NCBI GenBank assembly: GCA_030447505.1
Contig: JAUJOT010000003.1
Coordinates: 372,001-436,000 of the forward strand
DNA: 64,000 nt
Direction of reading: 5' to 3'
Source of the DNA: Solirubrobacteraceae bacterium
GTDB lineage: Bacteria > Actinomycetota > Thermoleophilia > Solirubrobacterales > Solirubrobacteraceae
Numbering within the stretch: the first letter of the stretch is position 1; each line of letters starts with the position of its first letter. The position numbers and the translations under genes are program-made. Under the pieces are notes generated by a model. That model ran no database searches. It worked only from the letters and a program-made list of their open reading frames with translations, and had not been told where the DNA came from. This document shows positions 1-64,000 of this stretch, one piece after another.

Positions 1-2
1 GC

Positions 3-332
3 GCCGAGGTGAACATCGAGTGCGCAACGAACCGGCCGTACCGCGAGCTCGTCGAGATCCGCCGCGCCGGGGGGCGCCGCGTGGGACGCGCGAAGCGCGG
101 CGGCCGCGTGAGCGCCGTCCTCGGGCGGCTGACGCCGCGCGCGCACCCGCTCGTGCGCTCGCTGACGCTGCAGCTGGAGGCCTACGGTCGGGCGCTGCGC
201 GACGAGGATCCGGGGCCGCTGGCGACTGCCGGCGAGGGCGCCGCAGTCATGCGCGTGCTCGACGCGGCGCGCCGCTCACACGCCGTCGGCGCCGACACCG
301 TTGCCGTCGAGGGCGCCGCGGTGACGCGTTGA
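3..332 (+). CDS. Gfo/Idh/MocA-family oxidoreductase, C-terminal part
   Basis: This is the last ~109 residues of a protein that begins before the window. The reading is open at base 3. The tail (LEAYGRALRDEDPGPLATAGEG followed by a VLDAARRSH stretch) resembles the end of the C-terminal alpha/beta domain of NAD(P)-dependent sugar oxidoreductases, where a helix of this type closes the fold. The NAD-binding Rossmann half is outside the window. The stop TGA overlaps the next gene's probable TTG start, so the two look translationally coupled. The family call rests on the tail alone and is moderate. The following AlkP-like, glycosyltransferase and flippase genes fit a surface-sugar locus. Confidence 0.5.
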   Translation, partial: AEVNIECATNRPYRELVEIRRAGGRRVGRAKRGGRVSAVLGRLTPRAHPLVRSLTLQLEAYGRALRDEDPGPLATAGEGAAVMRVLDAARRSHAVGADTVAVEGAAVTR

Positions 333-1834
333 TCTGCGTGCTGCAGTTCGATGCCGCGAGCGTCGCGGTCGTCGACCGGATGCTCGCCGCCGGCAGACTG
401 CCGGTGCTCGCCGGGCTGATCGATCGCGGCCGGAGGGTCGTGCTCGAGACGCCCGCCAACCACTTCGCGGCGGGCGCGTTTCACACGCTCTACAGCGGCA
501 TCGAGCTCGCCGATCACGGCCTCTTCTATCCCTTCCAGTGGGATCCCGCCGCGCAGCGCGCGCGCTACATGACGGCGTTTCCCGCACCGCCGGCGATCTG
601 GGAGCGGCTTGCCCGCGCGGGTCTGCGCACGCTCGCGATCGACCCCTACGAGAGCCGCCCGCCGCGCGACTGGCGCGGCACCTACGTCTGCGGCTGGGGC
701 TTTCGCGACCGCGTCGTGCTGCCGCGCTGGTCGCTGCCGCGCGCCGCGGGGTCGCAGCTCGCCGAGCGCCACGGCGCCGGCCCGCATGCGACGGAGATCT
801 TCGGCCGCCCGACGGTGCGCGAGCTGCTCGCGCTGCGCGCGAAGCTCGTCGCCGCGCCGGAGCGGGTCGCGACGGCGGCGATCGAACTGCTGCGGCGCGA
901 CGACGCGTACGACCTCACCTGGCTGACGTTCAGCGCGGCGCATCTCGCCGGCCACCAGTTCTGGGATCTCTCGCAGCTCGCCGAGCAGCCGCGCGGTCGC
1001 GAGCGCGAGCTGCTCGAGAGCGCACTGGAGGACGTCTACGGGGCGGTCGACGAGGCGTTCGGACGCGTGCTCGCGGCGCTGCCCGCCGACACCGACGTGA
1101 TCGTCGCCTCGGCCGTCGGGATGGACGTCAACAGCTCGCGCGCGGACCTGCTGCCGCAGATGCTCGCAGCGGTGATGAACGGAGGACCGCTGCCCTGCGA
1201 CGGCGGCGGTGCGGGCGCGATCTGGCGGCTGCGCGCGGCGATCCCGACGGGCGCGCGCGGCGCGATCGCGCGGGCGCTGCCCGACCGCGTCGCGCTCGAG
1301 CTGACGGCGCGCCTGGAGCTGCGCGGGATCGGCTGGTCGGATACGGCGGCGTTCTGCCATCCCGCTGACAACCAGGGCTACATCCGCCTCAATCTGCGCG
1401 GTCGCGAGCGCGACGGGATCGTCGCCCCAGGCGATGCCGACGCCCTGATGCACGCGATCGCCGACGGCCTCACGAGCTTCGACGATCCCGACGGCGCGCC
1501 CGCCGTCGCCCGCGTCGACCGCGTCGACGACCACCACGCCGGTGCGCGCGCCGACCAGCTGCCCGACCTCGTCGTGCAGTGGAGCGAGCGTCCGGCGACG
1601 ACGCTCGAGGGCGTCCACTCCGGCCGCTTCGGCGACGTGCTGCGGCGCGGGAGCGGAAGCGGTCGTTCGGGCAACCACACGCCGGGCGACGCCTGGGCCG
1701 TCGTCGCGCCGGGCGCCCACGATCCGCGCCCGCCCGCCGCGCGCCCGCCGCGGCTGGCCGACGTCGCGGCGACGGTCGCCGCCGTCTGCGGCGTGGACCG
1801 CGACGGCCTAGCGGGCGAGCCGCTGCTGCAGTAG
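329..1834 (+). CDS. Alkaline-phosphatase-superfamily (type I phosphodiesterase/nucleotide pyrophosphatase-like) protein
   Basis: The product is 501 residues from a TTG at 329 that overlaps the previous stop; the frame stays open further upstream, but that part overlaps the Gfo/Idh frame. Recognisable pieces are the N-terminal MICVLQFDAASVAVVDRML, where a metal-binding Asp and a Ser/Thr nucleophile usually sit, then AAGRLPVLAGLIDRG, a mid section WLTFSAAHLAGHQFWD, DTDVIVASAVGMD (~residue 255) and a C-terminal GNHTPGDAWAVVAPG. This order follows AlkP-superfamily phosphohydrolases that cleave phosphate mono- or diesters. No signal peptide or membrane segment is visible. It converges on the minus-strand glycosyltransferase, the two coding ends overlapping by 27 bp. 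The substrate cannot be read from the sequence; a role in surface glycan or lipid metabolism is inferred from neighbours only. Confidence 0.65.
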   Translation: MICVLQFDAASVAVVDRMLAAGRLPVLAGLIDRGRRVVLETPANHFAAGAFHTLYSGIELADHGLFYPFQWDPAAQRARYMTAFPAPPAIWERLARAGLRTLAIDPYESRPPRDWRGTYVCGWGFRDRVVLPRWSLPRAAGSQLAERHGAGPHATEIFGRPTVRELLALRAKLVAAPERVATAAIELLRRDDAYDLTWLTFSAAHLAGHQFWDLSQLAEQPRGRERELLESALEDVYGAVDEAFGRVLAALPADTDVIVASAVGMDVNSSRADLLPQMLAAVMNGGPLPCDGGGAGAIWRLRAAIPTGARGAIARALPDRVALELTARLELRGIGWSDTAAFCHPADNQGYIRLNLRGRERDGIVAPGDADALMHAIADGLTSFDDPDGAPAVARVDRVDDHHAGARADQLPDLVVQWSERPATTLEGVHSGRFGDVLRRGSGSGRSGNHTPGDAWAVVAPGAHDPRPPAARPPRLADVAATVAAVCGVDRDGLAGEPLLQ

Positions 1835-2611
1835 CTCGCGCGCCGCGCCCGTGGCGACCGACAGCTGCGCGAGCGCGACGAGCGCCGCGGGCCCGGCGCC
1901 GGTGCACGCCGACCGGCGCGCCAGCGCACGGTAGAAGCCGGCGCCCGCGAGCGCGCCGCCGGCAGCGCGGAAGCCGACCGCGCCGGCGCCGTAGCGCAGC
2001 TGCTGGCGGACGAGGCCGCGCGGCCCGAGCTGCGGCCGGTGGACGACCACCGCGCCGGGCACGTGGCGCAGCAGCGCGCCGCTTGCGACGAGCCGCGCGC
2101 ACCAGTCGCGATCCTCGCCGGCGGCGAGCGCGAACGCCTCGTCGAACGGCAGCGCTGCGAGCGTGTCGGCGTGGCAGGCGAGGTTGCAGGTCGGCGCGAA
2201 GCGCAGCCCACCGCTGCCCTCGTCGCGCGACGTCGCCATCAGGGTGTTCGTCAGCAGCTGAGCGGCCGCGGCCGCGGCACCGGCGGCGGGATCGGCGATC
2301 GTCGTCCCGGCCGCCGCCCCGCCGTCGGCGCAGCCGCCGGCAAGCCGCCGCGCCCAGTCCGGTCCGGGCACGCAGTCGTCGTCGGTGAAGCAGATCACCT
2401 TGCCGCGCGCCGCGCGAGCGCCGAGGTTGCGCGCGGCCGCGGGTCCCGCGCGAGCCGCGCGCACGACACGGGCGCCCGGCGCGTCGACCTCGCCACGGCC
2501 GTCGTCGACGACTACGATCTCGAGCGATTGCGCGCGCTGGCGGCCGAGCGCGGCGAGGCAGCGCGCGAGCGCGTCGGGGCGGTCGCAGGTCGGCACGACG
2601 ACGGAGATCAC
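1808..2611 (-). CDS. Family 2 glycosyltransferase
   Basis: The 267-residue product opens with the GT-A fold signature of inverting GT2 enzymes: MISVVVPTCDRPDALARCL, then LEIVVVDDGRG, and the metal/nucleotide-binding region CFTDDDCVPGPDWARRLAGG (DDD around residue 85). A later ALAAGEDRDWCARLVASG segment contains the ED usually placed near the catalytic base. It would transfer a sugar from an NDP-sugar donor onto a lipid-linked or polysaccharide acceptor at the cytoplasmic face of the membrane. The GTG start at 2611 overlaps the upstream flippase stop (GTGA), so the two genes form one operon read leftwards. A much longer open frame extends upstream, but it is a shadow of the flippase gene. Confidence 0.85.
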   Translation of the reverse strand: MISVVVPTCDRPDALARCLAALGRQRAQSLEIVVVDDGRGEVDAPGARVVRAARAGPAAARNLGARAARGKVICFTDDDCVPGPDWARRLAGGCADGGAAAGTTIADPAAGAAAAAAQLLTNTLMATSRDEGSGGLRFAPTCNLACHADTLAALPFDEAFALAAGEDRDWCARLVASGALLRHVPGAVVVHRPQLGPRGLVRQQLRYGAGAVGFRAAGGALAGAGFYRALARRSACTGAGPAALVALAQLSVATGAARELLQQRLAR

Positions 2612-3849
2612 GGGTGCCTGCGCAGGGCCGCGAAGGTCGCGGCGCTCGTCGCCGCGACGCCGGCGAGCATCGCCGCCGCGGCGCCGGCGGCAGGGGACTG
2701 GGGCACGGCCAACAGCGCGACCCAGGCGAACGTCGCCGCGCCGACGGCGGCACCGCCGAGAACGGCTGCGGGCCGCTCGCGCAGCACTGCGAGCTGGTTC
2801 GCCAGCGCCCACAGCGGCGCCAGCGCCGCCGCCACGAGCGCGATTCGCAGCGCGTCCGCCGCGCCGCGAAAGTCCTCCCCGAGCGCCGCCGCCAGCAGCG
2901 GCTCGGCGACCAGCGCGACGACCGCGCAGAGCGGCACCACGCCCCACGCGCACCACGAGGCGGTCCGCCGCAGCACCGCCCGCGCCGCGGCGGCGGCGCG
3001 GGCGAAGGCGCGCGCCGCGCCCGGTAGCGCGACGAGCATCGTCTGCAGCACCGCGTACGTGATCGCCAGCGCGGCCCCTGCGGCGATCGCCGCGTGGCCC
3101 GTCGCGACGGCGCCTGCGCCCGCCAACGCGCACGCCGGCGCGGCGCCGCGGTGGACGACCTGCGTCAGTGCCCCGGCGGCGGCGTGCAGCCGTGCGAAGC
3201 GCAGCGCCGCGGCCGGCAGCGTCTGCCCGGACCGGGCGCCGCGCAGCGCCGGCGTGGCGCTCGCCAGCCCGAGCACGAGCGCCGCGGCCGCGCCGAGCGT
3301 GATAGCGGCGAGCGCGCCGTCGAGCCCGGCGGTCGGATGCAGCGCGAGCGCGCCGACGACGATGACGCCGTTCTCCAGCGGGTAGCGCAGGCTCCACGCG
3401 AAGTTCCGCTCGAGCCCGAGCGAGAGCTGCGACAGCAGCGTCGCCGCCGTGCCCAGGACCGCCGCCGCGCCGACGAGCGCCACGTGCAGCGGGCGCAGGT
3501 CGCCCGGCGCGAGCACGGCGACGCCCGCAGCGATTGCGACCAGGACGCCGAGCAGCAGCGCACGCGTGCGCCCGATCCGCAACGCCAGCGCGCGCGCCAC
3601 GTCACGCCGCCGCTGCCCGTCGAGCGGCGCGAGCACGCGCGCGAACAGCGCCGGCCCACCGATTCCCGTCGCGGTCGCGATCCCCGTCGCCACCGCCAGC
3701 GCCACCGCAAAGCCGCCGTAGTCCGCCGGCCCGAGCGCGCGCGGCACGAGCAGCACGAGCGCGGCGAGCGTCAGCGCCTCGACTCCCTTGCCCGCAGCGC
3801 TTCCCGCAAGCGCCCTGCGCGGGAGCGCCACCGCCGCCCGGTCTGTCAC
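2608..3849 (-). CDS. Polysaccharide/lipid flippase-like multi-pass membrane protein (Wzx/MATE-like)
   Basis: The product is 413 residues from a GTG at 3849 (VTDRAAVALPRRALAGSAAG). It consists of about twelve hydrophobic Ala/Leu/Val-rich segments separated by short Arg-rich loops. An early ALGPADYGGFAVALAVATG motif is typical of oligosaccharide flippases of the MVF/MATE fold (the LG...YG..A region after helix 1). Such proteins move lipid-linked saccharide units across the cytoplasmic membrane. The gene overlaps the glycosyltransferase by four bases, which supports a surface polysaccharide role. The open frame extends further upstream (to 4134) but loses membrane-protein character there, so the GTG immediately before the first helix was chosen. 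Confidence 0.7.
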   Translation of the reverse strand: MTDRAAVALPRRALAGSAAGKGVEALTLAALVLLVPRALGPADYGGFAVALAVATGIATATGIGGPALFARVLAPLDGQRRRDVARALALRIGRTRALLLGVLVAIAAGVAVLAPGDLRPLHVALVGAAAVLGTAATLLSQLSLGLERNFAWSLRYPLENGVIVVGALALHPTAGLDGALAAITLGAAAALVLGLASATPALRGARSGQTLPAAALRFARLHAAAGALTQVVHRGAAPACALAGAGAVATGHAAIAAGAALAITYAVLQTMLVALPGAARAFARAAAAARAVLRRTASWCAWGVVPLCAVVALVAEPLLAAALGEDFRGAADALRIALVAAALAPLWALANQLAVLRERPAAVLGGAAVGAATFAWVALLAVPQSPAAGAAAAMLAGVAATSAATFAALRRHP

Positions 3850-4713
3850 GCGCGCAGCGTAGCGGGGCGGCGTCTGATGAAGGCAGGCGGGGTCGAACGA
3901 ATCTGCACACGCCCGACAGCAACGGTCACGCTCGTCGCGGTGCGCGAGCGGTTCGTCCGGAGTGACCCTGATGGCGACGTGGAGTGAGTTCCTGCGTGGT
4001 CGAGCGACTGGGTCCCCCTTCGCCGCCCATGCTCGCGAGCGACGCGGGCGTCGCCGCGTATGTCTCGCCAGCTCTGTGGCGGTCTGTACAGCACCCCTGC
4101 TGGTGCTCGCGGGGTGGTTCGGGCTTCGACGCATTCGTCACGCCGCTGGCTGTCTCAGTCGCCGTCGGCTGGCTGACGATCAAGACCTACACCGAAGTCG
4201 GACAGCACTTACGAGGACATCTCGAACCGCATCCAGCAAGCTCTGATCCTGCTCGAGTTGACAGATACGCATAGTCATGCTGAGATCGCCGCCCACGGGG
4301 ACGACGCGCGCACGATGCGTGCGTTGATCAACCAGCACGCAGCTTCGCTTGGAAGGAAAGCTCATGCAGTCGCAGCGCTTGTTTCCGAAAGCGGGTTGCG
4401 TGGATCTGCTCAGCGGTTGTCGATTCGGCGCTGGTTGGCGTCGAACACCGCGCAAGTGTTCGCATATCGCTTTGCGAGACGGGGCTTCAAGGCCGAGAAC
4501 GTCGTTGAACTCGTACTGCTCGCCGATGCTCCTCTGCTTGCCGTCTTTGCTTGCCGCCGACTCCGCGGCCGCATCACCGGAATGGACGCTTGCCGAGCCT
4601 GGCGATCGCGTCGCGCTCGTGAAGCATTCGCCAGAAGCATCCACGTATCTCGTTGTCAAGCCCGGAAGCCTCCCGGAGACTTCCTCCTGGCCTCGCGAAA
4701 TCAAACCGCGCGT
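3850..4713. other. Stretch without a supported gene
   Basis: Short open frames exist on both strands but none shows a recognisable domain, a convincing ribosome binding site or conserved-looking composition. A frame reading MLLCLPSLLAADSAAASPEW begins near 4529 and could encode a secretion signal. It ends out of frame with the following 4714-5160 reading, so it may be the broken front of that gene. Confidence 0.4.
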
Positions 4714-5160
4714 ATGTACCAGATGTTCGTGGGCGGAACACGGGAGCTGATCATTCTCGACGCGGGGTCGCGAGTGGCTCTCGCTGCCGGGACGGGTCGT
4801 CGCCTCGCCGGCAGCATCTTCGAAACGTCAGCGCCCGAACGCGAGCTTCGCATTCAAACACGAGCCGCCCTTGCCGCAGAGCGCCGCGCGCCTTCGGCTC
4901 GAGCGGCGGGCCTCCCGGTGGTTGTCGGCGCGCTGCTCGCGATCAAGAGGGGACTACAGGCGTGCGAGGAGCTCGAGAAGACCTTCGTGCTGCGACCGGT
5001 CGCCAAAGCGTGCCAGGACTTCTACGAGCGCAAGTTCTTCAAGCTCGTCGCGAAGATCACCGGGGCCAAGCTTGCGACGGCGATGCTCACGTGCTCTCAG
5101 GCGCTGCCCGTCAAGACGCCGCGGTTGGTTCGCCAGATCGCGAGGATGCTTTGCGGATGA
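4714..5160 (+). CDS. Hypothetical protein, possibly the 3' part of a frameshifted gene
   Basis: The product is 148 residues from ATG 4714; the frame stays open back to 4258. The C-terminal part (CEELEKTFVLRPVAKACQDF, then KFFKLVAKITGAKLATAML) is helical and basic. I do not recognise it. The stop overlaps the ATG of the next gene (ATGA at 5157), which argues that this frame is really translated at its end. Just upstream, in another frame, lies a segment reading SPEWTLAEPGDRVALVKHSP followed by KPGSLPETSSWP that looks coding and ends near 4700. One indel would join the two into a ~210-residue exported protein. Confidence 0.4.
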   Translation: MYQMFVGGTRELIILDAGSRVALAAGTGRRLAGSIFETSAPERELRIQTRAALAAERRAPSARAAGLPVVVGALLAIKRGLQACEELEKTFVLRPVAKACQDFYERKFFKLVAKITGAKLATAMLTCSQALPVKTPRLVRQIARMLCG

Positions 5161-5507
5161 ACAGTATCGGCCGGCTGATCGATCGCGTGCGCCTACGCAA
5201 CGCGCCGCCGCAGCTGCAGGAGGGCTACGAGCTGTATCGCGACCTGACCTACGGGGGTATGGTCATTGGCAACGCTGCGTTCCACGCCGTATCACATCAC
5301 CAGGAGATCCGTCGACTACTGCGCGCCATGCGCAGCACCGATCCGACGGACACCGAGCGGCTCGATCAACTCCTGCGCGACATCCGCACGCACCACGACG
5401 AGTTCGATCGCATCCGCGAACTCGACCAGCCGATCACACCGTGGGGTCAGCTGCGGTCATCGCAGAGAAGCCAAGGAGACCCAGGCGCCGAGGACCACCG
5501 CCGGTAA
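5157..5507 (+). CDS. Small hypothetical protein
   Basis: The 116-residue product opens MNSIGRLIDRVRLRNAPPQL, followed by a helical DTERLDQLLRDIRTHHDEFD stretch. No known domain is recognised. The ATG overlaps the upstream stop by four bases, so it would be co-translated with the preceding hypothetical gene. Its Gln/Arg-rich tail ends just before the integrase debris, so the C-terminus may be disturbed by old recombination. Confidence 0.45.
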   Translation: MNSIGRLIDRVRLRNAPPQLQEGYELYRDLTYGGMVIGNAAFHAVSHHQEIRRLLRAMRSTDPTDTERLDQLLRDIRTHHDEFDRIRELDQPITPWGQLRSSQRSQGDPGAEDHRR

Positions 5508-5599
5508 CCGGACTCTTCACAGCTCCGAGCGCGGCGCGATTGGAGCGGACACCCTTTCGTCCGACGCACCGAACGACTGGGAGGCTTCCGGCGGCACAA

Positions 5600-6480
5600 C
5601 GCCGCCGCTTGGGGCGCCTCACATCCAGCCGCGCGTCGGCGACTACGCGCTGCGCGCGATCGCGCCGAAGCTCGTCAACCGCGAGCTCGTCGCGCCGATG
5701 CGCAGCGCGGCGTCGGCGAGCCGACGATCCGCCAGGCGCTGATGGTGCTGCAGGCGATCTTCACGTACGCGCACGCGGAGGATCGCGTGCCCGACAACCC
5801 GATCCGCAGGGTCACGAAGCCCCGCCAGGCGGTCGAGCGCGAGGTGCCGCCGGTGGCGCCGGCAACGGTTGAACGATTGTGCGACGCGGCTCGGGACGCG
5901 CGACGCTCTCATGGTCGCGGTGCTCGCGTATGCCGGGCTGCGCCCGCAGGAGCTGCTGGCGCTGAGGTGGGACGACGTCGTCGACGGCGCGCTGCGCATC
6001 CGCCGCAAGAACGTCCACGGGCAGCTGTTTCCGTACACCAAGACGCGCCAGAACCGGCGCGTGAAGCCGCTCGCGCCGCTTGGCGCCGACCTCGCCGAGT
6101 GGGCGCTCGCCAGCGGCCGACGCACCGGCCTGGTGATCCCGCGCGCCGACGGGACCCCGTGTACGCGCTGGGACTGGTCGAACTGGCGCAACCGCGTCTA
6201 CAAGCCACACGCCCGCGCCGTCGGCCTGCCGACGCCGGTCCCGTACGACCTGCGCGGCTCATTCGTCTCGCTGCTCGCATGGGAGGGCTAACGCTGCTCG
6301 AGGTCGCGCGCCAGGCCGGGCACAGCGTCGCCGTGTGCGACCGCCACTACGCCGGCATCTTCGAGGACGTCGACCCTGGCCAGCGCGTGACGGCCGAGGC
6401 TGGCATCCGCGCCGCGCGTGAGCCTGGTGTGCGCGGAGTGCGCGCTGTTCGATCCCACGCCGGAGGCGCTCCGCTGATAA
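5600..6480 (+). pseudogene. Decayed tyrosine recombinase (phage-type integrase)
   Basis: Integrase coding sequence is spread over two frames. The first part reads VGDYALRAIAPKLVNREL in one frame, then VGEPTIRQALMVLQAIFTYA and RVPDNPIRRVTKPRQ in the next. It returns to the first frame for LMVAVLAYAGLRPQELLALR (box I Arg) and VPYDLRGSFVSLLAWEG (box II, where H-x-L-R-H is expected; the first His is Tyr and the last is Gly). The frame then changes again for LTLLEVARQAGHSVAV and the nucleophile Tyr in DRHYAGIFED. At least three frameshifts and the altered catalytic boxes make it inactive. It ends beside a 3' tRNA-Ala fragment, the usual neighbour of an integrase that targets a tRNA gene. Confidence 0.8.
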
Positions 6481-6504
6481 TGCCGCGAACGCCTGCAAAT
6501 CCGG

Positions 6505-6550
6505 CAGTGGAACCAACCGGGATCGAACCGGTGATGTCCTGGTTGCAAAT
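6505..6550 (-). repeat. 3' fragment of tRNA-Ala, candidate attachment site
   Basis: About 45 bases match the 3' half of the intact tRNA-Ala at 50607-50679 with five mismatches. The match covers the acceptor 3' strand, the T arm (GGTTCGATCCCGGTTGG on the minus strand), the variable loop and the anticodon arm, and stops just past the anticodon. There is no 5' half. It sits directly downstream of the integrase pseudogene. This is what an att core duplicated by tRNA-targeted integration looks like, although its relation to the distant intact tRNA is unproven. Confidence 0.65.
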
Positions 6551-6777
6551 GAGCCCGAGGGACCGATCGTGGGGTTCCGCTGGGCGCAATAGGCCGCAAA
6601 CTGCCATCTTTTCGCCCGTTGGAGGCGTCGCTCGGAGTGGCCGGATTCGGCAGTTGCTTCTTCCCTGCTTGTTCCCGCGGCCCCGTCGCCGGCCGTTTGG
6701 CCAGCCGCGGCGGGCGTGCCGTCCGTCAGGGCTGAGTGCCCACTTTGCGGTCATCCGAACGGCGGCGAGGCCGGCGT

Positions 6778-7010
6778 TGAGGCTCGAGCTCGAACTCGAC
6801 ATGCTGCCCGATGAGGTAGCGGCTCGCGTCGCCGCGCGCCTGGCCGACCGGATCGCGTCGCAGGCATCCTCCCCCTGGATAGCCATGGACGAGGCCATCG
6901 CCTACACGCCCGTCCCCGCCGGCACCTTCCGCAAGCTCGTGGCCGCCGGGCGCCTCCCGTCGCACGGCGGCCGCCGGAAGCTCTTCCATCGCGACGAGCT
7001 CGACGGTCGC
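6778..7010 (+). pseudogene. Excisionase/MerR-like DNA-binding domain fragment
   Basis: From a TTG at 6778 or ATG at 6801 the reading is MLPDEVAARVAARLADRIA, then SPWIAMDEAIAYTPVPAGTF and RKLVAAGRLPSHGGRRKLFH. This is a winged-helix excisionase-type domain: a helix-turn-helix with a GR(L/I)P turn followed by a basic FHRDELD wing. Such proteins direct integrase-mediated excision or regulate elements. The reading runs without a stop into material that belongs to a VWA domain in another frame, so the natural C-terminus has been lost. It probably comes from the same lost element as the neighbouring integrase. Confidence 0.5.
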
Positions 7011-7778
7011 CGCGAGCGCGCGCGACCATGGCATCACGACCTCGACAGTCGGCATCGGCATGGGCTACGACGAGCTGCTGCTGGCGGAGCTCGCGCGCGG
7101 CGGTCAGGGCAACCACGTCTTCGCCGAGCATGGCGACGGCGCGGCGGCGGCGGTCGCGGGCGAGGTCGAGGGCCTGCTGTCGAAGACCGTGCAGGCGCGA
7201 GCCTGCTGATCCGCCCCGACGCGGCGGTCGAGACGGTCACCGTCTGGAACGAACTGCCCGGCCACGCCGTCGACGGCGCGGTCACGGTCGAGCTCGGCGA
7301 GCTGAGGAACCGACACTCGTCCTCACGTTCGCCGTTCCCGCGAAGCCCACGCTCGGTCTGGCCCCGATCGCAGAGCTCGAGCTGCGCTACGTCGCAGTGC
7401 CCGGCTTCGCCGAGCAGCCCGTCACGATCTCGGTCAGCGTCAACGTCGTGCCCCGCGACCGGCGGCAGGACGGATCCCCCGACCAGAAGGTCCGCACCGA
7501 GCTCGTCTACCAGCAGGTACAGGGCTCCAAGCGCAGGGCCGCCGACGCGCTGCCCGACGGCGACGGCGCGGCCGCGCGGGTCGCGTACGACTCCGCCGGG
7601 TCGCAGCTCGACGAGCTGCTGCTCACCTGGCCGTCGCCGGAGATCGCCGAAGAGCGCGAAATCATCGGCTCCGCGCAGCCGCGCCGAAACCGGCGAGGTC
7701 GACTGGACGGCGAAGTTCAGCCGCATGGACCAGTCGCGCAAGAGCCGCAAGCGCGGCCGACCCGCCCCTGGGATGTGA
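7011..7778 (+). pseudogene. Frameshifted von Willebrand factor A-type protein, C-terminal part
   Basis: Consecutive pieces in three frames rebuild the end of a VWA protein. STVGIGMGYDELLLAELARG then GGQGNHVFAEHGD is the last strand-helix of the VWA fold. SLLIRPDAAVETVTVWNELP follows, then TLVLTFAVPAKPTLGLAPIA and AELELRYVAVPGFAEQPVTI, a beta-rich C-terminal domain. The end is ETGEVDWTAKFSRMDQSRKS, in the first frame of the set again. The N-terminal half with the MIDAS metal site is absent. At least three indels and the missing half show it is not functional. VWA proteins often pair with protein phosphatases or AAA ATPases, but none is present next to it. Confidence 0.65.
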
Positions 7779-7824
7779 GACCGTCAGGCCATGCCGCCGC
7801 CGCGCGGCGCGATACTCGCGGCTG

Positions 7825-8184
7825 ATGATCGCTCGCGCTCAGCTGAGCCTCGTGGAGATGCCCCGGGTCGTCCCGGAGTACCACGCGTCGCGCCAGCCGT
7901 CGGACGCCACCGGTCCATTCGAGCACGGAGCCTTCGCCGCGCGGCTCGCCGACGGCGACTCTCCGACGGGGTGGGGCCGGACCGACTCGCTCGCGCTCAC
8001 CGCGCTCGCCGAGGAGCTGCGTGACGCCGCCGCGAAGCGCCGCCGGACGCCGGGGCTCACCGTGCTCGATCAGGCACTCGCCGCCGCCCGGCGCATGGCG
8101 CACGACGAACTCGTGCGGTGGCTCTTTGAACGCGCAGAGGATGCAGTGCTGCACGAGGCTTTCGAACTGCCCGGGCGAGGATGA
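7825..8184 (+). CDS. Hypothetical protein preceding recC
   Basis: The 119-residue product opens MIARAQLSLVEMPRVVPEYH. The second half is helical and acidic (SLALTALAEELRDAAAKRRR, then ARRMAHDELVRWLFERAEDA). I do not recognise a domain. It ends nine bases before the recC ATG, so it may be the first gene of the recCBD transcription unit. It may equally be an orphan left at the edge of the degenerate region to its left. Confidence 0.5.
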   Translation: MIARAQLSLVEMPRVVPEYHASRQPSDATGPFEHGAFAARLADGDSPTGWGRTDSLALTALAEELRDAAAKRRRTPGLTVLDQALAAARRMAHDELVRWLFERAEDAVLHEAFELPGRG

Positions 8185-8193
8185 GCGGCCGGC

Positions 8194-11100
8194 ATGCTGC
8201 ACGTTCACAGGGCTGAGCGCACGGACGGTCTCGTGGACGCGTTGCGCGGGCTGCTGCGCGAGCCGCTGCCCGACCCGTTCGCGCCGGAGGTCATCGCCGT
8301 ACCGACGCGCGGCATGGAACGGTGGCTGACGCAGCGGATGTCCACGTGCCTGGGTGTGACGGAGGGCCGCTTGGACGGGGTGTGCGCGAACGTCGGGTTC
8401 CCGTCGCCGCGCAGGCTCGTCAGGGACGCCGCGGCGGCGGCGTCTGGGGTCGATCCGGCGGCCGATCCCTGGCTCGTCGAGCATGCGGTGTGGCCGCTGC
8501 TGGACGTCGTCGAGGGCTGCCTGGGCGAGCCGTGGCTGGAGAGCCTGGCGGCCCATCTGGGCGCGGGCGACGGGGAGCGTGACGAGTCGCGGCGCTCGCG
8601 GCGGTTGAGCACCGTGCGTCACATCGCCGAGCTGTTCGATCGGTATGCCCTGCATCGGCCCGAGATGGTGCGGGCCTGGGCAGGCTCGCAGGACACGGAC
8701 GGCGCGGGTCGCGCCCTGCCCGACGAGGCGCTGTGGCAGGCCGAGTTGTGGCGGCGCCTGCGCGAGCGCATCGGCATCGCGAGCCCGGCCGAGCGCCTGC
8801 AGGACGCGTGCGCGCGCCTGCGCGACGAGCCCGATCTCGTCGACCTGCCGTCACGGCTGTCCCTGTTCGGCCTGACGCGCCTGCCCGCCGGGCGCCTCGC
8901 GGTGCTGCGCGCGCTCGCGGCGCAGCGCGACGTGCACCTGTTCCTGTTGCACCCGTCGCCGGTGCTGTGGGAGCAGATCGCCGCGGCCCGCGCGGGGCTG
9001 CCGGCGATCGTGCGCCGCCACGACGACGTGACGGCGGCGCTGCCGGCCAACAGCCTGCTCGCATCGTGGGGGCAGGACGCGCGCGAGCTGCAGCTCGTCG
9101 TCGGCGCCGGCGCGGAGCACGTCGATCACCACCACCCGGTCGAGCATCACGGAGAGACGCTGCTGGCGCGCATCCAGGCCGACGTGCGCGCCGACCGGGC
9201 GCCGCCGGGCGAGCCGCTGCCCGGCGAGGACGACCTCCGTCCACTGCTGGACCGCGACGACCGCAGCATGCAGGTGCACGCCTGCCACGGCCGCGCGCGC
9301 CAGGTCGAGGTCGCGCGCGACGCGATCCTGCACCTGCTGCAGGACGACGCGACCCTCGAACCGCGCGACGTCATCGTCATGTGCCCGGACATCGAGGCCT
9401 TCGCGCCGCTGATCCACGCGACGTTCGGCGTCGGCGCGCTGCTCGCCGACGACGATCCCGACGACGGGCCCGCCGACACCGGGCTGCCGGACCTGCGCGT
9501 GCGGCTCGCCGATCGCGCGCTGCGCCAGACCAACCCGGTGCTCGGCGTCGTCGCGCAGCTGCTGGACCTCACGGCCGCGCGGCTAACCGCCTCCCAGGTG
9601 CTCGATCTCGCGGACCGCGACCCGGTCCGCCGGCGCTTTGGCTTCGACGACGACGACGTCACGCGGATGCAGGAGTGGATCGCCGAGGGCGGCATCCGCT
9701 GGGGCCTTGATGCTGCCCATCGCGCGCCGTTCAAGCTCGAGTCGCTCGCCGCCGGGACGTGGCGCGCGGGCCTCGACCGGCTGCTCGTCGGTGTCGCGAT
9801 GACCGAGCAGGGCCACCGGCTGTACGAGGGGGTGCTGGCGCTCGACGACGTCGAGAGCGGCGCGATCGACCTGGCGGGGCGCTTCGCGGAGCTCGTCGAC
9901 CGGCTGGGCGCGGCGCTCGACGCGCTGAGCGAGGCGAAGACGGTCAGCGGGTGGGCGGCGGCGATCGCGACGGCGGCCGACGCGCTGACGGCGACGAGCG
10001 CGCGCGACGGCTGGCAGCGCGCCGGGCTGCAGCGCCTGCTCGACGAGGTGCTCGAGCAGGCGCGGGCCGGCGGCCGCGCCGACACGACGAGCCTGCTGCC
10101 GGCGGAGGTGCGCGCGCTGCTGCACGAGCGCCTGCAGGGCCGGCCGACGCGGGCGAACTTCCGCACGGGGCATCTGACGATCTGCACGCTCGTGCCGATG
10201 CGCTCGGTCCCGCATCGCGTCGTCTGCCTGCTCGGCCTCGACGACGGCGCGTTTCCGCGCAAGGCGCACCGCGACGGCGACGACCTGATGCTCGCCGACC
10301 CGCACGTCGGCGACCGCGACGCGCGCACCGAGGATCGCCAGATGCTGCTCGACGCGCTGCTGGCGGCGACCGACCGGCTGATCGTGACCTACACCGGCAA
10401 CGACGAGCGCACGAACACGCCGCGCCCGCCGGCGGTCCCGGTCGGCGAGCTGCTCGACGCCGTCGATCGCACGGTGCGCGTCGACGGCGGTGTCGACGCC
10501 CGCACGCAGGTCGTCGTGCGCCATCCGCTGCAGCCGTTCGATCCCCGCAACTTCGAGCCGGGGCGAGTCGTGCGCGAGCGGGCGTGGAGCTTCGACCGCG
10601 TCGCGCTCGACGGGGCGCGCGCGATCGTCGGCCCGCGCGCTTCTGTCGAGCCGTTTCTGCGCGCGCCGCTCGCCGATGCGGCCGGCCCGGTCGTCGAGCT
10701 CGACGGGCTCGTGCGGTTCGCCGAGCGGCCGGTGCGCGCGTTCCTGCGCCAGCGGCTGGGGATCAGCGTCGCCGACTACGACGAGGACGTCGCCGACGCG
10801 CTGCCGGTCGAGCTCGACGGGCTCGAGGTGTGGGCGGTCGGCCAGCGGCTCGTCGACGGGCTGCTCGCCGGCGCGCAGCTCGACGCCTGCATCGCGGCCG
10901 AGATCGCGCGCGGGACGCTGCCGCCCGGCGCGCTCAGCAAGCCGGTCATCGAGCGCGTGCGCCCGACCGTGCAGGACATCGCCGCGCAGGCGGCGACGCT
11001 GCTCGGCGCGGCCGGCGAGCCCGGCTCGGTGGAGGTCAACGCCCGGATCGGCGAGGGGCGCTTCCTGCGCGGCACGGCGCCCGGCGTGCGCGGCGACGTG

Positions 11101-11664
11101 CTCGGCGCGGTGACGTACTCGCGCGTCAGCCCTCGCCACCGGCTGGCGGCATGGGTGCGGCTGCTCGCGCTGACCGCGTCGCACCCGCAGCGGCCGTTCG
11201 AGGCCGTGACGATCGGCCGCGCGCGGTCGGGCGCCGATGACGGCACGCGCGTCACGGTTGCCCGGATCCCGGTGCTCGCAACGGACCCGCAGGCGCGCCG
11301 CGAGCGGGCGACCGAGGCGCTGGAGCGGCTGGTCGACGTCTACGACCGCGGGCTGCGCGAGGCGCTGCCGATCGCCTGCTTGAGCTCGGCGGCGTATGCG
11401 GCGGCGGCGCGGCGCGGCGCGAACCCGGTGGCGGCGGCGCGCAAGGCGTGGGAGTCGAGCTGGAACTTCGACCGCGAGGACCGCGAGCCCGATCACCTGC
11501 TCGTATTCGGCGGCGAGCGCACGATCGAGGAGCTGCTCCGCGAGCGCCCGCGCGACGACGAGCAGGGCGACGGCTGGGACGTGGCGGACGAGACGCGCTT
11601 CGGTCGCTACGCGCGACGGATATGGGACGGCCTGCTGGCCTGCGAGGAGGTCCTCGACCGGTGA
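8194..11664 (+). CDS. recC: Exodeoxyribonuclease V subunit gamma, RecC
   Basis: The 1156-residue product is close to the usual RecC length (~1120). RecC is the Chi-scanning subunit of the RecBCD helicase-nuclease, which processes double-strand breaks for recombination and destroys foreign linear DNA. The N-terminus (MLHVHRAERTDGLVDALRGL, then APEVIAVPTRGMERWLTQRM) matches the first motif of the RecC helicase-like fold. Later pieces are ADPWLVEHAVWPLLDVV, LHLLQDDATLEPRDVIVMCP, FRTGHLTICTLVPMRSVPHR and VVCLLGLDDGAFPRKAHRDG, all typical of RecC. As expected for this degenerate subunit, there is no functional Walker A. The stop overlaps the recB GTG (GTGA). Confidence 0.95.
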   Translation: MLHVHRAERTDGLVDALRGLLREPLPDPFAPEVIAVPTRGMERWLTQRMSTCLGVTEGRLDGVCANVGFPSPRRLVRDAAAAASGVDPAADPWLVEHAVWPLLDVVEGCLGEPWLESLAAHLGAGDGERDESRRSRRLSTVRHIAELFDRYALHRPEMVRAWAGSQDTDGAGRALPDEALWQAELWRRLRERIGIASPAERLQDACARLRDEPDLVDLPSRLSLFGLTRLPAGRLAVLRALAAQRDVHLFLLHPSPVLWEQIAAARAGLPAIVRRHDDVTAALPANSLLASWGQDARELQLVVGAGAEHVDHHHPVEHHGETLLARIQADVRADRAPPGEPLPGEDDLRPLLDRDDRSMQVHACHGRARQVEVARDAILHLLQDDATLEPRDVIVMCPDIEAFAPLIHATFGVGALLADDDPDDGPADTGLPDLRVRLADRALRQTNPVLGVVAQLLDLTAARLTASQVLDLADRDPVRRRFGFDDDDVTRMQEWIAEGGIRWGLDAAHRAPFKLESLAAGTWRAGLDRLLVGVAMTEQGHRLYEGVLALDDVESGAIDLAGRFAELVDRLGAALDALSEAKTVSGWAAAIATAADALTATSARDGWQRAGLQRLLDEVLEQARAGGRADTTSLLPAEVRALLHERLQGRPTRANFRTGHLTICTLVPMRSVPHRVVCLLGLDDGAFPRKAHRDGDDLMLADPHVGDRDARTEDRQMLLDALLAATDRLIVTYTGNDERTNTPRPPAVPVGELLDAVDRTVRVDGGVDARTQVVVRHPLQPFDPRNFEPGRVVRERAWSFDRVALDGARAIVGPRASVEPFLRAPLADAAGPVVELDGLVRFAERPVRAFLRQRLGISVADYDEDVADALPVELDGLEVWAVGQRLVDGLLAGAQLDACIAAEIARGTLPPGALSKPVIERVRPTVQDIAAQAATLLGAAGEPGSVEVNARIGEGRFLRGTAPGVRGDVLGAVTYSRVSPRHRLAAWVRLLALTASHPQRPFEAVTIGRARSGADDGTRVTVARIPVLATDPQARRERATEALERLVDVYDRGLREALPIACLSSAAYAAAARRGANPVAAARKAWESSWNFDREDREPDHLLVFGGERTIEELLRERPRDDEQGDGWDVADETRFGRYARRIWDGLLACEEVLDR

Positions 11665-14600
11665 GCCGGCTCGTGGCGCCCCGGCCGTTCGACGTCTGCG
11701 GGCCGCTGCCCAGCGGCGTGACCGTGCTCGAGGCCAGCGCGGGGACAGGCAAGACGTTCGCGATCGCGGCGCTCGCGGCGCGCTTCGTCGCCGAGGGCAC
11801 GCCGCTGGACGAGATCCTGCTCGTGACGTTCACGCGGATGGCGACGGGCGAGCTGCGCGACCGCGTCCGCGAGCGGCTCGTACACAGCGAGCAGGGCCTC
11901 GCGCGCCGCCTCGCGGGCGCCCCGGCGAGCGACGCCGACGAGGTCGTGGCGCTGCTGGCCGAAGGATCGGCCGCCGCGGTCCGCGAGCGCCACGATCACC
12001 TCGTCCGCGCGATCGCGCGCTTCGACGCGGCGACGATCGCGACGACGCACGGCTTCTGCCAGGAGGTGCTCGGCGGCCTGGGGATCGTCGGCGACGTCGA
12101 GACCGACATGACCTTCGTCGAGGACCCCGCCGACCTCATCGAGGAGGTCGTCGACGACCTCTTCGTGCGGCGCTTTCATCGCCACGGCGAGCCGCAGTTC
12201 AGCCGTGCCGAGGCGCTGCGCATCGCGCGGGTCGCCGTCGCCAATCCGGCCGCGCGGATCGAGCCCGAGGCCGCGCCCGAGCACAGCATCGCCGCGATGC
12301 GCGTGCGCTTCGCGCGCGCCGTCTGCAAGGAGTTCGAGCGCCGCAAGCGCCGCATGGCGCTGATCACGTACGACGATCTGCTCACGCGGCTCAAGGACAC
12401 CCTCACCGGCCCGGGCGGCGAGGCGGCGGCCGCGCGGCTGCGGTCGCGCTACCGCGTCGCGCTCGTCGACGAGTTCCAGGACACCGACCCCGTCCAGTGG
12501 GACATCATGCGCGACGCGTTCGGTGGCGGCGGCGTCGCGCTGATCCTGATCGGCGACCCGAAACAGGCGATCTACGCCTTCCGCGGCGCCGACGTCTACG
12601 CCTACCTCGCGGCGCGGGCGACCGCCGGCGCGCACGCCACGCTCGAGGTCAACTGGCGCAGCGACCAGTCGCTGATCGACGCCTACGACGCGATGTTCGG
12701 CGGCGCGACGCTCGGCCACGAGGGGATCGTCTACCGGCGCGTGCGCGCGGCGCCGGCCAACCAGACGCCGGGCCTGATCGGCGCCCCGGTGGGCGCGGCG
12801 GTGCGCGTGCGGGTCGTGCATCGCGACGAGCCGTCGATCACGCTGACGCGCGGTGGCTACGCCGGCACGCCGTCGGCGCGCGACCACATCGCGCAGGACC
12901 TCGCCGCCGACCTCGTCGGCCTGCTGTCCTCCGGCGCGGTCGTCGAGATCCGTGCCGGCAGCGCCGACGGGCCGGCGCGTCGCGAGCCGATCCGCCCCGG
13001 CCACGTCGCGGTGCTCGTGCGCACGCACCGCAACGCGGCGCTCGTGCGCGAGGAGCTCGACGCCGCCGGCATCCCGGCCGTCATCAACGGTGCCGGCAGC
13101 GTGTTCGGGACCGTCCCGGCGCGCGACTGGCTGCGCGTGCTGCAGGCGATCGAGCGGCCCGCCTCGACGACGCGCGCCCGCTCGGCGGCGCTGACGCCGT
13201 TTCTCGGCTGGACGGCGGAGCGCGTCGCGTGCGCGGGTGAGGCCGAGTGGGAGGACGTCCACCGCCGCCTGCACCGCTGGGCGCGGGTGCTGCGCACGAG
13301 CGGCGTCGCGGCGCTGACGGAGGCGATCACGCGCGCCGAGCGCCTGTCCGGCCGCGTCCTGGCCACGGCCGCCGGAGAGCGCGACCTGACCGACCTGCGC
13401 CACGTCGGCCAGCTGCTGCACGCGACCGCGACCGCCGAGCAGATGGGCGGCGCGGCGCTGACCGTCTGGCTGCGCCAGCGGATCGCGGCGGCGGCGCGCG
13501 AGACGAGCGACGAGGAGCGCACGCGGCGCCTGGAGTCCGACGCCGAGGCCGTCCAGGTGCTGACGATCCACCGCAGCAAGGGGTTGGAGTTCCCGGTCGT
13601 CTACTGCTCCGACCTGTGGGAGCCCGGCTACATCCCGCGCGACCCGCACCCGATCTTCTTCCACGACCCCGCGCAGGGCGACGCGCGGACGATCGACGTC
13701 GGCCTCGACGGTCCCGACTACCCGCGCCACCGCCGCCACCACGAGGAGGAGCAGCGCGGCGAGGACCTGCGGCTGGCGTACGTCGCGCTGACGCGATCCC
13801 GCCACCAGGCCGTGCTGTGGTGGGCGGGGTCGTACGACAGCCGCCACTCCGCGCTCGGCCGGCTGCTGTTCGCGCGCGACGAGGACGGGCTCGTCGCGCC
13901 CGCGGGAAGCGCGACGCCGCCGGACGAGGTTGCGGTCGCGCGCTTCGAGGCGCTCGCCGCGCAGGCGCCGGGCTGCATCAGCGTCGAGCGCTCGCGGCCC
14001 GGCATGCCGGCGTCGTGGGCGCCCGCCCTGCCCGCGGCGGCGGAGCTGTCGGCGGCCGCGTTCGGTCGCGGCCTGGACGCGCGCTGGCGGCGCACGTCGT
14101 TCAGCGACATCTCCGCCGGCGCCTACGAGGCGAGCGTCGCGAGCGAGCCCGAGGAGGACGTGCTCGAGGACGAGCGGCCGCCGGCCGGACCCGTCGCCGC
14201 CGAGCCGGTCGACGAGGTCGAGGCCGCGCTGCTCGCCGGCTCGGTGCCGCTGGCGGCGATGCCGGTCGGCCTGCGCGTCGGCACGCTCGTGCATCGCGTG
14301 CTCGAGGCGGCGGACTTCGCGGCGGCCGACCTCGAGGCGGAGGTCGCCGCGCGTATCGCCGAGGGCCAGGGGTGGCGCCACGTCGACCTCGGTGACGCGG
14401 GTGTCGCCGCCGCCGGACTGAGCGCGGCGCTGCAGACCCCGCTCGGGCCGCTGCTGGGTGGGTTGCGCCTCTGCGACGTCTCGCGCGCCGATCGCCTCGA
14501 CGAGCTCGAGTTCGAGCTGCCGCTCGTCGGCGGCGACGAGCCGACCGGCAGGCTGACGCTCGCCGCGATCGGCGCCGTCCTGCGCGAGCACCTGCCTGCG

Positions 14601-15074
14601 GGTGACCCGCTGCGCGCCTACGCCGCGCGGCTGGACGACCCGGCGCTGCGCCAGAGCGTGCGCGGCTATCTCACCGGCAGCATCGACCTCGTGCTGCGTG
14701 TGCACGACTGCGATGGGAGCGGGCCCCGCTACGCGGTCGCCGACTACAAGACCAACTGGCTCGCGGCGCCCGGCGAGGAGCTGACGGCGTGGCACCACCG
14801 CCCCGCGGCCCTGGCGAGCGAGATGCGCCACCGTCACTACGGCCTGCAGGCGCTGCTCTACACGGTCGCGCTGCACCGCTACCTGCGCTGGCGCCTGCCC
14901 GGCTACGACCCCGACCGGCACATCGCCGGCGTGCTGTACCTCTTCCTGCGCGGGATGACCGGGCCCGACACGCCGACGGTGAACGGCGAGCCGTGCGGCG
15001 TGTTCGCGTGGCGCCCGCCGGGCGCGCTCGTCGCGGCGCTCAGCGACGTCTTCGACCACGGGGAGCCGCGATGA
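11661..15074 (+). CDS. recB: Exodeoxyribonuclease V subunit beta, RecB
   Basis: The 1137-residue product is an SF1A 3'-5' helicase plus nuclease. It has Walker A ASAGTGKTF at residues 25-33, motif Ia LLVTFTRMATGELRDR, motif II VALVDEFQDTDPVQWD, motif III LILIGDPKQAIYAFRGAD, motif V VLTIHRSKGLEFPVV and motif VI LRLAYVALTRSRHQAV. The C-terminal nuclease domain is intact: GSIDLVLR supplies the first metal Asp and YAVADYKTNWL carries D1028 and K1030 of the D-x-K motif, followed by the QALLYTVALHRYL helix. GTG 11661 was chosen because it overlaps the recC stop and directly precedes the conserved N-terminus; the frame is open further upstream only as a shadow of recC. Together with RecC and RecD it should form a working RecBCD enzyme. 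Confidence 0.96.
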   Translation: MSRLVAPRPFDVCGPLPSGVTVLEASAGTGKTFAIAALAARFVAEGTPLDEILLVTFTRMATGELRDRVRERLVHSEQGLARRLAGAPASDADEVVALLAEGSAAAVRERHDHLVRAIARFDAATIATTHGFCQEVLGGLGIVGDVETDMTFVEDPADLIEEVVDDLFVRRFHRHGEPQFSRAEALRIARVAVANPAARIEPEAAPEHSIAAMRVRFARAVCKEFERRKRRMALITYDDLLTRLKDTLTGPGGEAAAARLRSRYRVALVDEFQDTDPVQWDIMRDAFGGGGVALILIGDPKQAIYAFRGADVYAYLAARATAGAHATLEVNWRSDQSLIDAYDAMFGGATLGHEGIVYRRVRAAPANQTPGLIGAPVGAAVRVRVVHRDEPSITLTRGGYAGTPSARDHIAQDLAADLVGLLSSGAVVEIRAGSADGPARREPIRPGHVAVLVRTHRNAALVREELDAAGIPAVINGAGSVFGTVPARDWLRVLQAIERPASTTRARSAALTPFLGWTAERVACAGEAEWEDVHRRLHRWARVLRTSGVAALTEAITRAERLSGRVLATAAGERDLTDLRHVGQLLHATATAEQMGGAALTVWLRQRIAAAARETSDEERTRRLESDAEAVQVLTIHRSKGLEFPVVYCSDLWEPGYIPRDPHPIFFHDPAQGDARTIDVGLDGPDYPRHRRHHEEEQRGEDLRLAYVALTRSRHQAVLWWAGSYDSRHSALGRLLFARDEDGLVAPAGSATPPDEVAVARFEALAAQAPGCISVERSRPGMPASWAPALPAAAELSAAAFGRGLDARWRRTSFSDISAGAYEASVASEPEEDVLEDERPPAGPVAAEPVDEVEAALLAGSVPLAAMPVGLRVGTLVHRVLEAADFAAADLEAEVAARIAEGQGWRHVDLGDAGVAAAGLSAALQTPLGPLLGGLRLCDVSRADRLDELEFELPLVGGDEPTGRLTLAAIGAVLREHLPAGDPLRAYAARLDDPALRQSVRGYLTGSIDLVLRVHDCDGSGPRYAVADYKTNWLAAPGEELTAWHHRPAALASEMRHRHYGLQALLYTVALHRYLRWRLPGYDPDRHIAGVLYLFLRGMTGPDTPTVNGEPCGVFAWRPPGALVAALSDVFDHGEPR

Positions 15075-17014
15075 CGGACTCCCTCGCGATCGAGGTCGAC
15101 GTCCACGATCCGCGGCGCGCCCGCCGCGCCCCCGGGCTGCTGCGCGCGTTCAACGACACCGGCGTGCTGTCGGCCGCCGACGTCCACGTCGCCGTGCGAT
15201 TGTGCGAGCTCGCGGGCGAGCAGGACGACGGGGTCGCGCTCGGCGCCGCGTTCGCCGTCCGCGGCCCGCGCCTCGGCCACGTGCTCGTCGACCTCGCGAC
15301 GATCCGCTCCACCGCGGCGGTCGACTCCGACGAGCCGGTCGACCTGTCGGCGCTGCCGTGGCCCGACCCCGAGGAATGGGTGCGGATGCTCGCCGCCAGC
15401 GCGCTCGTCGCCGTCGGCGAGGACGCCGAGCCCGACGCCGCGCGCCCGCTGCGCCTCGTCGGCAGCACGCTGTACCTCGATCGCTACTGGCGCGAGGAAC
15501 GCGAGGTCGCAGCCGACCTGCGCACGTTCAGCGACGGTCCGGCGGCGACGTTCGACGTCGACGTGCTCGCCGCCGGGCTCGCGCGCCTGTTCACCGGCGA
15601 GGCCGACGCGGGCCAGCGAATGGCCGCCGCGACCGCCGTCCTGCGGCGCTTCGCGGTCGTCGCCGGCGGCCCCGGCACCGGCAAGACGACGACCGTCGCG
15701 CGGATCGTCGCGCTGCTCGCCGAGCAGTCGGGCGCCGCCGGCGAACCGCCGCCGCTCGTCGCGCTCGCCGCGCCGACCGGCAAGGCCGCCGCCCGGCTGG
15801 AGGAGGCCGTCCACGCCGAGGCCGCCGCCCTCGCCGTCGACGACGCCGTCCGAGCGCAGCTGGCCGACCTACACGCCTCGACGCTGCACCGGCTGCTCGG
15901 CTGGCGGCCGGGCAGCCACAGCCGCTTCCGCCACCACCGCACGAATCGGCTGCCGCACGACGTCGTCATCGTCGACGAGACCTCGATGGTCTCGCTGTCG
16001 CTGATGGCCCGCCTCGTCGAGTCCGTGCGTCCCGACGCGCGCCTGATCCTCGTCGGCGACCCCGGCCAACTCACGTCGATCGAGGCCGGCGCCGTGCTCG
16101 GCGACATCGTCGGCCCCGCTACAGCCGCTCCGCTGATGCGCGCACCGGCGCGCGCCGCGCTCGCGCAAGCGACAGGCCACGGCCTCCCGCTCGCGGCCGA
16201 GCCGCCACCCGGCGCGAGCATCGGCGACGGCATCGTCGTCCTCGACCGCGTGCACCGCTTCGGGGGCGGCATCGCGCTGCTCGCCGATGCGATCCGCCGC
16301 GGCGATCCCGACGAGGTGATGGCGGTCCTCGCGACGCAACCCGACGACGTGTCCTGGATCCCCGTCGATGCCGCCGCGGCCGAGGCGCAGCCGGCGGTCG
16401 CGGCGGTTCGCGACGAAGCGGTCGCCGCCGGTCGCGCCGTCGTCGAGGCCGCCCGAGCAGGAGGCGCGCGCGAATCGATCGCCGCCCTCGGTGCGTTCAG
16501 AGTGCTCTGCGCGCACCGCCGAGGAGCCCACGGCGTCGCCGCCTGGACCGCCCGCATCGAGGCCTGGCTCGCCACCGCGATCGCCGGCTTCGACCCCGAC
16601 GCCTCCGCCTACGTCGGCCGGCCACTGCTCGTCACGCAGAACGACTACGAGCTGCGCCTCTACAACGGCGACACCGGCGTCATCGTCCAGACGGACCCGG
16701 ACCGCGTGAGCGCCGCCTTCGAACGCGGCCCAGACCTCCTCGAGTTCACCCCCACCCGCCTCGGCGCGATCGAAACCGCGTTCGCGATGACGATCCACAA
16801 GAGCCAGGGCTCGCAGTTCGACACCGCCGTCGTCCTGCTGCCCGCGCCGGCGTCGCGGATCCTGACGCGAGAACTGCTCTACACCGGCGCCACGCGTGCC
16901 CGGACGCGGCTCGTACTTATGGGAACACAAGAGACAATCCGGATCGCAGTCTCGCGGCCGGTTGCGCGGGCCTCCGCGCTGCGGACACGGCTTTGGAGCG
17001 ATCAGGCCGGTTGA
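15071..17014 (+). CDS. recD: Exodeoxyribonuclease V subunit alpha, RecD
   Basis: The 647-residue product is the SF1B 5'-3' helicase subunit of RecBCD. Walker A GGPGTGKTTT lies at residues 199-208. It is followed by ALAAPTGKAAARLEEAV, Walker B DVVIVDETSMVSLSLMARLV, motif III LILVGDPGQLTSIEAGAVLG, and the C-terminal motifs AFAMTIHKSQGSQFDTAVVL and ELLYTGATRARTRLVLMG. The N-terminal ~190 residues form the usual small domain that contacts RecC. The ATG overlaps the recB stop by four bases, completing a fully overlapping recC-recB-recD operon. No terminator is obvious directly after the stop. Confidence 0.96.
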   Translation: MTDSLAIEVDVHDPRRARRAPGLLRAFNDTGVLSAADVHVAVRLCELAGEQDDGVALGAAFAVRGPRLGHVLVDLATIRSTAAVDSDEPVDLSALPWPDPEEWVRMLAASALVAVGEDAEPDAARPLRLVGSTLYLDRYWREEREVAADLRTFSDGPAATFDVDVLAAGLARLFTGEADAGQRMAAATAVLRRFAVVAGGPGTGKTTTVARIVALLAEQSGAAGEPPPLVALAAPTGKAAARLEEAVHAEAAALAVDDAVRAQLADLHASTLHRLLGWRPGSHSRFRHHRTNRLPHDVVIVDETSMVSLSLMARLVESVRPDARLILVGDPGQLTSIEAGAVLGDIVGPATAAPLMRAPARAALAQATGHGLPLAAEPPPGASIGDGIVVLDRVHRFGGGIALLADAIRRGDPDEVMAVLATQPDDVSWIPVDAAAAEAQPAVAAVRDEAVAAGRAVVEAARAGGARESIAALGAFRVLCAHRRGAHGVAAWTARIEAWLATAIAGFDPDASAYVGRPLLVTQNDYELRLYNGDTGVIVQTDPDRVSAAFERGPDLLEFTPTRLGAIETAFAMTIHKSQGSQFDTAVVLLPAPASRILTRELLYTGATRARTRLVLMGTQETIRIAVSRPVARASALRTRLWSDQAG

Positions 17015-17185
17015 TTCGCTGATTCGATTCTTACGCGTCTCCAAGGCCGGTTGACGGATGAACGGGCTGGTCGGTCGGCGGCTCTTTGGCAGAGCTTGCG
17101 GCGGGCGCGGGCGATTGACGCAACCGAAGCGCTGAACCTTCCCGGGTTCTGCGGATACCGGGTTCGTCCTGCTCGCCGGCGCAGG

Positions 17186-17527
17186 CTAGACGCCGAAGCG
17201 GCCGCGGTGCTCATCGATGTAGCGGCTCACCCGTTCCGTCCTCGTCGAGCTCCTTGGCAAAACCGACCGAGGCGGACTTGAGGATCTCGTTCGCGCGGCG
17301 CAGCTCGAAGTTCTCCTGGCGCAACCGCCGGATCTCCTCGCGCTCCTGGCTCGTCGGCAGATCGGGCCGCGGGCCACTGTCGGCCTCGGCCTGACGCACG
17401 CGCTTTCTGACGTCTCCGGGTGCATCCCCAGGTCGGCCGCGACATGCGCGATCGGGCGGCCTGACTCAAGCGCCAGCCGGATCCCACGTTGCATCAACTC
17501 ATCGGGGTACTTCTCCAGTCGTGCCAT
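17186..17527 (-). pseudogene. IS3-family transposase remnant (orfA with start of orfB)
   Basis: The minus strand opens MARLEKYPDELMQRGIRLAL, then GRPIAHVAADLGMHPET, the helix-turn-helix of IS3 OrfA. A frameshift follows. The next frame continues RQAEADSGPRPDLP and EEIRRLRQENFELRRANEIL, the leucine zipper, and then SASVGFAKELD. The first frame resumes with ERVSRYIDEHRGRFGV, the beginning of OrfB, and then stops. Nearly all of the DDE catalytic domain is missing. It marks an insertion scar between recD and the BREX operon. Confidence 0.8.
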
Positions 17528-17670
17528 GGCTCGGGAGAATCGCCGTCCTCCAGGACAGCATCCTGGGGTTGAAGACCTCCGTCAAAGCCGGGACGGCTCA
17601 ACGCTCGCTGGAGGCACCGAGTAGGGTCGGCCAACGTACCGGGCGTCAGGTCGCGACAATCGGGGGCGAC

Positions 17671-17711
17671 CCGAGAGCGGAGCTAGGTTTCGCCTGAGCT
17701 CCGCCTCTCGG
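17671..17711 (+). promoter_or_regulatory. Stem-loop just upstream of the BREX operon
   Basis: CCGAGAGCGGAGCT pairs with AGCTCCGCCTCTCGG across a 12-base loop, with a single bulged base, giving a stem of about 14 bp. It ends 19 bases before the brxE ATG and is not followed by a U-tract. It could be a leader RNA structure, a protein-binding inverted repeat or an old terminator; the sequence alone does not decide. Confidence 0.45.
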
Positions 17712-17730
17712 CCCTGTTGACGATCAGCAA

Positions 17731-18285
17731 ATGACCCCCGACTCGCCGAACACCCTCGAGATAGTGCGCCTCGTGCTCGGGGTGGCCCGTCTCGGCGAGA
17801 ACGATCTACGCGGCTGGTGGCAAGGCCACGCTCTCGACCGCACCGGCCAGTACGTCCTGTCAAGCATGCTCAGGCGGACTTGGCGGCCGGCGGCCCTCCA
17901 ACTCGATGTCTCGGCCGCTGCGCGTATTCACGACGAGCTGCTCGGCCGATCGAGCGCGCTGCATCTGTTCTCGGACTTGCTGCCATTTCGGCTCTGGGCA
18001 GCCGGCTGGCTCGCCGAGCAGAAGACGTCCGACGCGGGGCACGACCTACTCGCGACCTTCGAGGCATGGACCCTCGACGAGGCCGTCTCCGTGCTGCGCG
18101 ACTGGTGCGACCCAGTCGATACAGCGCCCGGGGAGAGCCTCGGCAACGGGCTGTTGCTCGGCCGACTTGCGGGCAATGAGCTGGAAGATCCAGCGTTGCT
18201 GATGCAGACCGCCCGACGGCTCAGCGTCTCGTACCTAGACCAGACCGGGGCAATACGACCCCCCTACTTCGATCTCGTGCGGTGA
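17731..18285 (+). CDS. brxE: BrxE-like protein, first gene of the BREX operon
   Basis: The 184-residue product matches my recollection of the BrxE family: LEIVRLVLGVARLGENDLRG followed by a WW, then AARIHDELLGRS and ALHLFSDLLPF. This corresponds to the VARLGE...WW...(V/I)HD..(L/I)G...HLF pattern. BrxE is a small protein of unknown biochemical function, known from type 6 BREX loci. The ATG follows a hairpin and lacks a strong ribosome binding site. Its coding end overlaps the brxA start by four bases, so it belongs to the operon. Its presence ahead of an otherwise type 1 gene set is unusual. Confidence 0.7.
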   Translation: MTPDSPNTLEIVRLVLGVARLGENDLRGWWQGHALDRTGQYVLSSMLRRTWRPAALQLDVSAAARIHDELLGRSSALHLFSDLLPFRLWAAGWLAEQKTSDAGHDLLATFEAWTLDEAVSVLRDWCDPVDTAPGESLGNGLLLGRLAGNELEDPALLMQTARRLSVSYLDQTGAIRPPYFDLVR

Positions 18286-19040
18286 GCACGTTCACGTCGA
18301 ACATCCAGAAGGGCGGCGCGTTGCTCGACGACGCTCGGCGAGTCGTGGAGGTCTGGGATCTCGACCAGAACGTGAGCTGGAACCTGAGCCGTATCTCTGA
18401 GGAGAACCTCCTGGCAAAGCCGTCCCGAGCTCGGGCGGACGACGTCCTGCTGCGGGTCCTACGACCGCGGCTAGTCGAGCCCGGTCCGCAGGTGATCGCC
18501 GCCCTGAAGCAGCTGTTGCCGTCGCCGCGAGGCTTCGCCGATGCCTATTACTTCGAGGCGACTCGAGACGACGCGCTCTTGGCGGCGTTCGCCGAGGGCC
18601 CCTTGTTCGAGTGGTGGGAGCGAGGACGCATCGGAGTGGACGTCGAGTCCGTTTCCTCCTGGCTGGCTGAGCTTGCAGAACGTGGCCAGACCCCGCCGTG
18701 GACGGAGACGATCCGGACGAAGGTCGCCAGGGGCCTCCTGGCCGCGCTGCGCGATTTCGGAATCCTGACCGGTGCGGTCCGCAAGGAATTTGCCCCGCCG
18801 TCGCTCAGCATCGCCGGCTTCGGCTACGTCGCGTTCCGACTTTATGAGGAGGGGGCCTCATCGCGTGCGTTGTTCGCAAGCCCGGTCTGGCGACGGTGGC
18901 TCCTCGACGCGGCTCGCGTAACCGAGCTCTTCCACGAGGCTGAGCGCCAAGGCCTGTTGCGCTACTCCTCAGCGGGCAGCGCCGTGCGGGTCGACTGGCT
19001 GCAGGACACGTTGTCGGAGGCGGTCTGTGCCGTTGCGTAG
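18282..19040 (+). CDS. brxA: BREX protein BrxA (DUF1819 family)
   Basis: The 252-residue product starts at a GTG overlapping the brxE stop. The N-terminal FTSNIQKGGALLDDARRVVE then NLLAKPSRARADDVLLRVLR matches BrxA (DUF1819), a small helical protein resembling the RNA-binding antitermination protein NusB. BrxA is conserved in type 1 BREX and is needed for or modulates defence. The central part (ARGLLAALRDFGILTG) and the C-terminal FHEAERQGLLRYSS region agree with the family. The gene overlaps brxB by 14 bases. The position between brxE and brxB supports the call. Confidence 0.85.
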   Translation: MSTFTSNIQKGGALLDDARRVVEVWDLDQNVSWNLSRISEENLLAKPSRARADDVLLRVLRPRLVEPGPQVIAALKQLLPSPRGFADAYYFEATRDDALLAAFAEGPLFEWWERGRIGVDVESVSSWLAELAERGQTPPWTETIRTKVARGLLAALRDFGILTGAVRKEFAPPSLSIAGFGYVAFRLYEEGASSRALFASPVWRRWLLDAARVTELFHEAERQGLLRYSSAGSAVRVDWLQDTLSEAVCAVA

Positions 19041-19617
19041 CGACCTCCGCAGGATCGGTCAGCGGGTCCTCGACTTCTACGCGCGTGGGGGCGAGCCACC
19101 GTATCTCCTGTACGTGTACCCGCCCTCAGACGAATGGGCGGTGCGACGCGACCTCAAGGATCTTCAGCTCTGGCTCGAGGCTCCCGACCAAGGCGTGCGA
19201 TGTGCGGCGATTTCCCTCGCTGATCTGTTCTGGCAGGCACTCGAAGCCGAGGGCTGGATCAACGAACTCGTCAGTCAAGAGCGAGAGGCTGCCGGCGACG
19301 AGAACGGACAGCGCGAGATCTACCGATCGGTGGGCGAAATCCTGCGGGTTTCCCCATCCCTCCCGGAACGCGTCATCGCCGCGGTCGACGAACTCGGTGA
19401 CGAGCGGACCGCCGTTTTCCTGTACCGGGCCGGGGCGCTGTACCCCGCCTATCGCACCTCCACGCTGATCGACGACCTCCGGAGCCGGCTACGCCTTCCG
19501 GTCACGCTGCTCTACCCAGGCGTGATCATCGGCGACTACGGTCTGAAATTCATGGGCCGAACCGAGCCGGCGTATGGCTACCGCGCCCTCATTGTTCCCC
19601 GAGGAGACCATTCGTGA
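19027..19617 (+). CDS. brxB: BREX protein BrxB (DUF1788 family)
   Basis: The 196-residue product includes PPYLLYVYPPSDEWAVRRDL near the N-terminus, which corresponds to the DUF1788 YDP.DE...R.D region. RTAVFLYRAGALYPAYRTST and RLPVTLLYPGVIIGDYGLKF correspond to the C-terminal VFLtG.G.lyP..R...L...L......P...fyPG.y......L.. block. BrxB is an essential small BREX component of unknown activity. The start overlaps brxA and the stop overlaps the brxC start, so all three are tightly coupled. Confidence 0.88.
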   Translation: MPLRSDLRRIGQRVLDFYARGGEPPYLLYVYPPSDEWAVRRDLKDLQLWLEAPDQGVRCAAISLADLFWQALEAEGWINELVSQEREAAGDENGQREIYRSVGEILRVSPSLPERVIAAVDELGDERTAVFLYRAGALYPAYRTSTLIDDLRSRLRLPVTLLYPGVIIGDYGLKFMGRTEPAYGYRALIVPRGDHS

Positions 19618-22600
19618 AGATCAGGGAGCTGTTCCGCGGCGATATCGAGCGTCCGATCGAGACCGTGATCCACGTCGACCTCTCCGACGAGTCGATCGTG
19701 GCTCACGAGATCGAGGAGTACGTCGTCACCGAGAACATCCGAGAGCACCTCGAGGAACTCGTCGACGTCTTCGGCGATACCGCACGCAATCCCAGCGAGT
19801 CGACCAACGTCTGGGTGAGCGGATTCTTCGGCTCCGGCAAGAGCTCCTTCGCCAAAACCGTCGGCTATGCCCTGGACAACCCGCTTATCGATGGTCGCAC
19901 CGCTACCGACCGGCTTCTCGGCCGCGCCAACTCGCACAAGCTCGATGCCCTGCTGAACACCGCTCACACGCTGGTTCCGACGATCGCGGTATTCCTCGAT
20001 CTGGCCAGCGGACGAGACATGCTGCGCGAGGGCGAAAGCCTTGTGCTGCCGGTGTACCGCGGCCTCCTCAAGCGGCTTGGCTACTCATCGAACGAACTGC
20101 TGGCTGAGCTTGAGGTCACGCTCGAGGCAGAGGGTCGTCTTCAGGCCTTCGAAGCGGCCGTGCTCGAAGCGACCGACGGGCGACCGTGGGCGCAGGTCCG
20201 CGATGTCGCTCTGGCCAAGAACTACGCGAGCCGTGCGTTGCACCTCATCGACTCGGCGAACTTCCCGAGCGCGGATTCCTGGGCCAAGGCGGCCGCCGCG
20301 CCAAACATCGATCACAACTGGCTCGCCAACCGCGCTCTCGAACTCCTCGCACGACGCGGCGAGGGAGCGACGCGCCTGGTCTTCGTCGTGGACGAAGTGG
20401 GACAGTACGTCGCGCGGAGCATTCAACGCATGTTCGATCTGCAGGGCCTGGCCGAAGCGTTCCAGAAGAAGCGAGGGCCGCTCTGGCTCGTGGTGACGTC
20501 GCAGGAGCGGCTGAGTGACGTTGTCGACAGCCTCGAGTCGCGGCAGGTCGAGTACGCCCGGGTGCAGGATCGCTTCCCGCTGCGCGTTGATCTGCTCCCG
20601 AGCGACATTCACGAGGTGACCAGCCGCCGGGTACTCGACAAGACCGACGCTGGTCAATCGCTGGTCAGCGAGACCCTCGCCGCTCATCGCAATCAGCTCG
20701 GCGCCCATGTTCGGCTTGAGTCGCCGACCCGCGCGGCGGACATCGCTGAGGACCAGTTCGTGCGGCTGTACCCGCTCGTGCCTTACCAGGTGCAGCTACT
20801 GATCGATGCCGTTTCGGCACGCCGAGCTCAGGGCGGCGGCTCGCCAATGCTCGGTGGCTCGAACCGGACGATCATCAAGCTCGCGCAGCAACTCGTCATC
20901 GATCCGAGCCACGGCCTCGGGGACGACGACGTGGGGGCACTTATCACGCTTGACCGAGCTGCTCAGCTCCTTGAGGAAGCGATCCCGACGTCATGGCGTC
21001 ATGAGATCGAGCAGGTCGCTGACAAGTATGGCGACGGCGCCACCGAGACGCAGGTGATGCGGGCCGTTGCGCTGTGCTCAGACGTCCCTGCGCTTCCGCT
21101 CACCGAGGCCAATCTTGCGGTTCTTCTACACGATCGCATTGGCGGCGAGAGCCGTCGCGGAGACGTCGCAGATGCTGTCGCCGGGCTTGTCGTCGATGAT
21201 CGGCTGCGAGCCGGCGACGACGGCTATCACATCCAATCGCCGGAGCAGAAGGACTGGGAGAAGTCGCGGCGTGGGAAGGAGCCGCGCCCAGCAGACGCGA
21301 TCCGAATCCGAAAGGCACTCGTTCGTCAGGCCCTCGGGGGCTTGAGCGTTACGAAGGGACGGTCGTTCAAGGTCGAGCTGTGGGTAGAGGGCGAGAAGCT
21401 CGCCGACGGCGACGTGGCTCTCGATATCGAGGAAGCCGACGCGACACGTCGCGATCAACTTCGCGGCCAGTCGCGCGACGACACGGCCAAGAATCGGGTC
21501 AGCTGGGTCTACAGCCTCTCCGACGCTGCCTACCAGGCGATCGTCGAGTGGTACCGCAGCGATGAGATGATCAAGGCCAAGGACACGCCGTCGAAGACCG
21601 CTGCCGAGGTCGAGCTACTCGGCGAGGAACGCCAGCGGTTGGGCCGAGTCGAGCGCCAGCTGACCGACCGCCTGGCCCGCGACCTCACGAGTGGACAGGT
21701 CATCTTCCGCGGCAAGGTGGATGAGGCCCCCACCGGAACTCTCATGCAGTCAGCGCAGAAGCTGATGACCGAACGCATCAGCGAGATCTATGACCGCCTC
21801 GACAGCTTCGCCGCCCAGCTGTCCACGAAGGACGTGATGACGGTGCTTCGCACCGACGACCTCGGCACTGTCAACGAGGCGCTAACGGAGAGCGGCATAG
21901 GTCTCGTCCGTCTTACGCCCGAAGGTCATCAGTTCGCCACCGATTCTGGCCCCCTCGATGACCTGCTCAAGTTGGTCAAGAGTGAGATGAGCTTCGGGCA
22001 CGCCGTCACCGGCGCGCTACTCGCGTCGAAGCTGGCTGCTCCGCCGCGCGGGGCTCCGATCGAGGTCGCACAGGCGCTTACCGCCGCCGCGCTGCGAGCT
22101 GGCCTGTTGGAGGTCACGTACCAGGGTTCAAGGATCGGCGATCCATCAGACCATCGGCTGGAGCGGGTGTTCGGCAGGATCAGCGACTTCCGGGGATCGT
22201 CGTTTGCGCCTCCGACCGCCGGCCCGGACATCGAAACGCGAGTGCAGCTCGCGGCCAGTCTCGGGAAGCTCACTGGCACAAAACCGGCAATCGACCCCGC
22301 GGGTCTCGCGGCTGCTCTCAGGCAGTTCTTCGCTCCCGACCGCGAGGCGTGCTCCAAGATCGGCGCCGGTCTGATGGGCGCCGACCTCGCTGTCCCGGAT
22401 TCCGTCAGTCGGCTGCGGAACATCGTCTTTTCGTTTCCGCAGGCGAGCGACGCCGACGTCATCACAACCGCTGCCGGTGCATGGGTCGACCTCGTCGCGG
22501 ACCATGAGACCGTCTGCAAACTGGTGGAGACGCTGGATGACGATCTCCCGTTGGTCCGTGCGGCACGTGCGCAGATCCAAGCCGGCGGCGAGGGGCTCGG

Positions 22601-23105
22601 GTCCGAAGCTACCGCCGGTGTCGGCGAACTTGCCGATCTCCTGGCCACCGGGAACCTGCTCTCGCACCGAGGCGCAATCAAGCAGCTGACCACCAAGGTT
22701 CAAGACGCCCGACGGCATGCGGCGAGCGAGGCAGCTGCCCGCATCACCAGCAAGCTTGACCATGCGCGCGCGGCCATTCGCGCCCAGTTCGCGGAGATGG
22801 ACAGCGGCAAGGTCGATGAGGCTATGCGCCAGCTGGAACACCTAGCGCCACCCGACGAGCCGACTACCGTGCCGCTCGGCGATCTCCTCGCCCGCGCCGA
22901 GCTCGTCGAATCACGCGCAGCCAGCACCGCGCGGGTACTCGAGGAGCTTCAGGCAGCCGGCAATCTCGCGCGGATTCATGTGATGGACTTGGTGAGTGAG
23001 CCCATCACCACCGAGGAAGAGCTCGACGTCGCCCTCGGCCGCATACGTCAAGCCGCTCTCGCCGAACTGGCGCCCCCTGACCCCAAGCAGGTGCGCCTGC
23101 AATGA
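19614..23105 (+). CDS. brxC: BREX P-loop ATPase BrxC
   Basis: The 1163-residue product matches the ~1200 aa of BrxC (PglY-related) ATPases. Walker A GFFGSGKSS lies at residues 70-78 after the typical FRGDIERPIETVIHVDL N-terminus. A Walker B-like strand is seen in TRLVFVVDEVGQYVARS (~residue 260), followed by WLVVTSQERLSDVVDSLESR, an ORC/Cdc6-like sensor region. The C-terminal half is helical with coiled-coil potential (AAARITSKLDHARAAIRAQF). BrxC is required both for host methylation and for phage exclusion in type 1 systems. The GTG start overlaps the brxB stop, and the stop overlaps pglX. Confidence 0.95.
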   Translation: MKIRELFRGDIERPIETVIHVDLSDESIVAHEIEEYVVTENIREHLEELVDVFGDTARNPSESTNVWVSGFFGSGKSSFAKTVGYALDNPLIDGRTATDRLLGRANSHKLDALLNTAHTLVPTIAVFLDLASGRDMLREGESLVLPVYRGLLKRLGYSSNELLAELEVTLEAEGRLQAFEAAVLEATDGRPWAQVRDVALAKNYASRALHLIDSANFPSADSWAKAAAAPNIDHNWLANRALELLARRGEGATRLVFVVDEVGQYVARSIQRMFDLQGLAEAFQKKRGPLWLVVTSQERLSDVVDSLESRQVEYARVQDRFPLRVDLLPSDIHEVTSRRVLDKTDAGQSLVSETLAAHRNQLGAHVRLESPTRAADIAEDQFVRLYPLVPYQVQLLIDAVSARRAQGGGSPMLGGSNRTIIKLAQQLVIDPSHGLGDDDVGALITLDRAAQLLEEAIPTSWRHEIEQVADKYGDGATETQVMRAVALCSDVPALPLTEANLAVLLHDRIGGESRRGDVADAVAGLVVDDRLRAGDDGYHIQSPEQKDWEKSRRGKEPRPADAIRIRKALVRQALGGLSVTKGRSFKVELWVEGEKLADGDVALDIEEADATRRDQLRGQSRDDTAKNRVSWVYSLSDAAYQAIVEWYRSDEMIKAKDTPSKTAAEVELLGEERQRLGRVERQLTDRLARDLTSGQVIFRGKVDEAPTGTLMQSAQKLMTERISEIYDRLDSFAAQLSTKDVMTVLRTDDLGTVNEALTESGIGLVRLTPEGHQFATDSGPLDDLLKLVKSEMSFGHAVTGALLASKLAAPPRGAPIEVAQALTAAALRAGLLEVTYQGSRIGDPSDHRLERVFGRISDFRGSSFAPPTAGPDIETRVQLAASLGKLTGTKPAIDPAGLAAALRQFFAPDREACSKIGAGLMGADLAVPDSVSRLRNIVFSFPQASDADVITTAAGAWVDLVADHETVCKLVETLDDDLPLVRAARAQIQAGGEGLGSEATAGVGELADLLATGNLLSHRGAIKQLTTKVQDARRHAASEAAARITSKLDHARAAIRAQFAEMDSGKVDEAMRQLEHLAPPDEPTTVPLGDLLARAELVESRAASTARVLEELQAAGNLARIHVMDLVSEPITTEEELDVALGRIRQAALAELAPPDPKQVRLQ

Positions 23106-26100
23106 CTGTGACCACTTCACCCACCGGACTTGACTCCGCACAACGAACCCAGCTCGAGCGGCTCGTTAGTCGGGCCCGCGCGGCGCTCGAAGCCGACCTC
23201 GCCGCACAGGCCGAGGGACGCTTCGGCATACATATCGACGGGACGATCGAGGAGGAGCAAGCCCTCCCCGATGACGCGAGCGATCGGGCGACACGCCGCG
23301 ACCTCGTCGAGATCATCGACCACGTCCGATCGCTCGGAGAGTCTCAACCCGAAGCCGTCGCGCGTCTGCTCCGAGAGGCCGCGTTCACACATCTAAACCG
23401 ACTCTTGGCGATTCGGATCGCCGAAGCCATCGGCCTCTTGCCCGAATCGCTGGCGAATGGTCTACGGTCACGCGGGTTCAAGGATCTAGGCGAGATCATG
23501 CCGATCCTCGGCGACGATTACTGGGGTTACCTTCTACTCTGCGGCGACGAACTGGCAGCCGACGCGCCGGCGCTATTTGATCCCCGGAACCCGCTTCTCG
23601 CTCTAGCCCCGAGCACGCCTGCGCTCGAAGAGATCGTCGCGTTGCTGAGCAGCGCCGATGCGACCCAACTCTGGGTCGCGCCCGACACCCTGGGGTGGAC
23701 GTACCAGTTCTTCAACACATCCGACGAGCGGCGCTTGATGCGAGAGGGAGCGACAGCCCCGCGAACCTCGCGCGAACTGGCGGTTCGCAATCAGTTTTTC
23801 ACGCCGCGGTACGTCGTCGACTTCTTGGTGCAGAACACGCTCGGTCGGCGTCTGATCGAGAACGACCCGACGAGCGCCCTGCTCGGTGAGCTGCCGCTTC
23901 TCGTCGACCCACCGACCACCCCGGGCCCGCCACTCGATCTCAGCGAGAGCAGCGTGTTGGACCCGGCATGCGGAAGCGGGCACTTCCTGCTCGGCTGCTA
24001 CGACCTTCTGGAACGCGCCTGGGAGCTACGGGGCGTTCCGCCCTCCGAGTCGGCTCCAGTGATCGTTGCATCGCTCTGGGGTGTTGACATCGATCCCCGT
24101 TGCTCGCAGGTGGCATCCGCCGCCGTGGTGCTGCGAGCACGGCGCCATTGTCGAGATCTTCCGTTGCCGCGGCCAAACATCATCACCGCACGAAGCCTGC
24201 CGGCCGGACCGGCCGCGCTCCCGCACGACGGCCTCACGCCTGCAAAGCAGCGCCTTTTGGCGCGAATCCGCGAAGCGCTCGAAAGCGCGCCGCTGCTAGG
24301 CACACTCCTGAAAGCCGAGGACGCAATCGAACAAGAGATCCGTCATGCAGCGTTCGACGGCGCAGCTGCATCACTGCCGCTGACGGACGACGCCTTCAGC
24401 CAGGTCGAGACCGATCTCATGGCTCACCTCCAAGCCGTCGCTGACCAGGCTTCTTCATCTGTCGCCGAACGACTGCTCGCCGCGGAAGCCGATGACGCCC
24501 TCCGGCTACTCGACGTAGTGCGCAACCGATACGACGTCGTCCTCATGAACCCGCCTTTCGGAGAACCAGTCGCTGAGACCAAGCCCTACCTCCGCGCTGC
24601 CTACCCGTGGATCCCCACGCGCGATTACAACCTTCTCGCGGCATTCGTGGGCCGCGGTTTGGAGTTGTGTAGACCGGATGGTTATGTCGGCGCGATCACT
24701 TCCCGTGCGGGCATGTTCCTGACTACCTCCGAACGATGGCGGCGCGACATACTCCTCGGGAGCCGGATGGTGGCGCTGGCCGATCTAGGGTACGGCGTGA
24801 TGGAAGGCGCCCAGGTTGAGGCGGCCGCATACGTACTTGGCTCGACCCGACACGGCGATGACACCCTTGTGGCGATCCGGGTGTCTCGGGATGCTGAGCG
24901 CCCTTCGGCACTACGAGAGGCGGTGCTAAACGATCGAGGGGGTAGGTCTGACGAACGGATCTTCCGAGTAGCCCTAGCTGACATTGAGCGTATTCCGGGG
25001 GCCCCACTTGCATATTGGGTGGGCGGCTCGGTCCGTGCCATGTTCGTCCGCCATCGTCTGATTGGAAAGAGCTACCCCGTGCGCACCGGGCTCCAATCCG
25101 GTGGGGACGAACAGTGCATTCGCTTGTTCTGGGAGATCGATCCGCGGAGGATCGCTCGGACGCGCGCAGAGACGCTTGCTGGGCTGCGCTGGGCCCCGAT
25201 CGCAAAGGGAGGAGAGAACAATCCGTATTGGAGCGACGTCTTCCTTCTTATCGACTGGAAGAACGACGGCGAACTCGTGAAGAGTCTGCCTGGTGCAGTT
25301 GTGCGAAACTCGGACTATTACTTCCAATCCGGGTTGACATGGACTCGCCGTGCTGCCACTCTGGCCCCTCGTGTATTACCGGCAGGATGCATCATTACGA
25401 CTGAAGGTCCTAGCTGCTTTACCTCTCACGATGATGCCTTGGCCCTCGTGGGCTGGCTAAATCTGCGAGTGACGCGAAGGCTGGCGGATCTATTGACGAG
25501 CGTTGCGGAGGGGGCTATGGCTGCTGGAGGTAGCCCGAAATACGAGGTTGGCGTTGTCCAGCGTCTGCCGTGGCCAGTGGCCGATGATGGGGATCTCTCC
25601 ACAGACGTGATCTCGCTTGTCCGGCGGCTCGTCGAGATGCGGTGCCGCTTCGATGAGGGCGATGAGAGTGCACGTCGGTTCATCGCTCCTGAGCTCTGTC
25701 GGCATGGCGATGGGGGCGTCCCGGACAGGGCTAGGGCGGCCTTGACCCATCGGGAGGAGGTGAGCGCGTGTGCCATAGAAGCGAGCTACGCGCTGGAAAA
25801 TGTCTCCTACCAGCTTATCGATCTAGACGAAGAGGGTCGTCGCTTCGTTGAAACCGAATCGGGACCGCATCCAGGGGCCTACGGTGGCAACGAATGCCAA
25901 GAGGAGCGGTTCAGCGAGCTTTATGGTGGGTCGCTCCAACGACTCACCGATGCTGCTGTACACGCGCGTGGTGTATTTCGATCCCTGACTACAAAGACCG
26001 AGATCGCAAACCGACGGCTGGAGCTCGTTTGCCATGCATTGGGACTATCGGTGCGAGCGGCGGTCGCATGCCGGAAAGAACTTGGCCTCTTGCCTCCAGA

Positions 26101-26947
26101 TGAAGCGAAGCGGGGGGCCGATGACCTGTTGTCGTATCTCGTTGGGATCGCCTTCGGCCGGTGGGACGTTCGGATCGGGGGAGACCCGTCGCTGGCGCCA
26201 GCTCCACCACCGCTGTTCGATCCGGTGCCGCTGTGTCCGCCGGGCATGCTTCTCGGCACCGACGGATTCCCGGTGGGTGATGTGCCGCCGGGCTACCCGC
26301 TAGAGCTCCCGCCCGGACGCTTGTTGTTGGACGAACCGGGACATAGCTGGGATGCGGAAGCAGCGGTTCTGCTGGCGGCCGAAGCTCTCTTCGACGGCGC
26401 TCAGGACCGCGTCTCGGAAATGTTGACAATTCTGGGCCGGAAGACCTTGCGTGATCATCTACGCAGACAGTTCTTCAAGGACCACCTCTCGCGGTACTCC
26501 AAGAGCCGGCGAAAGGCGCCGATCTATTGGCCGCTCAGCGTCCCTTCGAGGAGTTGGGGCGTCTGGATCTACGCGCCGATGCTGAGCCGAGAAACGCTCT
26601 ATGCGGTCGCGAGCGAAGCCGCTCGGCGCGAGCGGCTCGCGGTTGAGGCGATCGCTCGGCTGCAGCGTGAGCAGCAGGAAGGCAATCTCGCCCGGCCAGC
26701 CCGGAAGATCGCCGAGGAGCTCGATTCCGAGGAGAAGCTATCCGAGGAGCTGCGCCGATTTCGGACCGAGGCCGAACGGATTGCCGGGCTCGGATGGAGG
26801 CCGAATCTCGATGACGGCGTCGTTCTCTGTGCTGCACCCCTCGCCGATCTCTTCCCGGCGTGGCCCGATGCAAATAAGGCCCGGGATGAGCTTCGAAACG
26901 GCGACCACGAGTGGGCCGCCGTCGCTCGATGGGCTGAGGACTTGTGA
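23102..26947 (+). CDS. pglX: BREX adenine-specific DNA methyltransferase PglX
   Basis: The product is 1281 residues. The class I SAM-binding motif DPACGSGHFLLG begins at residue 287, and the catalytic N6-adenine motif, here NPPFGEP rather than the more common NPPY, begins at residue 483. The N-terminal region (RNQFFTPRYVVDFLVQNTLG) is the helical domain common to Type IIG/PglX enzymes. The long C-terminal part (~600 residues) should hold the target-recognition region. In BREX this enzyme places N6-methyladenine at a non-palindromic site to mark self DNA. G+C and codon use fall in the middle third (about 24.7-26.1 kb), consistent with a horizontally exchanged recognition domain. Confidence 0.95.
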   Translation: MTVTTSPTGLDSAQRTQLERLVSRARAALEADLAAQAEGRFGIHIDGTIEEEQALPDDASDRATRRDLVEIIDHVRSLGESQPEAVARLLREAAFTHLNRLLAIRIAEAIGLLPESLANGLRSRGFKDLGEIMPILGDDYWGYLLLCGDELAADAPALFDPRNPLLALAPSTPALEEIVALLSSADATQLWVAPDTLGWTYQFFNTSDERRLMREGATAPRTSRELAVRNQFFTPRYVVDFLVQNTLGRRLIENDPTSALLGELPLLVDPPTTPGPPLDLSESSVLDPACGSGHFLLGCYDLLERAWELRGVPPSESAPVIVASLWGVDIDPRCSQVASAAVVLRARRHCRDLPLPRPNIITARSLPAGPAALPHDGLTPAKQRLLARIREALESAPLLGTLLKAEDAIEQEIRHAAFDGAAASLPLTDDAFSQVETDLMAHLQAVADQASSSVAERLLAAEADDALRLLDVVRNRYDVVLMNPPFGEPVAETKPYLRAAYPWIPTRDYNLLAAFVGRGLELCRPDGYVGAITSRAGMFLTTSERWRRDILLGSRMVALADLGYGVMEGAQVEAAAYVLGSTRHGDDTLVAIRVSRDAERPSALREAVLNDRGGRSDERIFRVALADIERIPGAPLAYWVGGSVRAMFVRHRLIGKSYPVRTGLQSGGDEQCIRLFWEIDPRRIARTRAETLAGLRWAPIAKGGENNPYWSDVFLLIDWKNDGELVKSLPGAVVRNSDYYFQSGLTWTRRAATLAPRVLPAGCIITTEGPSCFTSHDDALALVGWLNLRVTRRLADLLTSVAEGAMAAGGSPKYEVGVVQRLPWPVADDGDLSTDVISLVRRLVEMRCRFDEGDESARRFIAPELCRHGDGGVPDRARAALTHREEVSACAIEASYALENVSYQLIDLDEEGRRFVETESGPHPGAYGGNECQEERFSELYGGSLQRLTDAAVHARGVFRSLTTKTEIANRRLELVCHALGLSVRAAVACRKELGLLPPDEAKRGADDLLSYLVGIAFGRWDVRIGGDPSLAPAPPPLFDPVPLCPPGMLLGTDGFPVGDVPPGYPLELPPGRLLLDEPGHSWDAEAAVLLAAEALFDGAQDRVSEMLTILGRKTLRDHLRRQFFKDHLSRYSKSRRKAPIYWPLSVPSRSWGVWIYAPMLSRETLYAVASEAARRERLAVEAIARLQREQQEGNLARPARKIAEELDSEEKLSEELRRFRTEAERIAGLGWRPNLDDGVVLCAAPLADLFPAWPDANKARDELRNGDHEWAAVARWAEDL

Positions 26948-29454
26948 TGACTGCGTTGCGTGACCACCTGGCTGCCGAGCTGGCGAAGAAGGTCAGCCAG
27001 CGCGGCGTGGTGGTCTGGCAGGACACGGACCGTGAGTACGGAGACGTCGCCGGCACGCTGTGCCCGCCTGATGCGCGCTTTGCAGCCTACGACGGCAGCT
27101 GGTACGCGCTACGCCTCGACGTCGAGTCGCTGCTGCGTGCCGACAGCCCACCAAGACTCGTTGTCTACGCACCTGGACCTGCACCGGTAGACGATCCTCT
27201 CGAAGAGGTCCGCGCAGCTGGGATCCGGTTCGCGATCAGGCTCGGAACGCTCGTTAAGAACGCTCTGAAGGGCGAGCTGAGCGAACAACGCCTCACTGAG
27301 ATCGGCAGCCAGGCCCGCACACTGGCGGAGGCCGAATCGGCGGTTGGCGCCGACGCCGGTGGCGATGTCCGTCTCATCGGCATTCTGGGAGCGAGCGATA
27401 GCCGCACGATGGCTTTGCGCATCCTCACGGGCGAGCGCGCGGAGGCTCTAGACGATCAAGCAGCATGGTCTGCTGCCGCCGAACTCCTTGCCCGCCAGAT
27501 CGGAGGTTCGATCGCCGGGGAATGGCACGATGTCCGTCGCGCCGCGCTCCGGCAGATGGCGCTTACCGAGATCGCCATCGCGACCGACGGCCTGCCAGAT
27601 GCGCTGGCACCGGCGTGGGGAACGGTGGATGCTGAGCAGCGCAGGCGCACCGCCGACTTGCTGCAGGCGTGGCAGACCTACCCCGGGCGGCGTGAGGACT
27701 ACGGAGCCGTGGCTCATTTGGTCGATGACGACCTAGGTCTTGCAACCAGCCTGCCATGGGCTGACGGACTCATCGACTGCACCGCGACGCCGGCCCTCGA
27801 AGAGGTCGCGTTCGGAGAGGCGGTCGAGCGGCTCGCCGACAACGACACGGCGGAGGCTTCGGCCCTCGCCGACCGCCGTCTCAAGATGAGCCCGTGGGTC
27901 CAACCTCAAGGGCCGGCCGGCGACGGCTGGGCATCGATCGCTGCCCGCTGGCGTGCGGTGAAGGCCACCGCCGATCTGCGAACGGCTGTCTTGACCGCCC
28001 AAGCACCCGCCCACTGGTCAGCGGGAGAGCTGTTGAGCTGGTACGTCGACGGTGGCTGGGAAGTCGACCGAGCGCACCGTCGGTTGGAGATCGCCCGCAA
28101 CGATCTCCGAGTCCTGGGTGATCTTGAGCCGGCATTCACGGCTGCACGCGTCGCCCACGAGGAGTGGCTCGAGGGGACACTGGTCGCGTTCACGAACGCA
28201 ATCGAGCGCGATGGCTTCGACGTCGGGGGCCTGGCCCGCCAGGGAGACATCCACGATCAGTGGGTGCGGGATGCCGACGCACCCGTCGCGTACGTATGGG
28301 TCGACGCCCTGCGGTTTGAACTCGCCACGGATCTGGCAGACGGTCTTCGCGCTGACGGTCACCGCGTGAAGCTTCACGCGGCGGTGGCGGCCGCGCCGAC
28401 GATCACTCCAGTGGGCATGGCCAATCTCACTCCGGGCGCTGGAGCCGGCCTCTCGCTCGAGCTTGAAGGCACTGACCTCGCGATTCGCGTTGACGGCTCC
28501 ACCGTGGCGAGCGTTGCCGATCGGGTCGCTCGCCTGCGTGCTGCGCACGGCGACAAGGTTCTCGATCGCACGCTTGAGGTCGTCGCTGGCCAGGGCGAGA
28601 AGGAACTCAAGCGCGCACTCGGTGACGCTGATCTGCTGCTCGTCCGGTCCCAAGAGTTGGACGCGGCCGGCGAGTCGGGCATGCTCAACGCAGCCTGGGC
28701 ACAGTTCAACGCAGTGCTCGACCTGTTGCGCAATCTCGTCGCTCGGCTCGGCCAGGCGGGGGTCCGGCGGATCGTCATCGCCGCCGATCATGGCTTCGTC
28801 ACCCTGTCCCGCGGGCTCGGACCCAACCGGTCGATCGACCCGCCCGCAGGCGGCACCGGCCGCCTCCATCGCCGCGGATGGGTCGGCAAGGGCGCGTCAA
28901 CGACTGAGAGCACCCTGCGCGTTTCGCTGGCATCGACGGGCGTACCGAGCGATCTGGACCTGATCGTGCCCCGCGGGCTAGCCGTGTTCAGAGCCGGCGG
29001 CTCGAAGCAGTTCTTCCACGGGGGCCTCTCCCCGCAGGAACTCGTCGTGCCGGTGATCGTCATCGACACCGAACCAGCGCCTGCTCCGAAGCAGCTTCAG
29101 GTCGACGTTTCGGTCGCGGGTGGACGTATTACGACCGGAGCGTTCGCCGCCACCGTGGGATTCGCCGGCGATCTCTTCACTAGCGAGATCACCGTGCGAG
29201 TGGTGGCCAAGGGGGCGAAGGGAAGCGACGTTGTCGCTCGGGTTGTGTCTGGCGACGGTTACGACCCAGCGACGGGTTCGGTTGCTCTGCGGGCCGACGG
29301 CCCATCTCCGGTGCTGACGTTCCAGGTGACCGCAAACCTTGAGCGGGACACAACAGTCGAGATCGAGGTCCTCGATGCCAGGACCGGTGTTCGCCTCGGC
29401 CGCGCCGAAGCCAACGTCTCGGCGAAGATCGTAGTGGAGGATGAGCTCGCGTGA
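26944..29454 (+). CDS. pglZ: BREX phosphatase-like protein PglZ
   Basis: The 836-residue product has the PglZ domain, an alkaline-phosphatase-superfamily fold. The metal-binding Asp is in YVWVDALRFELATDLADGL (D454), and the second metal motif is RRIVIAADHGFVTLSRG (D615-H616). The N-terminal ~400 residues are helical. The C-terminal part (FHGGLSPQELVVPVIVIDTE, then beta-rich sequence) is typical of BREX-1 PglZ proteins. PglZ is essential to BREX. It interacts with the methyltransferase, and nuclease or phosphodiesterase activity has been discussed for the family. It overlaps pglX and brxL by four bases each. Confidence 0.93.
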   Translation: MMTALRDHLAAELAKKVSQRGVVVWQDTDREYGDVAGTLCPPDARFAAYDGSWYALRLDVESLLRADSPPRLVVYAPGPAPVDDPLEEVRAAGIRFAIRLGTLVKNALKGELSEQRLTEIGSQARTLAEAESAVGADAGGDVRLIGILGASDSRTMALRILTGERAEALDDQAAWSAAAELLARQIGGSIAGEWHDVRRAALRQMALTEIAIATDGLPDALAPAWGTVDAEQRRRTADLLQAWQTYPGRREDYGAVAHLVDDDLGLATSLPWADGLIDCTATPALEEVAFGEAVERLADNDTAEASALADRRLKMSPWVQPQGPAGDGWASIAARWRAVKATADLRTAVLTAQAPAHWSAGELLSWYVDGGWEVDRAHRRLEIARNDLRVLGDLEPAFTAARVAHEEWLEGTLVAFTNAIERDGFDVGGLARQGDIHDQWVRDADAPVAYVWVDALRFELATDLADGLRADGHRVKLHAAVAAAPTITPVGMANLTPGAGAGLSLELEGTDLAIRVDGSTVASVADRVARLRAAHGDKVLDRTLEVVAGQGEKELKRALGDADLLLVRSQELDAAGESGMLNAAWAQFNAVLDLLRNLVARLGQAGVRRIVIAADHGFVTLSRGLGPNRSIDPPAGGTGRLHRRGWVGKGASTTESTLRVSLASTGVPSDLDLIVPRGLAVFRAGGSKQFFHGGLSPQELVVPVIVIDTEPAPAPKQLQVDVSVAGGRITTGAFAATVGFAGDLFTSEITVRVVAKGAKGSDVVARVVSGDGYDPATGSVALRADGPSPVLTFQVTANLERDTTVEIEVLDARTGVRLGRAEANVSAKIVVEDELA

Positions 29455-31511
29455 GCGAAGCGACCGCCCCTACCAGCACGCTGATGGACGCGCTCGACCG
29501 CCTGGCCAACGACGCGTTCGCGGGCCGGGTCGTCCGCAAGGACCTCGTCCGGCAAGTGAAGGTCGGCGCCAACGTACCCGTCTACGTCCTTGAGTTCCTG
29601 CTCGGCAAATACTGCGCCTCCGACGACCCCGCGGCGATTGCGACCGGCCTCCAAGTGGTCAACCAGACCCTGCAGGAGAACTTCATCCGCCCCGATGAGT
29701 CCGAGCAGGCGAAGGCGAAGCTCAAGCAGAAGGGCCAACACCGCCTCATCGACAAGGTCGACGTCCGGCTCGTCGCCAGCGAGGACAAGTTCTGGGCCCA
29801 TCTCTCGAGCTTCGGCGACAAGTACGTCCATATCTCCGAGGACGTCGTCTACAAGTACGAGCGCCTACTAGGCGGCGGCGTCTGGTGCCAGCTCGACCTC
29901 CTCTACAACGCGGACGACGAGGAGGAGAAGAAGCGACCGTTCTACATCCGGGCCCTAAAGCCGATCCAAGTCGCCGCGTTCGACATGGACGAATACCTAG
30001 AGGCTCGTCAGCGGTTCACGCGCGATGAGTGGCTTGACTTGATGACGCGGTCGATTGGACTTGAGCCAACGCATTACGACCTGCGCGGAAAGCTTCTCGC
30101 CACCCTGCGGCTCCTACCGATGGTCGAGCGGAACTACAACCTGATCGAACTCGGGCCGTGGGGAACAGGCAAGTCCTTCATCTTCCGTGAATCGTCGCCC
30201 AACGCGATCCTGATCTCGGGCGGCAAAGTCACGGTCGCCCAGCTGTTCGTCAACCTCAGCTCGAGCCGTGTAGGGCTGCTGGGCATGTGGGACGTCGTGG
30301 CCTTCGATGAGGTCGCGGGGCTCGAGATGTCGGACTCGACCGTCGTGAACATGCTCAAGGACTTCATGGAGTCCGGCTCATTCGCGCGAGGCAAGGAGGA
30401 GGTCCCAACTGAGGCATCGATCGTGTTCATCGGGAACACGAGCAAGCCCCATCAAGAGCTCGTCCGAAGCGCGCATCTGTTCGCCGATCTACCGAAGGCG
30501 ATGATCGATCCGGCGTTCCTCGACCGGCTCCACTACTACCTCCCCGGCTGGGAAGCGCCGAAGCTCGAGAAGCGTTTGTTCACCGACCACTTCGGCCTGG
30601 TATCCGACTACTTCGCAGAGGCGCTGCGTCAGCTCCGAAAGCAAAGCCAGGTGAGCGCGATCGACAGCGACTTCGCGCTCGGCTCTCATCTCTCCGCGCG
30701 AGACGAGAAAGCCGTGCGCAAGACCGTGTCGGGTCTGCTGAAGATCCTGCATCCCCATGGGGAATGGACTCACGGAGAGCTACGCGAATACCTCGAGTTC
30801 GCCATGGAGGGGCGCCGACGGGTCAAGGAGCAGTTGAAGAAGCTCGCCGCCCACGACTATGCCAAAACCGCCTTCTCCTACGCGGAGCGCGACACTGGCC
30901 ACGAGATCTGGGTTGATGTGCCCGAGCAGCCGGAAGAGATCGATCCGCTCGCTGAGGACGAGGCTGTGCCAAGCGAAGCTCGCGCAGCAGGTTCAGCGAC
31001 AGACGACGGCGCAACGCGAGGAGCGTCTGTTGCGGAGCTCATCGCCCGCGGTGAAGGAGCTCGCGTCGAGTTCAAGCAGACCGCCCGAGTCAACCTTTCG
31101 ACGAAGCAGCGAGATCAGGTCATCGAGCTAATGGTCGCGAAGTCGATCGCCGGCTTCATGAACGCGCACGGCGGCACTCTTCTCATCGGCGTCACCGATC
31201 GTGGGGAAATCTTCGGGCTCCAGAAGGACCTGAAGACGCTCGGCAGCAAGCAGAACCGAGACGGTTTCGAGCTTTGGCTCACCGGGCTGCTCGACAACAT
31301 GCTCGGACCGACCGCCACTTCGCAAGTGTCGATCTCATACGAAGACTTCCCCGAGGGCAGCGTGTGTCGCATAGACGTGGGTCCTGGCAAGCGGCCCACC
31401 TTCGTGAAGGGTGGCAAGGGAGAGGCCGACCTCTACGTCCGCCTCAATAACTCGACCCGTCTGCTCAATACCGCGGACGCAGTGGAGTACGTAAGCTCGC
31501 ACTGGCGGTAG
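29451..31511 (+). CDS. brxL: BREX protein BrxL with a Schlafen/AlbA_2-like C-terminal domain
   Basis: The product is 686 residues. Residues 1-490 are BrxL-like: the N-terminal DNA-binding region (LVRQVKVGANVPVYVLEFLL), then the AAA+ core with Walker A GPWGTGKS at 235-242, Walker B VVAFDEVAGLEMSDS, sensor IVFIGNTSKPH, and DRLHYYLPGWEAPKLEKRLF. After an acidic linker (~490-520) the protein does not continue into the Lon-like protease domain usual for BrxL. Instead, from about residue 524, it reads SVAELIARGEGARVEFKQTA, then IAGFMNAHGGTLLIGVTDRG and LYVRLNNSTRLLNTADAVEY, the signature of an AlbA_2/Schlafen-type domain. It is the last gene of the operon. BrxL forms a DNA-binding motor needed for phage exclusion. 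Confidence 0.9.
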   Translation: MSEATAPTSTLMDALDRLANDAFAGRVVRKDLVRQVKVGANVPVYVLEFLLGKYCASDDPAAIATGLQVVNQTLQENFIRPDESEQAKAKLKQKGQHRLIDKVDVRLVASEDKFWAHLSSFGDKYVHISEDVVYKYERLLGGGVWCQLDLLYNADDEEEKKRPFYIRALKPIQVAAFDMDEYLEARQRFTRDEWLDLMTRSIGLEPTHYDLRGKLLATLRLLPMVERNYNLIELGPWGTGKSFIFRESSPNAILISGGKVTVAQLFVNLSSSRVGLLGMWDVVAFDEVAGLEMSDSTVVNMLKDFMESGSFARGKEEVPTEASIVFIGNTSKPHQELVRSAHLFADLPKAMIDPAFLDRLHYYLPGWEAPKLEKRLFTDHFGLVSDYFAEALRQLRKQSQVSAIDSDFALGSHLSARDEKAVRKTVSGLLKILHPHGEWTHGELREYLEFAMEGRRRVKEQLKKLAAHDYAKTAFSYAERDTGHEIWVDVPEQPEEIDPLAEDEAVPSEARAAGSATDDGATRGASVAELIARGEGARVEFKQTARVNLSTKQRDQVIELMVAKSIAGFMNAHGGTLLIGVTDRGEIFGLQKDLKTLGSKQNRDGFELWLTGLLDNMLGPTATSQVSISYEDFPEGSVCRIDVGPGKRPTFVKGGKGEADLYVRLNNSTRLLNTADAVEYVSSHWR

Positions 31512-31559
31512 CGGCAGCGGCCCGCGTGCCTCGCTAGGCCAGCGGGCGCCGAGCAGAAC

Positions 31560-31860
31560 GGCCTCGAGCTGGTCGACGGGAGCGGCCATCTCGACGAACC
31601 GGCACGCTCCGTCTACCAGCTGCACAGACTCCAAGGTGCGGCAGTCCGCGTCGAGCAAGCGTGGGTTGACGACGACCACGGCAAGGCATTGCGCCCGCGA
31701 GACGGCCACGTTGAAACGGTTGCGGTCGAAGAGGAAGTGGAGCCCGCGGGGCACGTCCTCGCCCGAGGAGCACGTTATGGCGAAAAGACGACCGCCGCCT
31801 CCTGGCTTTGGAACTTGTCGACGGTTCCCACGCGCCGAGCGGTGACTGCGTCATCGAAGG
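31560..31860 (-). pseudogene. Remnant of a DNA2/NAM7-like SF1 helicase C-terminus
   Basis: The minus strand reads GTVDKFQSQEAAVVF (motif V region, normally GTVDKFQGQEA). After a one-base frameshift it continues ITCSSGEDVPRGLHFLFDRN and RFNVAVSRAQCLAVVVVNPR (motif VI), then a DADCRTLESVQLVDGACRFV tail. That is the end of a RecB-like nuclease/helicase fusion (AAA_12 C-terminus). Everything upstream has been replaced by unrelated sequence, so only the last ~100 codons survive. It converges on brxL. Confidence 0.75.
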
Positions 31861-31869
31861 CGGCAACGC

Positions 31870-32330
31870 GATCGTGTGGATCGATGGGAAGCGCCATTAC
31901 TGGTTCGCGCCCCAACGGCTTGGGATTCGGCGCGCGACCAGCTGCGTGGCTGTACGCATCGGCACGGCACTAGGACTTCTGCTTGCTCACCTGCCTGCCT
32001 CGAGGACGATTTTGCGCTGCCACGAGCAGCTGCTCGTCGACGGCTACAGGAACGGGAACTGGTCTGGCGGGTGGCCGCACCTCGATCCGACCGAACGAGG
32101 AATGCTCGGGCAACGCATCGGACTCGTGCGCTGGGTCGACGTAGCGAATCATTTGGGGCCGGAGCTTCGGGACCCTTCCGGAGCTGGGCGACCTGTGAGA
32201 CGAGACGCCGCGCGTGATCGCGAACCTAGACTTGGCCGGTGATCGATCGATCCGACTTCGAGCGCGCTGGGACGAGGCCGAGGTTGTCCGCATCGTCGTG
32301 GAATTTCGGCGGCGATCCCCGGTTGACGAC
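31870..32330. other. Stretch without a supported gene
   Basis: Open frames on both strands cross this stretch without recognisable domains. On the plus strand a reading near 31808-32200 contains VWIDGKRHYWFAPQRLG and GWPHLDPTERGMLGQRIGLV, which I cannot assign. The minus-strand reading is only the read-through of the IS256 fragment. It probably consists of several short rearranged pieces. Confidence 0.4.
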
Positions 32331-32908
32331 CAGACGGTAACGGTCTCGGCGCCCTCCGGGTGGTCGGACTTCGTGGGGGCGACGAGGATGGCGTGGCGCT
32401 CGACGGCGATGACGAGCTTTGCGAGGTCGCGGTAGCCGATGATCCGTCGGAACTGCTGCTCGGCGACGAGCATGCCGGCGGCGGTCCAGCGCTTGCGCAT
32501 GTCGCCGTCCTGCCAGCGCTTCACGTTGCGCTGCGTGTAGCGGACGATCTCGATCATCGACTCACAGGGGTTCGTTGATGAGAGCGTCGTTGCGAGCTTG
32601 CCAGTGATCCTCAGGCGCATCAGCGTCAGCGTGTCGGCCATGCCTTCGCGCAGCGAGCCGGCGGCATCCGGCCACGTGCGGTCGAGCTCGCCGGCGAGCA
32701 GTTGCAGGCGCTGCTCGGCCAGCTCGGCGTCGGTCAGCGCCCACGACGCCCGCATCCGCGCGCGGACCTGGTCGCGGTCACGCTCGGGCAGCAAGTCGGT
32801 GACGTTGCGCTCCTTGTGGCGATGGCAGCGGTGGACCAGCGCGTGCTCGCCGAAGCGCGATCCTCGACCGGCTGCTGCACCACGCGATCGCGGTACGAGT
32901 GCGCTCAG
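32331..32908 (-). mobile_element. IS256-family transposase C-terminal fragment
   Basis: The minus strand reads RFGEHALVHRCHRHKERNVT then DLLPERDRDQVRARMRASWA, LREGMADTLTLMRLRITGKL, LSSTNPCESMIEIVRYTQRN, VKRWQDGDMRKRWTAAGMLV and AEQQFRRIIGYRDLAKLVIA. This is the end of an IS256/mutator-type transposase, including the CESMIE catalytic Glu and the NVKRWQ.G.M..RWTA block. The N-terminal part is missing. The fragment joins, in the same reading frame, an inverted IS21 copy at 32909. Confidence 0.85.
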
Positions 32909-33662
32909 CCGCCCAGGGCGACGAGCACGCGGTGCATCGCCTCGGCCAGATGCCCGAAGGTCATCTGCTCGCAGAAGACGCCCCTGAAGCGCCCGGAGTG
33001 CGACAGCGCGCCCAGCAGCACGAAACGCCGGCTGCCCCCACGGCGTGTCGTGCAGCTCCAGCCAGTCCCACTGGATCTCCTCGCCGGCAGGATGGTCGAT
33101 CTCGACCGTCACCGCCTGACCGCGGTGGTGCTCGCAGACCAAGCAGACCGGCCGCAGCTCGAGCCGACGCAACTCGCGAACGAGCGTCGGATAGCTGTGA
33201 TCGAGCCCCGCCTCTGCGAGCTCGCGATGCAGCACCGTCGCGTCCAGGTGCGGGTCATCAACGAACCGCGCCTCGATGTCGCCGCGAAACGGCTCCAGGC
33301 AGCTCGCCGCCGGCGCCCGGTGCTGCCCGCCACCCTCGCCGTTCAGGTACTTGGCGACGGTCTTGCGGTCGCGGCCGGTGTGCCTGGCGATCTGCGACAC
33401 CTTCCAGCCGCGCGCAGCAAGCGCGTGGATCTCCACGTCGTCCTCCTCTGTGAGCATCCCCGCCGGTCCTCCTCCGGTTCATGGCCTAGACACCACGACC
33501 GTGAGGGGACCCCCGACAGAACGCGCACGCGCGCGTGGAAAGCGACTACGGCTCGGCGCTACGACCCTTCGCCTCCGTCGCTCCCCACGCGCGGTCCTCT
33601 ACGCCCTACCGAGGTGGGGAATTCCGATGATCAGCACCGGGGAAGAAGATCGTGATCGCGGC
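32909..33662 (-). repeat. Inverted repeat copy A with IS21-family istA fragment
   Basis: About 754 bp are almost identical, in inverted orientation, to 40467-41220; I found only about four base differences and one indel. It contains the first ~145 codons of an IS21 IstA (LTEEDDVEIHALAARGWKVS, then QIARHTGRDRKTVAKYLNGE and EEIQWDWLELHDTPWG) from 33457 leftwards, plus ~205 bp of shared sequence upstream of the start. The same frameshift after WGQPAF is present in both copies. The fragment stops abruptly at 32909, where IS256 sequence begins. Confidence 0.88.
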
Positions 33663-33965
33663 CACGTCGAACGACGTCGCGTCCGAGCGGTCGGTGCGCT
33701 GCTCGAGCTGCGCGTAGAGCGAGCGTCATCGTCGAGTCCGGTTTGCCCGACCTGGCTCATCATCCACTCGACGTCGAAGCCGTTGGCGAGCAGCGTGATG
33801 GAGATGTAGGTGCGGCGGAGGGTGTACGGGGTGGTGCATCGGGAGCGGCGGCCGTTGTTGTTCTTCGAGCCGCTGGTTCGCTCCGGCTGCCGGCTCATTC
33901 AGGATCCTGCCGATGCGCTGGCGGCTCATACGGCCGCCGCGGAGGTTGGGAACGCGTGATCCTCT
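33663..33965 (-). pseudogene. Second tyrosine recombinase remnant
   Basis: The minus strand gives GGRMSRQRIGRILNE then ANQRLEEQQRPPLP, TPYTLRRTYISITLLANGFD and VEWMMSQVGQTGLDDDA. A frameshift leads to SLYAQLEQRTDRSDATSFDV. This matches the C-terminal catalytic region of actinobacterial integrases (TPHTLRRTYIS...VMxQVGH...VYAQLxQR). The box II His before TLRR is Tyr, and the GH before the loop is GQ, so it is inactive. It ends exactly where inverted repeat A begins, so the IS21 copy may have inserted into it. Confidence 0.75.
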
Positions 33966-34087
33966 GGGCCGGTCGCTGGCCGGCAGGCTCGGAGCTTGGA
34001 GAGCCGCTCGATGAAGCGGTTGGCCCAACCGGGGGAATCCCCGCGTAGCAGGCAGCCACACTTTAAACGTGCTGGCATCATCCGCGA

Positions 34088-36235
34088 ATGAGATCGGATG
34101 CAGATCCCATAGGCGCTAAGGCGCTCGGACTGCGGGCACTGCCCGACGGCTGGACGCCGCCGTTTCTCGCCCTCGATCCGGTTGCTGTGAAGGCTCTACT
34201 CGCGCGAGAACCACCCGCCCCCATGAGGCGGGTGCTCGAGGAGTTCGTCGATCGGTCACCGGGACGGCTCCTTGTGCGCTCTGATGGAGCCGACGAGGCC
34301 CTCCACCCAGGATCCGGCCGCACCGTCGTGGCAGCCGCCAATCCCGACGCGGTGACAAGCGCGTTGGAGCGAGTGGCCAACGGTAACCGGGCGGCCGCGG
34401 TCGTACAGGCAGCAATAGAGCCGGCGGTTGTCGGGCTGCTCAGTAACGAGCGGCGAGTCGCCGAACACCCTCATGATTGGGTGCTCGAGGGAGAGATCCA
34501 CCTGCGGGGGCCTGAGATCCGGAGAATTCGGGCCTCAGAGGTTGAGGGGTTCGCCCTCGATGCATCGTCGCCGTCCTCAGCCGTTGAGTCCGTGCGCCGC
34601 ATTGCGCGCTATCTGCAGGGCATCGGCGGGCGGTGGCGCGTGGAATGGCTGTGGGATGGCGAGCGGATCTGGGTCGTACAAGCCGACAGCGTCCGCGAGG
34701 GCGCCGCGGCGGACCGGCCGCTCGGCAAGCTGCCCTCGGTCGAGGTTCCCCGCGGCCGGCTTCTTGGGTCAGTGCGCTTCCCAGGACGTAAGCTCGACCG
34801 TTGGCGAACCTTCGAGCAGCTCGATCTGCCCCGCATCGAACTACTGGCAATCGATGGCCGCCGCTACCAGACGAGCCGCCAGCAGGAGCTCATCGAGGCG
34901 ATCGAGGAGCTCGGGCCCGGGCCACTCGTCGTGCGGACGGATCTCGCTGCCGCCCACGACCCGCTCCTGCTGCCGACCAGCGGACCGATGTCCCGGCCGA
35001 CCGACGTGCTCTCCTATATGCGGGAGACCTCCGAGCGCTTCGCTAAGGCTGGTGTCCCCAGTGATGGCTGGGCCTTCCTGGTCGCCGTCCTCGTGCCGGC
35101 GCAGGCGAGCGCATGGGCGCAGATCGACGCGGCAGGGGAAGTGACCATCACTGCCCTCTGGGGCTACCCCGATGGCCTGCTGCACCTGCCCCACGACTCG
35201 TACACGATCGACACCACGAGCGAGGTAGAAGTCCTCCGTTCGTTCAAGCCGGCGTGTCTGGTTCCGAGGGCCGGGAAATGGGTCACTCAGTCGGTCCCGC
35301 CGCCGTTCGATTGGCAGCGAGTGCTCGACGACGAGGAGGCTCGAGCGATCGCCCAACTAGCGCGAAAGGTCGCGGATAAGGCCGGACCGATGCAGTTGCT
35401 GGTCCTCGCTCAAGTGGGTGGCCTCCGGGGTCGCGACGGTCTGCTGCCGTTTCACTTCACACGCTTGACCTCGACGCCCGGACCCGTGAGAAGCGCCTTG
35501 GCGGCCGAGCGCGACGAAGTGGTGCTGCGCCGGCCGCAGGATTTAGACGCGATAGCCTCCGACCCTGCCCCGGCGGCGGTTCGCGTAGAGCCCAGCCCCG
35601 CATGGCTGCGGGATGCAGGTTTCCTGACGGATATCGGCGCCTGGGCCGCTTCGCGCGGAGTGGTGATCTTGTTCGCTGGCAGCATCCTCGGGCATGCGTT
35701 CCATCTGCTCTCCAACGCCGGCGCCACCGTCGTAACCCCAAGGGACTCTCGGATTGATCACGGTGAGCCGTTGTGCACGGTCGTCGTCGCCCACTACGGC
35801 GGGCTAGAGCGCGTACGGACACTGCCGTGCCAAGATGCGAGGCAGCTTGCCGTTGAGACCCTCGCGGCGCTCGCCATCAATGCGTCCCTCGACGCCGACG
35901 ACGAGGAGCATGTCCGACGAGCGCTCTGGGTGCTCCACCCGGCTCTACACGTCGACCGGCCGCCAGAGGCGGGCTTCGAATCACTCGGTTGGCTTCGAGC
36001 CGGCCAAGAGTCGCTGAATGGGCCGGGGACCGTTCCGCTCTTCATGGACACCGCCGGCTCCGCGCCGGTCGCGCAGCTCGCACGGTCCGGAATCACAGTG
36101 CCTGCAACCGGCCGTGACAAGTCCAATGCGGGTCTGCGCTCAACCTTCCCTCTAGCTGACGGATGGGAGCTTCGTATCAGCGTCGGCGAGCACCAGATCG
36201 ACGTCATGGTGCGGCCGGCCGGTGGGGTCGACTAG
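34088..36235 (+). CDS. PPDK/PEP-synthase-like ATP-grasp protein, first gene of a three-gene cassette
   Basis: The product is 715 residues. The N-terminal ~200 residues look like the nucleotide-binding half of PEP synthase/pyruvate phosphate dikinase: IGAKALGLRALPDGWTPPFL, GRLLVRSDGADEALHPGSGR, AAVVQAAIEPAVVGLLSNE and VEWLWDGERIWVVQADSV correspond to the GGKGANL, VRSSA, VVVQ.M and (D/V)IEWA...l.iLQaRP blocks. A second unit follows: LVVRTD, then ASAWAQIDAAGEVTITALWG and YPDGLLHLPHDSYTID. Near residue 535 a GSILGHAFHLLSNAGATVVT segment resembles the swivelling phosphohistidine domain. The family converts ATP with a phosphoryl-histidine intermediate; the acceptor is unknown here. The following AAA+ gene starts 68 bases downstream. 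Confidence 0.65.
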   Translation: MRSDADPIGAKALGLRALPDGWTPPFLALDPVAVKALLAREPPAPMRRVLEEFVDRSPGRLLVRSDGADEALHPGSGRTVVAAANPDAVTSALERVANGNRAAAVVQAAIEPAVVGLLSNERRVAEHPHDWVLEGEIHLRGPEIRRIRASEVEGFALDASSPSSAVESVRRIARYLQGIGGRWRVEWLWDGERIWVVQADSVREGAAADRPLGKLPSVEVPRGRLLGSVRFPGRKLDRWRTFEQLDLPRIELLAIDGRRYQTSRQQELIEAIEELGPGPLVVRTDLAAAHDPLLLPTSGPMSRPTDVLSYMRETSERFAKAGVPSDGWAFLVAVLVPAQASAWAQIDAAGEVTITALWGYPDGLLHLPHDSYTIDTTSEVEVLRSFKPACLVPRAGKWVTQSVPPPFDWQRVLDDEEARAIAQLARKVADKAGPMQLLVLAQVGGLRGRDGLLPFHFTRLTSTPGPVRSALAAERDEVVLRRPQDLDAIASDPAPAAVRVEPSPAWLRDAGFLTDIGAWAASRGVVILFAGSILGHAFHLLSNAGATVVTPRDSRIDHGEPLCTVVVAHYGGLERVRTLPCQDARQLAVETLAALAINASLDADDEEHVRRALWVLHPALHVDRPPEAGFESLGWLRAGQESLNGPGTVPLFMDTAGSAPVAQLARSGITVPATGRDKSNAGLRSTFPLADGWELRISVGEHQIDVMVRPAGGVD

Positions 36236-36303
36236 CGCATCGCGCGGACGTTCTGCAATGCGGCGCCCACGATCGGGGGTCAGAGGCGTCATTCTAGGGC
36301 ACG

Positions 36304-38484
36304 GTGCACACTGCAGGAGTCGGACCGACGACTGGCGACTGGCCATACGAGCAGCCCGCGTGGCGACGAGTCGCCGAGCAGGCTGCCGAAGCACTCAAGG
36401 GCCTGCGAACGAACGGCGCCGGGTTTAAGGCCATCGACAGCGACCAGCAGGCGGCGATCGTCTCGTCGGCGCGCTGCGTTGAGGCGCTCGTCGAACTGAC
36501 TGACATAGCGGGTGAGTGGGCCCGCCCTTTCGACTACATAGACGCGGCCGTCGCGGATGTACTCGCGAAGGCGGGACTCGACGTGCTCAGCGAGCTAGCA
36601 AAGGAGGGCGACCTTGAGGACGCGACCGTCTCTCGAGCGGCGGAAGCGCTCGAACCGCATAAGGACAACCTCCCTGACGAGACCTCCGAGGGGCGGTACG
36701 CGCCATACGCGGTTTCGCTGCTCGTCACTGCTCGAGCCCGAGCGTGGCTTCGGCGCGCAGGTGACGCCGCCCAGGAGGGCATCACCGTCGAAGTCGACGA
36801 GACTCTCGCACCGCTGACCGGCGAGCTGGTGCGACAGAGCATGTTCGTCGATGCGGTCGACGACGAGCATGTGCATCCCTACATCATCTACCGAACCGTG
36901 AAGGCGCTGTGGCTCGCGGAGCTCGCGACTGACGAATCACCCGTCTACCTGCTTGCGCGCTCGCAGAAGGAGACGCTCAAGGCCAAGGCGGTACGAATCA
37001 CCGAGCGTCTCGTCGCCGAGCATGCCCTGCGCGATGTTACCGACAGCCAATCGGTCGCCCTTGCCTTCTGCGCCGCCACCCTAGCGGTCCCGCCGGCGAA
37101 CGACCTGCGCTACATCGACACCGCCCTCGATGCCGCCTTGGCCAGCCAGTCGTCAAACGGAGGCTGGCCCGACGGTCGCGCTATCACCTGGCACCACGAC
37201 CCGGTCACTGGCGAGCCGTTCATGGTTTCTACGCACGAGGTCGCGCTCGCGGTTGCCGAAACGATCAGCCTGCTCGGCATCCCCAGGGCAACGCGAGGCC
37301 GTCCGATGCCGCGGGCCATCAAGGGACTGGAAAGAGCCTTGGACCACGCGAGTTCGAGCGCACTCCGGTCATCCTCACCTCCCCCTGGCCCAATGTATGG
37401 GTGGGCGGCGTCTCACCTGTACGGTCAGACGCAAGTGCAAGCCGCGCCCACTGCCGCTGTGTTGCAGCTCGCAGTGACAGCGCGGCGAGTCGCCGAACTC
37501 CAACGGCAAACCGACGCCTTGGCCCGGTTCGCCGACGTTTGGGATCCCGTTAGCGACTACACCGCCCCGTTTTTGAAGTGGGAGAAGTACCGCGAAGCGA
37601 ACGAGCCGGACTCCGAGAACCCGATCCTGCCCTACCTGCATGGCAGGTTTGTCGATCAGGCGAAGCGGCGCCGTCGCGAGGATCCCAGACCATGGACCCG
37701 CACGTCCGCAATGTCGGTGATCCTGTTCGGTCCGTCCGGCACCACGAAGACGACCATCGTCAAGTCGATGGCCGAGGGGCTTCAATGGCCGCTGGTAACG
37801 TTGAGTCCGGGTACGTTTGTCGAAGACGGCCTCGACAATGTCGAGCGGCGGACAAGCGAGCTGTTCGTCTGGTTGCGAGACCTTGCCGAAACCGTTGTCC
37901 TCTTCGATGAGTGCGACGAGCTATTCCGCGAGCGCAATCAGGGGCTTCGCCAGGATGGCCCGGTCCCCGGCGGTGACCAGGTGCGATCGATCACCGCTTT
38001 CCTAACGGCCAGCATGCTCCCAAAGCTCCAGGATTTGCGCGACCGCGGCCAGGTCTTCTTCGTCATCGCGACGAACTATTTCGACCAGATCGACGCTGCG
38101 GTCCGCCGCGTCGGCCGCATCGACTCGATCGTCGGCGTCGGCTGGCCCGATCGGGCGCAACGGGAGCGCACGATTCGCAAAGAGTTCTGTGACGCGCTTG
38201 CTCGGCGGCGGGCAACCCTTCCCGATGGAGTCGTCGACCAAGCCGTCGAGGCGCTCGCCTCGAACACCCGTTACTTCGTGCGGGGCGACCTCGTAGGCGC
38301 CGCCAGCGCTATGGCCGAACGGTACTCTGAGATGGATTCGCCCGAGGCAGCAAAGAACGTTGCCAACGAAATCAGTCAGCAGCGGGAAAAGTCCATTAGC
38401 GACGAGGATTTGAAGGCCTTCCGAGCCGACGCCCCAGACAGCAGCGTCCCGCACCAGCGTAACCGCGGGGAGCTGAAGTCATGA
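36304..38484 (+). CDS. AAA+ ATPase with a long helical N-terminal region
   Basis: The product is 726 residues from a GTG. The C-terminal ~270 residues form an AAA+ module. Its Walker A, GPSGTTKT at 476-483, has Thr where the second-last Gly of GxxGxGKT is expected. Walker B is VVLFDECDELFRERN, sensor 1 is VFFVIATNYFDQIDAAV, and VRRVGRIDSIVGVGWPD is an arginine-finger and sensor region like that of classical FtsH/VPS4-type proteins. The ~450 N-terminal residues are helical and contain SQSSNGGWPDGR and GPMYGWAASHLYGQ pieces reminiscent of alpha/alpha-toroid repeats. Such a protein could remodel a partner on sensing a ligand. The stop overlaps the HIT gene by four bases (ATGA), which indicates coupled translation. 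Confidence 0.75.
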   Translation: MHTAGVGPTTGDWPYEQPAWRRVAEQAAEALKGLRTNGAGFKAIDSDQQAAIVSSARCVEALVELTDIAGEWARPFDYIDAAVADVLAKAGLDVLSELAKEGDLEDATVSRAAEALEPHKDNLPDETSEGRYAPYAVSLLVTARARAWLRRAGDAAQEGITVEVDETLAPLTGELVRQSMFVDAVDDEHVHPYIIYRTVKALWLAELATDESPVYLLARSQKETLKAKAVRITERLVAEHALRDVTDSQSVALAFCAATLAVPPANDLRYIDTALDAALASQSSNGGWPDGRAITWHHDPVTGEPFMVSTHEVALAVAETISLLGIPRATRGRPMPRAIKGLERALDHASSSALRSSSPPPGPMYGWAASHLYGQTQVQAAPTAAVLQLAVTARRVAELQRQTDALARFADVWDPVSDYTAPFLKWEKYREANEPDSENPILPYLHGRFVDQAKRRRREDPRPWTRTSAMSVILFGPSGTTKTTIVKSMAEGLQWPLVTLSPGTFVEDGLDNVERRTSELFVWLRDLAETVVLFDECDELFRERNQGLRQDGPVPGGDQVRSITAFLTASMLPKLQDLRDRGQVFFVIATNYFDQIDAAVRRVGRIDSIVGVGWPDRAQRERTIRKEFCDALARRRATLPDGVVDQAVEALASNTRYFVRGDLVGAASAMAERYSEMDSPEAAKNVANEISQQREKSISDEDLKAFRADAPDSSVPHQRNRGELKS

Positions 38485-39152
38485 GCACATGCCGACTGTG
38501 CACGCAGATCGCAGGCGACCCGCACGGCGATATGCTCGAGGAACTCCTCGGCAACGGCCACTACCTCCGCCGAGTGGTCGACCTGGATACCTCGTTCGTC
38601 GCGATGCCAAGCGTCGGCGCACTGGTGCCCGGGCACCTGCTGCTGTGCCCCGCCGAACACGCACGTAGCTTCGCCTCGCTGGCGCACCTCGATGCAGCGC
38701 AGTCGGCTCTCGCGAGCGTCGAACGAGGGCTTGCCACCTGGACAAGACAGACCGTGCAGTTCTTCGAGCACGGCAACGCCCGAAACGGCAACGCCATCGC
38801 CTGCACCGTCGAACACGCGCACATCCACCTGCTGGCCGGCGTACCTGATTTGGCGCCGCTGGTCGAGTCCGCCGGCGGTTGGCAGCCGGTCGTCGGCGGC
38901 CTTCAGGGCGTGGCTGATGTCGTCGGCGATGGCGAGTACCTTCTCCTGGGCGGCCTCGGAGGGCGCCTTTGGACGCGCCCCGCCGCCTCGGGTCATGCCT
39001 TGCCGTCGCAGTGGTTGCGACAGGTAGCTGCCGAGGCGATAGGCGAGCCGCAAGAATGGAACTGGCGGCAGCACCCCCGGCGCGAAATGGTCCGTGCCTC
39101 GTGGGAAGCCGCCAAGAGCCTCCCGAGGATCGGTTCGGCGCTCGCCGCTTAG
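38481..39152 (+). CDS. HIT-domain protein, third gene of the cassette
   Basis: The 223-residue product carries the histidine-triad motif EHAHIHLL, with H112, H114 and H116. This is the hallmark of HIT nucleotide hydrolases and transferases, which act on nucleoside phosphoramidates, dinucleoside polyphosphates or AMP conjugates. The N-terminus begins MSTCRLC, a C-x2-C pair as in zinc-binding HIT proteins, followed by LVPGHLLLCPAEHARSFA, which matches the HIT P-G-H-(h)-L-(h)-h-P-K.H block. A ~90-residue C-terminal extension (EWNWRQHPRREMVRASWEAA) is not typical of minimal HIT proteins. It is translationally coupled to the AAA+ gene and convergent with the next gene, overlapping it by four bases. 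Confidence 0.82.
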   Translation: MSTCRLCTQIAGDPHGDMLEELLGNGHYLRRVVDLDTSFVAMPSVGALVPGHLLLCPAEHARSFASLAHLDAAQSALASVERGLATWTRQTVQFFEHGNARNGNAIACTVEHAHIHLLAGVPDLAPLVESAGGWQPVVGGLQGVADVVGDGEYLLLGGLGGRLWTRPAASGHALPSQWLRQVAAEAIGEPQEWNWRQHPRREMVRASWEAAKSLPRIGSALAA

Positions 39153-39472
39153 GCGTAGTCGTCGCGGATAACCGCCTCGGCCAGCCGCGCGTCGGACCGC
39201 CGGGCGGCGACCGCGTCGCGCCACGCACCGGAGACTGCCGCGAAGCTGAACGCCGACTGGCGAACGTCCCGTCCGTCGGGGTCAGTCAGACGCCACCAGA
39301 ACTGTCCGCGCCAGTCGCTGAAGATACGGAACACGTACACAGACGAGAACACCTCCGGCAAGGCGTCGGGGACAAGATCCGGGACCGCGACAGAACCTAG
39401 TTCGCGCCCAGCAGTTTCGCTTGGACGGAAGCCGCTCTCGCCGGAACTTTTTTCTCCCGCGAAATGGTTCAT
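39149..39472 (-). CDS. Small protein with a YegP/DUF1508-like segment
   Basis: The 107-residue product starts from an ATG that lies inside the shared palindrome. The segment VYVFRIFSDWRGQFWWRLTD followed by PDGRDVRQSAFSFA resembles the YegP/DUF1508 beta unit (F.l..d..G.wrWRL...nG.iia.Sge.y), and a helical AWRDAVAARRSDARLAEAV tail follows. The family is small and its function unclear. It is divergent from the winged-helix gene, and its coding end overlaps the end of the HIT gene, so it is likely controlled by the same operator. The family call is tentative. Confidence 0.5.
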   Translation of the reverse strand: MNHFAGEKSSGESGFRPSETAGRELGSVAVPDLVPDALPEVFSSVYVFRIFSDWRGQFWWRLTDPDGRDVRQSAFSFAAVSGAWRDAVAARRSDARLAEAVIRDDYA

Positions 39473-39490
39473 GATTCATGAATCGTGAAC
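39467..39490. promoter_or_regulatory. Palindromic operator overlapping two divergent start codons
   Basis: The centre is GATTCATGAATC (39473-39484), a perfect 12-bp palindrome. It extends to 24 bp with one mismatched pair through GTTCAT on the left and GTGAAC on the right. The minus-strand ATG (39472-39470) and the plus-strand GTG (39485-39487) lie in the two arms. A dimeric regulator bound here would cover both translation starts and any leaderless transcript starts. The adjacent winged-helix protein is the obvious candidate ligand. Confidence 0.65.
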
Positions 39491-39916
39491 TACGAACCGG
39501 ACGGAACTCGGGCAGCGGTCGCCGAAGCGTCACGGCATCTGTTCCGGCGGGAAAATCGCCTCGACGTGCTGGCGCTGATCGCCGCCCGTGGGCAGCACGT
39601 GTTCTTCGCGAAGGAACTCGCCGCCGTCCTCAAGATCGGCGACAACCAAATCACGCCGGAGCTCGCGATGCTCAGGACCCTGGGGGCGGTCGAGCCGATC
39701 GACGGCCCCGAGCGGCAGAACTACCATCGAGCGGTCGCGCATCCGATCTGGCCGTTTGCTATCGACATGGTCGCTCGGACGGTTGCCCGACGCTGGCCTG
39801 ATACCGCGGAGGCGACACTACGCGCCTACGTGCTCGACCGCTACAACCTCGCGGACGTGCCCGCCCGGCTCGCCGCCGCCCTGTCCGCCACGAGCGAGTC
39901 GCCGCCGCGCGAGTAG
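39485..39916 (+). CDS. Winged helix-turn-helix transcriptional regulator
   Basis: The 143-residue product starts from a GTG embedded in the palindrome. The sequence RRENRLDVLALIAARGQHVF then FAKELAAVLKIGDNQITPEL and AMLRTLGAVEPIDGPERQNY follows the helix-helix-turn-helix-wing order of MarR/ArsR-type domains. A C-terminal helical part (AHPIWPFAIDMVARTVARRW) could dimerise. It is divergently paired with the YegP-like gene across a 12-base gap that is the palindrome core, so autoregulation is likely. It could control the neighbouring cassette, although no matching site is seen ahead of 34088. Confidence 0.7.
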   Translation: MNYEPDGTRAAVAEASRHLFRRENRLDVLALIAARGQHVFFAKELAAVLKIGDNQITPELAMLRTLGAVEPIDGPERQNYHRAVAHPIWPFAIDMVARTVARRWPDTAEATLRAYVLDRYNLADVPARLAAALSATSESPPRE

Positions 39917-39933
39917 AACGGCCGTTCGTGCGA

Positions 39934-40179
39934 TTACCGCAGCTCGGTACAGTCGTCATCGGCGATTGCGATGACCGGCGCGTTAGTCTCGATCCAGACC
40001 CGAGCACCGCACGCAAGCGGGCGCTCCGGCGAGTAGACGAGCCGGCTCGGGCCGTCGATAACAACCTCGTGCGCCTTGACGTTCGACCGAGACGTCTTCA
40101 CGGTCAGTGGCGGGACGTTCTCACCGTTGCGGCGGTTAGATCGAATGAGGTGCTGGTTCACGTGGATGCGCTTGAGCAC
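39934..40179 (-). CDS. Small conserved-looking hypothetical protein
   Basis: The 81-residue product starts from a GTG at 40179: MLKRIHVNQHLIRSNRRNGE, then PPLTVKTSRSNVKAHEVVID, GPSRLVYSPERPLACGARVW and IETNAPVIAIADDD. The dense, ordered motif pattern (IHVNQH.IR.N...GE..P..TVK......H.v.i.GPSR.VY...KPL.CGARVWIET) is one I associate with a small family of unknown function found near phage and defence genes. The longer open frame upstream is compositionally different, so the GTG next to LKRIHVNQ was chosen. It is convergent with the winged-helix gene. Confidence 0.6.
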   Translation of the reverse strand: MLKRIHVNQHLIRSNRRNGENVPPLTVKTSRSNVKAHEVVIDGPSRLVYSPERPLACGARVWIETNAPVIAIADDDCTELR

Positions 40180-40466
40180 TCGGTGATCATGGCTCGTCCG
40201 TCGGATTGACGCTCGAACCCGCTGCGCTTCGGAGTGGAGCCCCTCTCTTCGGGACTGGCGGCGGTTGTCGGGCTCCCCAGAGAGGCAGGACCAGTATTCG
40301 ACCGGTACCGTGGCAGAGATCGCTACGCGGTCAGGCCACTCGACCAGTGCGCAGCTGCCGATCTGTGGCGTCGCGTGTGCCGGTGACGCCGAGGCCGACC
40401 TAGGTGGACCTTGCGAAGAGATGGTGACGCTCGAGCGAGGCGCGGTTGCCCGCACCGCGGGGCTGA
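40180..40466. other. Gene-poor spacer before inverted repeat B
   Basis: Overlapping frames on both strands are open, but none is recognisable. A plus-strand reading with VTLERGAVARTAGLTAITIF crosses into the inverted repeat. It likely contains the upstream region of the 81-residue gene on the minus strand. Confidence 0.35.
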
Positions 40467-41220
40467 CCGCGATCACGATCTTCTTCCCCGGTGCTGATCA
40501 TCGGAATTCCCCACCTCGGTAGGGCGTAGAGGACCGCGCGTGGGGAGCGACGGAGGCGAAGGGTCGTAGCGCCGAGCCGTAGTCGCTTTCCACGCGCGCG
40601 TGCGCGTTCTGTCGGGGGTCCCCCTCACGGTCGTGGTGTCTAGGCCATGAACCGGAGGAGGACCGGCGGGGATGCTCACAGAGGAGGACGACGTGGAGAT
40701 CCACGCGCTTGCTGCGCGCGGCTGGAAGGTGTCGCAGATCGCCAGGCACACCGGCCGCGACCGCAAGACCGTCGCCAAGTACCTGAACGGCGAGGGTGGC
40801 GGGCAGCACCGGGCGCCGGCGGCGAGCTGCCTGGAGCCGTTTCGCGGCGACATCGAGGCGCGGTTCGTTGATGACCCGCACCTGGACGCGACGGTGCTGC
40901 ATCGCGAGCTCGCAGAGGCCGGGCTCGATCACAGCTATCCGACGCTCGTTCGCGAGTTGCGTCGGCTCGAGCTGCGGCCGGTCTGCTTGGTCTGCGAGCA
41001 CCACCGCGGTCAGGCGGTGACGGTCGAGATCGACCATCCTGCCGGCGAGGAGATCCAGTGGGACTGGCTGGAGCTGCACGACACGCCGTGGGGGCAGCCG
41101 GCGTTTCGTGCTGCTGGGCGCGCTGTCGCACTCCGGGCGCTTCAGGGGCGTCTTCTGCGAGCAGATGACCTTCGGGCACCTCGCCGAGGCGATGCACCGC
41201 GTGCTCGTCGCCCTGGGCGG
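40467..41220 (+). repeat. Inverted repeat copy B
   Basis: About 754 bp are almost identical, inverted, to 32909-33662. It holds a ~205-bp non-coding lead and the first part of an IS21-family istA starting at 40672. Copy B continues beyond 41220 into more istA sequence, whereas copy A is cut by IS256 sequence. The two copies point outwards and bracket 6.8 kb of cargo. Confidence 0.88.
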
Positions 41221-41560
41221 CACCCCGCGCGTCTGGCGCACCGACCGGATGGCCACGATCGTCGTGCCGGGCACCGACCGGCTGACGACCGACGCGGCGC
41301 AGGCCGCCAAGCACTATGGCGTCGAGGTCGCGGTCTGCCCGTCGCGGCGCGCCCAGCGCAAGGGCGTCGTCGAGGCCGCGGTGAAGTACACGACGAAGTC
41401 GTGGTGGCGCAGCGCGCCGGTCACGACGATGGCCGAGGCCCAAGCGTCACTTGATGCCTGGTGCATCGAAGTTGGCGACCAGCGCAAGCGGCCGAAAGGG
41501 ACGGTCGGCCAGATCGGCTCCGCGGAGCCGCTGCGCGCGTTGCCGCGCGCTGCCTACCCC
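40672..41560 (+). pseudogene. IS21-family transposase IstA, frameshifted and truncated
   Basis: From GTG 40672 or nearby ATG: a helix-turn-helix (SQIARHTGRDRKTVAKYLNG), then EEIQWDWLELHDTPWGQPAF with the first catalytic Asp. After an extra base the next frame reads LLGALSHSGRFRGVFCEQMT, TPRVWRTDRMATIVVPGTD with the second Asp, and SRRAQRKGVVEAAVKYTTKS with the Glu. The C-terminus breaks off after YPAVIAVERR, and no istB ATPase gene follows. The single-base frameshift is shared with copy A. The element is therefore dead on its own. Confidence 0.85.
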
Positions 41561-41667
41561 GCGGTGATCGCCGTCGAGCGACGTCGACTTTTCTCTCCGC
41601 AAGGTCCGTTTTACAGGCCTTTCGGGTCCAAAACGTTCCCCAACTCCGCGTTTTGGATACGTGTTTG

Positions 41668-41711
41668 GCGGCTGTCACGCCGGAGGTCCCGGGTTCGTCC
41701 CGTCGCTCCGC
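41668..41711 (+). repeat. Decayed tRNA-Asp-like 3' half, candidate attachment remnant
   Basis: The sequence GGCTGTCACGCCGG followed by AGGTCCCGGGTTCG and TCCCGTCGCTCCG has the order of a tRNA 3' half: an anticodon loop with GTC, a variable loop, a T arm with GGTTCG, then an acceptor strand. Compared with a normal tRNA-Asp(GTC), one loop base and two T-loop bases are missing, and there is no 5' half. It lies 100 bp after the istA remnant and before the first housekeeping-type gene, so it may mark an old island edge. No gene is seen between 41560 and 41845. Confidence 0.45.
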
Positions 41712-41844
41712 TCTTTCGAAGGACCTGCATAGCCCCCGCGCCTTTCGTCGTGTGCTCGTTTGGGCGCCGGCTGATAAAGCGTGCGCCCTGATCGCGAGGA
41801 TGCATGTTGCGTAGGCGCTCCTTGCCATCCCTCAGAATCGACCA

Positions 41845-42825
41845 ATGCGCGCCGCCGTCCTCGACGCGCCGCTGGCCCGCCTGCGCCTCGACGAGCTCCC
41901 CGATCCGGAGCCCGCCCGCGGGCAGGTCCTGCTTCGCGTGCTCGCGTGCGGTATCTGCCGCACGGACTTGCACATCGTGGATGGTGACGTTCCGGCCGGG
42001 CACTTCCCGCTCGTGCTCGGCCACCAGGTCGTCGCCGAGCGAACGGATACGGGCGAGCGCGTCGGCGTGCCGTGGCTCGGCTGGACCGACGGCACGTGCC
42101 GGCACTGCCGGGGCGGGCGCGAGAACCTCTGCGACGCGGCGCGGTTCACCGGGCGTGACGTGGACGGCGGCTACGCGGAGATGATGGTCGCCGACGAGCG
42201 GTTCTGCCTTCCATTGCCCGATACGTTCGGCGCGTTGGCGGCCGCGCCGCTTTTGTGCGCGGGGCTGATCGGGCACCGCGCGCTGCGGCTCGCGGGCGAC
42301 CCGGGACGCGTCGGCATCTACGGCTTCGGCGCCGCCGCGCACATCGTCTGTCAGGTCGCGGTGTACGAAGGGCGCGACGTGTTCGCGTTCACGCGGCCGG
42401 GCGACGCCGAGGGGCAGGCCTTCGCAAAGTCAGTGGGCGCCGTCTGGGCGGGCGGCTCCGATGAGCAGCCGCCCGAGGAGCTCGACGCTGCGCTCATCTT
42501 CGCCCCGGTCGGCGCGCTCGTACCGGTTGCGTTGCGTGCCGTCGGCAAGGGCGGAGCGGTGGTCTGCGGAGGGATCCACATGAGCGCGATCCCGTCGCTG
42601 CCCTACGAGCTGCTGTGGGGCGAGCGCGTCGTGCGGTCGGTCGCCAACCAGACGCGCGCGGACGGGCGCGAGCTGCTCGCGCTCGCGCCGCGCGTCCCGA
42701 TCCGCACGCACGTCAGCGCCTATCCGCTCGAGCGCGCCCAGGACGCCCTGGACGACCTGCGCGACGGGCGCCTGCACGGCTCGGCGGTCATCGCGGTCGC
42801 GCCCGGCGAATCCGCGCCGCTGTAG
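41845..42825 (+). CDS. Zinc-dependent alcohol dehydrogenase (MDR superfamily)
   Basis: The 326-residue product is an NAD(P)-dependent medium-chain dehydrogenase oxidising primary or secondary alcohols to aldehydes or ketones. The catalytic zinc Cys is in LACGICRTDLHI, and the HFPLVLGHQVVAERTD segment has the GH.E-type site with Gln in place of the usual Glu. The structural zinc loop reads GTCRHCRGGRENLC with only three Cys; the first of the normal four is Asp. The Rossmann motif is VGIYGFGAAAHIVCQVAVYE. The C-terminus (LERAQDALDDLRDGRLHGSA) is typical of the AdhA-like subgroup. It stands alone, on the same strand as mreB. Confidence 0.85.
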   Translation: MRAAVLDAPLARLRLDELPDPEPARGQVLLRVLACGICRTDLHIVDGDVPAGHFPLVLGHQVVAERTDTGERVGVPWLGWTDGTCRHCRGGRENLCDAARFTGRDVDGGYAEMMVADERFCLPLPDTFGALAAAPLLCAGLIGHRALRLAGDPGRVGIYGFGAAAHIVCQVAVYEGRDVFAFTRPGDAEGQAFAKSVGAVWAGGSDEQPPEELDAALIFAPVGALVPVALRAVGKGGAVVCGGIHMSAIPSLPYELLWGERVVRSVANQTRADGRELLALAPRVPIRTHVSAYPLERAQDALDDLRDGRLHGSAVIAVAPGESAPL

Positions 42826-42864
42826 CTCGACGCCCTGAACACCGCTGTCTGCGACGCTGTCTGC

Positions 42865-43962
42865 GTGCGCTTTGGCAGAGATCGCGCTCGCGGCGCGACG
42901 TCGCGGCGGCGGCTGGGCCCGACGCTCGGGGTCCATGACATCGCGATCGATCTCGGTACGGCGAACACGCTGGTGTACGTCGGCGGTGAGGGGATCGTCG
43001 TCGCAGAGCCGTCGGTCGTCGCGATCGACACCGACAGCGGGCAGGTGCATGCCGTCGGTGCCGAGGCCGAGCGGATGATCGGGCGCACGCCGGCGACGAT
43101 CGCGGCGGTGCGTCCGCTGCGCCACGGCGTGATCGCCGACTTCGAGGTCACCGAGCAGATGCTGCGCTACTTCATCGCTCGCGTGCTCGAGCGGCGCTGG
43201 GCGCATCCGCGCTTGATCGTCTGCGCGCCGTCGGGAGTGACCGAGGTCGAGCAGCGCGCCGTCGAGCAGGCGGCGCTCGCCGCGGGCGCGCGGCGGGTGC
43301 AGCTGATCGAGGAGCCGATCGCGGCGGCGATCGGAGCGGGCGTGGCGATCGAGGAGCCGGTCGGGCGGATGGTCGTCGACGTCGGCGGCGGTACCAGCGA
43401 GGTGGCGGTGATCTCGCTCGGCGCGATCGTCGTGTCGCGCTCGATCCGCGTCGGCGGCTACGAGATGGACGAGGCGCTCGGTCACTACATGCGCGGCGCG
43501 CATCAGCTCGTGATCGGCTCGCGCAGCGCCGAGGCGATCAAGCTGGCGATCGGGTCGGCGCATCCGCTCGCCGAGGAGACGACCTTCGCCGTGCGCGGGC
43601 GGCACATCCTCACGGGATTGCCCAGCGAGGTCGTGCTGCACAGCGAGGAGGTGCGCGAGGCGCTGCGCGGGCCGCTGCGCGAGATCCTCGCGGCGATCAC
43701 GGAAACGCTCGAGCAGACCCCGCCCGAGCTCGCCAGCGACATCGACCGCCACGGCATCCTGCTCGCCGGCGGCGGCACCCTGCTGCGCGGGCTGGCCGAG
43801 CTCGTCGAGGCCGAGACCGAGATCACGACCACCGTCATCGACTCCGCCCTGACCTGCGTCGCCGTCGGCTCGGGTCTCGCGCTCGAGCACTACGACCGGC
43901 TTGCCGGAACCGCGACCGGACGGCGCGGACGGGGCAGCCGATCGACCACCACACCAAGCTGA
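42865..43962 (+). CDS. mreB: Rod-shape determining protein MreB
   Basis: The 365-residue product is an actin-fold ATPase that forms membrane-associated filaments guiding lateral cell-wall synthesis. The phosphate 1 motif is AIDLGTANTLVYVGGEGIVV, the phosphate 2 motif MVVDVGGGTSEVAVISLG, and the adenosine region HGILLAGGGTLLRGLAELVE. RLIVCAPSGVTEVEQRAVEQ and QLIEEPIAAAIGAG also fit MreB. The GTG start adds a ~25-residue basic leader (RFGRDRARGATSRRRLGP) before the conserved core, longer than usual; ATG 42937 (MTSRSISV) is out of frame. The usual partners mreC and mreD are not adjacent, so this may be a stand-alone or second MreB. Confidence 0.9.
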   Translation: MRFGRDRARGATSRRRLGPTLGVHDIAIDLGTANTLVYVGGEGIVVAEPSVVAIDTDSGQVHAVGAEAERMIGRTPATIAAVRPLRHGVIADFEVTEQMLRYFIARVLERRWAHPRLIVCAPSGVTEVEQRAVEQAALAAGARRVQLIEEPIAAAIGAGVAIEEPVGRMVVDVGGGTSEVAVISLGAIVVSRSIRVGGYEMDEALGHYMRGAHQLVIGSRSAEAIKLAIGSAHPLAEETTFAVRGRHILTGLPSEVVLHSEEVREALRGPLREILAAITETLEQTPPELASDIDRHGILLAGGGTLLRGLAELVEAETEITTTVIDSALTCVAVGSGLALEHYDRLAGTATGRRGRGSRSTTTPS

Positions 43963-44226
43963 ACGGCGCCGGGCGCGTACGGCTCGCTGAGCGACAGCGC
44001 CGGAACCGAGGAGAAGGAGACTGCGCAGGTGAGCGTCACCCTACGGCTGCTTCATTCGTCCACAAGCCCGGTCGGCCGCGATCGTTCTTCAGACCTCGCT
44101 GCGCGCGCAAGAGGACTCCGAACAGCCATCACGACAACAAAGCCGAACGAGGGTTCAGTCGTCGGGGCACGCCCAGGGGACCGAGCGCGGTCGAGCCCGC
44201 CGAGCCATCGACGTAGGAGGAATACC

Positions 44227-44457
44227 ATGGCGGCGATGGCCGTGTCGGTGAAGAGGCTCGATGTGCAGATCGGCGATCTGGTCGAGATCGACGGACGACG
44301 CTACGACGTCGTTTCAGACAAGGAGGGCGGGGTGGCGCTCGAGCCGGCGATCACGAGCACCGTCGCCGACATCCACGCCGAGCACGGCGGACGCCCGGTG
44401 ACACAGGCGGAGTTCGACGAGCTCTTCGCAGACCTGCCCGCCGACGGCGAAGGCTGA
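44227..44457 (+). CDS. Small hypothetical protein, one of a duplicated pair
   Basis: The product is 76 residues. ATG 44227 sits eight bases after a strong AGGAGG, which decides the start although the frame is open further upstream. It reads MAAMAVSVKRLDVQIGDLVE followed by GRRYDVVSDKEGGVALEPA and an acidic QAEFDELFADLPADGEG tail. A truncated paralogue with the same VSVK.LDVQIGDLVEI.GR.YDVV core is found at 46756. The core looks like a small beta-barrel (a VxVGD-type strand pair). No function is known to me. Confidence 0.65.
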   Translation: MAAMAVSVKRLDVQIGDLVEIDGRRYDVVSDKEGGVALEPAITSTVADIHAEHGGRPVTQAEFDELFADLPADGEG

Positions 44458-44600
44458 GCCGTGGTGCCATCAGGCCGTGACGCGCGACGCGTCGCGGTGC
44501 GCAGCCCGGCCGCCTGGCGTGAGGAGGTCGAGCGCTTCGACGCGCGCTCGCCTTCCCGCATGGCGGCGGAGCGGGACGGCGGCGCCTGGAGGAGGAAGGC

Positions 44601-44861
44601 GTGAGCATGTCTGAGCTTCGGAGCTGCGCGGCGGAGGGATCGGACGGCACGAGGCTGAAGGGCCTCGTGAAGGCCTACGTGCCTATCTGCGGGGCGGCGG
44701 CATCGCAACGGCCGTACGGCTTCGTGTACTCGCCGGGTCGCGATGATCAGGGCGTCTACCTCGCGCTCGTCGCCTTCGGCGAACGCCACCCGCGGGCCGG
44801 AACCCGCAGCGTCTACGAACGCGCGCACAAGCGCCTTCACGGCCGCTACCCGGACCAGTAG
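44601..44861 (+). CDS. Small hypothetical protein
   Basis: The 86-residue product starts at a GTG preceded by GGAGGAGGAAGG. It reads RLKGLVKAYVPICGAAASQR, then PYGFVYSPGRDDQGVYLALV and AFGERHPRAGTRSVYERAHK. I do not recognise a domain. It lies 143 bases after the previous small gene on the same strand and may share its transcript. Confidence 0.55.
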   Translation: MSMSELRSCAAEGSDGTRLKGLVKAYVPICGAAASQRPYGFVYSPGRDDQGVYLALVAFGERHPRAGTRSVYERAHKRLHGRYPDQ

Positions 44862-45096
44862 TCAGCACGGCGCGTGTCGCGCCGCTCCAGGGGGCTCCCG
44901 GGCGCCGCGACGGATCCCCGCAGTCAATGTGAGTCCGCGCGGGCGCTGCCATCGGATGCGCATCCTCAAGACGGTCTGCAGTTGGCGCTCGACGCCGCGG
45001 GCCGCCGGCGGCAGGAACGGCCGGGCCGCGGGTGGGGCGCGCAGCCGAGCCTGGCGCCGCGCCGCGCAGTGACGCGCTGCGCACCACGGCGCAGGC

Positions 45097-45501
45097 TCAC
45101 GCACAGCGCCACCGGGGACACCCGGCCGGCCGAGACGCAAGCGGACCCGAACCTGCACTCGGCTTTCCCTTCCCGTGGTCACGGTGAGCGGTGGCGGACG
45201 GCGCGGTTAGCCGCCCGCCGTAGCGGTCAAGCGCGGTTCTGACGCACTGCGAGGGGACGCCGCGCCACCCCGTCGCGGCCGCGACCCCTGGCGGCGCGGA
45301 GCGACCCGCCCGCGCTCGGGTTGCTGCGACGCGCAGGGCTTCAGTGGCGCAGCTGCTCGAGGATCTCAGAACAGCGTCGAGGATCGCGTCGAGATGGCGG
45401 AGCATCTGCGGGCGCCCTCGCCGTAGATGCTCGACTGTACGCTCGTCGAGGATGACGTGGCGTCCGTCCGGATCGGTGCTCTCCCGACGCTCGTGCGTCA
45501 A
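45097..45501 (-). CDS. Hypothetical protein, possibly degraded
   Basis: The first third (MTHERRESTDPDGRHVILDE, then VEHLRRGRPQMLRHLDAILD) resembles small actinobacterial proteins with a VVLDE..W.HI..GHPE...HLDAVL pattern. The remaining ~85 residues are Arg/Ala/Pro-rich without structure and look like read-through after a frameshift. It lies 26 bases downstream of the next gene on the same strand, so both may once have formed an operon. Confidence 0.35.
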   Translation of the reverse strand: MTHERRESTDPDGRHVILDERTVEHLRRGRPQMLRHLDAILDAVLRSSSSCATEALRVAATRARAGRSAPPGVAAATGWRGVPSQCVRTALDRYGGRLTAPSATAHRDHGKGKPSAGSGPLASRPAGCPRWRCA

Positions 45502-45526
45502 CCGACGCTTCCGTCACCGTCGTACA

Positions 45527-45961
45527 TCAGCTGGAGGCCGATCGTTCATCGCGGCCGTCACCGTGCGCGGCCGACGACGCACGCGCCGCTGCCGCCCGTC
45601 GCGCTCGCTGCAGCTCCCGCCGGATGACCACTGGATCGTCGCGCTCGGTCAGGTATCTGTCCCACTCCTCGAAGACAAGATCGATCGCGCGTCGCGGCTC
45701 GATCTCGTAGTAGAAGCCGCCGGGCATGTAGACGAGCGCGCGGCCGTCGAGGGACAGGTGGAAGTAGCAGCGGGTGGCGATGTGCTTGTACGCGTGGACG
45801 GCGGTGCCGTCGTCGAGCTCGATCTCGTGCATCCACATGAACCAGTCGGCGAGCTCCATGCCGACAAGATCGCGCAAAGGCCCCCAATCGGGCTCTTCGT
45901 ACTGCGTCACCTCTCCGGCTATGACGTGATCGCTGCGCATGCCCCGAGCTTCCGCTGACAC
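45527..45961 (-). CDS. Hypothetical protein
   Basis: The product is 144 residues from GTG 45961, or 137 from the internal ATG 45940. The sequence is compact and acidic: GPLRDLVGMELADWFMWMHE, IELDDGTAVHAYKHIATRCY, FHLSLDGRALVYMPGGFYYE and IDLVFEEWDRYLTERDDP. It resembles short actinobacterial proteins of unknown function built around a MHE(I/V).L.DG..V.AYKH...RRYLHL..DGRA pattern. The last 30 residues are Ala/Ser/Arg-rich. No ribosome binding site distinguishes the two starts. Confidence 0.6.
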   Translation of the reverse strand: MSAEARGMRSDHVIAGEVTQYEEPDWGPLRDLVGMELADWFMWMHEIELDDGTAVHAYKHIATRCYFHLSLDGRALVYMPGGFYYEIEPRRAIDLVFEEWDRYLTERDDPVVIRRELQRARRAAAARASSAAHGDGRDERSASS

Positions 45962-46038
45962 GCTTAACGAAACAAGACGCGGTTCCTACCGTCCTGCAAC
46001 AACTTCGTGTCAGCGGCTGCCGCAACGCGGCGGCGCCG

Positions 46039-46461
46039 TCACGCGTCGGCCGGCAGGAGCGTGAACTCGTTGCCGTGCAGTGGCGTGACAGCGCGGAAGT
46101 GTCGTTCGTCGAAGCTGAGGACGCGGGTGGTGCGGTGCCGTGCCGCCAGAGTGACGAGTGCGCAGTCGGCGAGACCGAGATCGAGATCGGCGTAGCGCGT
46201 GTCCAGGTCGATGATCGTGGCGTAGTCGGCGCGCTCCAGGTTCGCGACGGAGAACCGTCCGGCCGCGAGGTCCGCGAGAAACGCCCGCCGCGCTCCGGCG
46301 CCGAACCGCTGCCCCAGGAGGTAGTCGATCTCGGCGGTCGTCGGTGCGGGGATCACGAGCGCCCCCGTTTCGTTGGTGAGGGCGTCGAGGATCGCTTCGC
46401 GCTCGGGCTCTGCCGCGTCGGCGAGAGCGACGATCGGCGCGGCATCGATCAGCAGCGTCAC
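46039..46461 (-). CDS. vapC: PIN-domain toxin (VapC-like ribonuclease)
   Basis: The 140-residue product has the acidic residues expected for a PIN nuclease: D6 in TLLIDAAPIVALADAAEPE, a Glu in PAPTTAEIDYLLG, the central Asp pair in YADLDLGLADCALVTLAARH, and a C-terminal Asp in RVLSFDERHFRAV. It would cleave RNA when not held by its antitoxin. The ATG overlaps the upstream antitoxin stop by four bases, the standard VapBC arrangement. Confidence 0.88.
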   Translation of the reverse strand: MTLLIDAAPIVALADAAEPEREAILDALTNETGALVIPAPTTAEIDYLLGQRFGAGARRAFLADLAAGRFSVANLERADYATIIDLDTRYADLDLGLADCALVTLAARHRTTRVLSFDERHFRAVTPLHGNEFTLLPADA

Positions 46462-46697
46462 GTGCCGAAGCCGTCGAGGAGGTCGGGTTCGGGGATCTGA
46501 GAGATGGGACGCGGGTCGTCGTCGATCCGGCGAAAGCCGGCTGCGAGCGCAAAGTTGCGATCGCGGGAGGCCTGCGGCTGGTAGGCATCGACGGCCGCTC
46601 GGAGAATCTCCGCTTGCGAGCGGCCCTCCTCAGCCGCGAGCCGGCGAAGGCGTGCGGCCTGGGCCTCATCGAGATAGACGCTGGTCTTGCGCACCAT
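46458..46697 (-). CDS. vapB: Ribbon-helix-helix antitoxin (VapB/CopG-like)
   Basis: The 79-residue product opens MVRKTSVYLDEAQAARLRRL then AAEEGRSQAEILRAAVDAYQ, a ribbon-helix-helix DNA-binding domain with the beta strand, helix A, GRS turn and helix B. The Pro/Asp-rich C-terminus (PISQIPEPDLLDGFGT) would wrap the PIN toxin. It is the first gene of the pair and should repress its own promoter. A GTAGTGTAGG / GTAGGGCACG repeat-like stretch just upstream (46703-46727) could hold the operator. Confidence 0.85.
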   Translation of the reverse strand: MVRKTSVYLDEAQAARLRRLAAEEGRSQAEILRAAVDAYQPQASRDRNFALAAGFRRIDDDPRPISQIPEPDLLDGFGT

Positions 46698-46755
46698 CGC
46701 GTAGTGTAGGGCACGATGTAGGGCACGCGTTGCTCGCAGCCCTCATGGCGGCGCG

Positions 46756-46862
46756 ATGTCGGTGAAGAGCCTTGACGTGCAGATCGGCGATCTCGTCGAG
46801 ATCGGCGGACGGCCCTACGACGTCGTGCAGCAGCGCGACCTGGTCGCGGTCGGCAAAGGGCG
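46756..46862 (+). pseudogene. Truncated paralogue of the 44227 small protein
   Basis: It reads MSVKSLDVQIGDLVEIGGRP then YDVVQQRDL, nearly the same as the core of the 76-residue protein at 44227, and then diverges into unrelated sequence with no stop until the downstream secreted protein. The DNA is similar as well, which indicates duplication followed by loss of the 3' half. A spurious fusion frame to 48720 results. Confidence 0.65.
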
Positions 46863-47073
46863 GAGGTGCGAAGCATCACGCGAGACGCGAAACGCTCTGC
46901 TGCGACACCCACCGCGCGAAACGAACTGCGTCGGGTGCGGCGTGAGCCGCGCCGGTCGTGCGCGCACCGCAATCTTCGGCTCGGGAGTCAAGCACCCGGC
47001 TCGAGTAGCAGCTCGCGTTGACGGTGATTCAATGCGCGCACAGGACGGGAAGGTCACGAGGGAGAGGGGCTTC

Positions 47074-48720
47074 ATGGGCACGCACGGGTCTCGCTTGCGC
47101 CGCCTGGGCGCGCTGACGGCGCTGATTGTCGTGTCGGCGTTCGCGATCGACGGCGCGCGCGCGGCGACGCCCGAACGCGGCACGGTCTCGCTCGACGACC
47201 GGACGTTGCACTGGCAGGGCGAGCACTACGTCGCCGGATCAACGATCTTCGCGGGCACGACGTGCCCGCCGGCGACGAAGGAGGTCTGCGACCGGTTCGA
47301 CCTCACGGTCGATGTCGATGCGGCGCATTGGACGGAGCACCGGGGCGGCGCCGAGATCCGCATCAGCTGGGCAAGCGCCGAGGACGACTTTGACTTGCAC
47401 GTCTTCGACGCCGACGGCAATCGGGTCGGGTCGTCGACCACCGTCAACACCACGAGCGAGCGGGTGCTCATCGAGAAGGCGAGCGGCGAGTACTCGGTCC
47501 GGGTCAACCCGTTCTCGGTCACCGATTCTGATTACGAGGGCGAGGTCGAGCTCCACAGCCGCAAGCTGACGCCGAGGGATACCGGCGTGCCGGAGCAGCC
47601 GGTCTTCGACCAGCCGTGCGACGGTGGACGCGCGGGCGGCTTTCCGTGCAAGGGCGTCGACCTGGCGGCGTTCCTGCCGCACGGCGTCATCGGCGGCGGC
47701 GAGGGCAACGACATCTGGGGGTGGACGGACCCGGATACCAGCCGCGAGTACGCCCTTGTCGCCAAGACGGTCGGGACGGCGTTCGTAGACGTGACCAAGC
47801 CGACGGCGCCCGTGTACCTCGGGCTGCTGCCGTCGCACCAGCCTGTCGAGACGCTGTTCTCGATTTGGCGCGATGTGAAGGTCTACAGAAACCACGCGTT
47901 CGTGGTGAGCGAGGAGCCGTCGCACGGGATGCAGGTGTTCGACCTGACGCGGCTGCGCGGGGCCACCGAGCGGGAATGGACGGAGGACGTGCACTACCCG
48001 CTGTTCGGCGGCGCGCACAACGTGGCCATCGACGAGGAGAGCGGGTTCGCGTACGCGGTCGGAACCAACACCTGCGCGGGCGGCCCCCACATCATCGATA
48101 TCCGCCAACCGAAGACGCCGGTCTTCGCCGGCTGTGCCGCCGATGACGGCTACACCCACGATGCGCAGTGCGTCGTCTACCGCGGTCCGGACGCCGAGTA
48201 CCAGGGCCGGCAGATCTGCTTGAACTCCAACGAGGACACGGTCACGATCGTCGACGTCACGAACAAGCTCCTTCCCAGGACCCTGTCCCGGACGACGTAC
48301 CCGAAGGCCGCGTACACCCACCAGGGTTGGCTGACGGACGACCAGCGCCACTTCCTGCTTGGCGACGAGCTCGATGAAGTGGAAGCGGGCGTGCCGACGA
48401 CGACGTACGTCTTCGACGTCTCCGACCTCGACGCCCCCCGGTTCGTCCGGGCCCACGAGGGCTCGACGCCGGCGATCGACCACAACCTCTACGTCCGCGG
48501 CTCGCACGTGTACGAGGCGAATTACCGCGCGGGGCTCCGCATCCTCGACCTCAAGCGCGTCGCGGAGGGGCGCCTGCGCGAGGTGGCGTACTTCGACGTC
48601 TATCCGCCCGACGACGCTCCCGAGTTCAACGGGGCGTGGAGCAGCTATCCGTTCTTCCCGTCGGGCACGATCGTCGTCAACGGCATCGAGCAGGGCCTTT
48701 TCGTCCTCCGGGAGGGCTGA
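47074..48720 (+). CDS. Secreted choice-of-anchor/LVIVD-repeat protein
   Basis: The product is 548 residues. ATG 47074 follows GAGAGGGG and opens a signal peptide (GSRLRRLGALTALIVVSAFA, cleavage near ARA-ATP). Residues ~25-160 form a beta domain (EIRISWASAEDDFDLHVFDA and EYSVRVNPFSV), like a pre-peptidase C-terminal fold. The rest contains LVIVD-type beta-propeller blades, each ending in a (V/I)-(F/V)-D-(V/L) phrase: TVGTAFVDVTKPTAPVYLGL, HGMQVFDLTRLRG, HIIDIRQPKTPVFAG, DTVTIVDVTNK, TYVFDVSDLDAPRF and GLRILDLKRV. A choice-of-anchor B-like family member is likely. It acts outside the membrane; the ligand is unknown. Confidence 0.8.
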   Translation: MGTHGSRLRRLGALTALIVVSAFAIDGARAATPERGTVSLDDRTLHWQGEHYVAGSTIFAGTTCPPATKEVCDRFDLTVDVDAAHWTEHRGGAEIRISWASAEDDFDLHVFDADGNRVGSSTTVNTTSERVLIEKASGEYSVRVNPFSVTDSDYEGEVELHSRKLTPRDTGVPEQPVFDQPCDGGRAGGFPCKGVDLAAFLPHGVIGGGEGNDIWGWTDPDTSREYALVAKTVGTAFVDVTKPTAPVYLGLLPSHQPVETLFSIWRDVKVYRNHAFVVSEEPSHGMQVFDLTRLRGATEREWTEDVHYPLFGGAHNVAIDEESGFAYAVGTNTCAGGPHIIDIRQPKTPVFAGCAADDGYTHDAQCVVYRGPDAEYQGRQICLNSNEDTVTIVDVTNKLLPRTLSRTTYPKAAYTHQGWLTDDQRHFLLGDELDEVEAGVPTTTYVFDVSDLDAPRFVRAHEGSTPAIDHNLYVRGSHVYEANYRAGLRILDLKRVAEGRLREVAYFDVYPPDDAPEFNGAWSSYPFFPSGTIVVNGIEQGLFVLREG

Positions 48721-48861
48721 CCGTCCTCTTCAGGCGTGAGGGGATGGCCGGGCCGCGCCTGAGGCGGCGGGCCGGCGCCCCTGCCGACGTTCACGTCGCC
48801 GCGACCCCTTCTCGGTGATGTCGCCGGGCGTCGCGCCGATGTCAGGCAGGTCCGCCGTACA

Positions 48862-49194
48862 GTCCGCTTCATCGGCTATGTCGTCGCCAACTGGAAGATG
48901 TATCTGGGGCCTGGCGAGGCGATCGGGCTCTTCGCGCGTGTCCAGGAGCGCCTGCGCCGGGAGGTCGATGCAGCGATCGCGCTGCCGACTGTGATCGTGT
49001 GCCCGCCCGCGATCTCGCTGATGGCCATGAGCGACATCTACGGGGGGACCGTCACCGCTGACAACGTCGGGCAGTTCACGGCCGTCGACGAGCTCGACGG
49101 GGTGGGCGCCACGCGAGCGACGCTGGACGAGGACGGCTTTCTGACGATCGTCCAGCAGGTCGCGCGCGCCGGCATGGGGAGGAGCCGAGGCTGA
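48862..49194 (+). pseudogene. Triosephosphate isomerase relic with its middle deleted
   Basis: It reads RFIGYVVANWKMYLGPGEAI (TIM N-terminus with the catalytic Lys of ANWKM), then TVIVCPPAISLMAMSD (beta 2), and jumps without a frame change to DIYGGTVTADNVGQFTAVDE followed by LDGVGATRATLDEDGFLTIV, the beta 7-beta 8 end of the enzyme. The region holding the catalytic His95 and Glu165 is absent, about 150 residues. Its isomerase activity must be lost. No start codon precedes RFIGYVV in frame, only the internal ATG 48898, which supports a relic rather than a new small gene. Confidence 0.75.
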
Positions 49195-49235
49195 GCAGAC
49201 CGCCGGCCGTGGGCACGACCGCCGGAGCCTTCCGA

Positions 49236-50218
49236 TCAGCCCGCCGCGACGACTGGCTCGGGCTGCACCCAGCCGCTCGACGTCGGCCGTGCGCACTGCG
49301 TCGAAGACGCTCTGCACGCGCAGCGCCTCGTCGAGCGAGGGATCGGGCGGGGAGCCGCTGCGGATGGGGGCCCAGAACCGCCGGGCGACATGCTCGAAGG
49401 CCTCCTGCGGCGAGGAGCCCAGCGGTCCCTCGACCTGCAGCTCCTCTCGCTGCGCCGCCACGACAGCCGCCCGTCGGGGTCGAGCCTGACGGTGCCCTCT
49501 GCACCGTAGATCTCGATCAGGTCACCGCGGTCGTGCCGCGCGGTCGCCGTGAAGCTCACCACGGCGAGTCCTCCGCCGCGGAGCGGAAGCAGGATCCCGA
49601 ACGCGTCCTCGGCGGTCACCGAGCGCCTCCACGTCTCGGAACAGCTCGAGCAGCAAGTCCAGGTCGTGGACGCCGTAGCCCTGCAGCCGCCCGCCCCCCA
49701 ACGTCGCGTCGTGCACCCACGTGAACGGACGCGAGTCGGGTCGGCATGATCGGCGAACACCAGGGACACCGACGCCAGCCGCGGCCTTCCGAGCACCTCA
49801 CGGCCCGCTCGAGCAGGCGGCGGCGGCCCTCCTCGAAGCGGCGGCCGTAGTTGACTGCGGCGACCACTCCCGCGCGCCGCGCGGCTTCGGCGATCTCCCG
49901 TGCCGCGGCGAGGTTGTCGGCCAGGGGCTTCTCGCATAACTGGTGCAGGCCCCGCTCAACCACCGCGCGAGCGAACTCGGGATGGGTCACCACGGGAGTC
50001 GCGACGCGGACCGCCTCGAGCCCGGGAAACCGCAAGAGCTCCTCGAGGTCCGACGTCCCCAGCTCGAGCCCCGCTTGCTCGGCCAGCTCGAGCGCGCGCT
50101 CGGGCCGCCGCGACCACACCGCCACCGGCTGGAACTCCTCCAGCTCCGAGTACACGGGGAGAGCGACCTTCGAGCCGTAGCCGCCGCCGGCCACCGCGAC
50201 CTTCACCGGCTCGCTCAC
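49236..50218 (-). pseudogene. Frameshifted Gfo/Idh/MocA-family oxidoreductase
   Basis: The N-terminal Rossmann part is intact from GTG 50218 (VKVAVAGGGYGSKVALPVYS, VRVATPVVTHPEFARAVVER, GLHQLCEKPLADNLAAAREI with the EKP motif, and AVNYGRRFEEGRRRL). After ~150 codons the coding potential changes frame repeatedly: LASVSLVFADHADPTR, HDATLGGGRLQGYGVHDLDL, AEDAFGILLPLRGGGLAVVS and IEIYGAEGTVRLDPDGRLSW, LDEALRVQSVFDAVRTADVE. At least three indels break the substrate domain. An oxidoreductase of the same superfamily lies at the left edge of the window, but the two do not overlap enough to compare. Confidence 0.8.
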
Positions 50219-50606
50219 GGCGCACCACCACGAAGCGTTGGAGGACCTGAGGACGCTGCGCACGCGGGTAGCTCGGCGAGGCACACGCGCGGCATGCGGC
50301 TGTTGTACCAGCAGACGCGCCGCCCGCCCGGTGGTCGCGCCCGTCGCGCAGGTCTCGCGATAAGCCGTACCCGACGCCTCGACTAATCGCCGCCGGGCAC
50401 CGGCCCGACACGCTGCCGACTGCAACGGGGACGGCTCGGGCGCCAGCGGCTCACCTGCAGAGCGGTATCTGGGCCTTCTTCCAAGCGTGGCTCGGCGCTA
50501 CATCGACCAAGTGCTTGTTCCCTGCTTGTTCGCAAGCCCTACCGTGGCAGAAATCAGGGCCCTTCAGCAGTGCTGAAATCAGCGGCATTGCAGCGCTTTC
50601 GCCCAG
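50219..50606. other. Intergenic stretch between the oxidoreductase relic and tRNA-Ala
   Basis: No gene is supported on either strand. The short frames present lack recognisable motifs. The part nearest the tRNA (50480-50600) is lower in G+C than its surroundings. Confidence 0.45.
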
Positions 50607-50679
50607 TGGAGCCAACCGGGATCGAACCGGTGACCTCCTGCTTGCAAAGCAGGCGCTCTCCCAGCTGAGCTATGGCCCC
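50607..50679 (-). tRNA. tRNA-Ala (anticodon TGC)
   Basis: The minus strand folds as a complete cloverleaf of 73 nt: acceptor GGGGCCA pairing TGGCTCC, D arm AGCTCAGCTGGGAGAGC, anticodon arm CCTGC-TTTGCAA-GCAGG with TGC at positions 34-36, and T arm ACCGG-TTCGATC-CCGGT. The discriminator is A and CCA is not encoded. The same 3' half recurs at 6505-6550. Confidence 0.95.
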
Positions 50680-51023
50680 TCGCGCGGGATTGTAGTCGCC
50701 GCCAGACAGCGCTCAGAAGCTCGCCGGCGACGCGCATCGGTTGCATCGCCGATGCCGCCGACCAGGCGCCTGAGGCGCCGGAGGCGCGTGCGCGGGCAGC
50801 TCGGCGTGCGACGCGAATCGACCGCCAGCGGCGGCTCGTCGGGGACCGCGGCCGGCGCGGGCGCCGAGCCGGACAGCATCCCGGAGACCGCCGCCGCAGC
50901 ATCGCAGCGGCCGCTTGCGAGCACGGCGCTGGCGAGCAGGCCGACGACGATCACGACGGGCACGAACACGAGGATGAGCAGCGCCCGAACGGAGCGCTGA
51001 CGCCCGCGCCTGACGCCCCTCAC
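50670..51023 (-). CDS. Hypothetical single-pass membrane or exported protein
   Basis: The 117-residue product has a basic N-terminus (MRGVRRGRQRSVRALLILVF) followed by a strong hydrophobic segment VPVVIVVGLLASAVLAS, then a Pro/Ala-rich and Arg-rich tail. The reading end overlaps the tRNA by ten bases, so the true C-terminus may be different or the frame may be spurious. No domain is recognised. Confidence 0.35.
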   Translation of the reverse strand: MRGVRRGRQRSVRALLILVFVPVVIVVGLLASAVLASGRCDAAAAVSGMLSGSAPAPAAVPDEPPLAVDSRRTPSCPRTRLRRLRRLVGGIGDATDARRRRASERCLAATTIPREGP

Positions 51024-51458
51024 GCGGCTCCGTCTCTCGGGACGTTCCTTCGCGCGACGCGACGGCCCAGCTCGTTGTCCGCGCCCATGCGGTCAACGTA
51101 CAGCAGGCGCGCTGTCCGAGACCACGCGACGGACGTCCCGCGAGGAGTCAAAACTTTCTTAACATAAGCTAAGAGCCGCTGCTAATACGGGCCTTTTCGG
51201 CGCCCGCGGCCCCTGTTGACGTCCTCGCGGCCGCTCGTCGCTGGACATTCCGGCCCGCGGTGTACTAGTGTCGCGCCCAGAACCGGCTGGGTCGGGGCAG
51301 AGGGAGACGTACCGGGACCCGGAATCGGAGTTATCAGGGAGCGCGCAACTGAGTCGTCGTGGCACTTTGCCGCGGCGCTTCAGGGCGTACGTACAACAGA
51401 GGGGAGCCACAGTGCTTATACGGCCAGGCGCCACGGCGCCGCATCGGTGGAGCGTTCC
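51024..51458 (+). promoter_or_regulatory. Upstream region of the eight-gene membrane operon
   Basis: No gene is supported. An AT-rich patch at about 51149-51173 (AAAACTTTCTTAACATAAGC) stands out in this GC-rich sequence and is a plausible promoter for the operon that begins at 51459. The exact -10 and -35 cannot be called with confidence. Confidence 0.4.
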
Positions 51459-52271
51459 GTGCCAGCGCTAAAGAGGAAGCCCAAGACCCCGCAGCAGCAG
51501 GCCTCGGCCGCCAGCGGCAGCGGGACGACAAGGCCCAGCGGCGCCTCCGGCGGCGTGCAGGGCGTCAACGTCATCATCCTGGTCCTGGTCGCCGCGTCGG
51601 TGACGATCGCAGCGGGTCTTCTCGCTGAGACCGTCAACACCGCTCGTGCGATCGACAAGAAGGCGAAGAGCATTCGCGACACCGGCGTCGGGATCAACGC
51701 GGCGACGGATTCGATCCAGCAGCTCGTCAAGACGAACGAGATAGCGTCGTCGATTCTCGAGACCGCGTCCCCGCTGGACGCCGTCCTCACGAAGATCGTC
51801 TCACGCGCGCGGTCGATCAACCGTGACGCGACCTCGATCGACAGCCTCGCGAGCACGATCCTCTCGACTGCGGGAACGATCAACACGAGCGCCACGACGA
51901 TCGGCGGCACCGCGACGGACATCAACAGCACCGCCGGCACGATCAATTCGACTGCGGGACAGATCGACACGATCGCGGGCGGGATCAACAGCGTCGCCGG
52001 CACGATCAACCGCACGGCGAGGAGCATCAACCGGACCGCCGGGACGGGTTCGGGCATCCAGGGCATCGCGCGGATCATCGACGGCGATGTCGCGACGATC
52101 GTTGATCGCCTGACCCGGACGCTGAGCATCGCCAGGAGCATCAAGTCGGATTCCGGCAACATCCTCGGCGATGCCATCGCCATCGAGGACACGGCGGCCT
52201 GCATCGACGTGAATGCCAACCTGGGCCGCCCCAGGGCTCCCAGGAGCGATTGCGAGGGGCTGACACCGTGA
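51459..52271 (+). CDS. Membrane-anchored heptad-repeat protein, gene 1 of the membrane operon
   Basis: The product is 270 residues. GTG 51459 follows GGAG with six-base spacing; an in-frame GTG at 51447 is an alternative. A basic, Gln/Ser-rich cytoplasmic leader of ~35 residues precedes one membrane segment (GVNVIILVLVAASVTIAAGL). The rest is almost wholly helical with a seven-residue period rich in Ile, Asn, Ser, Thr, Ala and Gly: TILSTAG, TINTSAT, TDINSTAG, TINSTAG, QIDTIAG, GINSVAG, TINRTA. Such polar heptads suggest a dynamic coiled coil like that of chemoreceptor or septum-associated proteins. Two Cys occur near the C-terminus (TAACIDVNANLG and SDCEG). No known family is recognised. Confidence 0.7.
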   Translation: MPALKRKPKTPQQQASAASGSGTTRPSGASGGVQGVNVIILVLVAASVTIAAGLLAETVNTARAIDKKAKSIRDTGVGINAATDSIQQLVKTNEIASSILETASPLDAVLTKIVSRARSINRDATSIDSLASTILSTAGTINTSATTIGGTATDINSTAGTINSTAGQIDTIAGGINSVAGTINRTARSINRTAGTGSGIQGIARIIDGDVATIVDRLTRTLSIARSIKSDSGNILGDAIAIEDTAACIDVNANLGRPRAPRSDCEGLTP

Positions 52272-52314
52272 GCCGCGTGACGAAGAGCAACGAGAACGCT
52301 TCGAGGAGGAACCC

Positions 52315-53058
52315 GTGCAACGTGGCGTAGCGACAGATCTCCGCTGGACCTGGATCTTCGGAACGATCCTGATCCTGGTCGTGGTCGTGGTCATCGGATT
52401 CCTTTCCGCTATCACGAGCGCGCTGAACTCAATCGACAAGGCGCTCGGCACGACCGACGCGACCCTGACGGACGTCGGCAGCGACGCTGATCCGCTGCCT
52501 GGCTTCATCCAGAAGATCAACGCCAACCTGACCGACATCGACAAGGCGCTCGAGCCCGTTCCGGGCCAGGGCGTGGCGATCCTCAACTCGCTGACCTCGA
52601 TCAACAGGTCGACGGGTCGCGTCAACGCCGCTCTCGGCAACACGTCGAGCTCGCTGTTGAACACGTCGAGCTCGCTCGTCGACACATCGGGCACGCTGAC
52701 GACGATCTCCGGCTCGCTGACCGACACGTCAGGTGGGCTCACGGGCACGACGGGTCGCCTGGGGACGATCCGCGGCAGCCTGCGCAGCATCTCTGGCGTC
52801 CTGGTCTCGATCGACGGCCGTGTCAGGACGATCAACCGGCAGCTCAGGCAGGCTCGGGCGGCTGAGAGCGCGGGCACCGCAGCGGTCATCCCGCTCGTCG
52901 AGAGCATCAACAGCGACGAGGCGCTCAACGGGATCCTCTCGGACACGAACAGGGTCGATGACGGCCTGTCCGATGCCGAGGATCATCTGACGAGCATCTG
53001 CAGGTCGAGCGCGATCCAGGCACTGGCCGCGCTAGCGAACAACGCGGGCCGGTGCTAG
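52315..53058 (+). CDS. Membrane-anchored coiled-coil protein, gene 2 of the membrane operon
   Basis: The 247-residue product starts at a GTG after GAGGAGGA. One membrane segment near the N-terminus (TWIFGTILILVVVVVIGFLS) is followed by a long Ser/Thr/Leu-rich helical region with repeats such as NTSSSLLNTSSSLVDTSG and TISGSLTDTSGGLTGTTG. A single Cys sits near the end (LTSICRSS) and another is the final residue. The architecture is the same as genes 1 and 3 but with a different repeat, so the three probably derive from one ancestor or assemble together. Confidence 0.7.
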   Translation: MQRGVATDLRWTWIFGTILILVVVVVIGFLSAITSALNSIDKALGTTDATLTDVGSDADPLPGFIQKINANLTDIDKALEPVPGQGVAILNSLTSINRSTGRVNAALGNTSSSLLNTSSSLVDTSGTLTTISGSLTDTSGGLTGTTGRLGTIRGSLRSISGVLVSIDGRVRTINRQLRQARAAESAGTAAVIPLVESINSDEALNGILSDTNRVDDGLSDAEDHLTSICRSSAIQALAALANNAGRC

Positions 53059-53064
53059 CCAGCG

Positions 53065-53901
53065 ATGTTGCGTGACATTCTCAGCGGAGCACGGGGCATG
53101 TCGCCCGTCGTGCTCGTGATCCTGATCGCGTGGGCGCTGCTCTCGGTGATGTTCCTCACCGGGACGCTGCTGGCCGCACGATCGATCGATCGCTCCGTGG
53201 CCGTCATCAAGCCAAACGTGGATGAAATCGGCACGGAGGCCGGCTTCATCGACCAGGCGCGGACGATCCAGAACACGTCGACGAAGATCAACCGGGCGGC
53301 TGCGCCGCTGTCGGGACGTCTCGCGACGACGCTCGAGATCGCCAGCAAGGGCATCGACCCGAAGCTGAAGCGGATCCTCGGCAAGGTTGGCCAGATCAAC
53401 TCGGTCGCCGACGAGATCAACGGGACCGTGCTGCAGATCGGCGGCACCGTCGATCAGATCTTCGGCAGCGCGAGCGCGATCAACAGCAGCGTGGGCTCGA
53501 TTGGCGGGAGTGTGCAGAGGATCCAGCGGTCGGCACAGGAGATCAACGGCAGCGCTCGGAGCATCCTCTCGAGCGGTAACTCGATCCTGACCCGCGTCAA
53601 CACCATCGATCGTGGCGTCAATACGATCGTTGGTGACCTGGCGACGCAGATCAACTCGACAGCGGAGGGGATCAAGCGGGACTCCCGCGGCATCGACGAA
53701 GAGGTCGGGCAGCAGGGTCGCGGTGGGCCGTTCCCCTCGACGATCGTCGGGCACGCCAACAGCATCGATTGCTCACCGGGCTTGACTGCCGGGGGTATCT
53801 TGTCTTCCGCGGGTATCGGCGGCGGTCTCGATGGCCTGCTGGGGCCGGTCCAGGACGCTCTGGGTGGCAACCGCATCGGTGGATCGGGGTGCATGAGGTA
53901 A
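53065..53901 (+). CDS. Membrane-anchored coiled-coil protein, gene 3 of the membrane operon
   Basis: The 278-residue product starts six bases after the previous stop. One N-terminal membrane helix (SPVVLVILIAWALLSVMFLT) is followed by helical sequence with (T/S)xI(N/D) heptads (KVGQINSVADEINGTVLQIG, GSASAINSSVGSIGGSVQRI and ILTRVNTIDRGVNTIVGDLA). A Gly-rich C-terminus (GGILSSAGIGGGLDGLLGPV) contains two Cys. The last base of its TAA stop is the first base of the next ATG. No domain name can be assigned. Confidence 0.7.
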   Translation: MLRDILSGARGMSPVVLVILIAWALLSVMFLTGTLLAARSIDRSVAVIKPNVDEIGTEAGFIDQARTIQNTSTKINRAAAPLSGRLATTLEIASKGIDPKLKRILGKVGQINSVADEINGTVLQIGGTVDQIFGSASAINSSVGSIGGSVQRIQRSAQEINGSARSILSSGNSILTRVNTIDRGVNTIVGDLATQINSTAEGIKRDSRGIDEEVGQQGRGGPFPSTIVGHANSIDCSPGLTAGGILSSAGIGGGLDGLLGPVQDALGGNRIGGSGCMR

Positions 53902-54158
53902 TGGGCGCTACGTACACCGATTGGTACATCGGCCTCGGCCTGTCGTTCTTCGTCATCGTGGTCGTCGTGATCATCGTGGCCATCATCCTCACGATGGCGG
54001 CCCGGATCGCAGACCAGGCGGCGGAGGCCGACGCAGGTGTCGACACCGTCAGGGCTCAGTCGGTGAGCCTCTCTGACGGCGTCGACAGGGTCAACGACTC
54101 GGCGGTCCGGATCCTTCACATGGCCCGGGCGCTGCGGAAGGTGGCGGTGGGCAAATGA
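53901..54158 (+). CDS. Small single-pass membrane protein, gene 4 of the membrane operon
   Basis: The 85-residue product has a Tyr/Trp-containing start (MGATYTDWYIGLGLSFFVIV) running into a long hydrophobic helix, VVVVIIVAIILTMAARIAD, and then a short amphipathic helix with RVNDSAVRILHMARALRKVA. The start shares one base with the previous stop (TAATG) and the stop shares four bases with the next start, so translation is coupled along the operon. Confidence 0.68.
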   Translation: MGATYTDWYIGLGLSFFVIVVVVIIVAIILTMAARIADQAAEADAGVDTVRAQSVSLSDGVDRVNDSAVRILHMARALRKVAVGK

Positions 54159-54466
54159 ACGACGTCTTGGTCCTCGCAGCAGCTGACACACATGCGGTGT
54201 GGCAGATCACACTCGGGATGGGCGCAGTCGTGCTCGTCGTCGTGATCATCCTCATGATGCTCCTGTTGAGCCTCGTGAAGGACATCCAGGCGAGCGTCGC
54301 GAGCCTGCTGGAGACAACAGGCATCGTGGCCTCGCAGACGGCGAACATCCCGAAGCTCGCCGCCACGCCGCCCGTCCTGAACCTGATCATCGAAGAGGCG
54401 ATCATCCAGGACGGCTACATGAACGCACTCACCGACGGTTACACCGCGGCAGGAGAGACCGTATGA
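54155..54466 (+). CDS. Small single-pass membrane protein, gene 5 of the membrane operon
   Basis: The 103-residue product has one strong membrane segment (GAVVLVVVIILMMLLLSLVK) followed by an amphipathic helix (DIQASVASLLETTGIVASQT) and an acidic segment (LNLIIEEAIIQDGYMNALTD). The N-terminal ~20 residues would be outside or at the interface. It overlaps both neighbours by ATGA. Confidence 0.68.
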   Translation: MNDVLVLAAADTHAVWQITLGMGAVVLVVVIILMMLLLSLVKDIQASVASLLETTGIVASQTANIPKLAATPPVLNLIIEEAIIQDGYMNALTDGYTAAGETV

Positions 54467-54741
54467 GTACTGAGCTCATGATCATCCTGAGCATGGTCGA
54501 GCCGGCGTTGCTGGTCGTCATCCTCGCCGTCGCGCTGACGATGGTCGCCAGGCGCCTGGAGACCATCTCCGAGGGCCTTGGCACCCTTGGTGGCGCCCTG
54601 GCGACGGTGGAGTCCCAGCACCTGCGGCCGTTGTTCAAGCTCCTGGCGGACGTCAACGGGCCGCTGAAGATCATCGTCGACACGCTGCCGGTGATCGCGG
54701 GCAAGGCCCGTCTCGTCGTCCGCAAGGCACAGGGGGGCTGA
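54463..54741 (+). CDS. Small single-pass membrane protein, gene 6 of the membrane operon
   Basis: The 92-residue product has an N-terminal membrane helix MIILSMVEPALLVVILAVAL, then a helical tail (RLETISEGLGTLGGALATVE, then HLRPLFKLLADVNGPLKIIV) ending in a basic KARLVVRKAQGG. It is coupled to the previous gene by ATGA and is followed after three bases by the next ATG. Confidence 0.68.
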   Translation: MSTELMIILSMVEPALLVVILAVALTMVARRLETISEGLGTLGGALATVESQHLRPLFKLLADVNGPLKIIVDTLPVIAGKARLVVRKAQGG

Positions 54742-54744
54742 TCG

Positions 54745-55005
54745 ATGGCTGATGCAGCGCTCTGGATCATGGTCGTCGTCCTGGCCGTCGTGATCCTCCT
54801 ACTGTTGCAGCTGCTCAAGCGGGTGTTGCAGGCCGCGACGAGCATTCCGGCCAAGATCGACGCCATCGCCGGCGTGGCTGCGGCCGCGTCCAAGGATCTC
54901 GACGCGGTGGCGGTCCTGCTCACCACGCAGGGCTACATCCAGTCGATCCGGGCATCCGTCCTCGACTACGGCGGCTCGCTCGACGCTGCCCTTCCCGACT
55001 ACTAG
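54745..55005 (+). CDS. Small single-pass membrane protein, gene 7 of the membrane operon
   Basis: The 86-residue product has the membrane helix ALWIMVVVLAVVILLLLQLL, then the amphipathic KRVLQAATSIPAKIDAIAG and AAAASKDLDAVAVLLTTQGY. Its shape is the same as genes 4-6: short N-terminus outside, one helix, then an amphipathic helix that could lie on the membrane or pair with the others. Confidence 0.68.
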   Translation: MADAALWIMVVVLAVVILLLLQLLKRVLQAATSIPAKIDAIAGVAAAASKDLDAVAVLLTTQGYIQSIRASVLDYGGSLDAALPDY

Positions 55006-55014
55006 GGGGCCCCT

Positions 55015-55677
55015 GTGGAGATTCAGGTAGCCATCATCATCCTGCTGGTCGCCGTGATCATCGCCGAGCTGGCGATCTTCCTCATCGCGACGATCATGCA
55101 GCTGTTCAAGATCAACGCCGGGTTGAGCGTCGTGCTCCCCCTGGTGGGTCAGATCGTCGCCAAGACGGGCCCTGTCAACCCCGTCGTGGACGACATCAAC
55201 GCAAACCTCGTCGTGACGCGCGACGCGCTCGAGAACCTCATGCTGAAGAAGGCCGGGCCGGACTCAGCAGGTCTCGTCGAGTCGCTCTTCCCCGGCGAGG
55301 GCGCGAAGTTCCTGCGTCGCGTCGGCCGCACGGGGAAGGTCGTCAACGTCGGCACGGTGTACACGCGCGGCGTCGGCATCCTCGCCGGATTGGGTCGCGG
55401 CGCGCCGATCGGCGCCGCGCACATCAAGGGCGCAGCCGTCCGCGACCCGAAGTACTCCACGACGGAGGTCGCGAAGCTCTACCCGGCTCCGCCCGATCGT
55501 CGTGATCCGACGCGGAACATCCCGAAGGCGCCGGTCATCGGCAAGGATCCCGTGCACAGCCCGTACGAGGCCGCGCTGACGCCCGGCACGCGTACGCGCG
55601 ACGCGCAGGGACGCAAGATCGAGACGCCGCCGCCGTCGGCGCCGCCGGCGCCGGGCTCTCGGCCCTGGGAGCGCTGA
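55015..55677 (+). CDS. Single-pass membrane protein with a disordered tail, last gene of the membrane operon
   Basis: The 220-residue product starts at a GTG. A long N-terminal hydrophobic region (VAIIILLVAVIIAELAIFLI, then ATIMQLF) is followed by a helical part (NANLVVTRDALENLMLKKAG), a Gly/Ala region, and a Pro-rich tail ending PPPSAPPAPGSRPWER. The tail looks disordered and could bind a partner. It is followed nine bases later by a perfect terminator, so it ends the unit. No domain is recognised. Confidence 0.68.
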   Translation: MEIQVAIIILLVAVIIAELAIFLIATIMQLFKINAGLSVVLPLVGQIVAKTGPVNPVVDDINANLVVTRDALENLMLKKAGPDSAGLVESLFPGEGAKFLRRVGRTGKVVNVGTVYTRGVGILAGLGRGAPIGAAHIKGAAVRDPKYSTTEVAKLYPAPPDRRDPTRNIPKAPVIGKDPVHSPYEAALTPGTRTRDAQGRKIETPPPSAPPAPGSRPWER

Positions 55678-55685
55678 CCACTGAC

Positions 55686-55716
55686 AAAGAGTCCGGCTTC
55701 GGCCGGACTCTTTTTT
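55686..55716 (+). terminator. Rho-independent terminator of the membrane operon
   Basis: A perfect 12-bp stem (AAAGAGTCCGGC with GCCGGACTCTTT) closes a TTCG tetraloop, and the T-run continues to 55716. It lies nine bases after the last stop of the operon. Confidence 0.95.
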
Positions 55717-55730
55717 CAGGCTGGGGGAAC

Positions 55731-56339
55731 GTGGACCGAAAGTGGCTCCTCGGCGGCGTCGCGGCGTTCTTGGCCGTCGCCGCTGTGCTCGCGCTCGTCG
55801 TCGGCGGTCTCGTAGGCAGGAGCATCGTTCCGTCGCCGGCGGAACCCGAGGCACCGCCGCCCCCCGCGGCTCAGCAGCCGCCCGCGACGGTACGCTTCAC
55901 CGACACGCTGACCGATGTCTCGATCGCCTACCCGAGGACGTGGGAGCGGCGAATCGCACGGGACCAGCGGGTGCGGATCGTCGCCTCGTCGCCGGACGCC
56001 TCCGCGGCGGTGAGCGTGAGCGTTCGCCCGACCGATCTCGAGACCGTCACGGCTGCCACGCTTCCGATCGTCCGGCCGCTGACGGACGAGCTGCTGCGCC
56101 AGGACGACCGCATCCGCGCGATTCCCGAGCCCGTCGCTGTGAGCGTCGACGGTCTTCCCGGCTACCGGTACGGGTACAGGTACCGGCGGGAGGACGGCGG
56201 TGAGGGCGCTCACATCCACTACTTCCTCTTCCGCGGCGATCAGCTGATCCAGATCGTCCTGCAGGCGGAGCCGGCAGCGAGGCTGCCCGCGCTGCGGCCG
56301 ACGTTCGAGAAGATCGCTCGCTCGTTCGAGGTGCGGTGA
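55731..56339 (+). CDS. Membrane-anchored PsbP/Mog1-like protein
   Basis: The 202-residue product starts at a GTG after GGGGGAAC. One N-terminal membrane helix (WLLGGVAAFLAVAAVLALVV) is followed by a Pro-rich linker and an extracellular beta domain: TLTDVSIAYPRTWERRIARD, VRIVASSPDASAAVSVSVRP, GYRYGYRYRR, HIHYFLFRGDQLIQIVLQAE, then FEKIARSFEVR. The order (a ysi.yP..W, .......ai.v...., .......F..i..SF) fits PsbP/Mog1-fold lipoprotein-like domains. Its start is beyond the terminator of the membrane operon, so it is a separate unit. Confidence 0.65.
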   Translation: MDRKWLLGGVAAFLAVAAVLALVVGGLVGRSIVPSPAEPEAPPPPAAQQPPATVRFTDTLTDVSIAYPRTWERRIARDQRVRIVASSPDASAAVSVSVRPTDLETVTAATLPIVRPLTDELLRQDDRIRAIPEPVAVSVDGLPGYRYGYRYRREDGGEGAHIHYFLFRGDQLIQIVLQAEPAARLPALRPTFEKIARSFEVR

Positions 56340-56382
56340 ACAGCGCCGGCGCAGCGTGCCGGCGCGGCAGCGACGGGGAGCG

Positions 56383-57384
56383 TCAACCGCCGATCTGCGA
56401 CATCGTTCGCTGGGGCTGGCGGTAGCCCGGCTCGTTGACCCGATGCTTGAGCTCCTTGCGCCACACCGCGTCGCGGATCGTCTCGCGCAGCTCGTCGTCG
56501 GACGCGCCCGCGCGCATCGGTGTGCGCAGGTCCGTCTCATGGAGGCTGAACAGGCAGGTGCGAAGCTTGCCCTCGGCCGTCACGCGGATGCGGTCGCAAT
56601 CACCGCAGAACGGCTCTGAGAGCGGATTGATGAAGCCGATCTTGCCCTTGCCGTCGGTGAACCTGTACACGCGAGCGGTCGCGCTGGGCTCGCGCGGCAC
56701 CGCCTCGAGTGGATAGACCGCGTGGATTGCGGCGCGAATCTCGTCGCCGGTGAGCACCAGGCTCGGGTCCCAGGCGTGGTCGGCGTCCAGCGGCATGAAC
56801 TCGATGAAGCGCACCTCGTACGGGTGCGATCGCGCGAACTCCGCCATCGGCAGGATCTCGGTCTCCGTGAAGCCGCGCATCCCGACCGCGTTGATCTTGA
56901 TCGGATGCGCCTCCGGGAAGCCGGCGAGCACCTCGAGACCGCGCAGCACGCGGGGCAGTGCGTCGCGCCGGGTCATCTCGAAGAAGCGGTCGCGCTGCAG
57001 CGAGTCCACGGAGACGTTGAAGCGGTTGATGCCGGCCTCGACGAGCGCCGCCGCGTCGCGCTCGAGCAGAAAGCCGTTCGTCGTGACGCTGAGGTCGCGG
57101 ACGCCCGGCACGGCGGCGAGCAGCGCGGCGAGGCGCGGGAACTCGCGGCGCACGAGCGGCTCGCCGCCCGTCAGGCGCACGTCATGCACGCCCATCGACG
57201 CCAGCAGGCCGACGAGCCGCTCGAGCTCCTCGAAGCTCAGGACCTCGTCGCGCTCGAGCCACGGCAGGCCCTCGGCGGGCATGCAGTACTGGCAGCGGAA
57301 GTTGCAGCGGTCGGTGACCGAGATCCGCACGTCGCGGATCAGCCGGCTGTGTCCGTCGCGCAGCGGCTCAATCTTGCTCATCAC
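56383..57384 (-). CDS. moaA: GTP 3',8-cyclase MoaA
   Basis: The product is 333 residues from ATG 57384 or 57381. It is a radical-SAM enzyme that converts GTP to 3',8-cyclo-GTP in molybdenum cofactor synthesis. The N-terminal cluster motif is CNFRCQYC in DVRISVTDRCNFRCQYCMPA. The SAM-binding GGEPLVRREFPRL and SVTTNGFLL follow. The C-terminal cluster motif is FCGDCDRIRVTAEGKLRTCL, and the chain ends in the Gly-Gly (MSQIGG) required for activity. The start overlaps the end of moaC by 17 bases. The pathway supplies the cofactor used by the CO dehydrogenase to the right. Confidence 0.97.
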   Translation of the reverse strand: MMSKIEPLRDGHSRLIRDVRISVTDRCNFRCQYCMPAEGLPWLERDEVLSFEELERLVGLLASMGVHDVRLTGGEPLVRREFPRLAALLAAVPGVRDLSVTTNGFLLERDAAALVEAGINRFNVSVDSLQRDRFFEMTRRDALPRVLRGLEVLAGFPEAHPIKINAVGMRGFTETEILPMAEFARSHPYEVRFIEFMPLDADHAWDPSLVLTGDEIRAAIHAVYPLEAVPREPSATARVYRFTDGKGKIGFINPLSEPFCGDCDRIRVTAEGKLRTCLFSLHETDLRTPMRAGASDDELRETIRDAVWRKELKHRVNEPGYRQPQRTMSQIGG

Positions 57385-57859
57385 GCCTCCATGTACCCGA
57401 TCGCCCGCCGGACTTGCTCAGCAGCTCCACGCGCTCGACCACGACGCCGCGCTCGATGCCCTTCACCATGTCGTAGACGCACAATGCGCCTGCGGCGCAT
57501 CCGACCATCGCCTCCATCTCGACTCCCGTGCGGGCGTATACGCGCGCGGTCGTCGTGACGATCACCGTCCCCGCCTCGCGATCGACGTCGATGTCGACGT
57601 CGACGGAGTTCAGCGGCAGCGTGTGCGCAAGCGGGATCCATTCGTCGGTCCGCTTGGCGGCCTGGATCGCCGCCAGGCGCGCGGTCCCGATGACGTCGCC
57701 CTTCGGCGCGTCGCCGGCGATGACGGCAGCCGCCGTCGTGGGCGACATGCGGATCACGGCGCGGGCGCTCGCCACGCGATCGGTCTCGGGCTTGGCGCCC
57801 ACGTCGACCATCCGTGCTCGCCCCTCGGCGTCCAGGTGGGTCAGAAGTTCGCTGCTCAT
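57368..57859 (-). CDS. moaC: Cyclic pyranopterin monophosphate synthase MoaC
   Basis: The product is 163 residues from ATG 57859 (MSSELLTHLDAEGRARMVDV); an in-frame GTG at 57886 would add nine. MoaC completes the conversion of MoaA's product to cyclic pyranopterin monophosphate. Motifs are ARMVDVGAKPETDRVASARA, PKGDVIGTARLAAIQAAKRT, WIPLAHTLPLNSVDVDID, and VYARTGVEMEAMVGCAAGAL with the catalytic region, ending VVVERVELLSKSGGRSGTW. It precedes moaA in a two-gene operon. Confidence 0.96.
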   Translation of the reverse strand: MSSELLTHLDAEGRARMVDVGAKPETDRVASARAVIRMSPTTAAAVIAGDAPKGDVIGTARLAAIQAAKRTDEWIPLAHTLPLNSVDVDIDVDREAGTVIVTTTARVYARTGVEMEAMVGCAAGALCVYDMVKGIERGVVVERVELLSKSGGRSGTWRRDEQD

Positions 57860-58064
57860 AGAGTCTCGACTGCGGGCATTTGACACGCTCCCGAAGTGCC
57901 AACCGTAGCGAACGGGCTTGCGTCGGCCCGTCCACGCAGCCGTCCCGAGCGGCCGGAAGGCAGTCCGGCGAGCGGCGACGCGCCGGGATATAGCGCGCGA
58001 TCACGATTGCTACGTTACGAATGCGGCGATAACCCGAGGGAGCAACGCAAGAGGAGAGCGACCC

Positions 58065-58283
58065 ATGCCCGAGATGGCCGAGACCCCCGAGAAGAGCGAC
58101 AGCACGGAAACACTGATGTGCCTCTTCCCGGGATGTGAGAACCCGGCGGTTCCGCCGCCCAACAAGACGGACAACCCGAAGCGTCAGGGTCCGCCCCCGC
58201 GCTTCTGCGAGCTCGAGCAGCACAACGCCGCCTCGGCGTACCAGGAGCGCCAGCGCCTGGAGAACGAGGCGTCGGCAGACTGA
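58065..58283 (+). CDS. Small Cys-containing hypothetical protein
   Basis: The product is 72 residues. ATG 58065 follows GAGGAGAG. The core MCLFPGCENPAVPPPNKTDN and GPPPRFCELEQHNAASAYQE has a C-x4-C...C-x4-H spacing that could bind zinc. A similar phrase is found in the N-terminal zinc-ribbon of some actinobacterial DNA-binding proteins (RFC....HN...A...RQRL). Here it stands alone. It lies between moaC and the LysR gene, on the opposite strand to both. Confidence 0.6.
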   Translation: MPEMAETPEKSDSTETLMCLFPGCENPAVPPPNKTDNPKRQGPPPRFCELEQHNAASAYQERQRLENEASAD

Positions 58284-58339
58284 GCCGCCGCCGCGCGACG
58301 AAGGCGTCGGCAGACTGAGCGCCCGTCGCGGGCGCCGCA

Positions 58340-59302
58340 TCAGCTCCATCGCGTGCCCATGTGAACGAAGCGCTCGGCGGGGACGCCGCCCCCCCGGGCG
58401 AGCATCGCCCGCGTCGCGTCCGGCATCGTGATGAAGCGCTTGAGCAGGTCGGCCGAGGCCGTACGCAGCTCCGGCCGCAGCGTGCTGACGTACCACAGGC
58501 CGGAGATCGGGGTGCCGCGCACGTCGAGCTCGACGAGCGCGCCGCGCTCGAGCTCGTCGCGGACAGTGTGGCCGATCGCGAGCGTGACGCCGCGACCCGA
58601 GGCAACCTGCGCCAGCGCGGCCGCGAAGTTCGGGTACGTGCGCGTGCGCCGTGGCGCGATCGACTGCCGCGCGAGGAACGCCCCGGTGTCGGTCGAGCGG
58701 TCGCTCTCGTATGGGCCGAGCAGCCACGGCGTGCTGACGAGCGCCGCCGGGGCGAGTCCCTTCGACGAGGCCAGCGTGTGCCCGGGCGCGGCGACGACGA
58801 TCAGCCCGTAGCGCAGAAACGGCTCGCAGACCATCGCCGGCACGTCCTGGCGCTCGGTCACGGGAGGGCCCAGCGTGATGTCCGCCGTGCGGTTGGCGAG
58901 CAGGGCGGCGTGCTCCTCGCGGCGCGCGACGCGCAGGTCGACCTCGACGTCGGGGTGGCGGTGGCGGAACACGCTCAGCAGCGGCCCGGCAGCGAACTCC
59001 GCGAACGGCGGCGTCGCCGCGACGCGCAGCGTCGTCTTGTGGCTGTCGGCGTCGCGGACCTGGCGACGCGTCTCCTCCGCGAGATCGAGGATCTCGCTGG
59101 CGGCGCTCGCGAGGCGCCGCCCGCCGGGGGTCAGCTCGATCACACCGCATGACCGGATGTACAGCTTGTCGCCGAGCTCGCGACGCAGTGCTCCAACCGC
59201 GCCGGATATCGCCGGCTCGGAGACCTGCAACGCGTGAGCTGCGGCCTTCACCGAGCCCAGCCGGGCGACCGTGATGAACGAGCGGAGCTGCGACAGGGTC
59301 AA
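58340..59302 (-). CDS. LysR-family transcriptional regulator
   Basis: The product is 320 residues from TTG 59302 (MTLSQLRSFITVARLGSVKA). The N-terminal winged HTH is typical (AAHALQVSEPAISGAVGALR, then LYIRSCGVIELTPGGRRLA). It is followed by a linker helix and the two-lobed periplasmic-binding-like effector domain (TLRVAATPPFAEFAAGPLLS, TLGPPVTERQDVPAMVCEPF, VASGRGVTLAIGHTVRDELE). It is divergent from the cox operon, with 89 bases between the starts, so it probably regulates coxMSL in response to CO or a related signal, as LysR-type regulators do elsewhere. The effector is unknown. Confidence 0.9.
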   Translation of the reverse strand: MTLSQLRSFITVARLGSVKAAAHALQVSEPAISGAVGALRRELGDKLYIRSCGVIELTPGGRRLASAASEILDLAEETRRQVRDADSHKTTLRVAATPPFAEFAAGPLLSVFRHRHPDVEVDLRVARREEHAALLANRTADITLGPPVTERQDVPAMVCEPFLRYGLIVVAAPGHTLASSKGLAPAALVSTPWLLGPYESDRSTDTGAFLARQSIAPRRTRTYPNFAAALAQVASGRGVTLAIGHTVRDELERGALVELDVRGTPISGLWYVSTLRPELRTASADLLKRFITMPDATRAMLARGGGVPAERFVHMGTRWS

Positions 59303-59304
59303 TT

Positions 59305-59338
59305 AAGCGATCGCTTCATTCGGTTTGCATAGCGATCG
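59305..59338. promoter_or_regulatory. Repeated AGCGATCG sites between the LysR gene and coxM
   Basis: The perfect 12-bp palindrome AAGCGATCGCTT lies at 59305-59316, and its core AGCGATCG recurs at 59331-59338, 25 bases apart. The first is three bases from the LysR start. Paired sites at about two helical turns are what a LysR tetramer uses as recognition and activation sites, which fits control of the divergent genes. Confidence 0.55.
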
Positions 59339-59391
59339 TAGCGTGCATAGGATCGTTGTCGGACACTTTCGGAGGAGAGGAGCGTCACACC

Positions 59392-60276
59392 TTGGCAATG
59401 CAGACCCCAGCGCCCTGCGAGTACTCGCGGGCAACGAGCGTCGACGACGCCATAGCGCAGCTTCAAGCGCTCGGCGGCAACGCTCGCATTCTGGCGGGCG
59501 GCTACAGCCTCATCCCGATGATGAAGCTGCGCCTCGCCAACCCCGGCCACGTGATCGACATCAACCCAATCGAGCCGGAGCTGAACTACATTCGCCAGGA
59601 GGGCAACGAGATCCGCATCGGCGCGCTTACGCGCCATGTCAACATGCTCGAGTCCGATCTGCTCGATCGTACGTTCCCGCACATCTTCCGTGACGCCGAG
59701 GCGGTTCTGGCCGACCCGGTCGTGCGCAACCGCGGCACGATGGGCGGCTCGCTCTGTCAGTCAGACCCCGCCGAGGACCTCTCCGGCGTCGTCGTGGCGC
59801 TCAAGGGCAGGGCCGTGCTGCGCGGACCGGGCGGCGCCGAGCGCGTCGTCGAGATGGACGAGTTCCACATCGGCCCGTACATGACCGCCGTCGGCCCGAC
59901 CGAGATGCTGATCGAGGTTCGCTTCGACGTCCATCCGGGCTTCGGCGGCGCCCACGAGAAGGTCGAGCGCCGCGCCGGCGACTTCGCGATCGTGGCGGCA
60001 TCGGCGGGTCTGAGCATCCAAGGTGGCGTCATCCGCGAGGCCGGCGTCGCCTGCAGCGCGGTCGGCCCGACCACGATGCACATCAAGCGCGCCGAGCAGG
60101 CGCTCGTCGGCAAGGCGCCGTCCGAGCAGCTGTTCCAGCAGGCCGGCCAGATCGCCTCTGCCGACTGCTCGCCGAACAGCGACGGCCGCGGGCCCGCTGA
60201 CTACAAGCGCGCCGTCGCCGGCGTGCTCACACAACGAGCCCTCAGCCGCGCCGCGGCCACGGCGCTGCGCAGCTAA
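59392..60276 (+). CDS. coxM: Carbon monoxide dehydrogenase medium (FAD) subunit
   Basis: The product is 294 residues from TTG 59392, nine bases after GAGAGGAG; ATG 59398 is the alternative. It binds FAD in the molybdenum hydroxylase. The N-terminal ARILAGGYSLIPMMKLRLAN is the first FAD loop (AGGxSLxPxMKxRLA), and NRGTMGGSLCQSDPAEDLSG is the second (GTxGGSLxxxDPxxD). The remainder (ADFAIVAASAGLSIQGGVI-like region, then ACSAVGPTTMHIKRAEQALV) is the C-terminal CO_deh_flav domain. It passes electrons from the FeS subunit to the quinone or other acceptor. It is the first gene of coxMSL. Confidence 0.93.
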   Translation: MAMQTPAPCEYSRATSVDDAIAQLQALGGNARILAGGYSLIPMMKLRLANPGHVIDINPIEPELNYIRQEGNEIRIGALTRHVNMLESDLLDRTFPHIFRDAEAVLADPVVRNRGTMGGSLCQSDPAEDLSGVVVALKGRAVLRGPGGAERVVEMDEFHIGPYMTAVGPTEMLIEVRFDVHPGFGGAHEKVERRAGDFAIVAASAGLSIQGGVIREAGVACSAVGPTTMHIKRAEQALVGKAPSEQLFQQAGQIASADCSPNSDGRGPADYKRAVAGVLTQRALSRAAATALRS

Positions 60277-60287
60277 GGAGGTAATCA

Positions 60288-60812
<525 letters not shown>

Positions 60813-60817
60813 CCAGC

Positions 60818-63249
<2,432 letters not shown>

Positions 63250-63253
<4 letters not shown>

Positions 63254-64000
63254 GAAGCGACGCGCTTGCGCGGCGAGCTGAAGAGCTCGCCGCGCAGGGC
63301 GCGGCCTTCGCGACCGCGACCGTCGTGCGCGCCCAGCGCCCGACGAGCGCGCACGCCGGAGACGTCGCGCTCATCACGAGCGATGGCAACATCGAGGGCT
63401 TCGTCGGCGGCATCTGCGCCGAGCACAGCGTCCGGCTGTTCGCCTGGACGGCGATGAAGTCCGGCAAGCCGCTGCTCCTGCGGATCCTGCCGGAGGTGAG
63501 CGACGACATGAAGACCGGAGCAGAGCAGGACGGTGCCGTCACGGTCGAGAACACGTGCCTGTCCGGTGGCGCGATCGAGATCTTCCTCGAGCCGACGCTG
63601 CCGATCCCGCGCGTGAACATCGTCGGCTCCAAGCCGATCGCGGCCGCGATCGAGCGGCTCGGGTCGGAGTTCGACCTCGACATCGCGGCAGTCGGTGACG
63701 ACCCCGCGCAGATCCGCGAGGGCGACCTCGGAATCGTCGTCGCCGCGCACGGCAAGGGCGAGCTCGAGGCGATCCGCGCCGGCCTGGAGGCCGATCTGCC
63801 CTACGTCGGGCTCGTCGCGAGCCCCAAGCGCGGAACCGCGCTGCTCGACGAGCTGCGCGAAGCCGGAGTTCCCGAGGACAAACTTCAACGCGTCGACTGT
63901 CCCGCCGGTCTGGACATCGGCGCGCAGACGCCGCCCGAGGTCGCGCTGTCGATCATCGCGCGGCTGATCGAGACGCGCTACGGCGGCGCGTACACGCCCC
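63250..64000 (+). CDS. XdhC/CoxF-family maturation protein, truncated by the window end
   Basis: The reading opens at a GTG overlapping the coxL stop (GTGA) and stays open for 250 codons to the end of the window. It begins VRSDALARRAEELAAQGAAF, then ATATVVRAQRPTSAHAGDVA, LITSDGNIEGFVGGICAEHS, a central TCLSGGAIEIFLEPTLPIPR, the Rossmann region VNIVGSKPIAAAIERLGSEF and LVASPKRGTALLDELREAGV. This is the XdhC N- and C-domain order. These proteins insert or sulfurate the molybdenum cofactor of hydroxylases. In cox clusters the homologue is CoxF, so maturation of CoxL is the likely role. Confidence 0.88.

What the first reader, a model, noticed from the sequence alone, without database searches (positions are those of the whole stretch)
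17731..31511. BREX operon combining type 1 genes with a type 6 BrxE
The order brxE-brxA-brxB-brxC-pglX-pglZ-brxL, with 4-base overlaps nearly throughout, has the type 1 effector brxL but begins with brxE, a marker of type 6 (which ends in brxD and brxHI instead). No helicase or kinase-like partner remains. It looks like an intermediate or hybrid subtype with all genes apparently intact.
Basis: partly seen in the sequence, partly recalled or inferred. Interest (0 to 1): 0.7.

Follow-up and report, generated by a model that had tools for sequence, protein, structure and literature searches.

The report
BREX operon with Schlafen-tipped BrxL
This is an intact-looking anti-phage BREX operon of a recurring but unnamed lineage that carries the small protein BrxE together with BrxL, and its BrxL has swapped the usual Lon-like tail for a Schlafen-type domain that keeps the residues RNases of this family use for cutting.

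Summary
The operon is real: brxE-brxA-brxB-brxC-pglX-pglZ-brxL, 17731-31511, seven intact genes. The reading as a type 1/type 6 hybrid is only partly right. The first gene belongs to the broad BrxE family (84 bits, cut-off 40) but fails the BREX-6 BrxE model (27 bits, cut-off 80). BrxE plus BrxL is a recurring arrangement, found here in Actinomycetota, Acidobacteriota, Myxococcota, Bacteroidota, a gammaproteobacterium and haloarchaea, and already visible in NCBI annotation. On a BrxC tree BrxE presence needs two changes (shuffles: at least five), and brxL versus brxD-brxHI one. BrxE therefore marks a broad BREX lineage that includes type 6; this operon belongs to a well-supported branch of it. 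The domain also appears on a type-1B BrxL and on type I restriction R subunits. I infer that BrxL delivers a nuclease, most likely an RNase, on sensing phage DNA; no activity was tested. BrxE gives a confident predicted fold with no match found in the PDB.

The parts
17731..18285 (+). brxE, 184 aa, broad BrxE family
   Evidence: NF033447 84.0 bits over cut-off 40; NF033448 (BREX-6 BrxE) 27.3 under cut-off 80; AlphaFold2 model pLDDT 91.1, pTM 0.89
18282..19040 (+). brxA, 252 aa
   Evidence: PF08849 57.2 bits; PADLOC BrxA 83.6 bits
19027..19617 (+). brxB, 196 aa
   Evidence: PF08747 57.1 bits; PADLOC BrxB 84.8 bits
19614..23105 (+). brxC, 1163 aa P-loop ATPase
   Evidence: NF033441 559 bits over cut-off 400; Walker A at residue 70
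23102..26947 (+). pglX, 1281 aa N6-adenine methyltransferase
   Evidence: NF033452 BREX-1 503.7 bits, just over cut-off 500; DPACGSG and NPPF motifs
26944..29454 (+). pglZ, 836 aa
   Evidence: PF08665 50.8 bits; below every typed NCBIfam PglZ cut-off, best BREX-6 180.6 of 400
29451..31511 (+). brxL, 686 aa: BrxL_N, BrxL_ATPase, C-terminal Schlafen AlbA_2
   Evidence: TIGR02653 699.8 bits, aligned to profile position 503 of 675 only; Pfam domains
31053..31466 (+). Schlafen AlbA_2 domain of BrxL, residues 535-672, in place of the Lon-like domain; triad E535, E540, D583
   Evidence: PF04326 2.2e-13; triad invariant in 8 of 8 aligned BrxL; fold Z 9.8-12.1 to Schlafen/SAMD9-type chains (one SLFN14 entry 8.1), next unrelated chain 5.5
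17186..17527 (-). transposase fragment (HTH_Tnp_1), upstream edge of the island
   Evidence: PF01527 20 bits, under the cut-off of 24.1
31970..33457 (-). Mutator-family transposase remnant, downstream edge of the island
   Evidence: PF00872 37.2 bits over residues 205-313

Best explanation
A BREX defence operon of a BrxE-bearing lineage that sits beside type 6 and type 1 and has no name that I found. PglX with the other core proteins methylates host DNA at a BREX motif; BrxA, BrxB, BrxC and PglZ sense unmethylated incoming DNA and load the BrxL ring (inferred from studied type 1 systems). The end of BrxL, which in the studied Acinetobacter protein is a Lon-like domain joining two rings tail to tail, is here a Schlafen AlbA_2 domain with the carboxylate triad complete. 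I infer that ring assembly on phage DNA brings several Schlafen domains together and turns on a nuclease, most likely an RNase hitting tRNA or other RNA, so that DNA sensing is coupled to translation arrest. BrxE, always first in the operon, is inferred to be a small partner of the BrxA-B-C complex with an unrecognised fold. Shown: gene content, domain swap, conservation, phylogenetic pattern, predicted folds. Inferred: nuclease activity, RNA as target, role of BrxE.
For: Profiles for all seven genes. Same order in 7 of 7 distinct loci of this branch in which both ends lie on the contig (window, L004, L020, L023, L024, L025, L030; brxE split in L025), all with BrxL aligned to the window's from residues 8-12 to 685-686. 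BrxL identity to the window 61-75% with invariant E535, E540, FK, E559, D583. Schlafen matches in the PDB by sequence (best 1.1e-5), Foldseek (28 chains at E <= 0.001) and VIA-align (Z 12.1 DIP2311; 11.2 SLFN13, rmsd 3.0 over 122; next unrelated 5.5). The glutamate mutated in the SLFN14 E211A entry 9jr9 lines up with E540. SLFN13 triad E205/E210/D248 is needed for tRNA cleavage (PMC5862951, passages). BrxC tree: this branch 100/100. BrxE changes 2 observed, 5 or more in 300 shuffles.
Against: No activity was measured. The Schlafen model itself is middling (pLDDT 68, parts of residues 167-182 under 50) and Foldseek TM-scores for the 28 best chains are 0.34-0.49. AlbA_2 domains are also known as nucleic-acid binders (PDB entries titled DNA-binding: SAMD9 7ksp, SLFN5 6rr9), so the domain may bind rather than cut. 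The active SLFN13 domain is a pseudo-dimer of two lobes; a single lobe must pair to resemble it. The deep branching between haloarchaeal E-L systems, type 6 and type 1 is weakly resolved (PglZ tree 76/91). A clade of all BrxE-bearing BrxC was not the best tree (lnL 12.1 lower, p-AU 0.075). Five BrxL-Schlafen genomes gave no BrxE match, so the two traits are not strictly tied.
Confidence: 0.6

Rival explanations
1. The Schlafen domain is a structural or nucleic-acid-binding replacement for the Lon-like tail: it pairs the two BrxL rings or holds DNA, and cuts nothing. The system then works like ordinary type 1 BREX, which blocks phage DNA replication.
For: The Lon-like tail of Acinetobacter BrxL joins rings (PMC10164562 passages); several AlbA_2-type domains in the PDB are titled DNA-binding.
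Against: All three triad carboxylates are invariant in 8 of 8 aligned BrxL, and the E-x4-E-F-K and GV-x-D motifs are present in 14 of 14 BrxL-Schlafen rows, including the distant type-1B one (rows L037 and L062 are the same gene); a mere clamp would not need them.
Confidence: 0.3
2. A true hybrid: a type 6 operon lost brxD-brxHI and acquired a type 1 brxL by recombination.
For: PglZ scores best with the BREX-6 model (180.6 bits, against 103 for 1A) while PglX scores best with BREX-1.
Against: BrxL, BrxC and PglZ all support the same branch of E-L systems, with no sign of BrxL nested in classical type 1; E-L systems occur in several deep lineages; one effector change suffices on the BrxC tree, so type 6 may as well be the derived form (direction not resolved).
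Confidence: 0.12
3. An ordinary type 1 BREX with an accessory gene at the front, BrxE being incidental.
For: All six type 1 core genes are present; type 5 and 6 have been proposed to be subtypes of type 1 (PMC12839542, sections 14 and 19 read in full, other passages).
Against: BrxE presence follows the BrxC tree (2 changes; 300 shuffles gave at least 5) and brxE is first in every E-bearing operon seen in full.
Confidence: 0.15

Closest known systems
Type 1 BREX (brxA-brxB-brxC-pglX-pglZ-brxL)
   Same: All six core genes in the same order; PglX and BrxL pass the type 1 or general models
   Different: Extra brxE in front; PglZ fails the type 1 A and B cut-offs (103 of 270, 102 of 400); BrxL ends in a Schlafen domain, not Lon-like or HKD
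Type 6 BREX (brxE-brxA-brxB-brxC-pglX-pglZ-brxD-brxHI; Aulosira laxa plasmid AP018310, Pseudanabaena NZ_CP112876)
   Same: brxE first, same E-A-B-C-X-Z order; PglZ best typed match is BREX-6, under cut-off
   Different: No brxD or brxHI; BrxE fails the BREX-6 equivalog; type 6 BrxC form a separate 100/100 branch
NCBI-annotated BrxE + BrxL operons (Hymenobacter monticola NZ_CP094538, Thioflavicoccus mobilis NC_019941, Halomarina NZ_CP100458, Haloarcula NZ_CP119561, Natronosalvus NZ_CP100395)
   Same: brxE-A-B-C-X-Z-L gene set
   Different: Their BrxL ends in a PLD-like (MIT_C) domain (Hymenobacter, Thioflavicoccus) or a Lon-like domain (Halomarina) (Haloarcula and Natronosalvus not tested); separate branches
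BrxL-HKD fusions of type 1 BREX (1030 of 2913 BrxL taxa in PMC12839542)
   Same: A nuclease-like domain replaces the Lon-like tail of BrxL
   Different: HKD/PLD endoDNase instead of a Schlafen fold
Stand-alone Schlafen + HATPase_c_4 genes in BREX operons (Vibrio plasmid NZ_CP068629; L114)
   Same: Same Pfam domain within a BREX operon, as the survey also reports for separate genes
   Different: Separate gene with an ATPase-like tail, not fused to BrxL; distant in the domain tree
Schlafen family RNases (SLFN11/13/14, SAMD9 tRNase domain)
   Same: Fold and catalytic triad positions
   Different: Single lobe on a bacterial AAA+ ring protein; activity untested

Membership tests
BREX (superfamily) | BrxC-type ATPase and PglZ in one operon with a methyltransferase | tested here: met
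   NF033441 559 bits; PF08665 50.8; NF033452 503.7
BREX type 1 | brxA, brxB, brxC, pglX, pglZ, brxL | tested here: met
BREX type 1 | PglZ of type 1 A or B by NCBIfam cut-off | tested here: not met
   103.2 of 270.35 and 101.8 of 400
BREX type 1 | BrxL with Lon-like or HKD C-terminus | tested here: not met
   SLFN_AlbA_2 instead; Lon_C or PLD-like in 10 of 10 other BrxL tested
BREX type 6 | BrxE of the BREX-6 equivalog | tested here: not met
   27.3 of 80 bits; type 6 Aulosira BrxE 240 bits
BREX type 6 | brxD and brxHI in the operon | tested here: not met
BREX type 6 | PglX and PglZ over the BREX-6 cut-offs | tested here: not met
   298.9 of 900; 180.6 of 400
BrxE family (NF033447) | profile score over 40 bits | tested here: met
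   84.0 bits
Schlafen AlbA_2 domain | Pfam gathering score and fold | tested here: met
   51.2 of 25.3 bits; Z 12.1 to 3lmm, 11.2 to SLFN13
Schlafen RNase | three-carboxylate active site | tested here: met
   E535, E540, D583 invariant in A2; equivalence to E205/E210/D248 read from the alignment
Schlafen RNase | RNA cleavage | not testable with these tools
   needs an assay
BREX | host N6-adenine methylation at a non-palindromic motif and phage protection | not testable with these tools
   needs methylome and plaque assays

The most novel reading that the evidence does not exclude
BrxE marks an old branch of BREX from which type 6 arose by trading brxL for brxD-brxHI, and one line of that branch turned BrxL into a DNA-triggered Schlafen RNase, making BREX an abortive system that stops translation. 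The same Schlafen module was attached separately to a type-1B BrxL and to type I restriction R subunits, which would make it a general plug-in effector for DNA-sensing motors.
Probability: 0.35. Interest if true: 0.75.

Novelty: new variant of a known kind. Interest (0 to 1): 0.55.

Why it matters
How BREX stops phage is still argued over, and a recent survey describes BrxE, citing the founding study, as exclusive to type 6 and of unknown function. If BrxE is instead a lineage marker shared by BrxL and BrxD-BrxHI systems, the type scheme needs revision and BrxE becomes a core part worth purifying. A BrxL whose tail is a recognisable nuclease-type domain offers a clean test of what BrxL delivers: three point mutations should separate sensing and DNA binding from killing.

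Tried and rejected
BrxE as a relative of BrxA or BrxB: hhalign probabilities 0.08 and 0.25 per cent; dropped. BrxE fold in solved structures: no Foldseek match at E <= 0.001, best E 2.7, VIA-align best Z 2.6; in viral models best E 2.4. This does not show a new fold. BrxE in solved sequences: best E 0.17. BrxE on plasmids with the window protein: none, although diverged BrxE exist there, so that negative reflects sensitivity. BrxE in genome contigs with the window protein: none; replaced by a BrxC alignment. BrxE in viral contigs: none; the Schlafen domain gave one viral contig whose protein is not a BrxL. Repeats around the island: only short chance-like matches, no flanking direct repeat. 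Clade of all BrxE-bearing BrxC: not the best tree, not rejected (p-AU 0.075), and the group was named after seeing the tree. Label caveats: the BrxL tails of E. coli, Mesobacillus, Paraburkholderia, Polaromonas, Haloarcula and Natronosalvus were set to Lon-like from annotation or kinship, not by Pfam, and those of G022 and G319 from the TIGR02653 match; T1_G228 was left out of the label; brxE was left unscored where off the contig or not seen (L026, Pseudanabaena, Vibrio). The ORF I sent for L124 as BrxE was the wrong one; its BrxE rests.
Full report
Observation. The seven ORFs are at the stated coordinates on the + strand without internal stops. Five of six junctions overlap by 4 bases, brxA/brxB by 14. 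Profile searches name every gene and the expected motifs of BrxC, PglX, PglZ and BrxL are intact. The operon has G+C 62-67% against 75% in the neighbouring recB/recD genes (recB named by eye, recD) and lies between transposase remnants, as expected of a mobile defence island. There is no brxD or brxHI in the window, no BrxD match in the genome, and only distant helicases for BrxHI elsewhere.

BrxE. The first gene passes the broad NCBIfam BrxE family (84.0 bits, cut-off 40) but not the BREX-6 BrxE equivalog (27.3 of 80). The type 6 BrxE of Aulosira passes the latter (240 bits); seven other BrxE proteins from E-L operons or their branch pass only the broad family (9 submitted, one of them a wrongly chosen ORF without a match). 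In an alignment of 31 BrxE a G-E ... W-W ... G signature is nearly invariant. The AlphaFold2 model from 7 sequences is confident (pLDDT 91.1, pTM 0.89) and found no convincing match in the PDB or in viral models. It is not detectably related to BrxA or BrxB.

How rare, and where. BrxE_fam is present in 3 of 396 genomes drawn from the window's phylum, 4 of 247 of one class, 3 over the cut-off, and 19 of 140, 18 over the cut-off, in the phylum of a Myxococcales locus. I fetched the surroundings of those 18: 4 have brxL, 4 have brxD and/or brxHI, 8 look like type 6 by sequence but showed no effector gene in the stretch held, 1 is a truncated locus closest to the Hymenobacter/Thioflavicoccus type, 1 shows only a brxE match. 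A BrxC-based scan of genome contigs gave 8 loci (Mycobacterium sp. E2733, Acidimicrobiia and other MAGs including Myxococcales and Thermoanaerobaculia): 7 of 8 show brxE and 5 of 8 show BrxL with the Schlafen tail, the others being cut by contig ends. Over all loci of this branch with both ends visible, 7 of 7 have both (window, L004, L020, L023, L024, L025, L030); in L025 brxE is split by about 2.4 kb and brxC and pglX are frame-broken.

BrxE with BrxL is visible in NCBI annotation: Hymenobacter monticola, Halomarina, Haloarcula, Natronosalvus and Thioflavicoccus carry a gene named 'BrxE family protein' in front of brxA and a brxL at the end. The Thioflavicoccus case was a small prediction: I had labelled it type 1, the BrxC tree placed it with Hymenobacter, and its brxE then appeared just beyond the stretch first fetched.

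Phylogeny. A BrxC tree of 37 rows gives the window's branch 100/100 support, with four myxococcal E-L systems as nearest group (94/96); type 6 is a separate 100/100 branch and seven classical type 1 systems another. A PglZ tree (35 rows) and a BrxL tree (27 rows) recover the same branch (100/99 each). Scored on the BrxC tree, BrxE presence needs 2 changes over 35 rows (25 with BrxE); 300 shuffles gave a mean of 8.8 and a minimum of 5; on the PglZ tree 3 changes over 32 rows, shuffles 8.1 and 5. The effector (brxL or brxD-brxHI) needs 1 change. Against this: a strict clade of all BrxE-bearing rows is not the best BrxC tree (12.1 log units lower, p-AU 0.075), PglZ puts the haloarchaeal E-L systems with type 1 (100/100), several rows are long, and the root is unknown, so gain and loss cannot be told apart.

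The BrxL tail. BrxL matches the Lon-related profile only to position 503 of 675; residues 535-672 match SLFN_AlbA_2. In eight aligned relatives E535, E540, F541, K542, E559 and D583 are invariant. By sequence the domain finds human SLFN14 and other Schlafens in the PDB. In that alignment the glutamate changed to alanine in entry 9jr9 (SLFN14 E211A) falls on E540, the glutamate five before it on E535, and the second aspartate of GVDD on D583, which I read as the SLFN13 triad E205/E210/D248 needed for tRNA cleavage (PMC5862951, passages only). The predicted domain (pLDDT 68) matches DIP2311 (Z 12.1, rmsd 3.9, 147 residues), SLFN13 (11.2, 3.0, 122) and the SAMD9 tRNase domain (10.1, 3.9, 147), with the next unrelated chain at 5.5.

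Spread of the tail. Of 22 BrxL loci examined in the window's phylum, 7 carry it (one further listed match, G206 contig 402, was not in that check). Only two of those seven genomes (G000, G134) have a BrxE match; the other five (G206, G216, G211, G354, G181) had none, four of them with the BREX locus on a contig under 8 kb. G181 is a type-1B system (PglZ type B 756.7 bits) whose BrxL core sits beside Runella (100/100), so the tail was gained at least twice or moved between BrxL genes; the remaining Schlafen-tailed BrxL form one group (100/99). No plasmid BrxL covers the domain: 337 records matched, 0 over 80% of the query. The closest copies in the window's order sit at the C-terminus of type I restriction R subunits, and stand-alone Schlafen genes lie in BREX operons of Vibrio and one myxococcal E-L system. 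Other BrxL tested end in Lon_C (7 of 10) or a PLD-like domain (3 of 10).

Literature. In the held library (PMC under CC0, CC BY, CC BY-SA) BrxE occurs with BREX in three papers. The 2026 survey PMC12839542 (abstract, sections 14 and 19 in full, other passages) says, citing the founding study, that BrxE is exclusive to type 6, describes Lon-like and HKD BrxL tails and separate Schlafen genes; the passages I saw mention no BrxL-Schlafen fusion and no BrxE in BrxL systems. Its figures and supplements were not seen. Searches for BrxL with Schlafen or AlbA and for Schlafen with type I restriction gave no report of the fusion among their listings. The BrxL structure paper PMC10164562 (passages) is the source for the tail-to-tail ring contact. 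Other papers were seen as listings only, apart from passages.

Verdict. A genuine BREX operon, not a one-off hybrid: a member of a recurring BrxE + BrxL lineage with a new BrxL variant. Identity of the parts is firm; that the tail cuts nucleic acid is likely but untested; RNA as its target is inference from eukaryotic relatives.

Noticed in passing
L008, L011, L012 (same order as the window): Type I restriction R subunits (T1RH-like_C) end in a SLFN_AlbA_2 domain about 38-41% identical to the BrxL tail.
   Followed up: partly
L065:7389-18273 (G181): Type-1B BREX (BrxC, PglX, PglZ type B, BrxL) whose BrxL also ends in a Schlafen domain and has an N-terminal extension of about 160 residues.
   Followed up: partly
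L025:5471-21844: Acidimicrobiia MAG FR_1 copy of the operon is decayed: brxE split by about 2.4 kb, brxC and pglX frame-broken.
   Followed up: no
L143:8201-10522: IMG/VR contig encodes a 773-aa protein with Sigma70_r4, HARE-HTH and a C-terminal Schlafen domain with the same triad motifs.
   Followed up: no
window 36304-38484: AAA ATPase with weak similarity to the IetA defence ATPase (33.7 bits), preceded by a 715-aa ORF without Pfam match.
   Followed up: no
L092:6662-7891 and L114:5323-6561: Stand-alone Schlafen + HATPase_c_4 genes upstream of pglZ in BREX operons of a Vibrio plasmid and of a myxococcal E-L system.
   Followed up: partly
window 14789-17014: RecD-type helicase (RecD_N, 50.4 bits) directly upstream of the island.
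   Followed up: no

Follow-up and report, generated by a model that had tools for sequence, protein, structure and literature searches.

We think that there is about an even chance that three adjacent genes in the analyzed stretch of DNA (64,000 nucleotides from a Solirubrobacteraceae bacterium, hereafter the window) form a rare, mobile module that acts on nucleotides and most likely serves against phages. The genes encode a protein that we named P1, an AAA+ ATPase and a HIT protein. ORF calls place all three on the same strand and the last two genes overlap by the sequence ATGA, which confirms the gene arrangement given in the preliminary description. Neither P1 nor the trio as a whole is named by any model of Pfam, NCBIfam or PADLOC, and the PADLOC and NCBIfam matches to the window trio are to generic AAA only. 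In the literature searched, a description of the P1-AAA-HIT trio was not found. The features of the region are listed in Table 1.

Table 1. Features in and around the trio (positions are those of the window).
Feature	Position	Strand	Basis
BREX operon (weak BrxE, BrxA, BrxB, BrxC, PglX, PglZ, BrxL), upstream of the trio	17731..31511	+	PADLOC
Left truncated IS21-like remnant	32908..33664	.	inverted repeat pairs
Fragment resembling the C-terminal box of tyrosine recombinases (TPYTLRRTYISITLLANGFDVEWMMSQVG)	33599..33898	-	translation, assigned by eye
P1, PPDK/PEP-synthase-like dikinase, 715 aa; tandem ATP-grasp-like modules and phosphohistidine-like domain	34088..36235	+	ORF, profiles
P1 module 1, ATP-grasp-like, residues ~1-200; K11, R64, E186, Q198	34088..34687	+	alignment, profile; approximate limits
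P1 module 2, second ATP-grasp-like, residues ~225-470	34760..35497	+	hhalign match with the ATP-grasp of PEPS (E about 8e-4); approximate limits
P1 swivel-like domain, GSxLxH	35519..35743	+	assigned by motif; invariant across five relatives
P1 candidate carrier His536	codon 35693-35695	+	motif
P1 MazG remnant (all-alpha NTP pyrophosphohydrolase domain)	35753..36007	+	alignment; approximate limits
AAA+ ATPase, 726 aa, GTG start	36304..38484	+	PF00004, 3.4e-20
AAA all-helical N-terminal region, residues 1-407	36304..37524	+	secondary structure of model
AAA Walker A, GPSGTTKT, residues 476-483	37729..37752	+	sequence, alignment
HIT protein, 223 aa; FEHG, HAHIH and C-terminal SQxLR...WNWR motifs	38481..39152	+	PF01230, alignment
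Right IS21-like remnant, truncated and in the opposite orientation to the left one	40464..41221	.	inverted repeat pairs

The first gene had been called PPDK-like, a label that is absent from every library used and yet is backed by profile matches. P1 gave nothing above the Pfam cut-offs, and PF01326 (PPDK_N) was unmatched even at E values up to 1. With shallow alignments underlying this and the other hhalign and profile E values for P1 and the dikinases, P1 matched PEP synthases (PEPS) by hhalign at 8.8e-4, against at least 0.19 for the reversed and 20 shuffled decoys, and two weaker sub-matches fell at the expected ATP-grasp positions. The rhizobial-type dikinases matched PEPS at 2.8e-4 (best of 20 decoys, 0.0082). 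Searches with the profile of the P1 family brought up PEPS/PPDK-like proteins in other genomes at 6.9e-10 to 3.6e-6, their identity being judged from their sequences, together with lone MazGs.

In an alignment of five P1 sequences (the window, three genomes of the same family, G597, G892 and G874, and Caulobacter), residues K11, R64, E186, Q198 and H536 are invariant. K235 and R283 are invariant in the second module, in which the Glu/Gln pair was not recognized. The invariant residues probably reflect the pattern of an ATP-grasp domain combined with a phosphohistidine carrier, the PPDK positions having been assigned via profile and motif. RPH cannot do without the corresponding Lys and Arg, and its His is the phosphate carrier, but the Mg-binding Glu is dispensable (PMC4844700). 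P1 has in common with PEPS, PPDK and RPH the ATP-grasp Lys and Arg, the Glu and Gln near the ATP-grasp end, a carrier-type His in a GSxLxH or TSH motif, and profile similarity. Unlike these enzymes, it has two ATP-grasp-like modules and no visible PEP TIM barrel, it stays below the Pfam cut-offs, and a MazG domain is fused in its family. G597, G874 and Caulobacter have the latter domain whole, with its EExxE..D motif; it is decayed or absent in G892 and in the window, whose P1 has lost the motif. The AlphaFold2 model of P1, made from a single sequence, was unusable (pLDDT 36). Together, the sequence comparisons support P1 as a probable distant relative of PPDK and PEP synthase with tandem ATP-grasp-like modules.

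The assignments of the second and third genes as an AAA ATPase and a HIT protein both held, each with a match above the Pfam cut-off. The AAA protein scored 73 bits against PF00004 and has conserved DECDE, N591 and R605; with its Walker A/B, sensor and Arg-finger region it belongs among the classic AAA+ proteins. Its P-loop is indeed unusual, as had been remarked, but its relatives also differ at the same position. Structure matches of its AF2 model (pLDDT 64) to FtsH, p97, Rix7 and proteasomal ATPases were taken up by the AAA domain and not by the helical N-terminus, for which the motif QSSNGGWPDG alone only suggests that it may be an alpha-toroid. The PADLOC models IetA and TRIP13 matched the AAA domain only, with E values of 6e-9 and 8e-8, respectively. 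Likeness to the IetAS and TRIP13 systems is limited to this domain, and the window protein differs from them by about 400 extra helical residues. Beside its gene, no IetS protease, HORMA or CD-NTase was recognized. We therefore rejected an IetAS identity, because a protease is absent from the neighbors and only the generic AAA part matches.

The HIT protein scored 24.8 bits against PF01230 (cut-off 21.5) and contains HAHIH, which assigns it to the HIT superfamily. It shares this motif with Fhit and HinT, but represents a distinct subfamily that has FEHG and a C-terminal SQxxR...W(N/D)W extension. In four partner genomes, the HIT profile reached E values of 1e-68 to 1e-81, as compared with 1e-6 or weaker for their other HIT proteins. 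One HIT protein of the same subfamily was observed within a nucleoside-type gene cluster on R. leguminosarum pRL1 (L010, 5173-13329; neighbors assigned by eye).

The co-occurrence check called for in the preliminary description revealed a conserved set, and neither rare co-occurrence nor a main location in metabolic operons was found. G597 contains P1-AAA-HIT in the same order as the window and with ATGA overlaps. In G892, the three genes lie within 9.6 kb in a rearranged order, and their products are 44% (P1), 38% (AAA) and 53% (HIT) identical to those of the window. G874 and Caulobacter present another arrangement, HIT-membrane protein-P1+MazG, and a HIT gene is near all five P1 genes. An AAA gene adjoins HIT at L015, L016, L017, L019 and in Parabacteroides, such AAA-HIT pairs spanning Mycobacterium, Armatimonadota, Phycisphaerales and Bacteroidales, with ThyX joining them at both Bacteroidales loci. 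AAA-DUF4406-dikinase was found in two rhizobia and in a member of the Mycobacteriales (G1039), and AAA occurs without HIT at L018 and L020. Because these genes turn up as a group in genomes that are only distantly related to one another, the association exceeds chance; since HIT or AAA can be absent or replaced, it is a modular network and not a fixed trio. Within the family, P1 matches were found in five of 146 genomes, one of them being a lone MazG only.

Several candidates were discarded. The GNAT-AAA plasmid matches L012 and L014 have the AAA domain alone in common with the trio, L021-L024 (Myxococcales, Deltaproteobacteria) are other AAA proteins, and G935 is a lone MazG surrounded by phage-like ORFs. 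Relatives of P1 were not found in the viral contigs scanned, where AAA gave weak domain-level matches only, and the phage records searched yielded none for either P1 or the rhizobial dikinase. To the right of HIT, the window contains a small gene (39149-39472, - strand) and a winged-helix-like gene (39485-39916, + strand), which have look-alikes near the AAA gene of G892. As blastp at 1e-4 matched nothing, we did not retain these two small genes as shared with G892.

The BREX operon ends, with BrxL, upstream of the trio at the distance of 2.6 kb noted before. Its first gene (17731-18285) is a weak BrxE match (E 0.005), and BrxL (29451-31511) has a C-terminal Schlafen/AlbA_2 domain (PF04326, residues 535-672, E 2.2e-13). 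The flanking IS21 sequences do form an inverted pair, with paired inverted repeats of 607 and 160 nt that are 99% complementary; however, they are not full copies, as both are truncated remnants, and the left one runs into a Mutator-transposase fragment. The window trio also has an integrase-like fragment close by (Table 1). Elsewhere, AbiEi, a Cap4-like NTPase and an integrase are neighbors of the G597 locus, the G892 locus adjoins a SIR2 protein, and the G874 locus adjoins HmaABC. The AAA and HIT genes of L016 are beside dndA/C/D/E-type genes, and the AAA gene of L018 is beside DndB, DndE and a GmrSD/Orf5 protein. Within the DNA covered, no known defense genes were seen at L015, L017, L019, L020, G1039 or in Parabacteroides. 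Judged from raw neighbor observations, relatives of the trio are often beside defense systems. Among legible ORFs, no BREX genes were seen around the P1 relatives of G597, G892 and G874, which lie by AbiE/Cap4-like, SIR2 and Hma genes, and we rejected the trio as a fixed BREX component. The proposal of an undescribed defense or stress module stands as to its conservation, its place in defense or mobile islands, its pairing of a phosphoryl-transfer-type enzyme with a HIT enzyme and its lack of a match in the libraries and literature searched. Reversal of one enzyme's reaction by the other, sensing or execution by the AAA protein and protection against phage are roles that the module may have.

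The rhizobial dikinase was seen at ten further plasmid loci. In eight of them, its neighbors encode a YfbR-like HD protein, DUF7002 and a P-loop-PurA fusion. This cassette is conserved at L095 and L097-L103 over about 6.3-14 kb, on plasmids of Rhizobium, Sinorhizobium, Agrobacterium and Methylobacterium. At the other two loci (L096 and L104), an anti-phage-type dGTPase, a PfkB-NDT fusion and QueC are beside the dikinase. These plasmid neighbors support a nucleotide substrate for the rhizobial dikinase branch. The AAA partners of P1 and of the rhizobial dikinases are related, but the match between P1 and these dikinases spans 46-59 columns only, and their nucleotide partners therefore apply to the window only by analogy. 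Across lineages, the nucleotide-type partners comprise MazG, ThyX, DUF4406, YfbR-like, PurA-like, PfkB-NDT, QueC and dGTPase.

Among known systems, the phage Z-cluster consists of purZ, datZ and mazZ (PMC8342488). PurA-like and HD proteins accompany the rhizobial dikinase and MazG is fused in P1 relatives, a likeness that is an analogy only; the window contains no intact copy of these genes. The closest validated neighbor in the literature searched is a defense system that combines the domains of a thymidylate synthase, a dNMP kinase and a 5hmdU kinase (DefensePredictor, PMC13092281). It and nucleotide-pool defense by the anti-phage dGTPase share nucleotide-acting enzymes with the present loci, an anti-phage-type dGTPase adjoining two of the rhizobial dikinases, and yet it is a different system: the text consulted reports no dikinase, HIT or AAA of this kind.

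For the anti-phage module, we infer every reaction and substrate as well as the sensing role of the AAA protein and the defense function. The ATP-grasp part of P1 would phosphorylate the swiveling histidine H536 from ATP, yielding AMP and Pi, and P1 would then pass the phosphoryl group on to a nucleotide or a nucleotide-derived acceptor. The MazG domain fused in P1 relatives would convert NTP to NMP, and a nucleotide conjugate of the same pathway would be what the HIT protein cleaves. As a partner, the AAA+ protein would sense infection or remodel, a place that the membrane protein would take in other lineages.

Three other readings were weighed. The trio might belong to a factory for modified nucleotides, in which the dikinase phosphorylates an analogue, MazG or HD enzymes remove the normal competitor, and the unusual (deoxy)nucleotide enters DNA or poisons phage polymerases. 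The genes at eight of the ten rhizobial plasmid loci, which resemble purZ-datZ-mazZ, would fit this, as would dGTPase, PfkB-NDT and QueC at two rhizobial loci and ThyX in Bacteroidales; however, these synthesis genes are all missing from the window and no polymerase or DNA-modifying gene accompanies the trio. We consider such a factory unlikely. Ordinary accessory salvage of nucleotides or specialized metabolism, found in plastic regions by chance, would account for the related HIT gene on pRL1 and for those loci that show no defense genes. The sporadic distribution in the family, the variable partners and the repeated defense neighbors speak against it, and we rate it as rather improbable.

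HIT proteins can strip AMP from conjugates, and the AAA domain is a classic one akin to those of FtsH, p97 and proteasomal ATPases. Both points would suit the modification of a macromolecule, with P1 phosphorylating or nucleotidylating a protein or a nucleic acid end, HIT removing the group and the AAA+ protein unfolding or remodeling the target. The partner genes across lineages, by contrast, act on small nucleotides, and we regard this explanation as very unlikely.

The nucleotide-acting anti-phage module thus remains our preferred reading. A more far-reaching version of it, which we put forward tentatively and consider doubtful, is an immunity of a new class: a PPDK-type dikinase would make or rewrite a nucleotide signal or poison, HIT would control it and the AAA+ ring or the membrane protein would act on it, with MazG, ThyX, DUF4406 and PurA-like variants. 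If true, PPDK-type dikinase chemistry would join the known anti-phage chemistries; AAA proteins with a helical N-terminus and HIT, ThyX, DUF4406 and PurA-like orphans would be linked into one nucleotide-centered network; and rare genes that current libraries leave blank would gain names.
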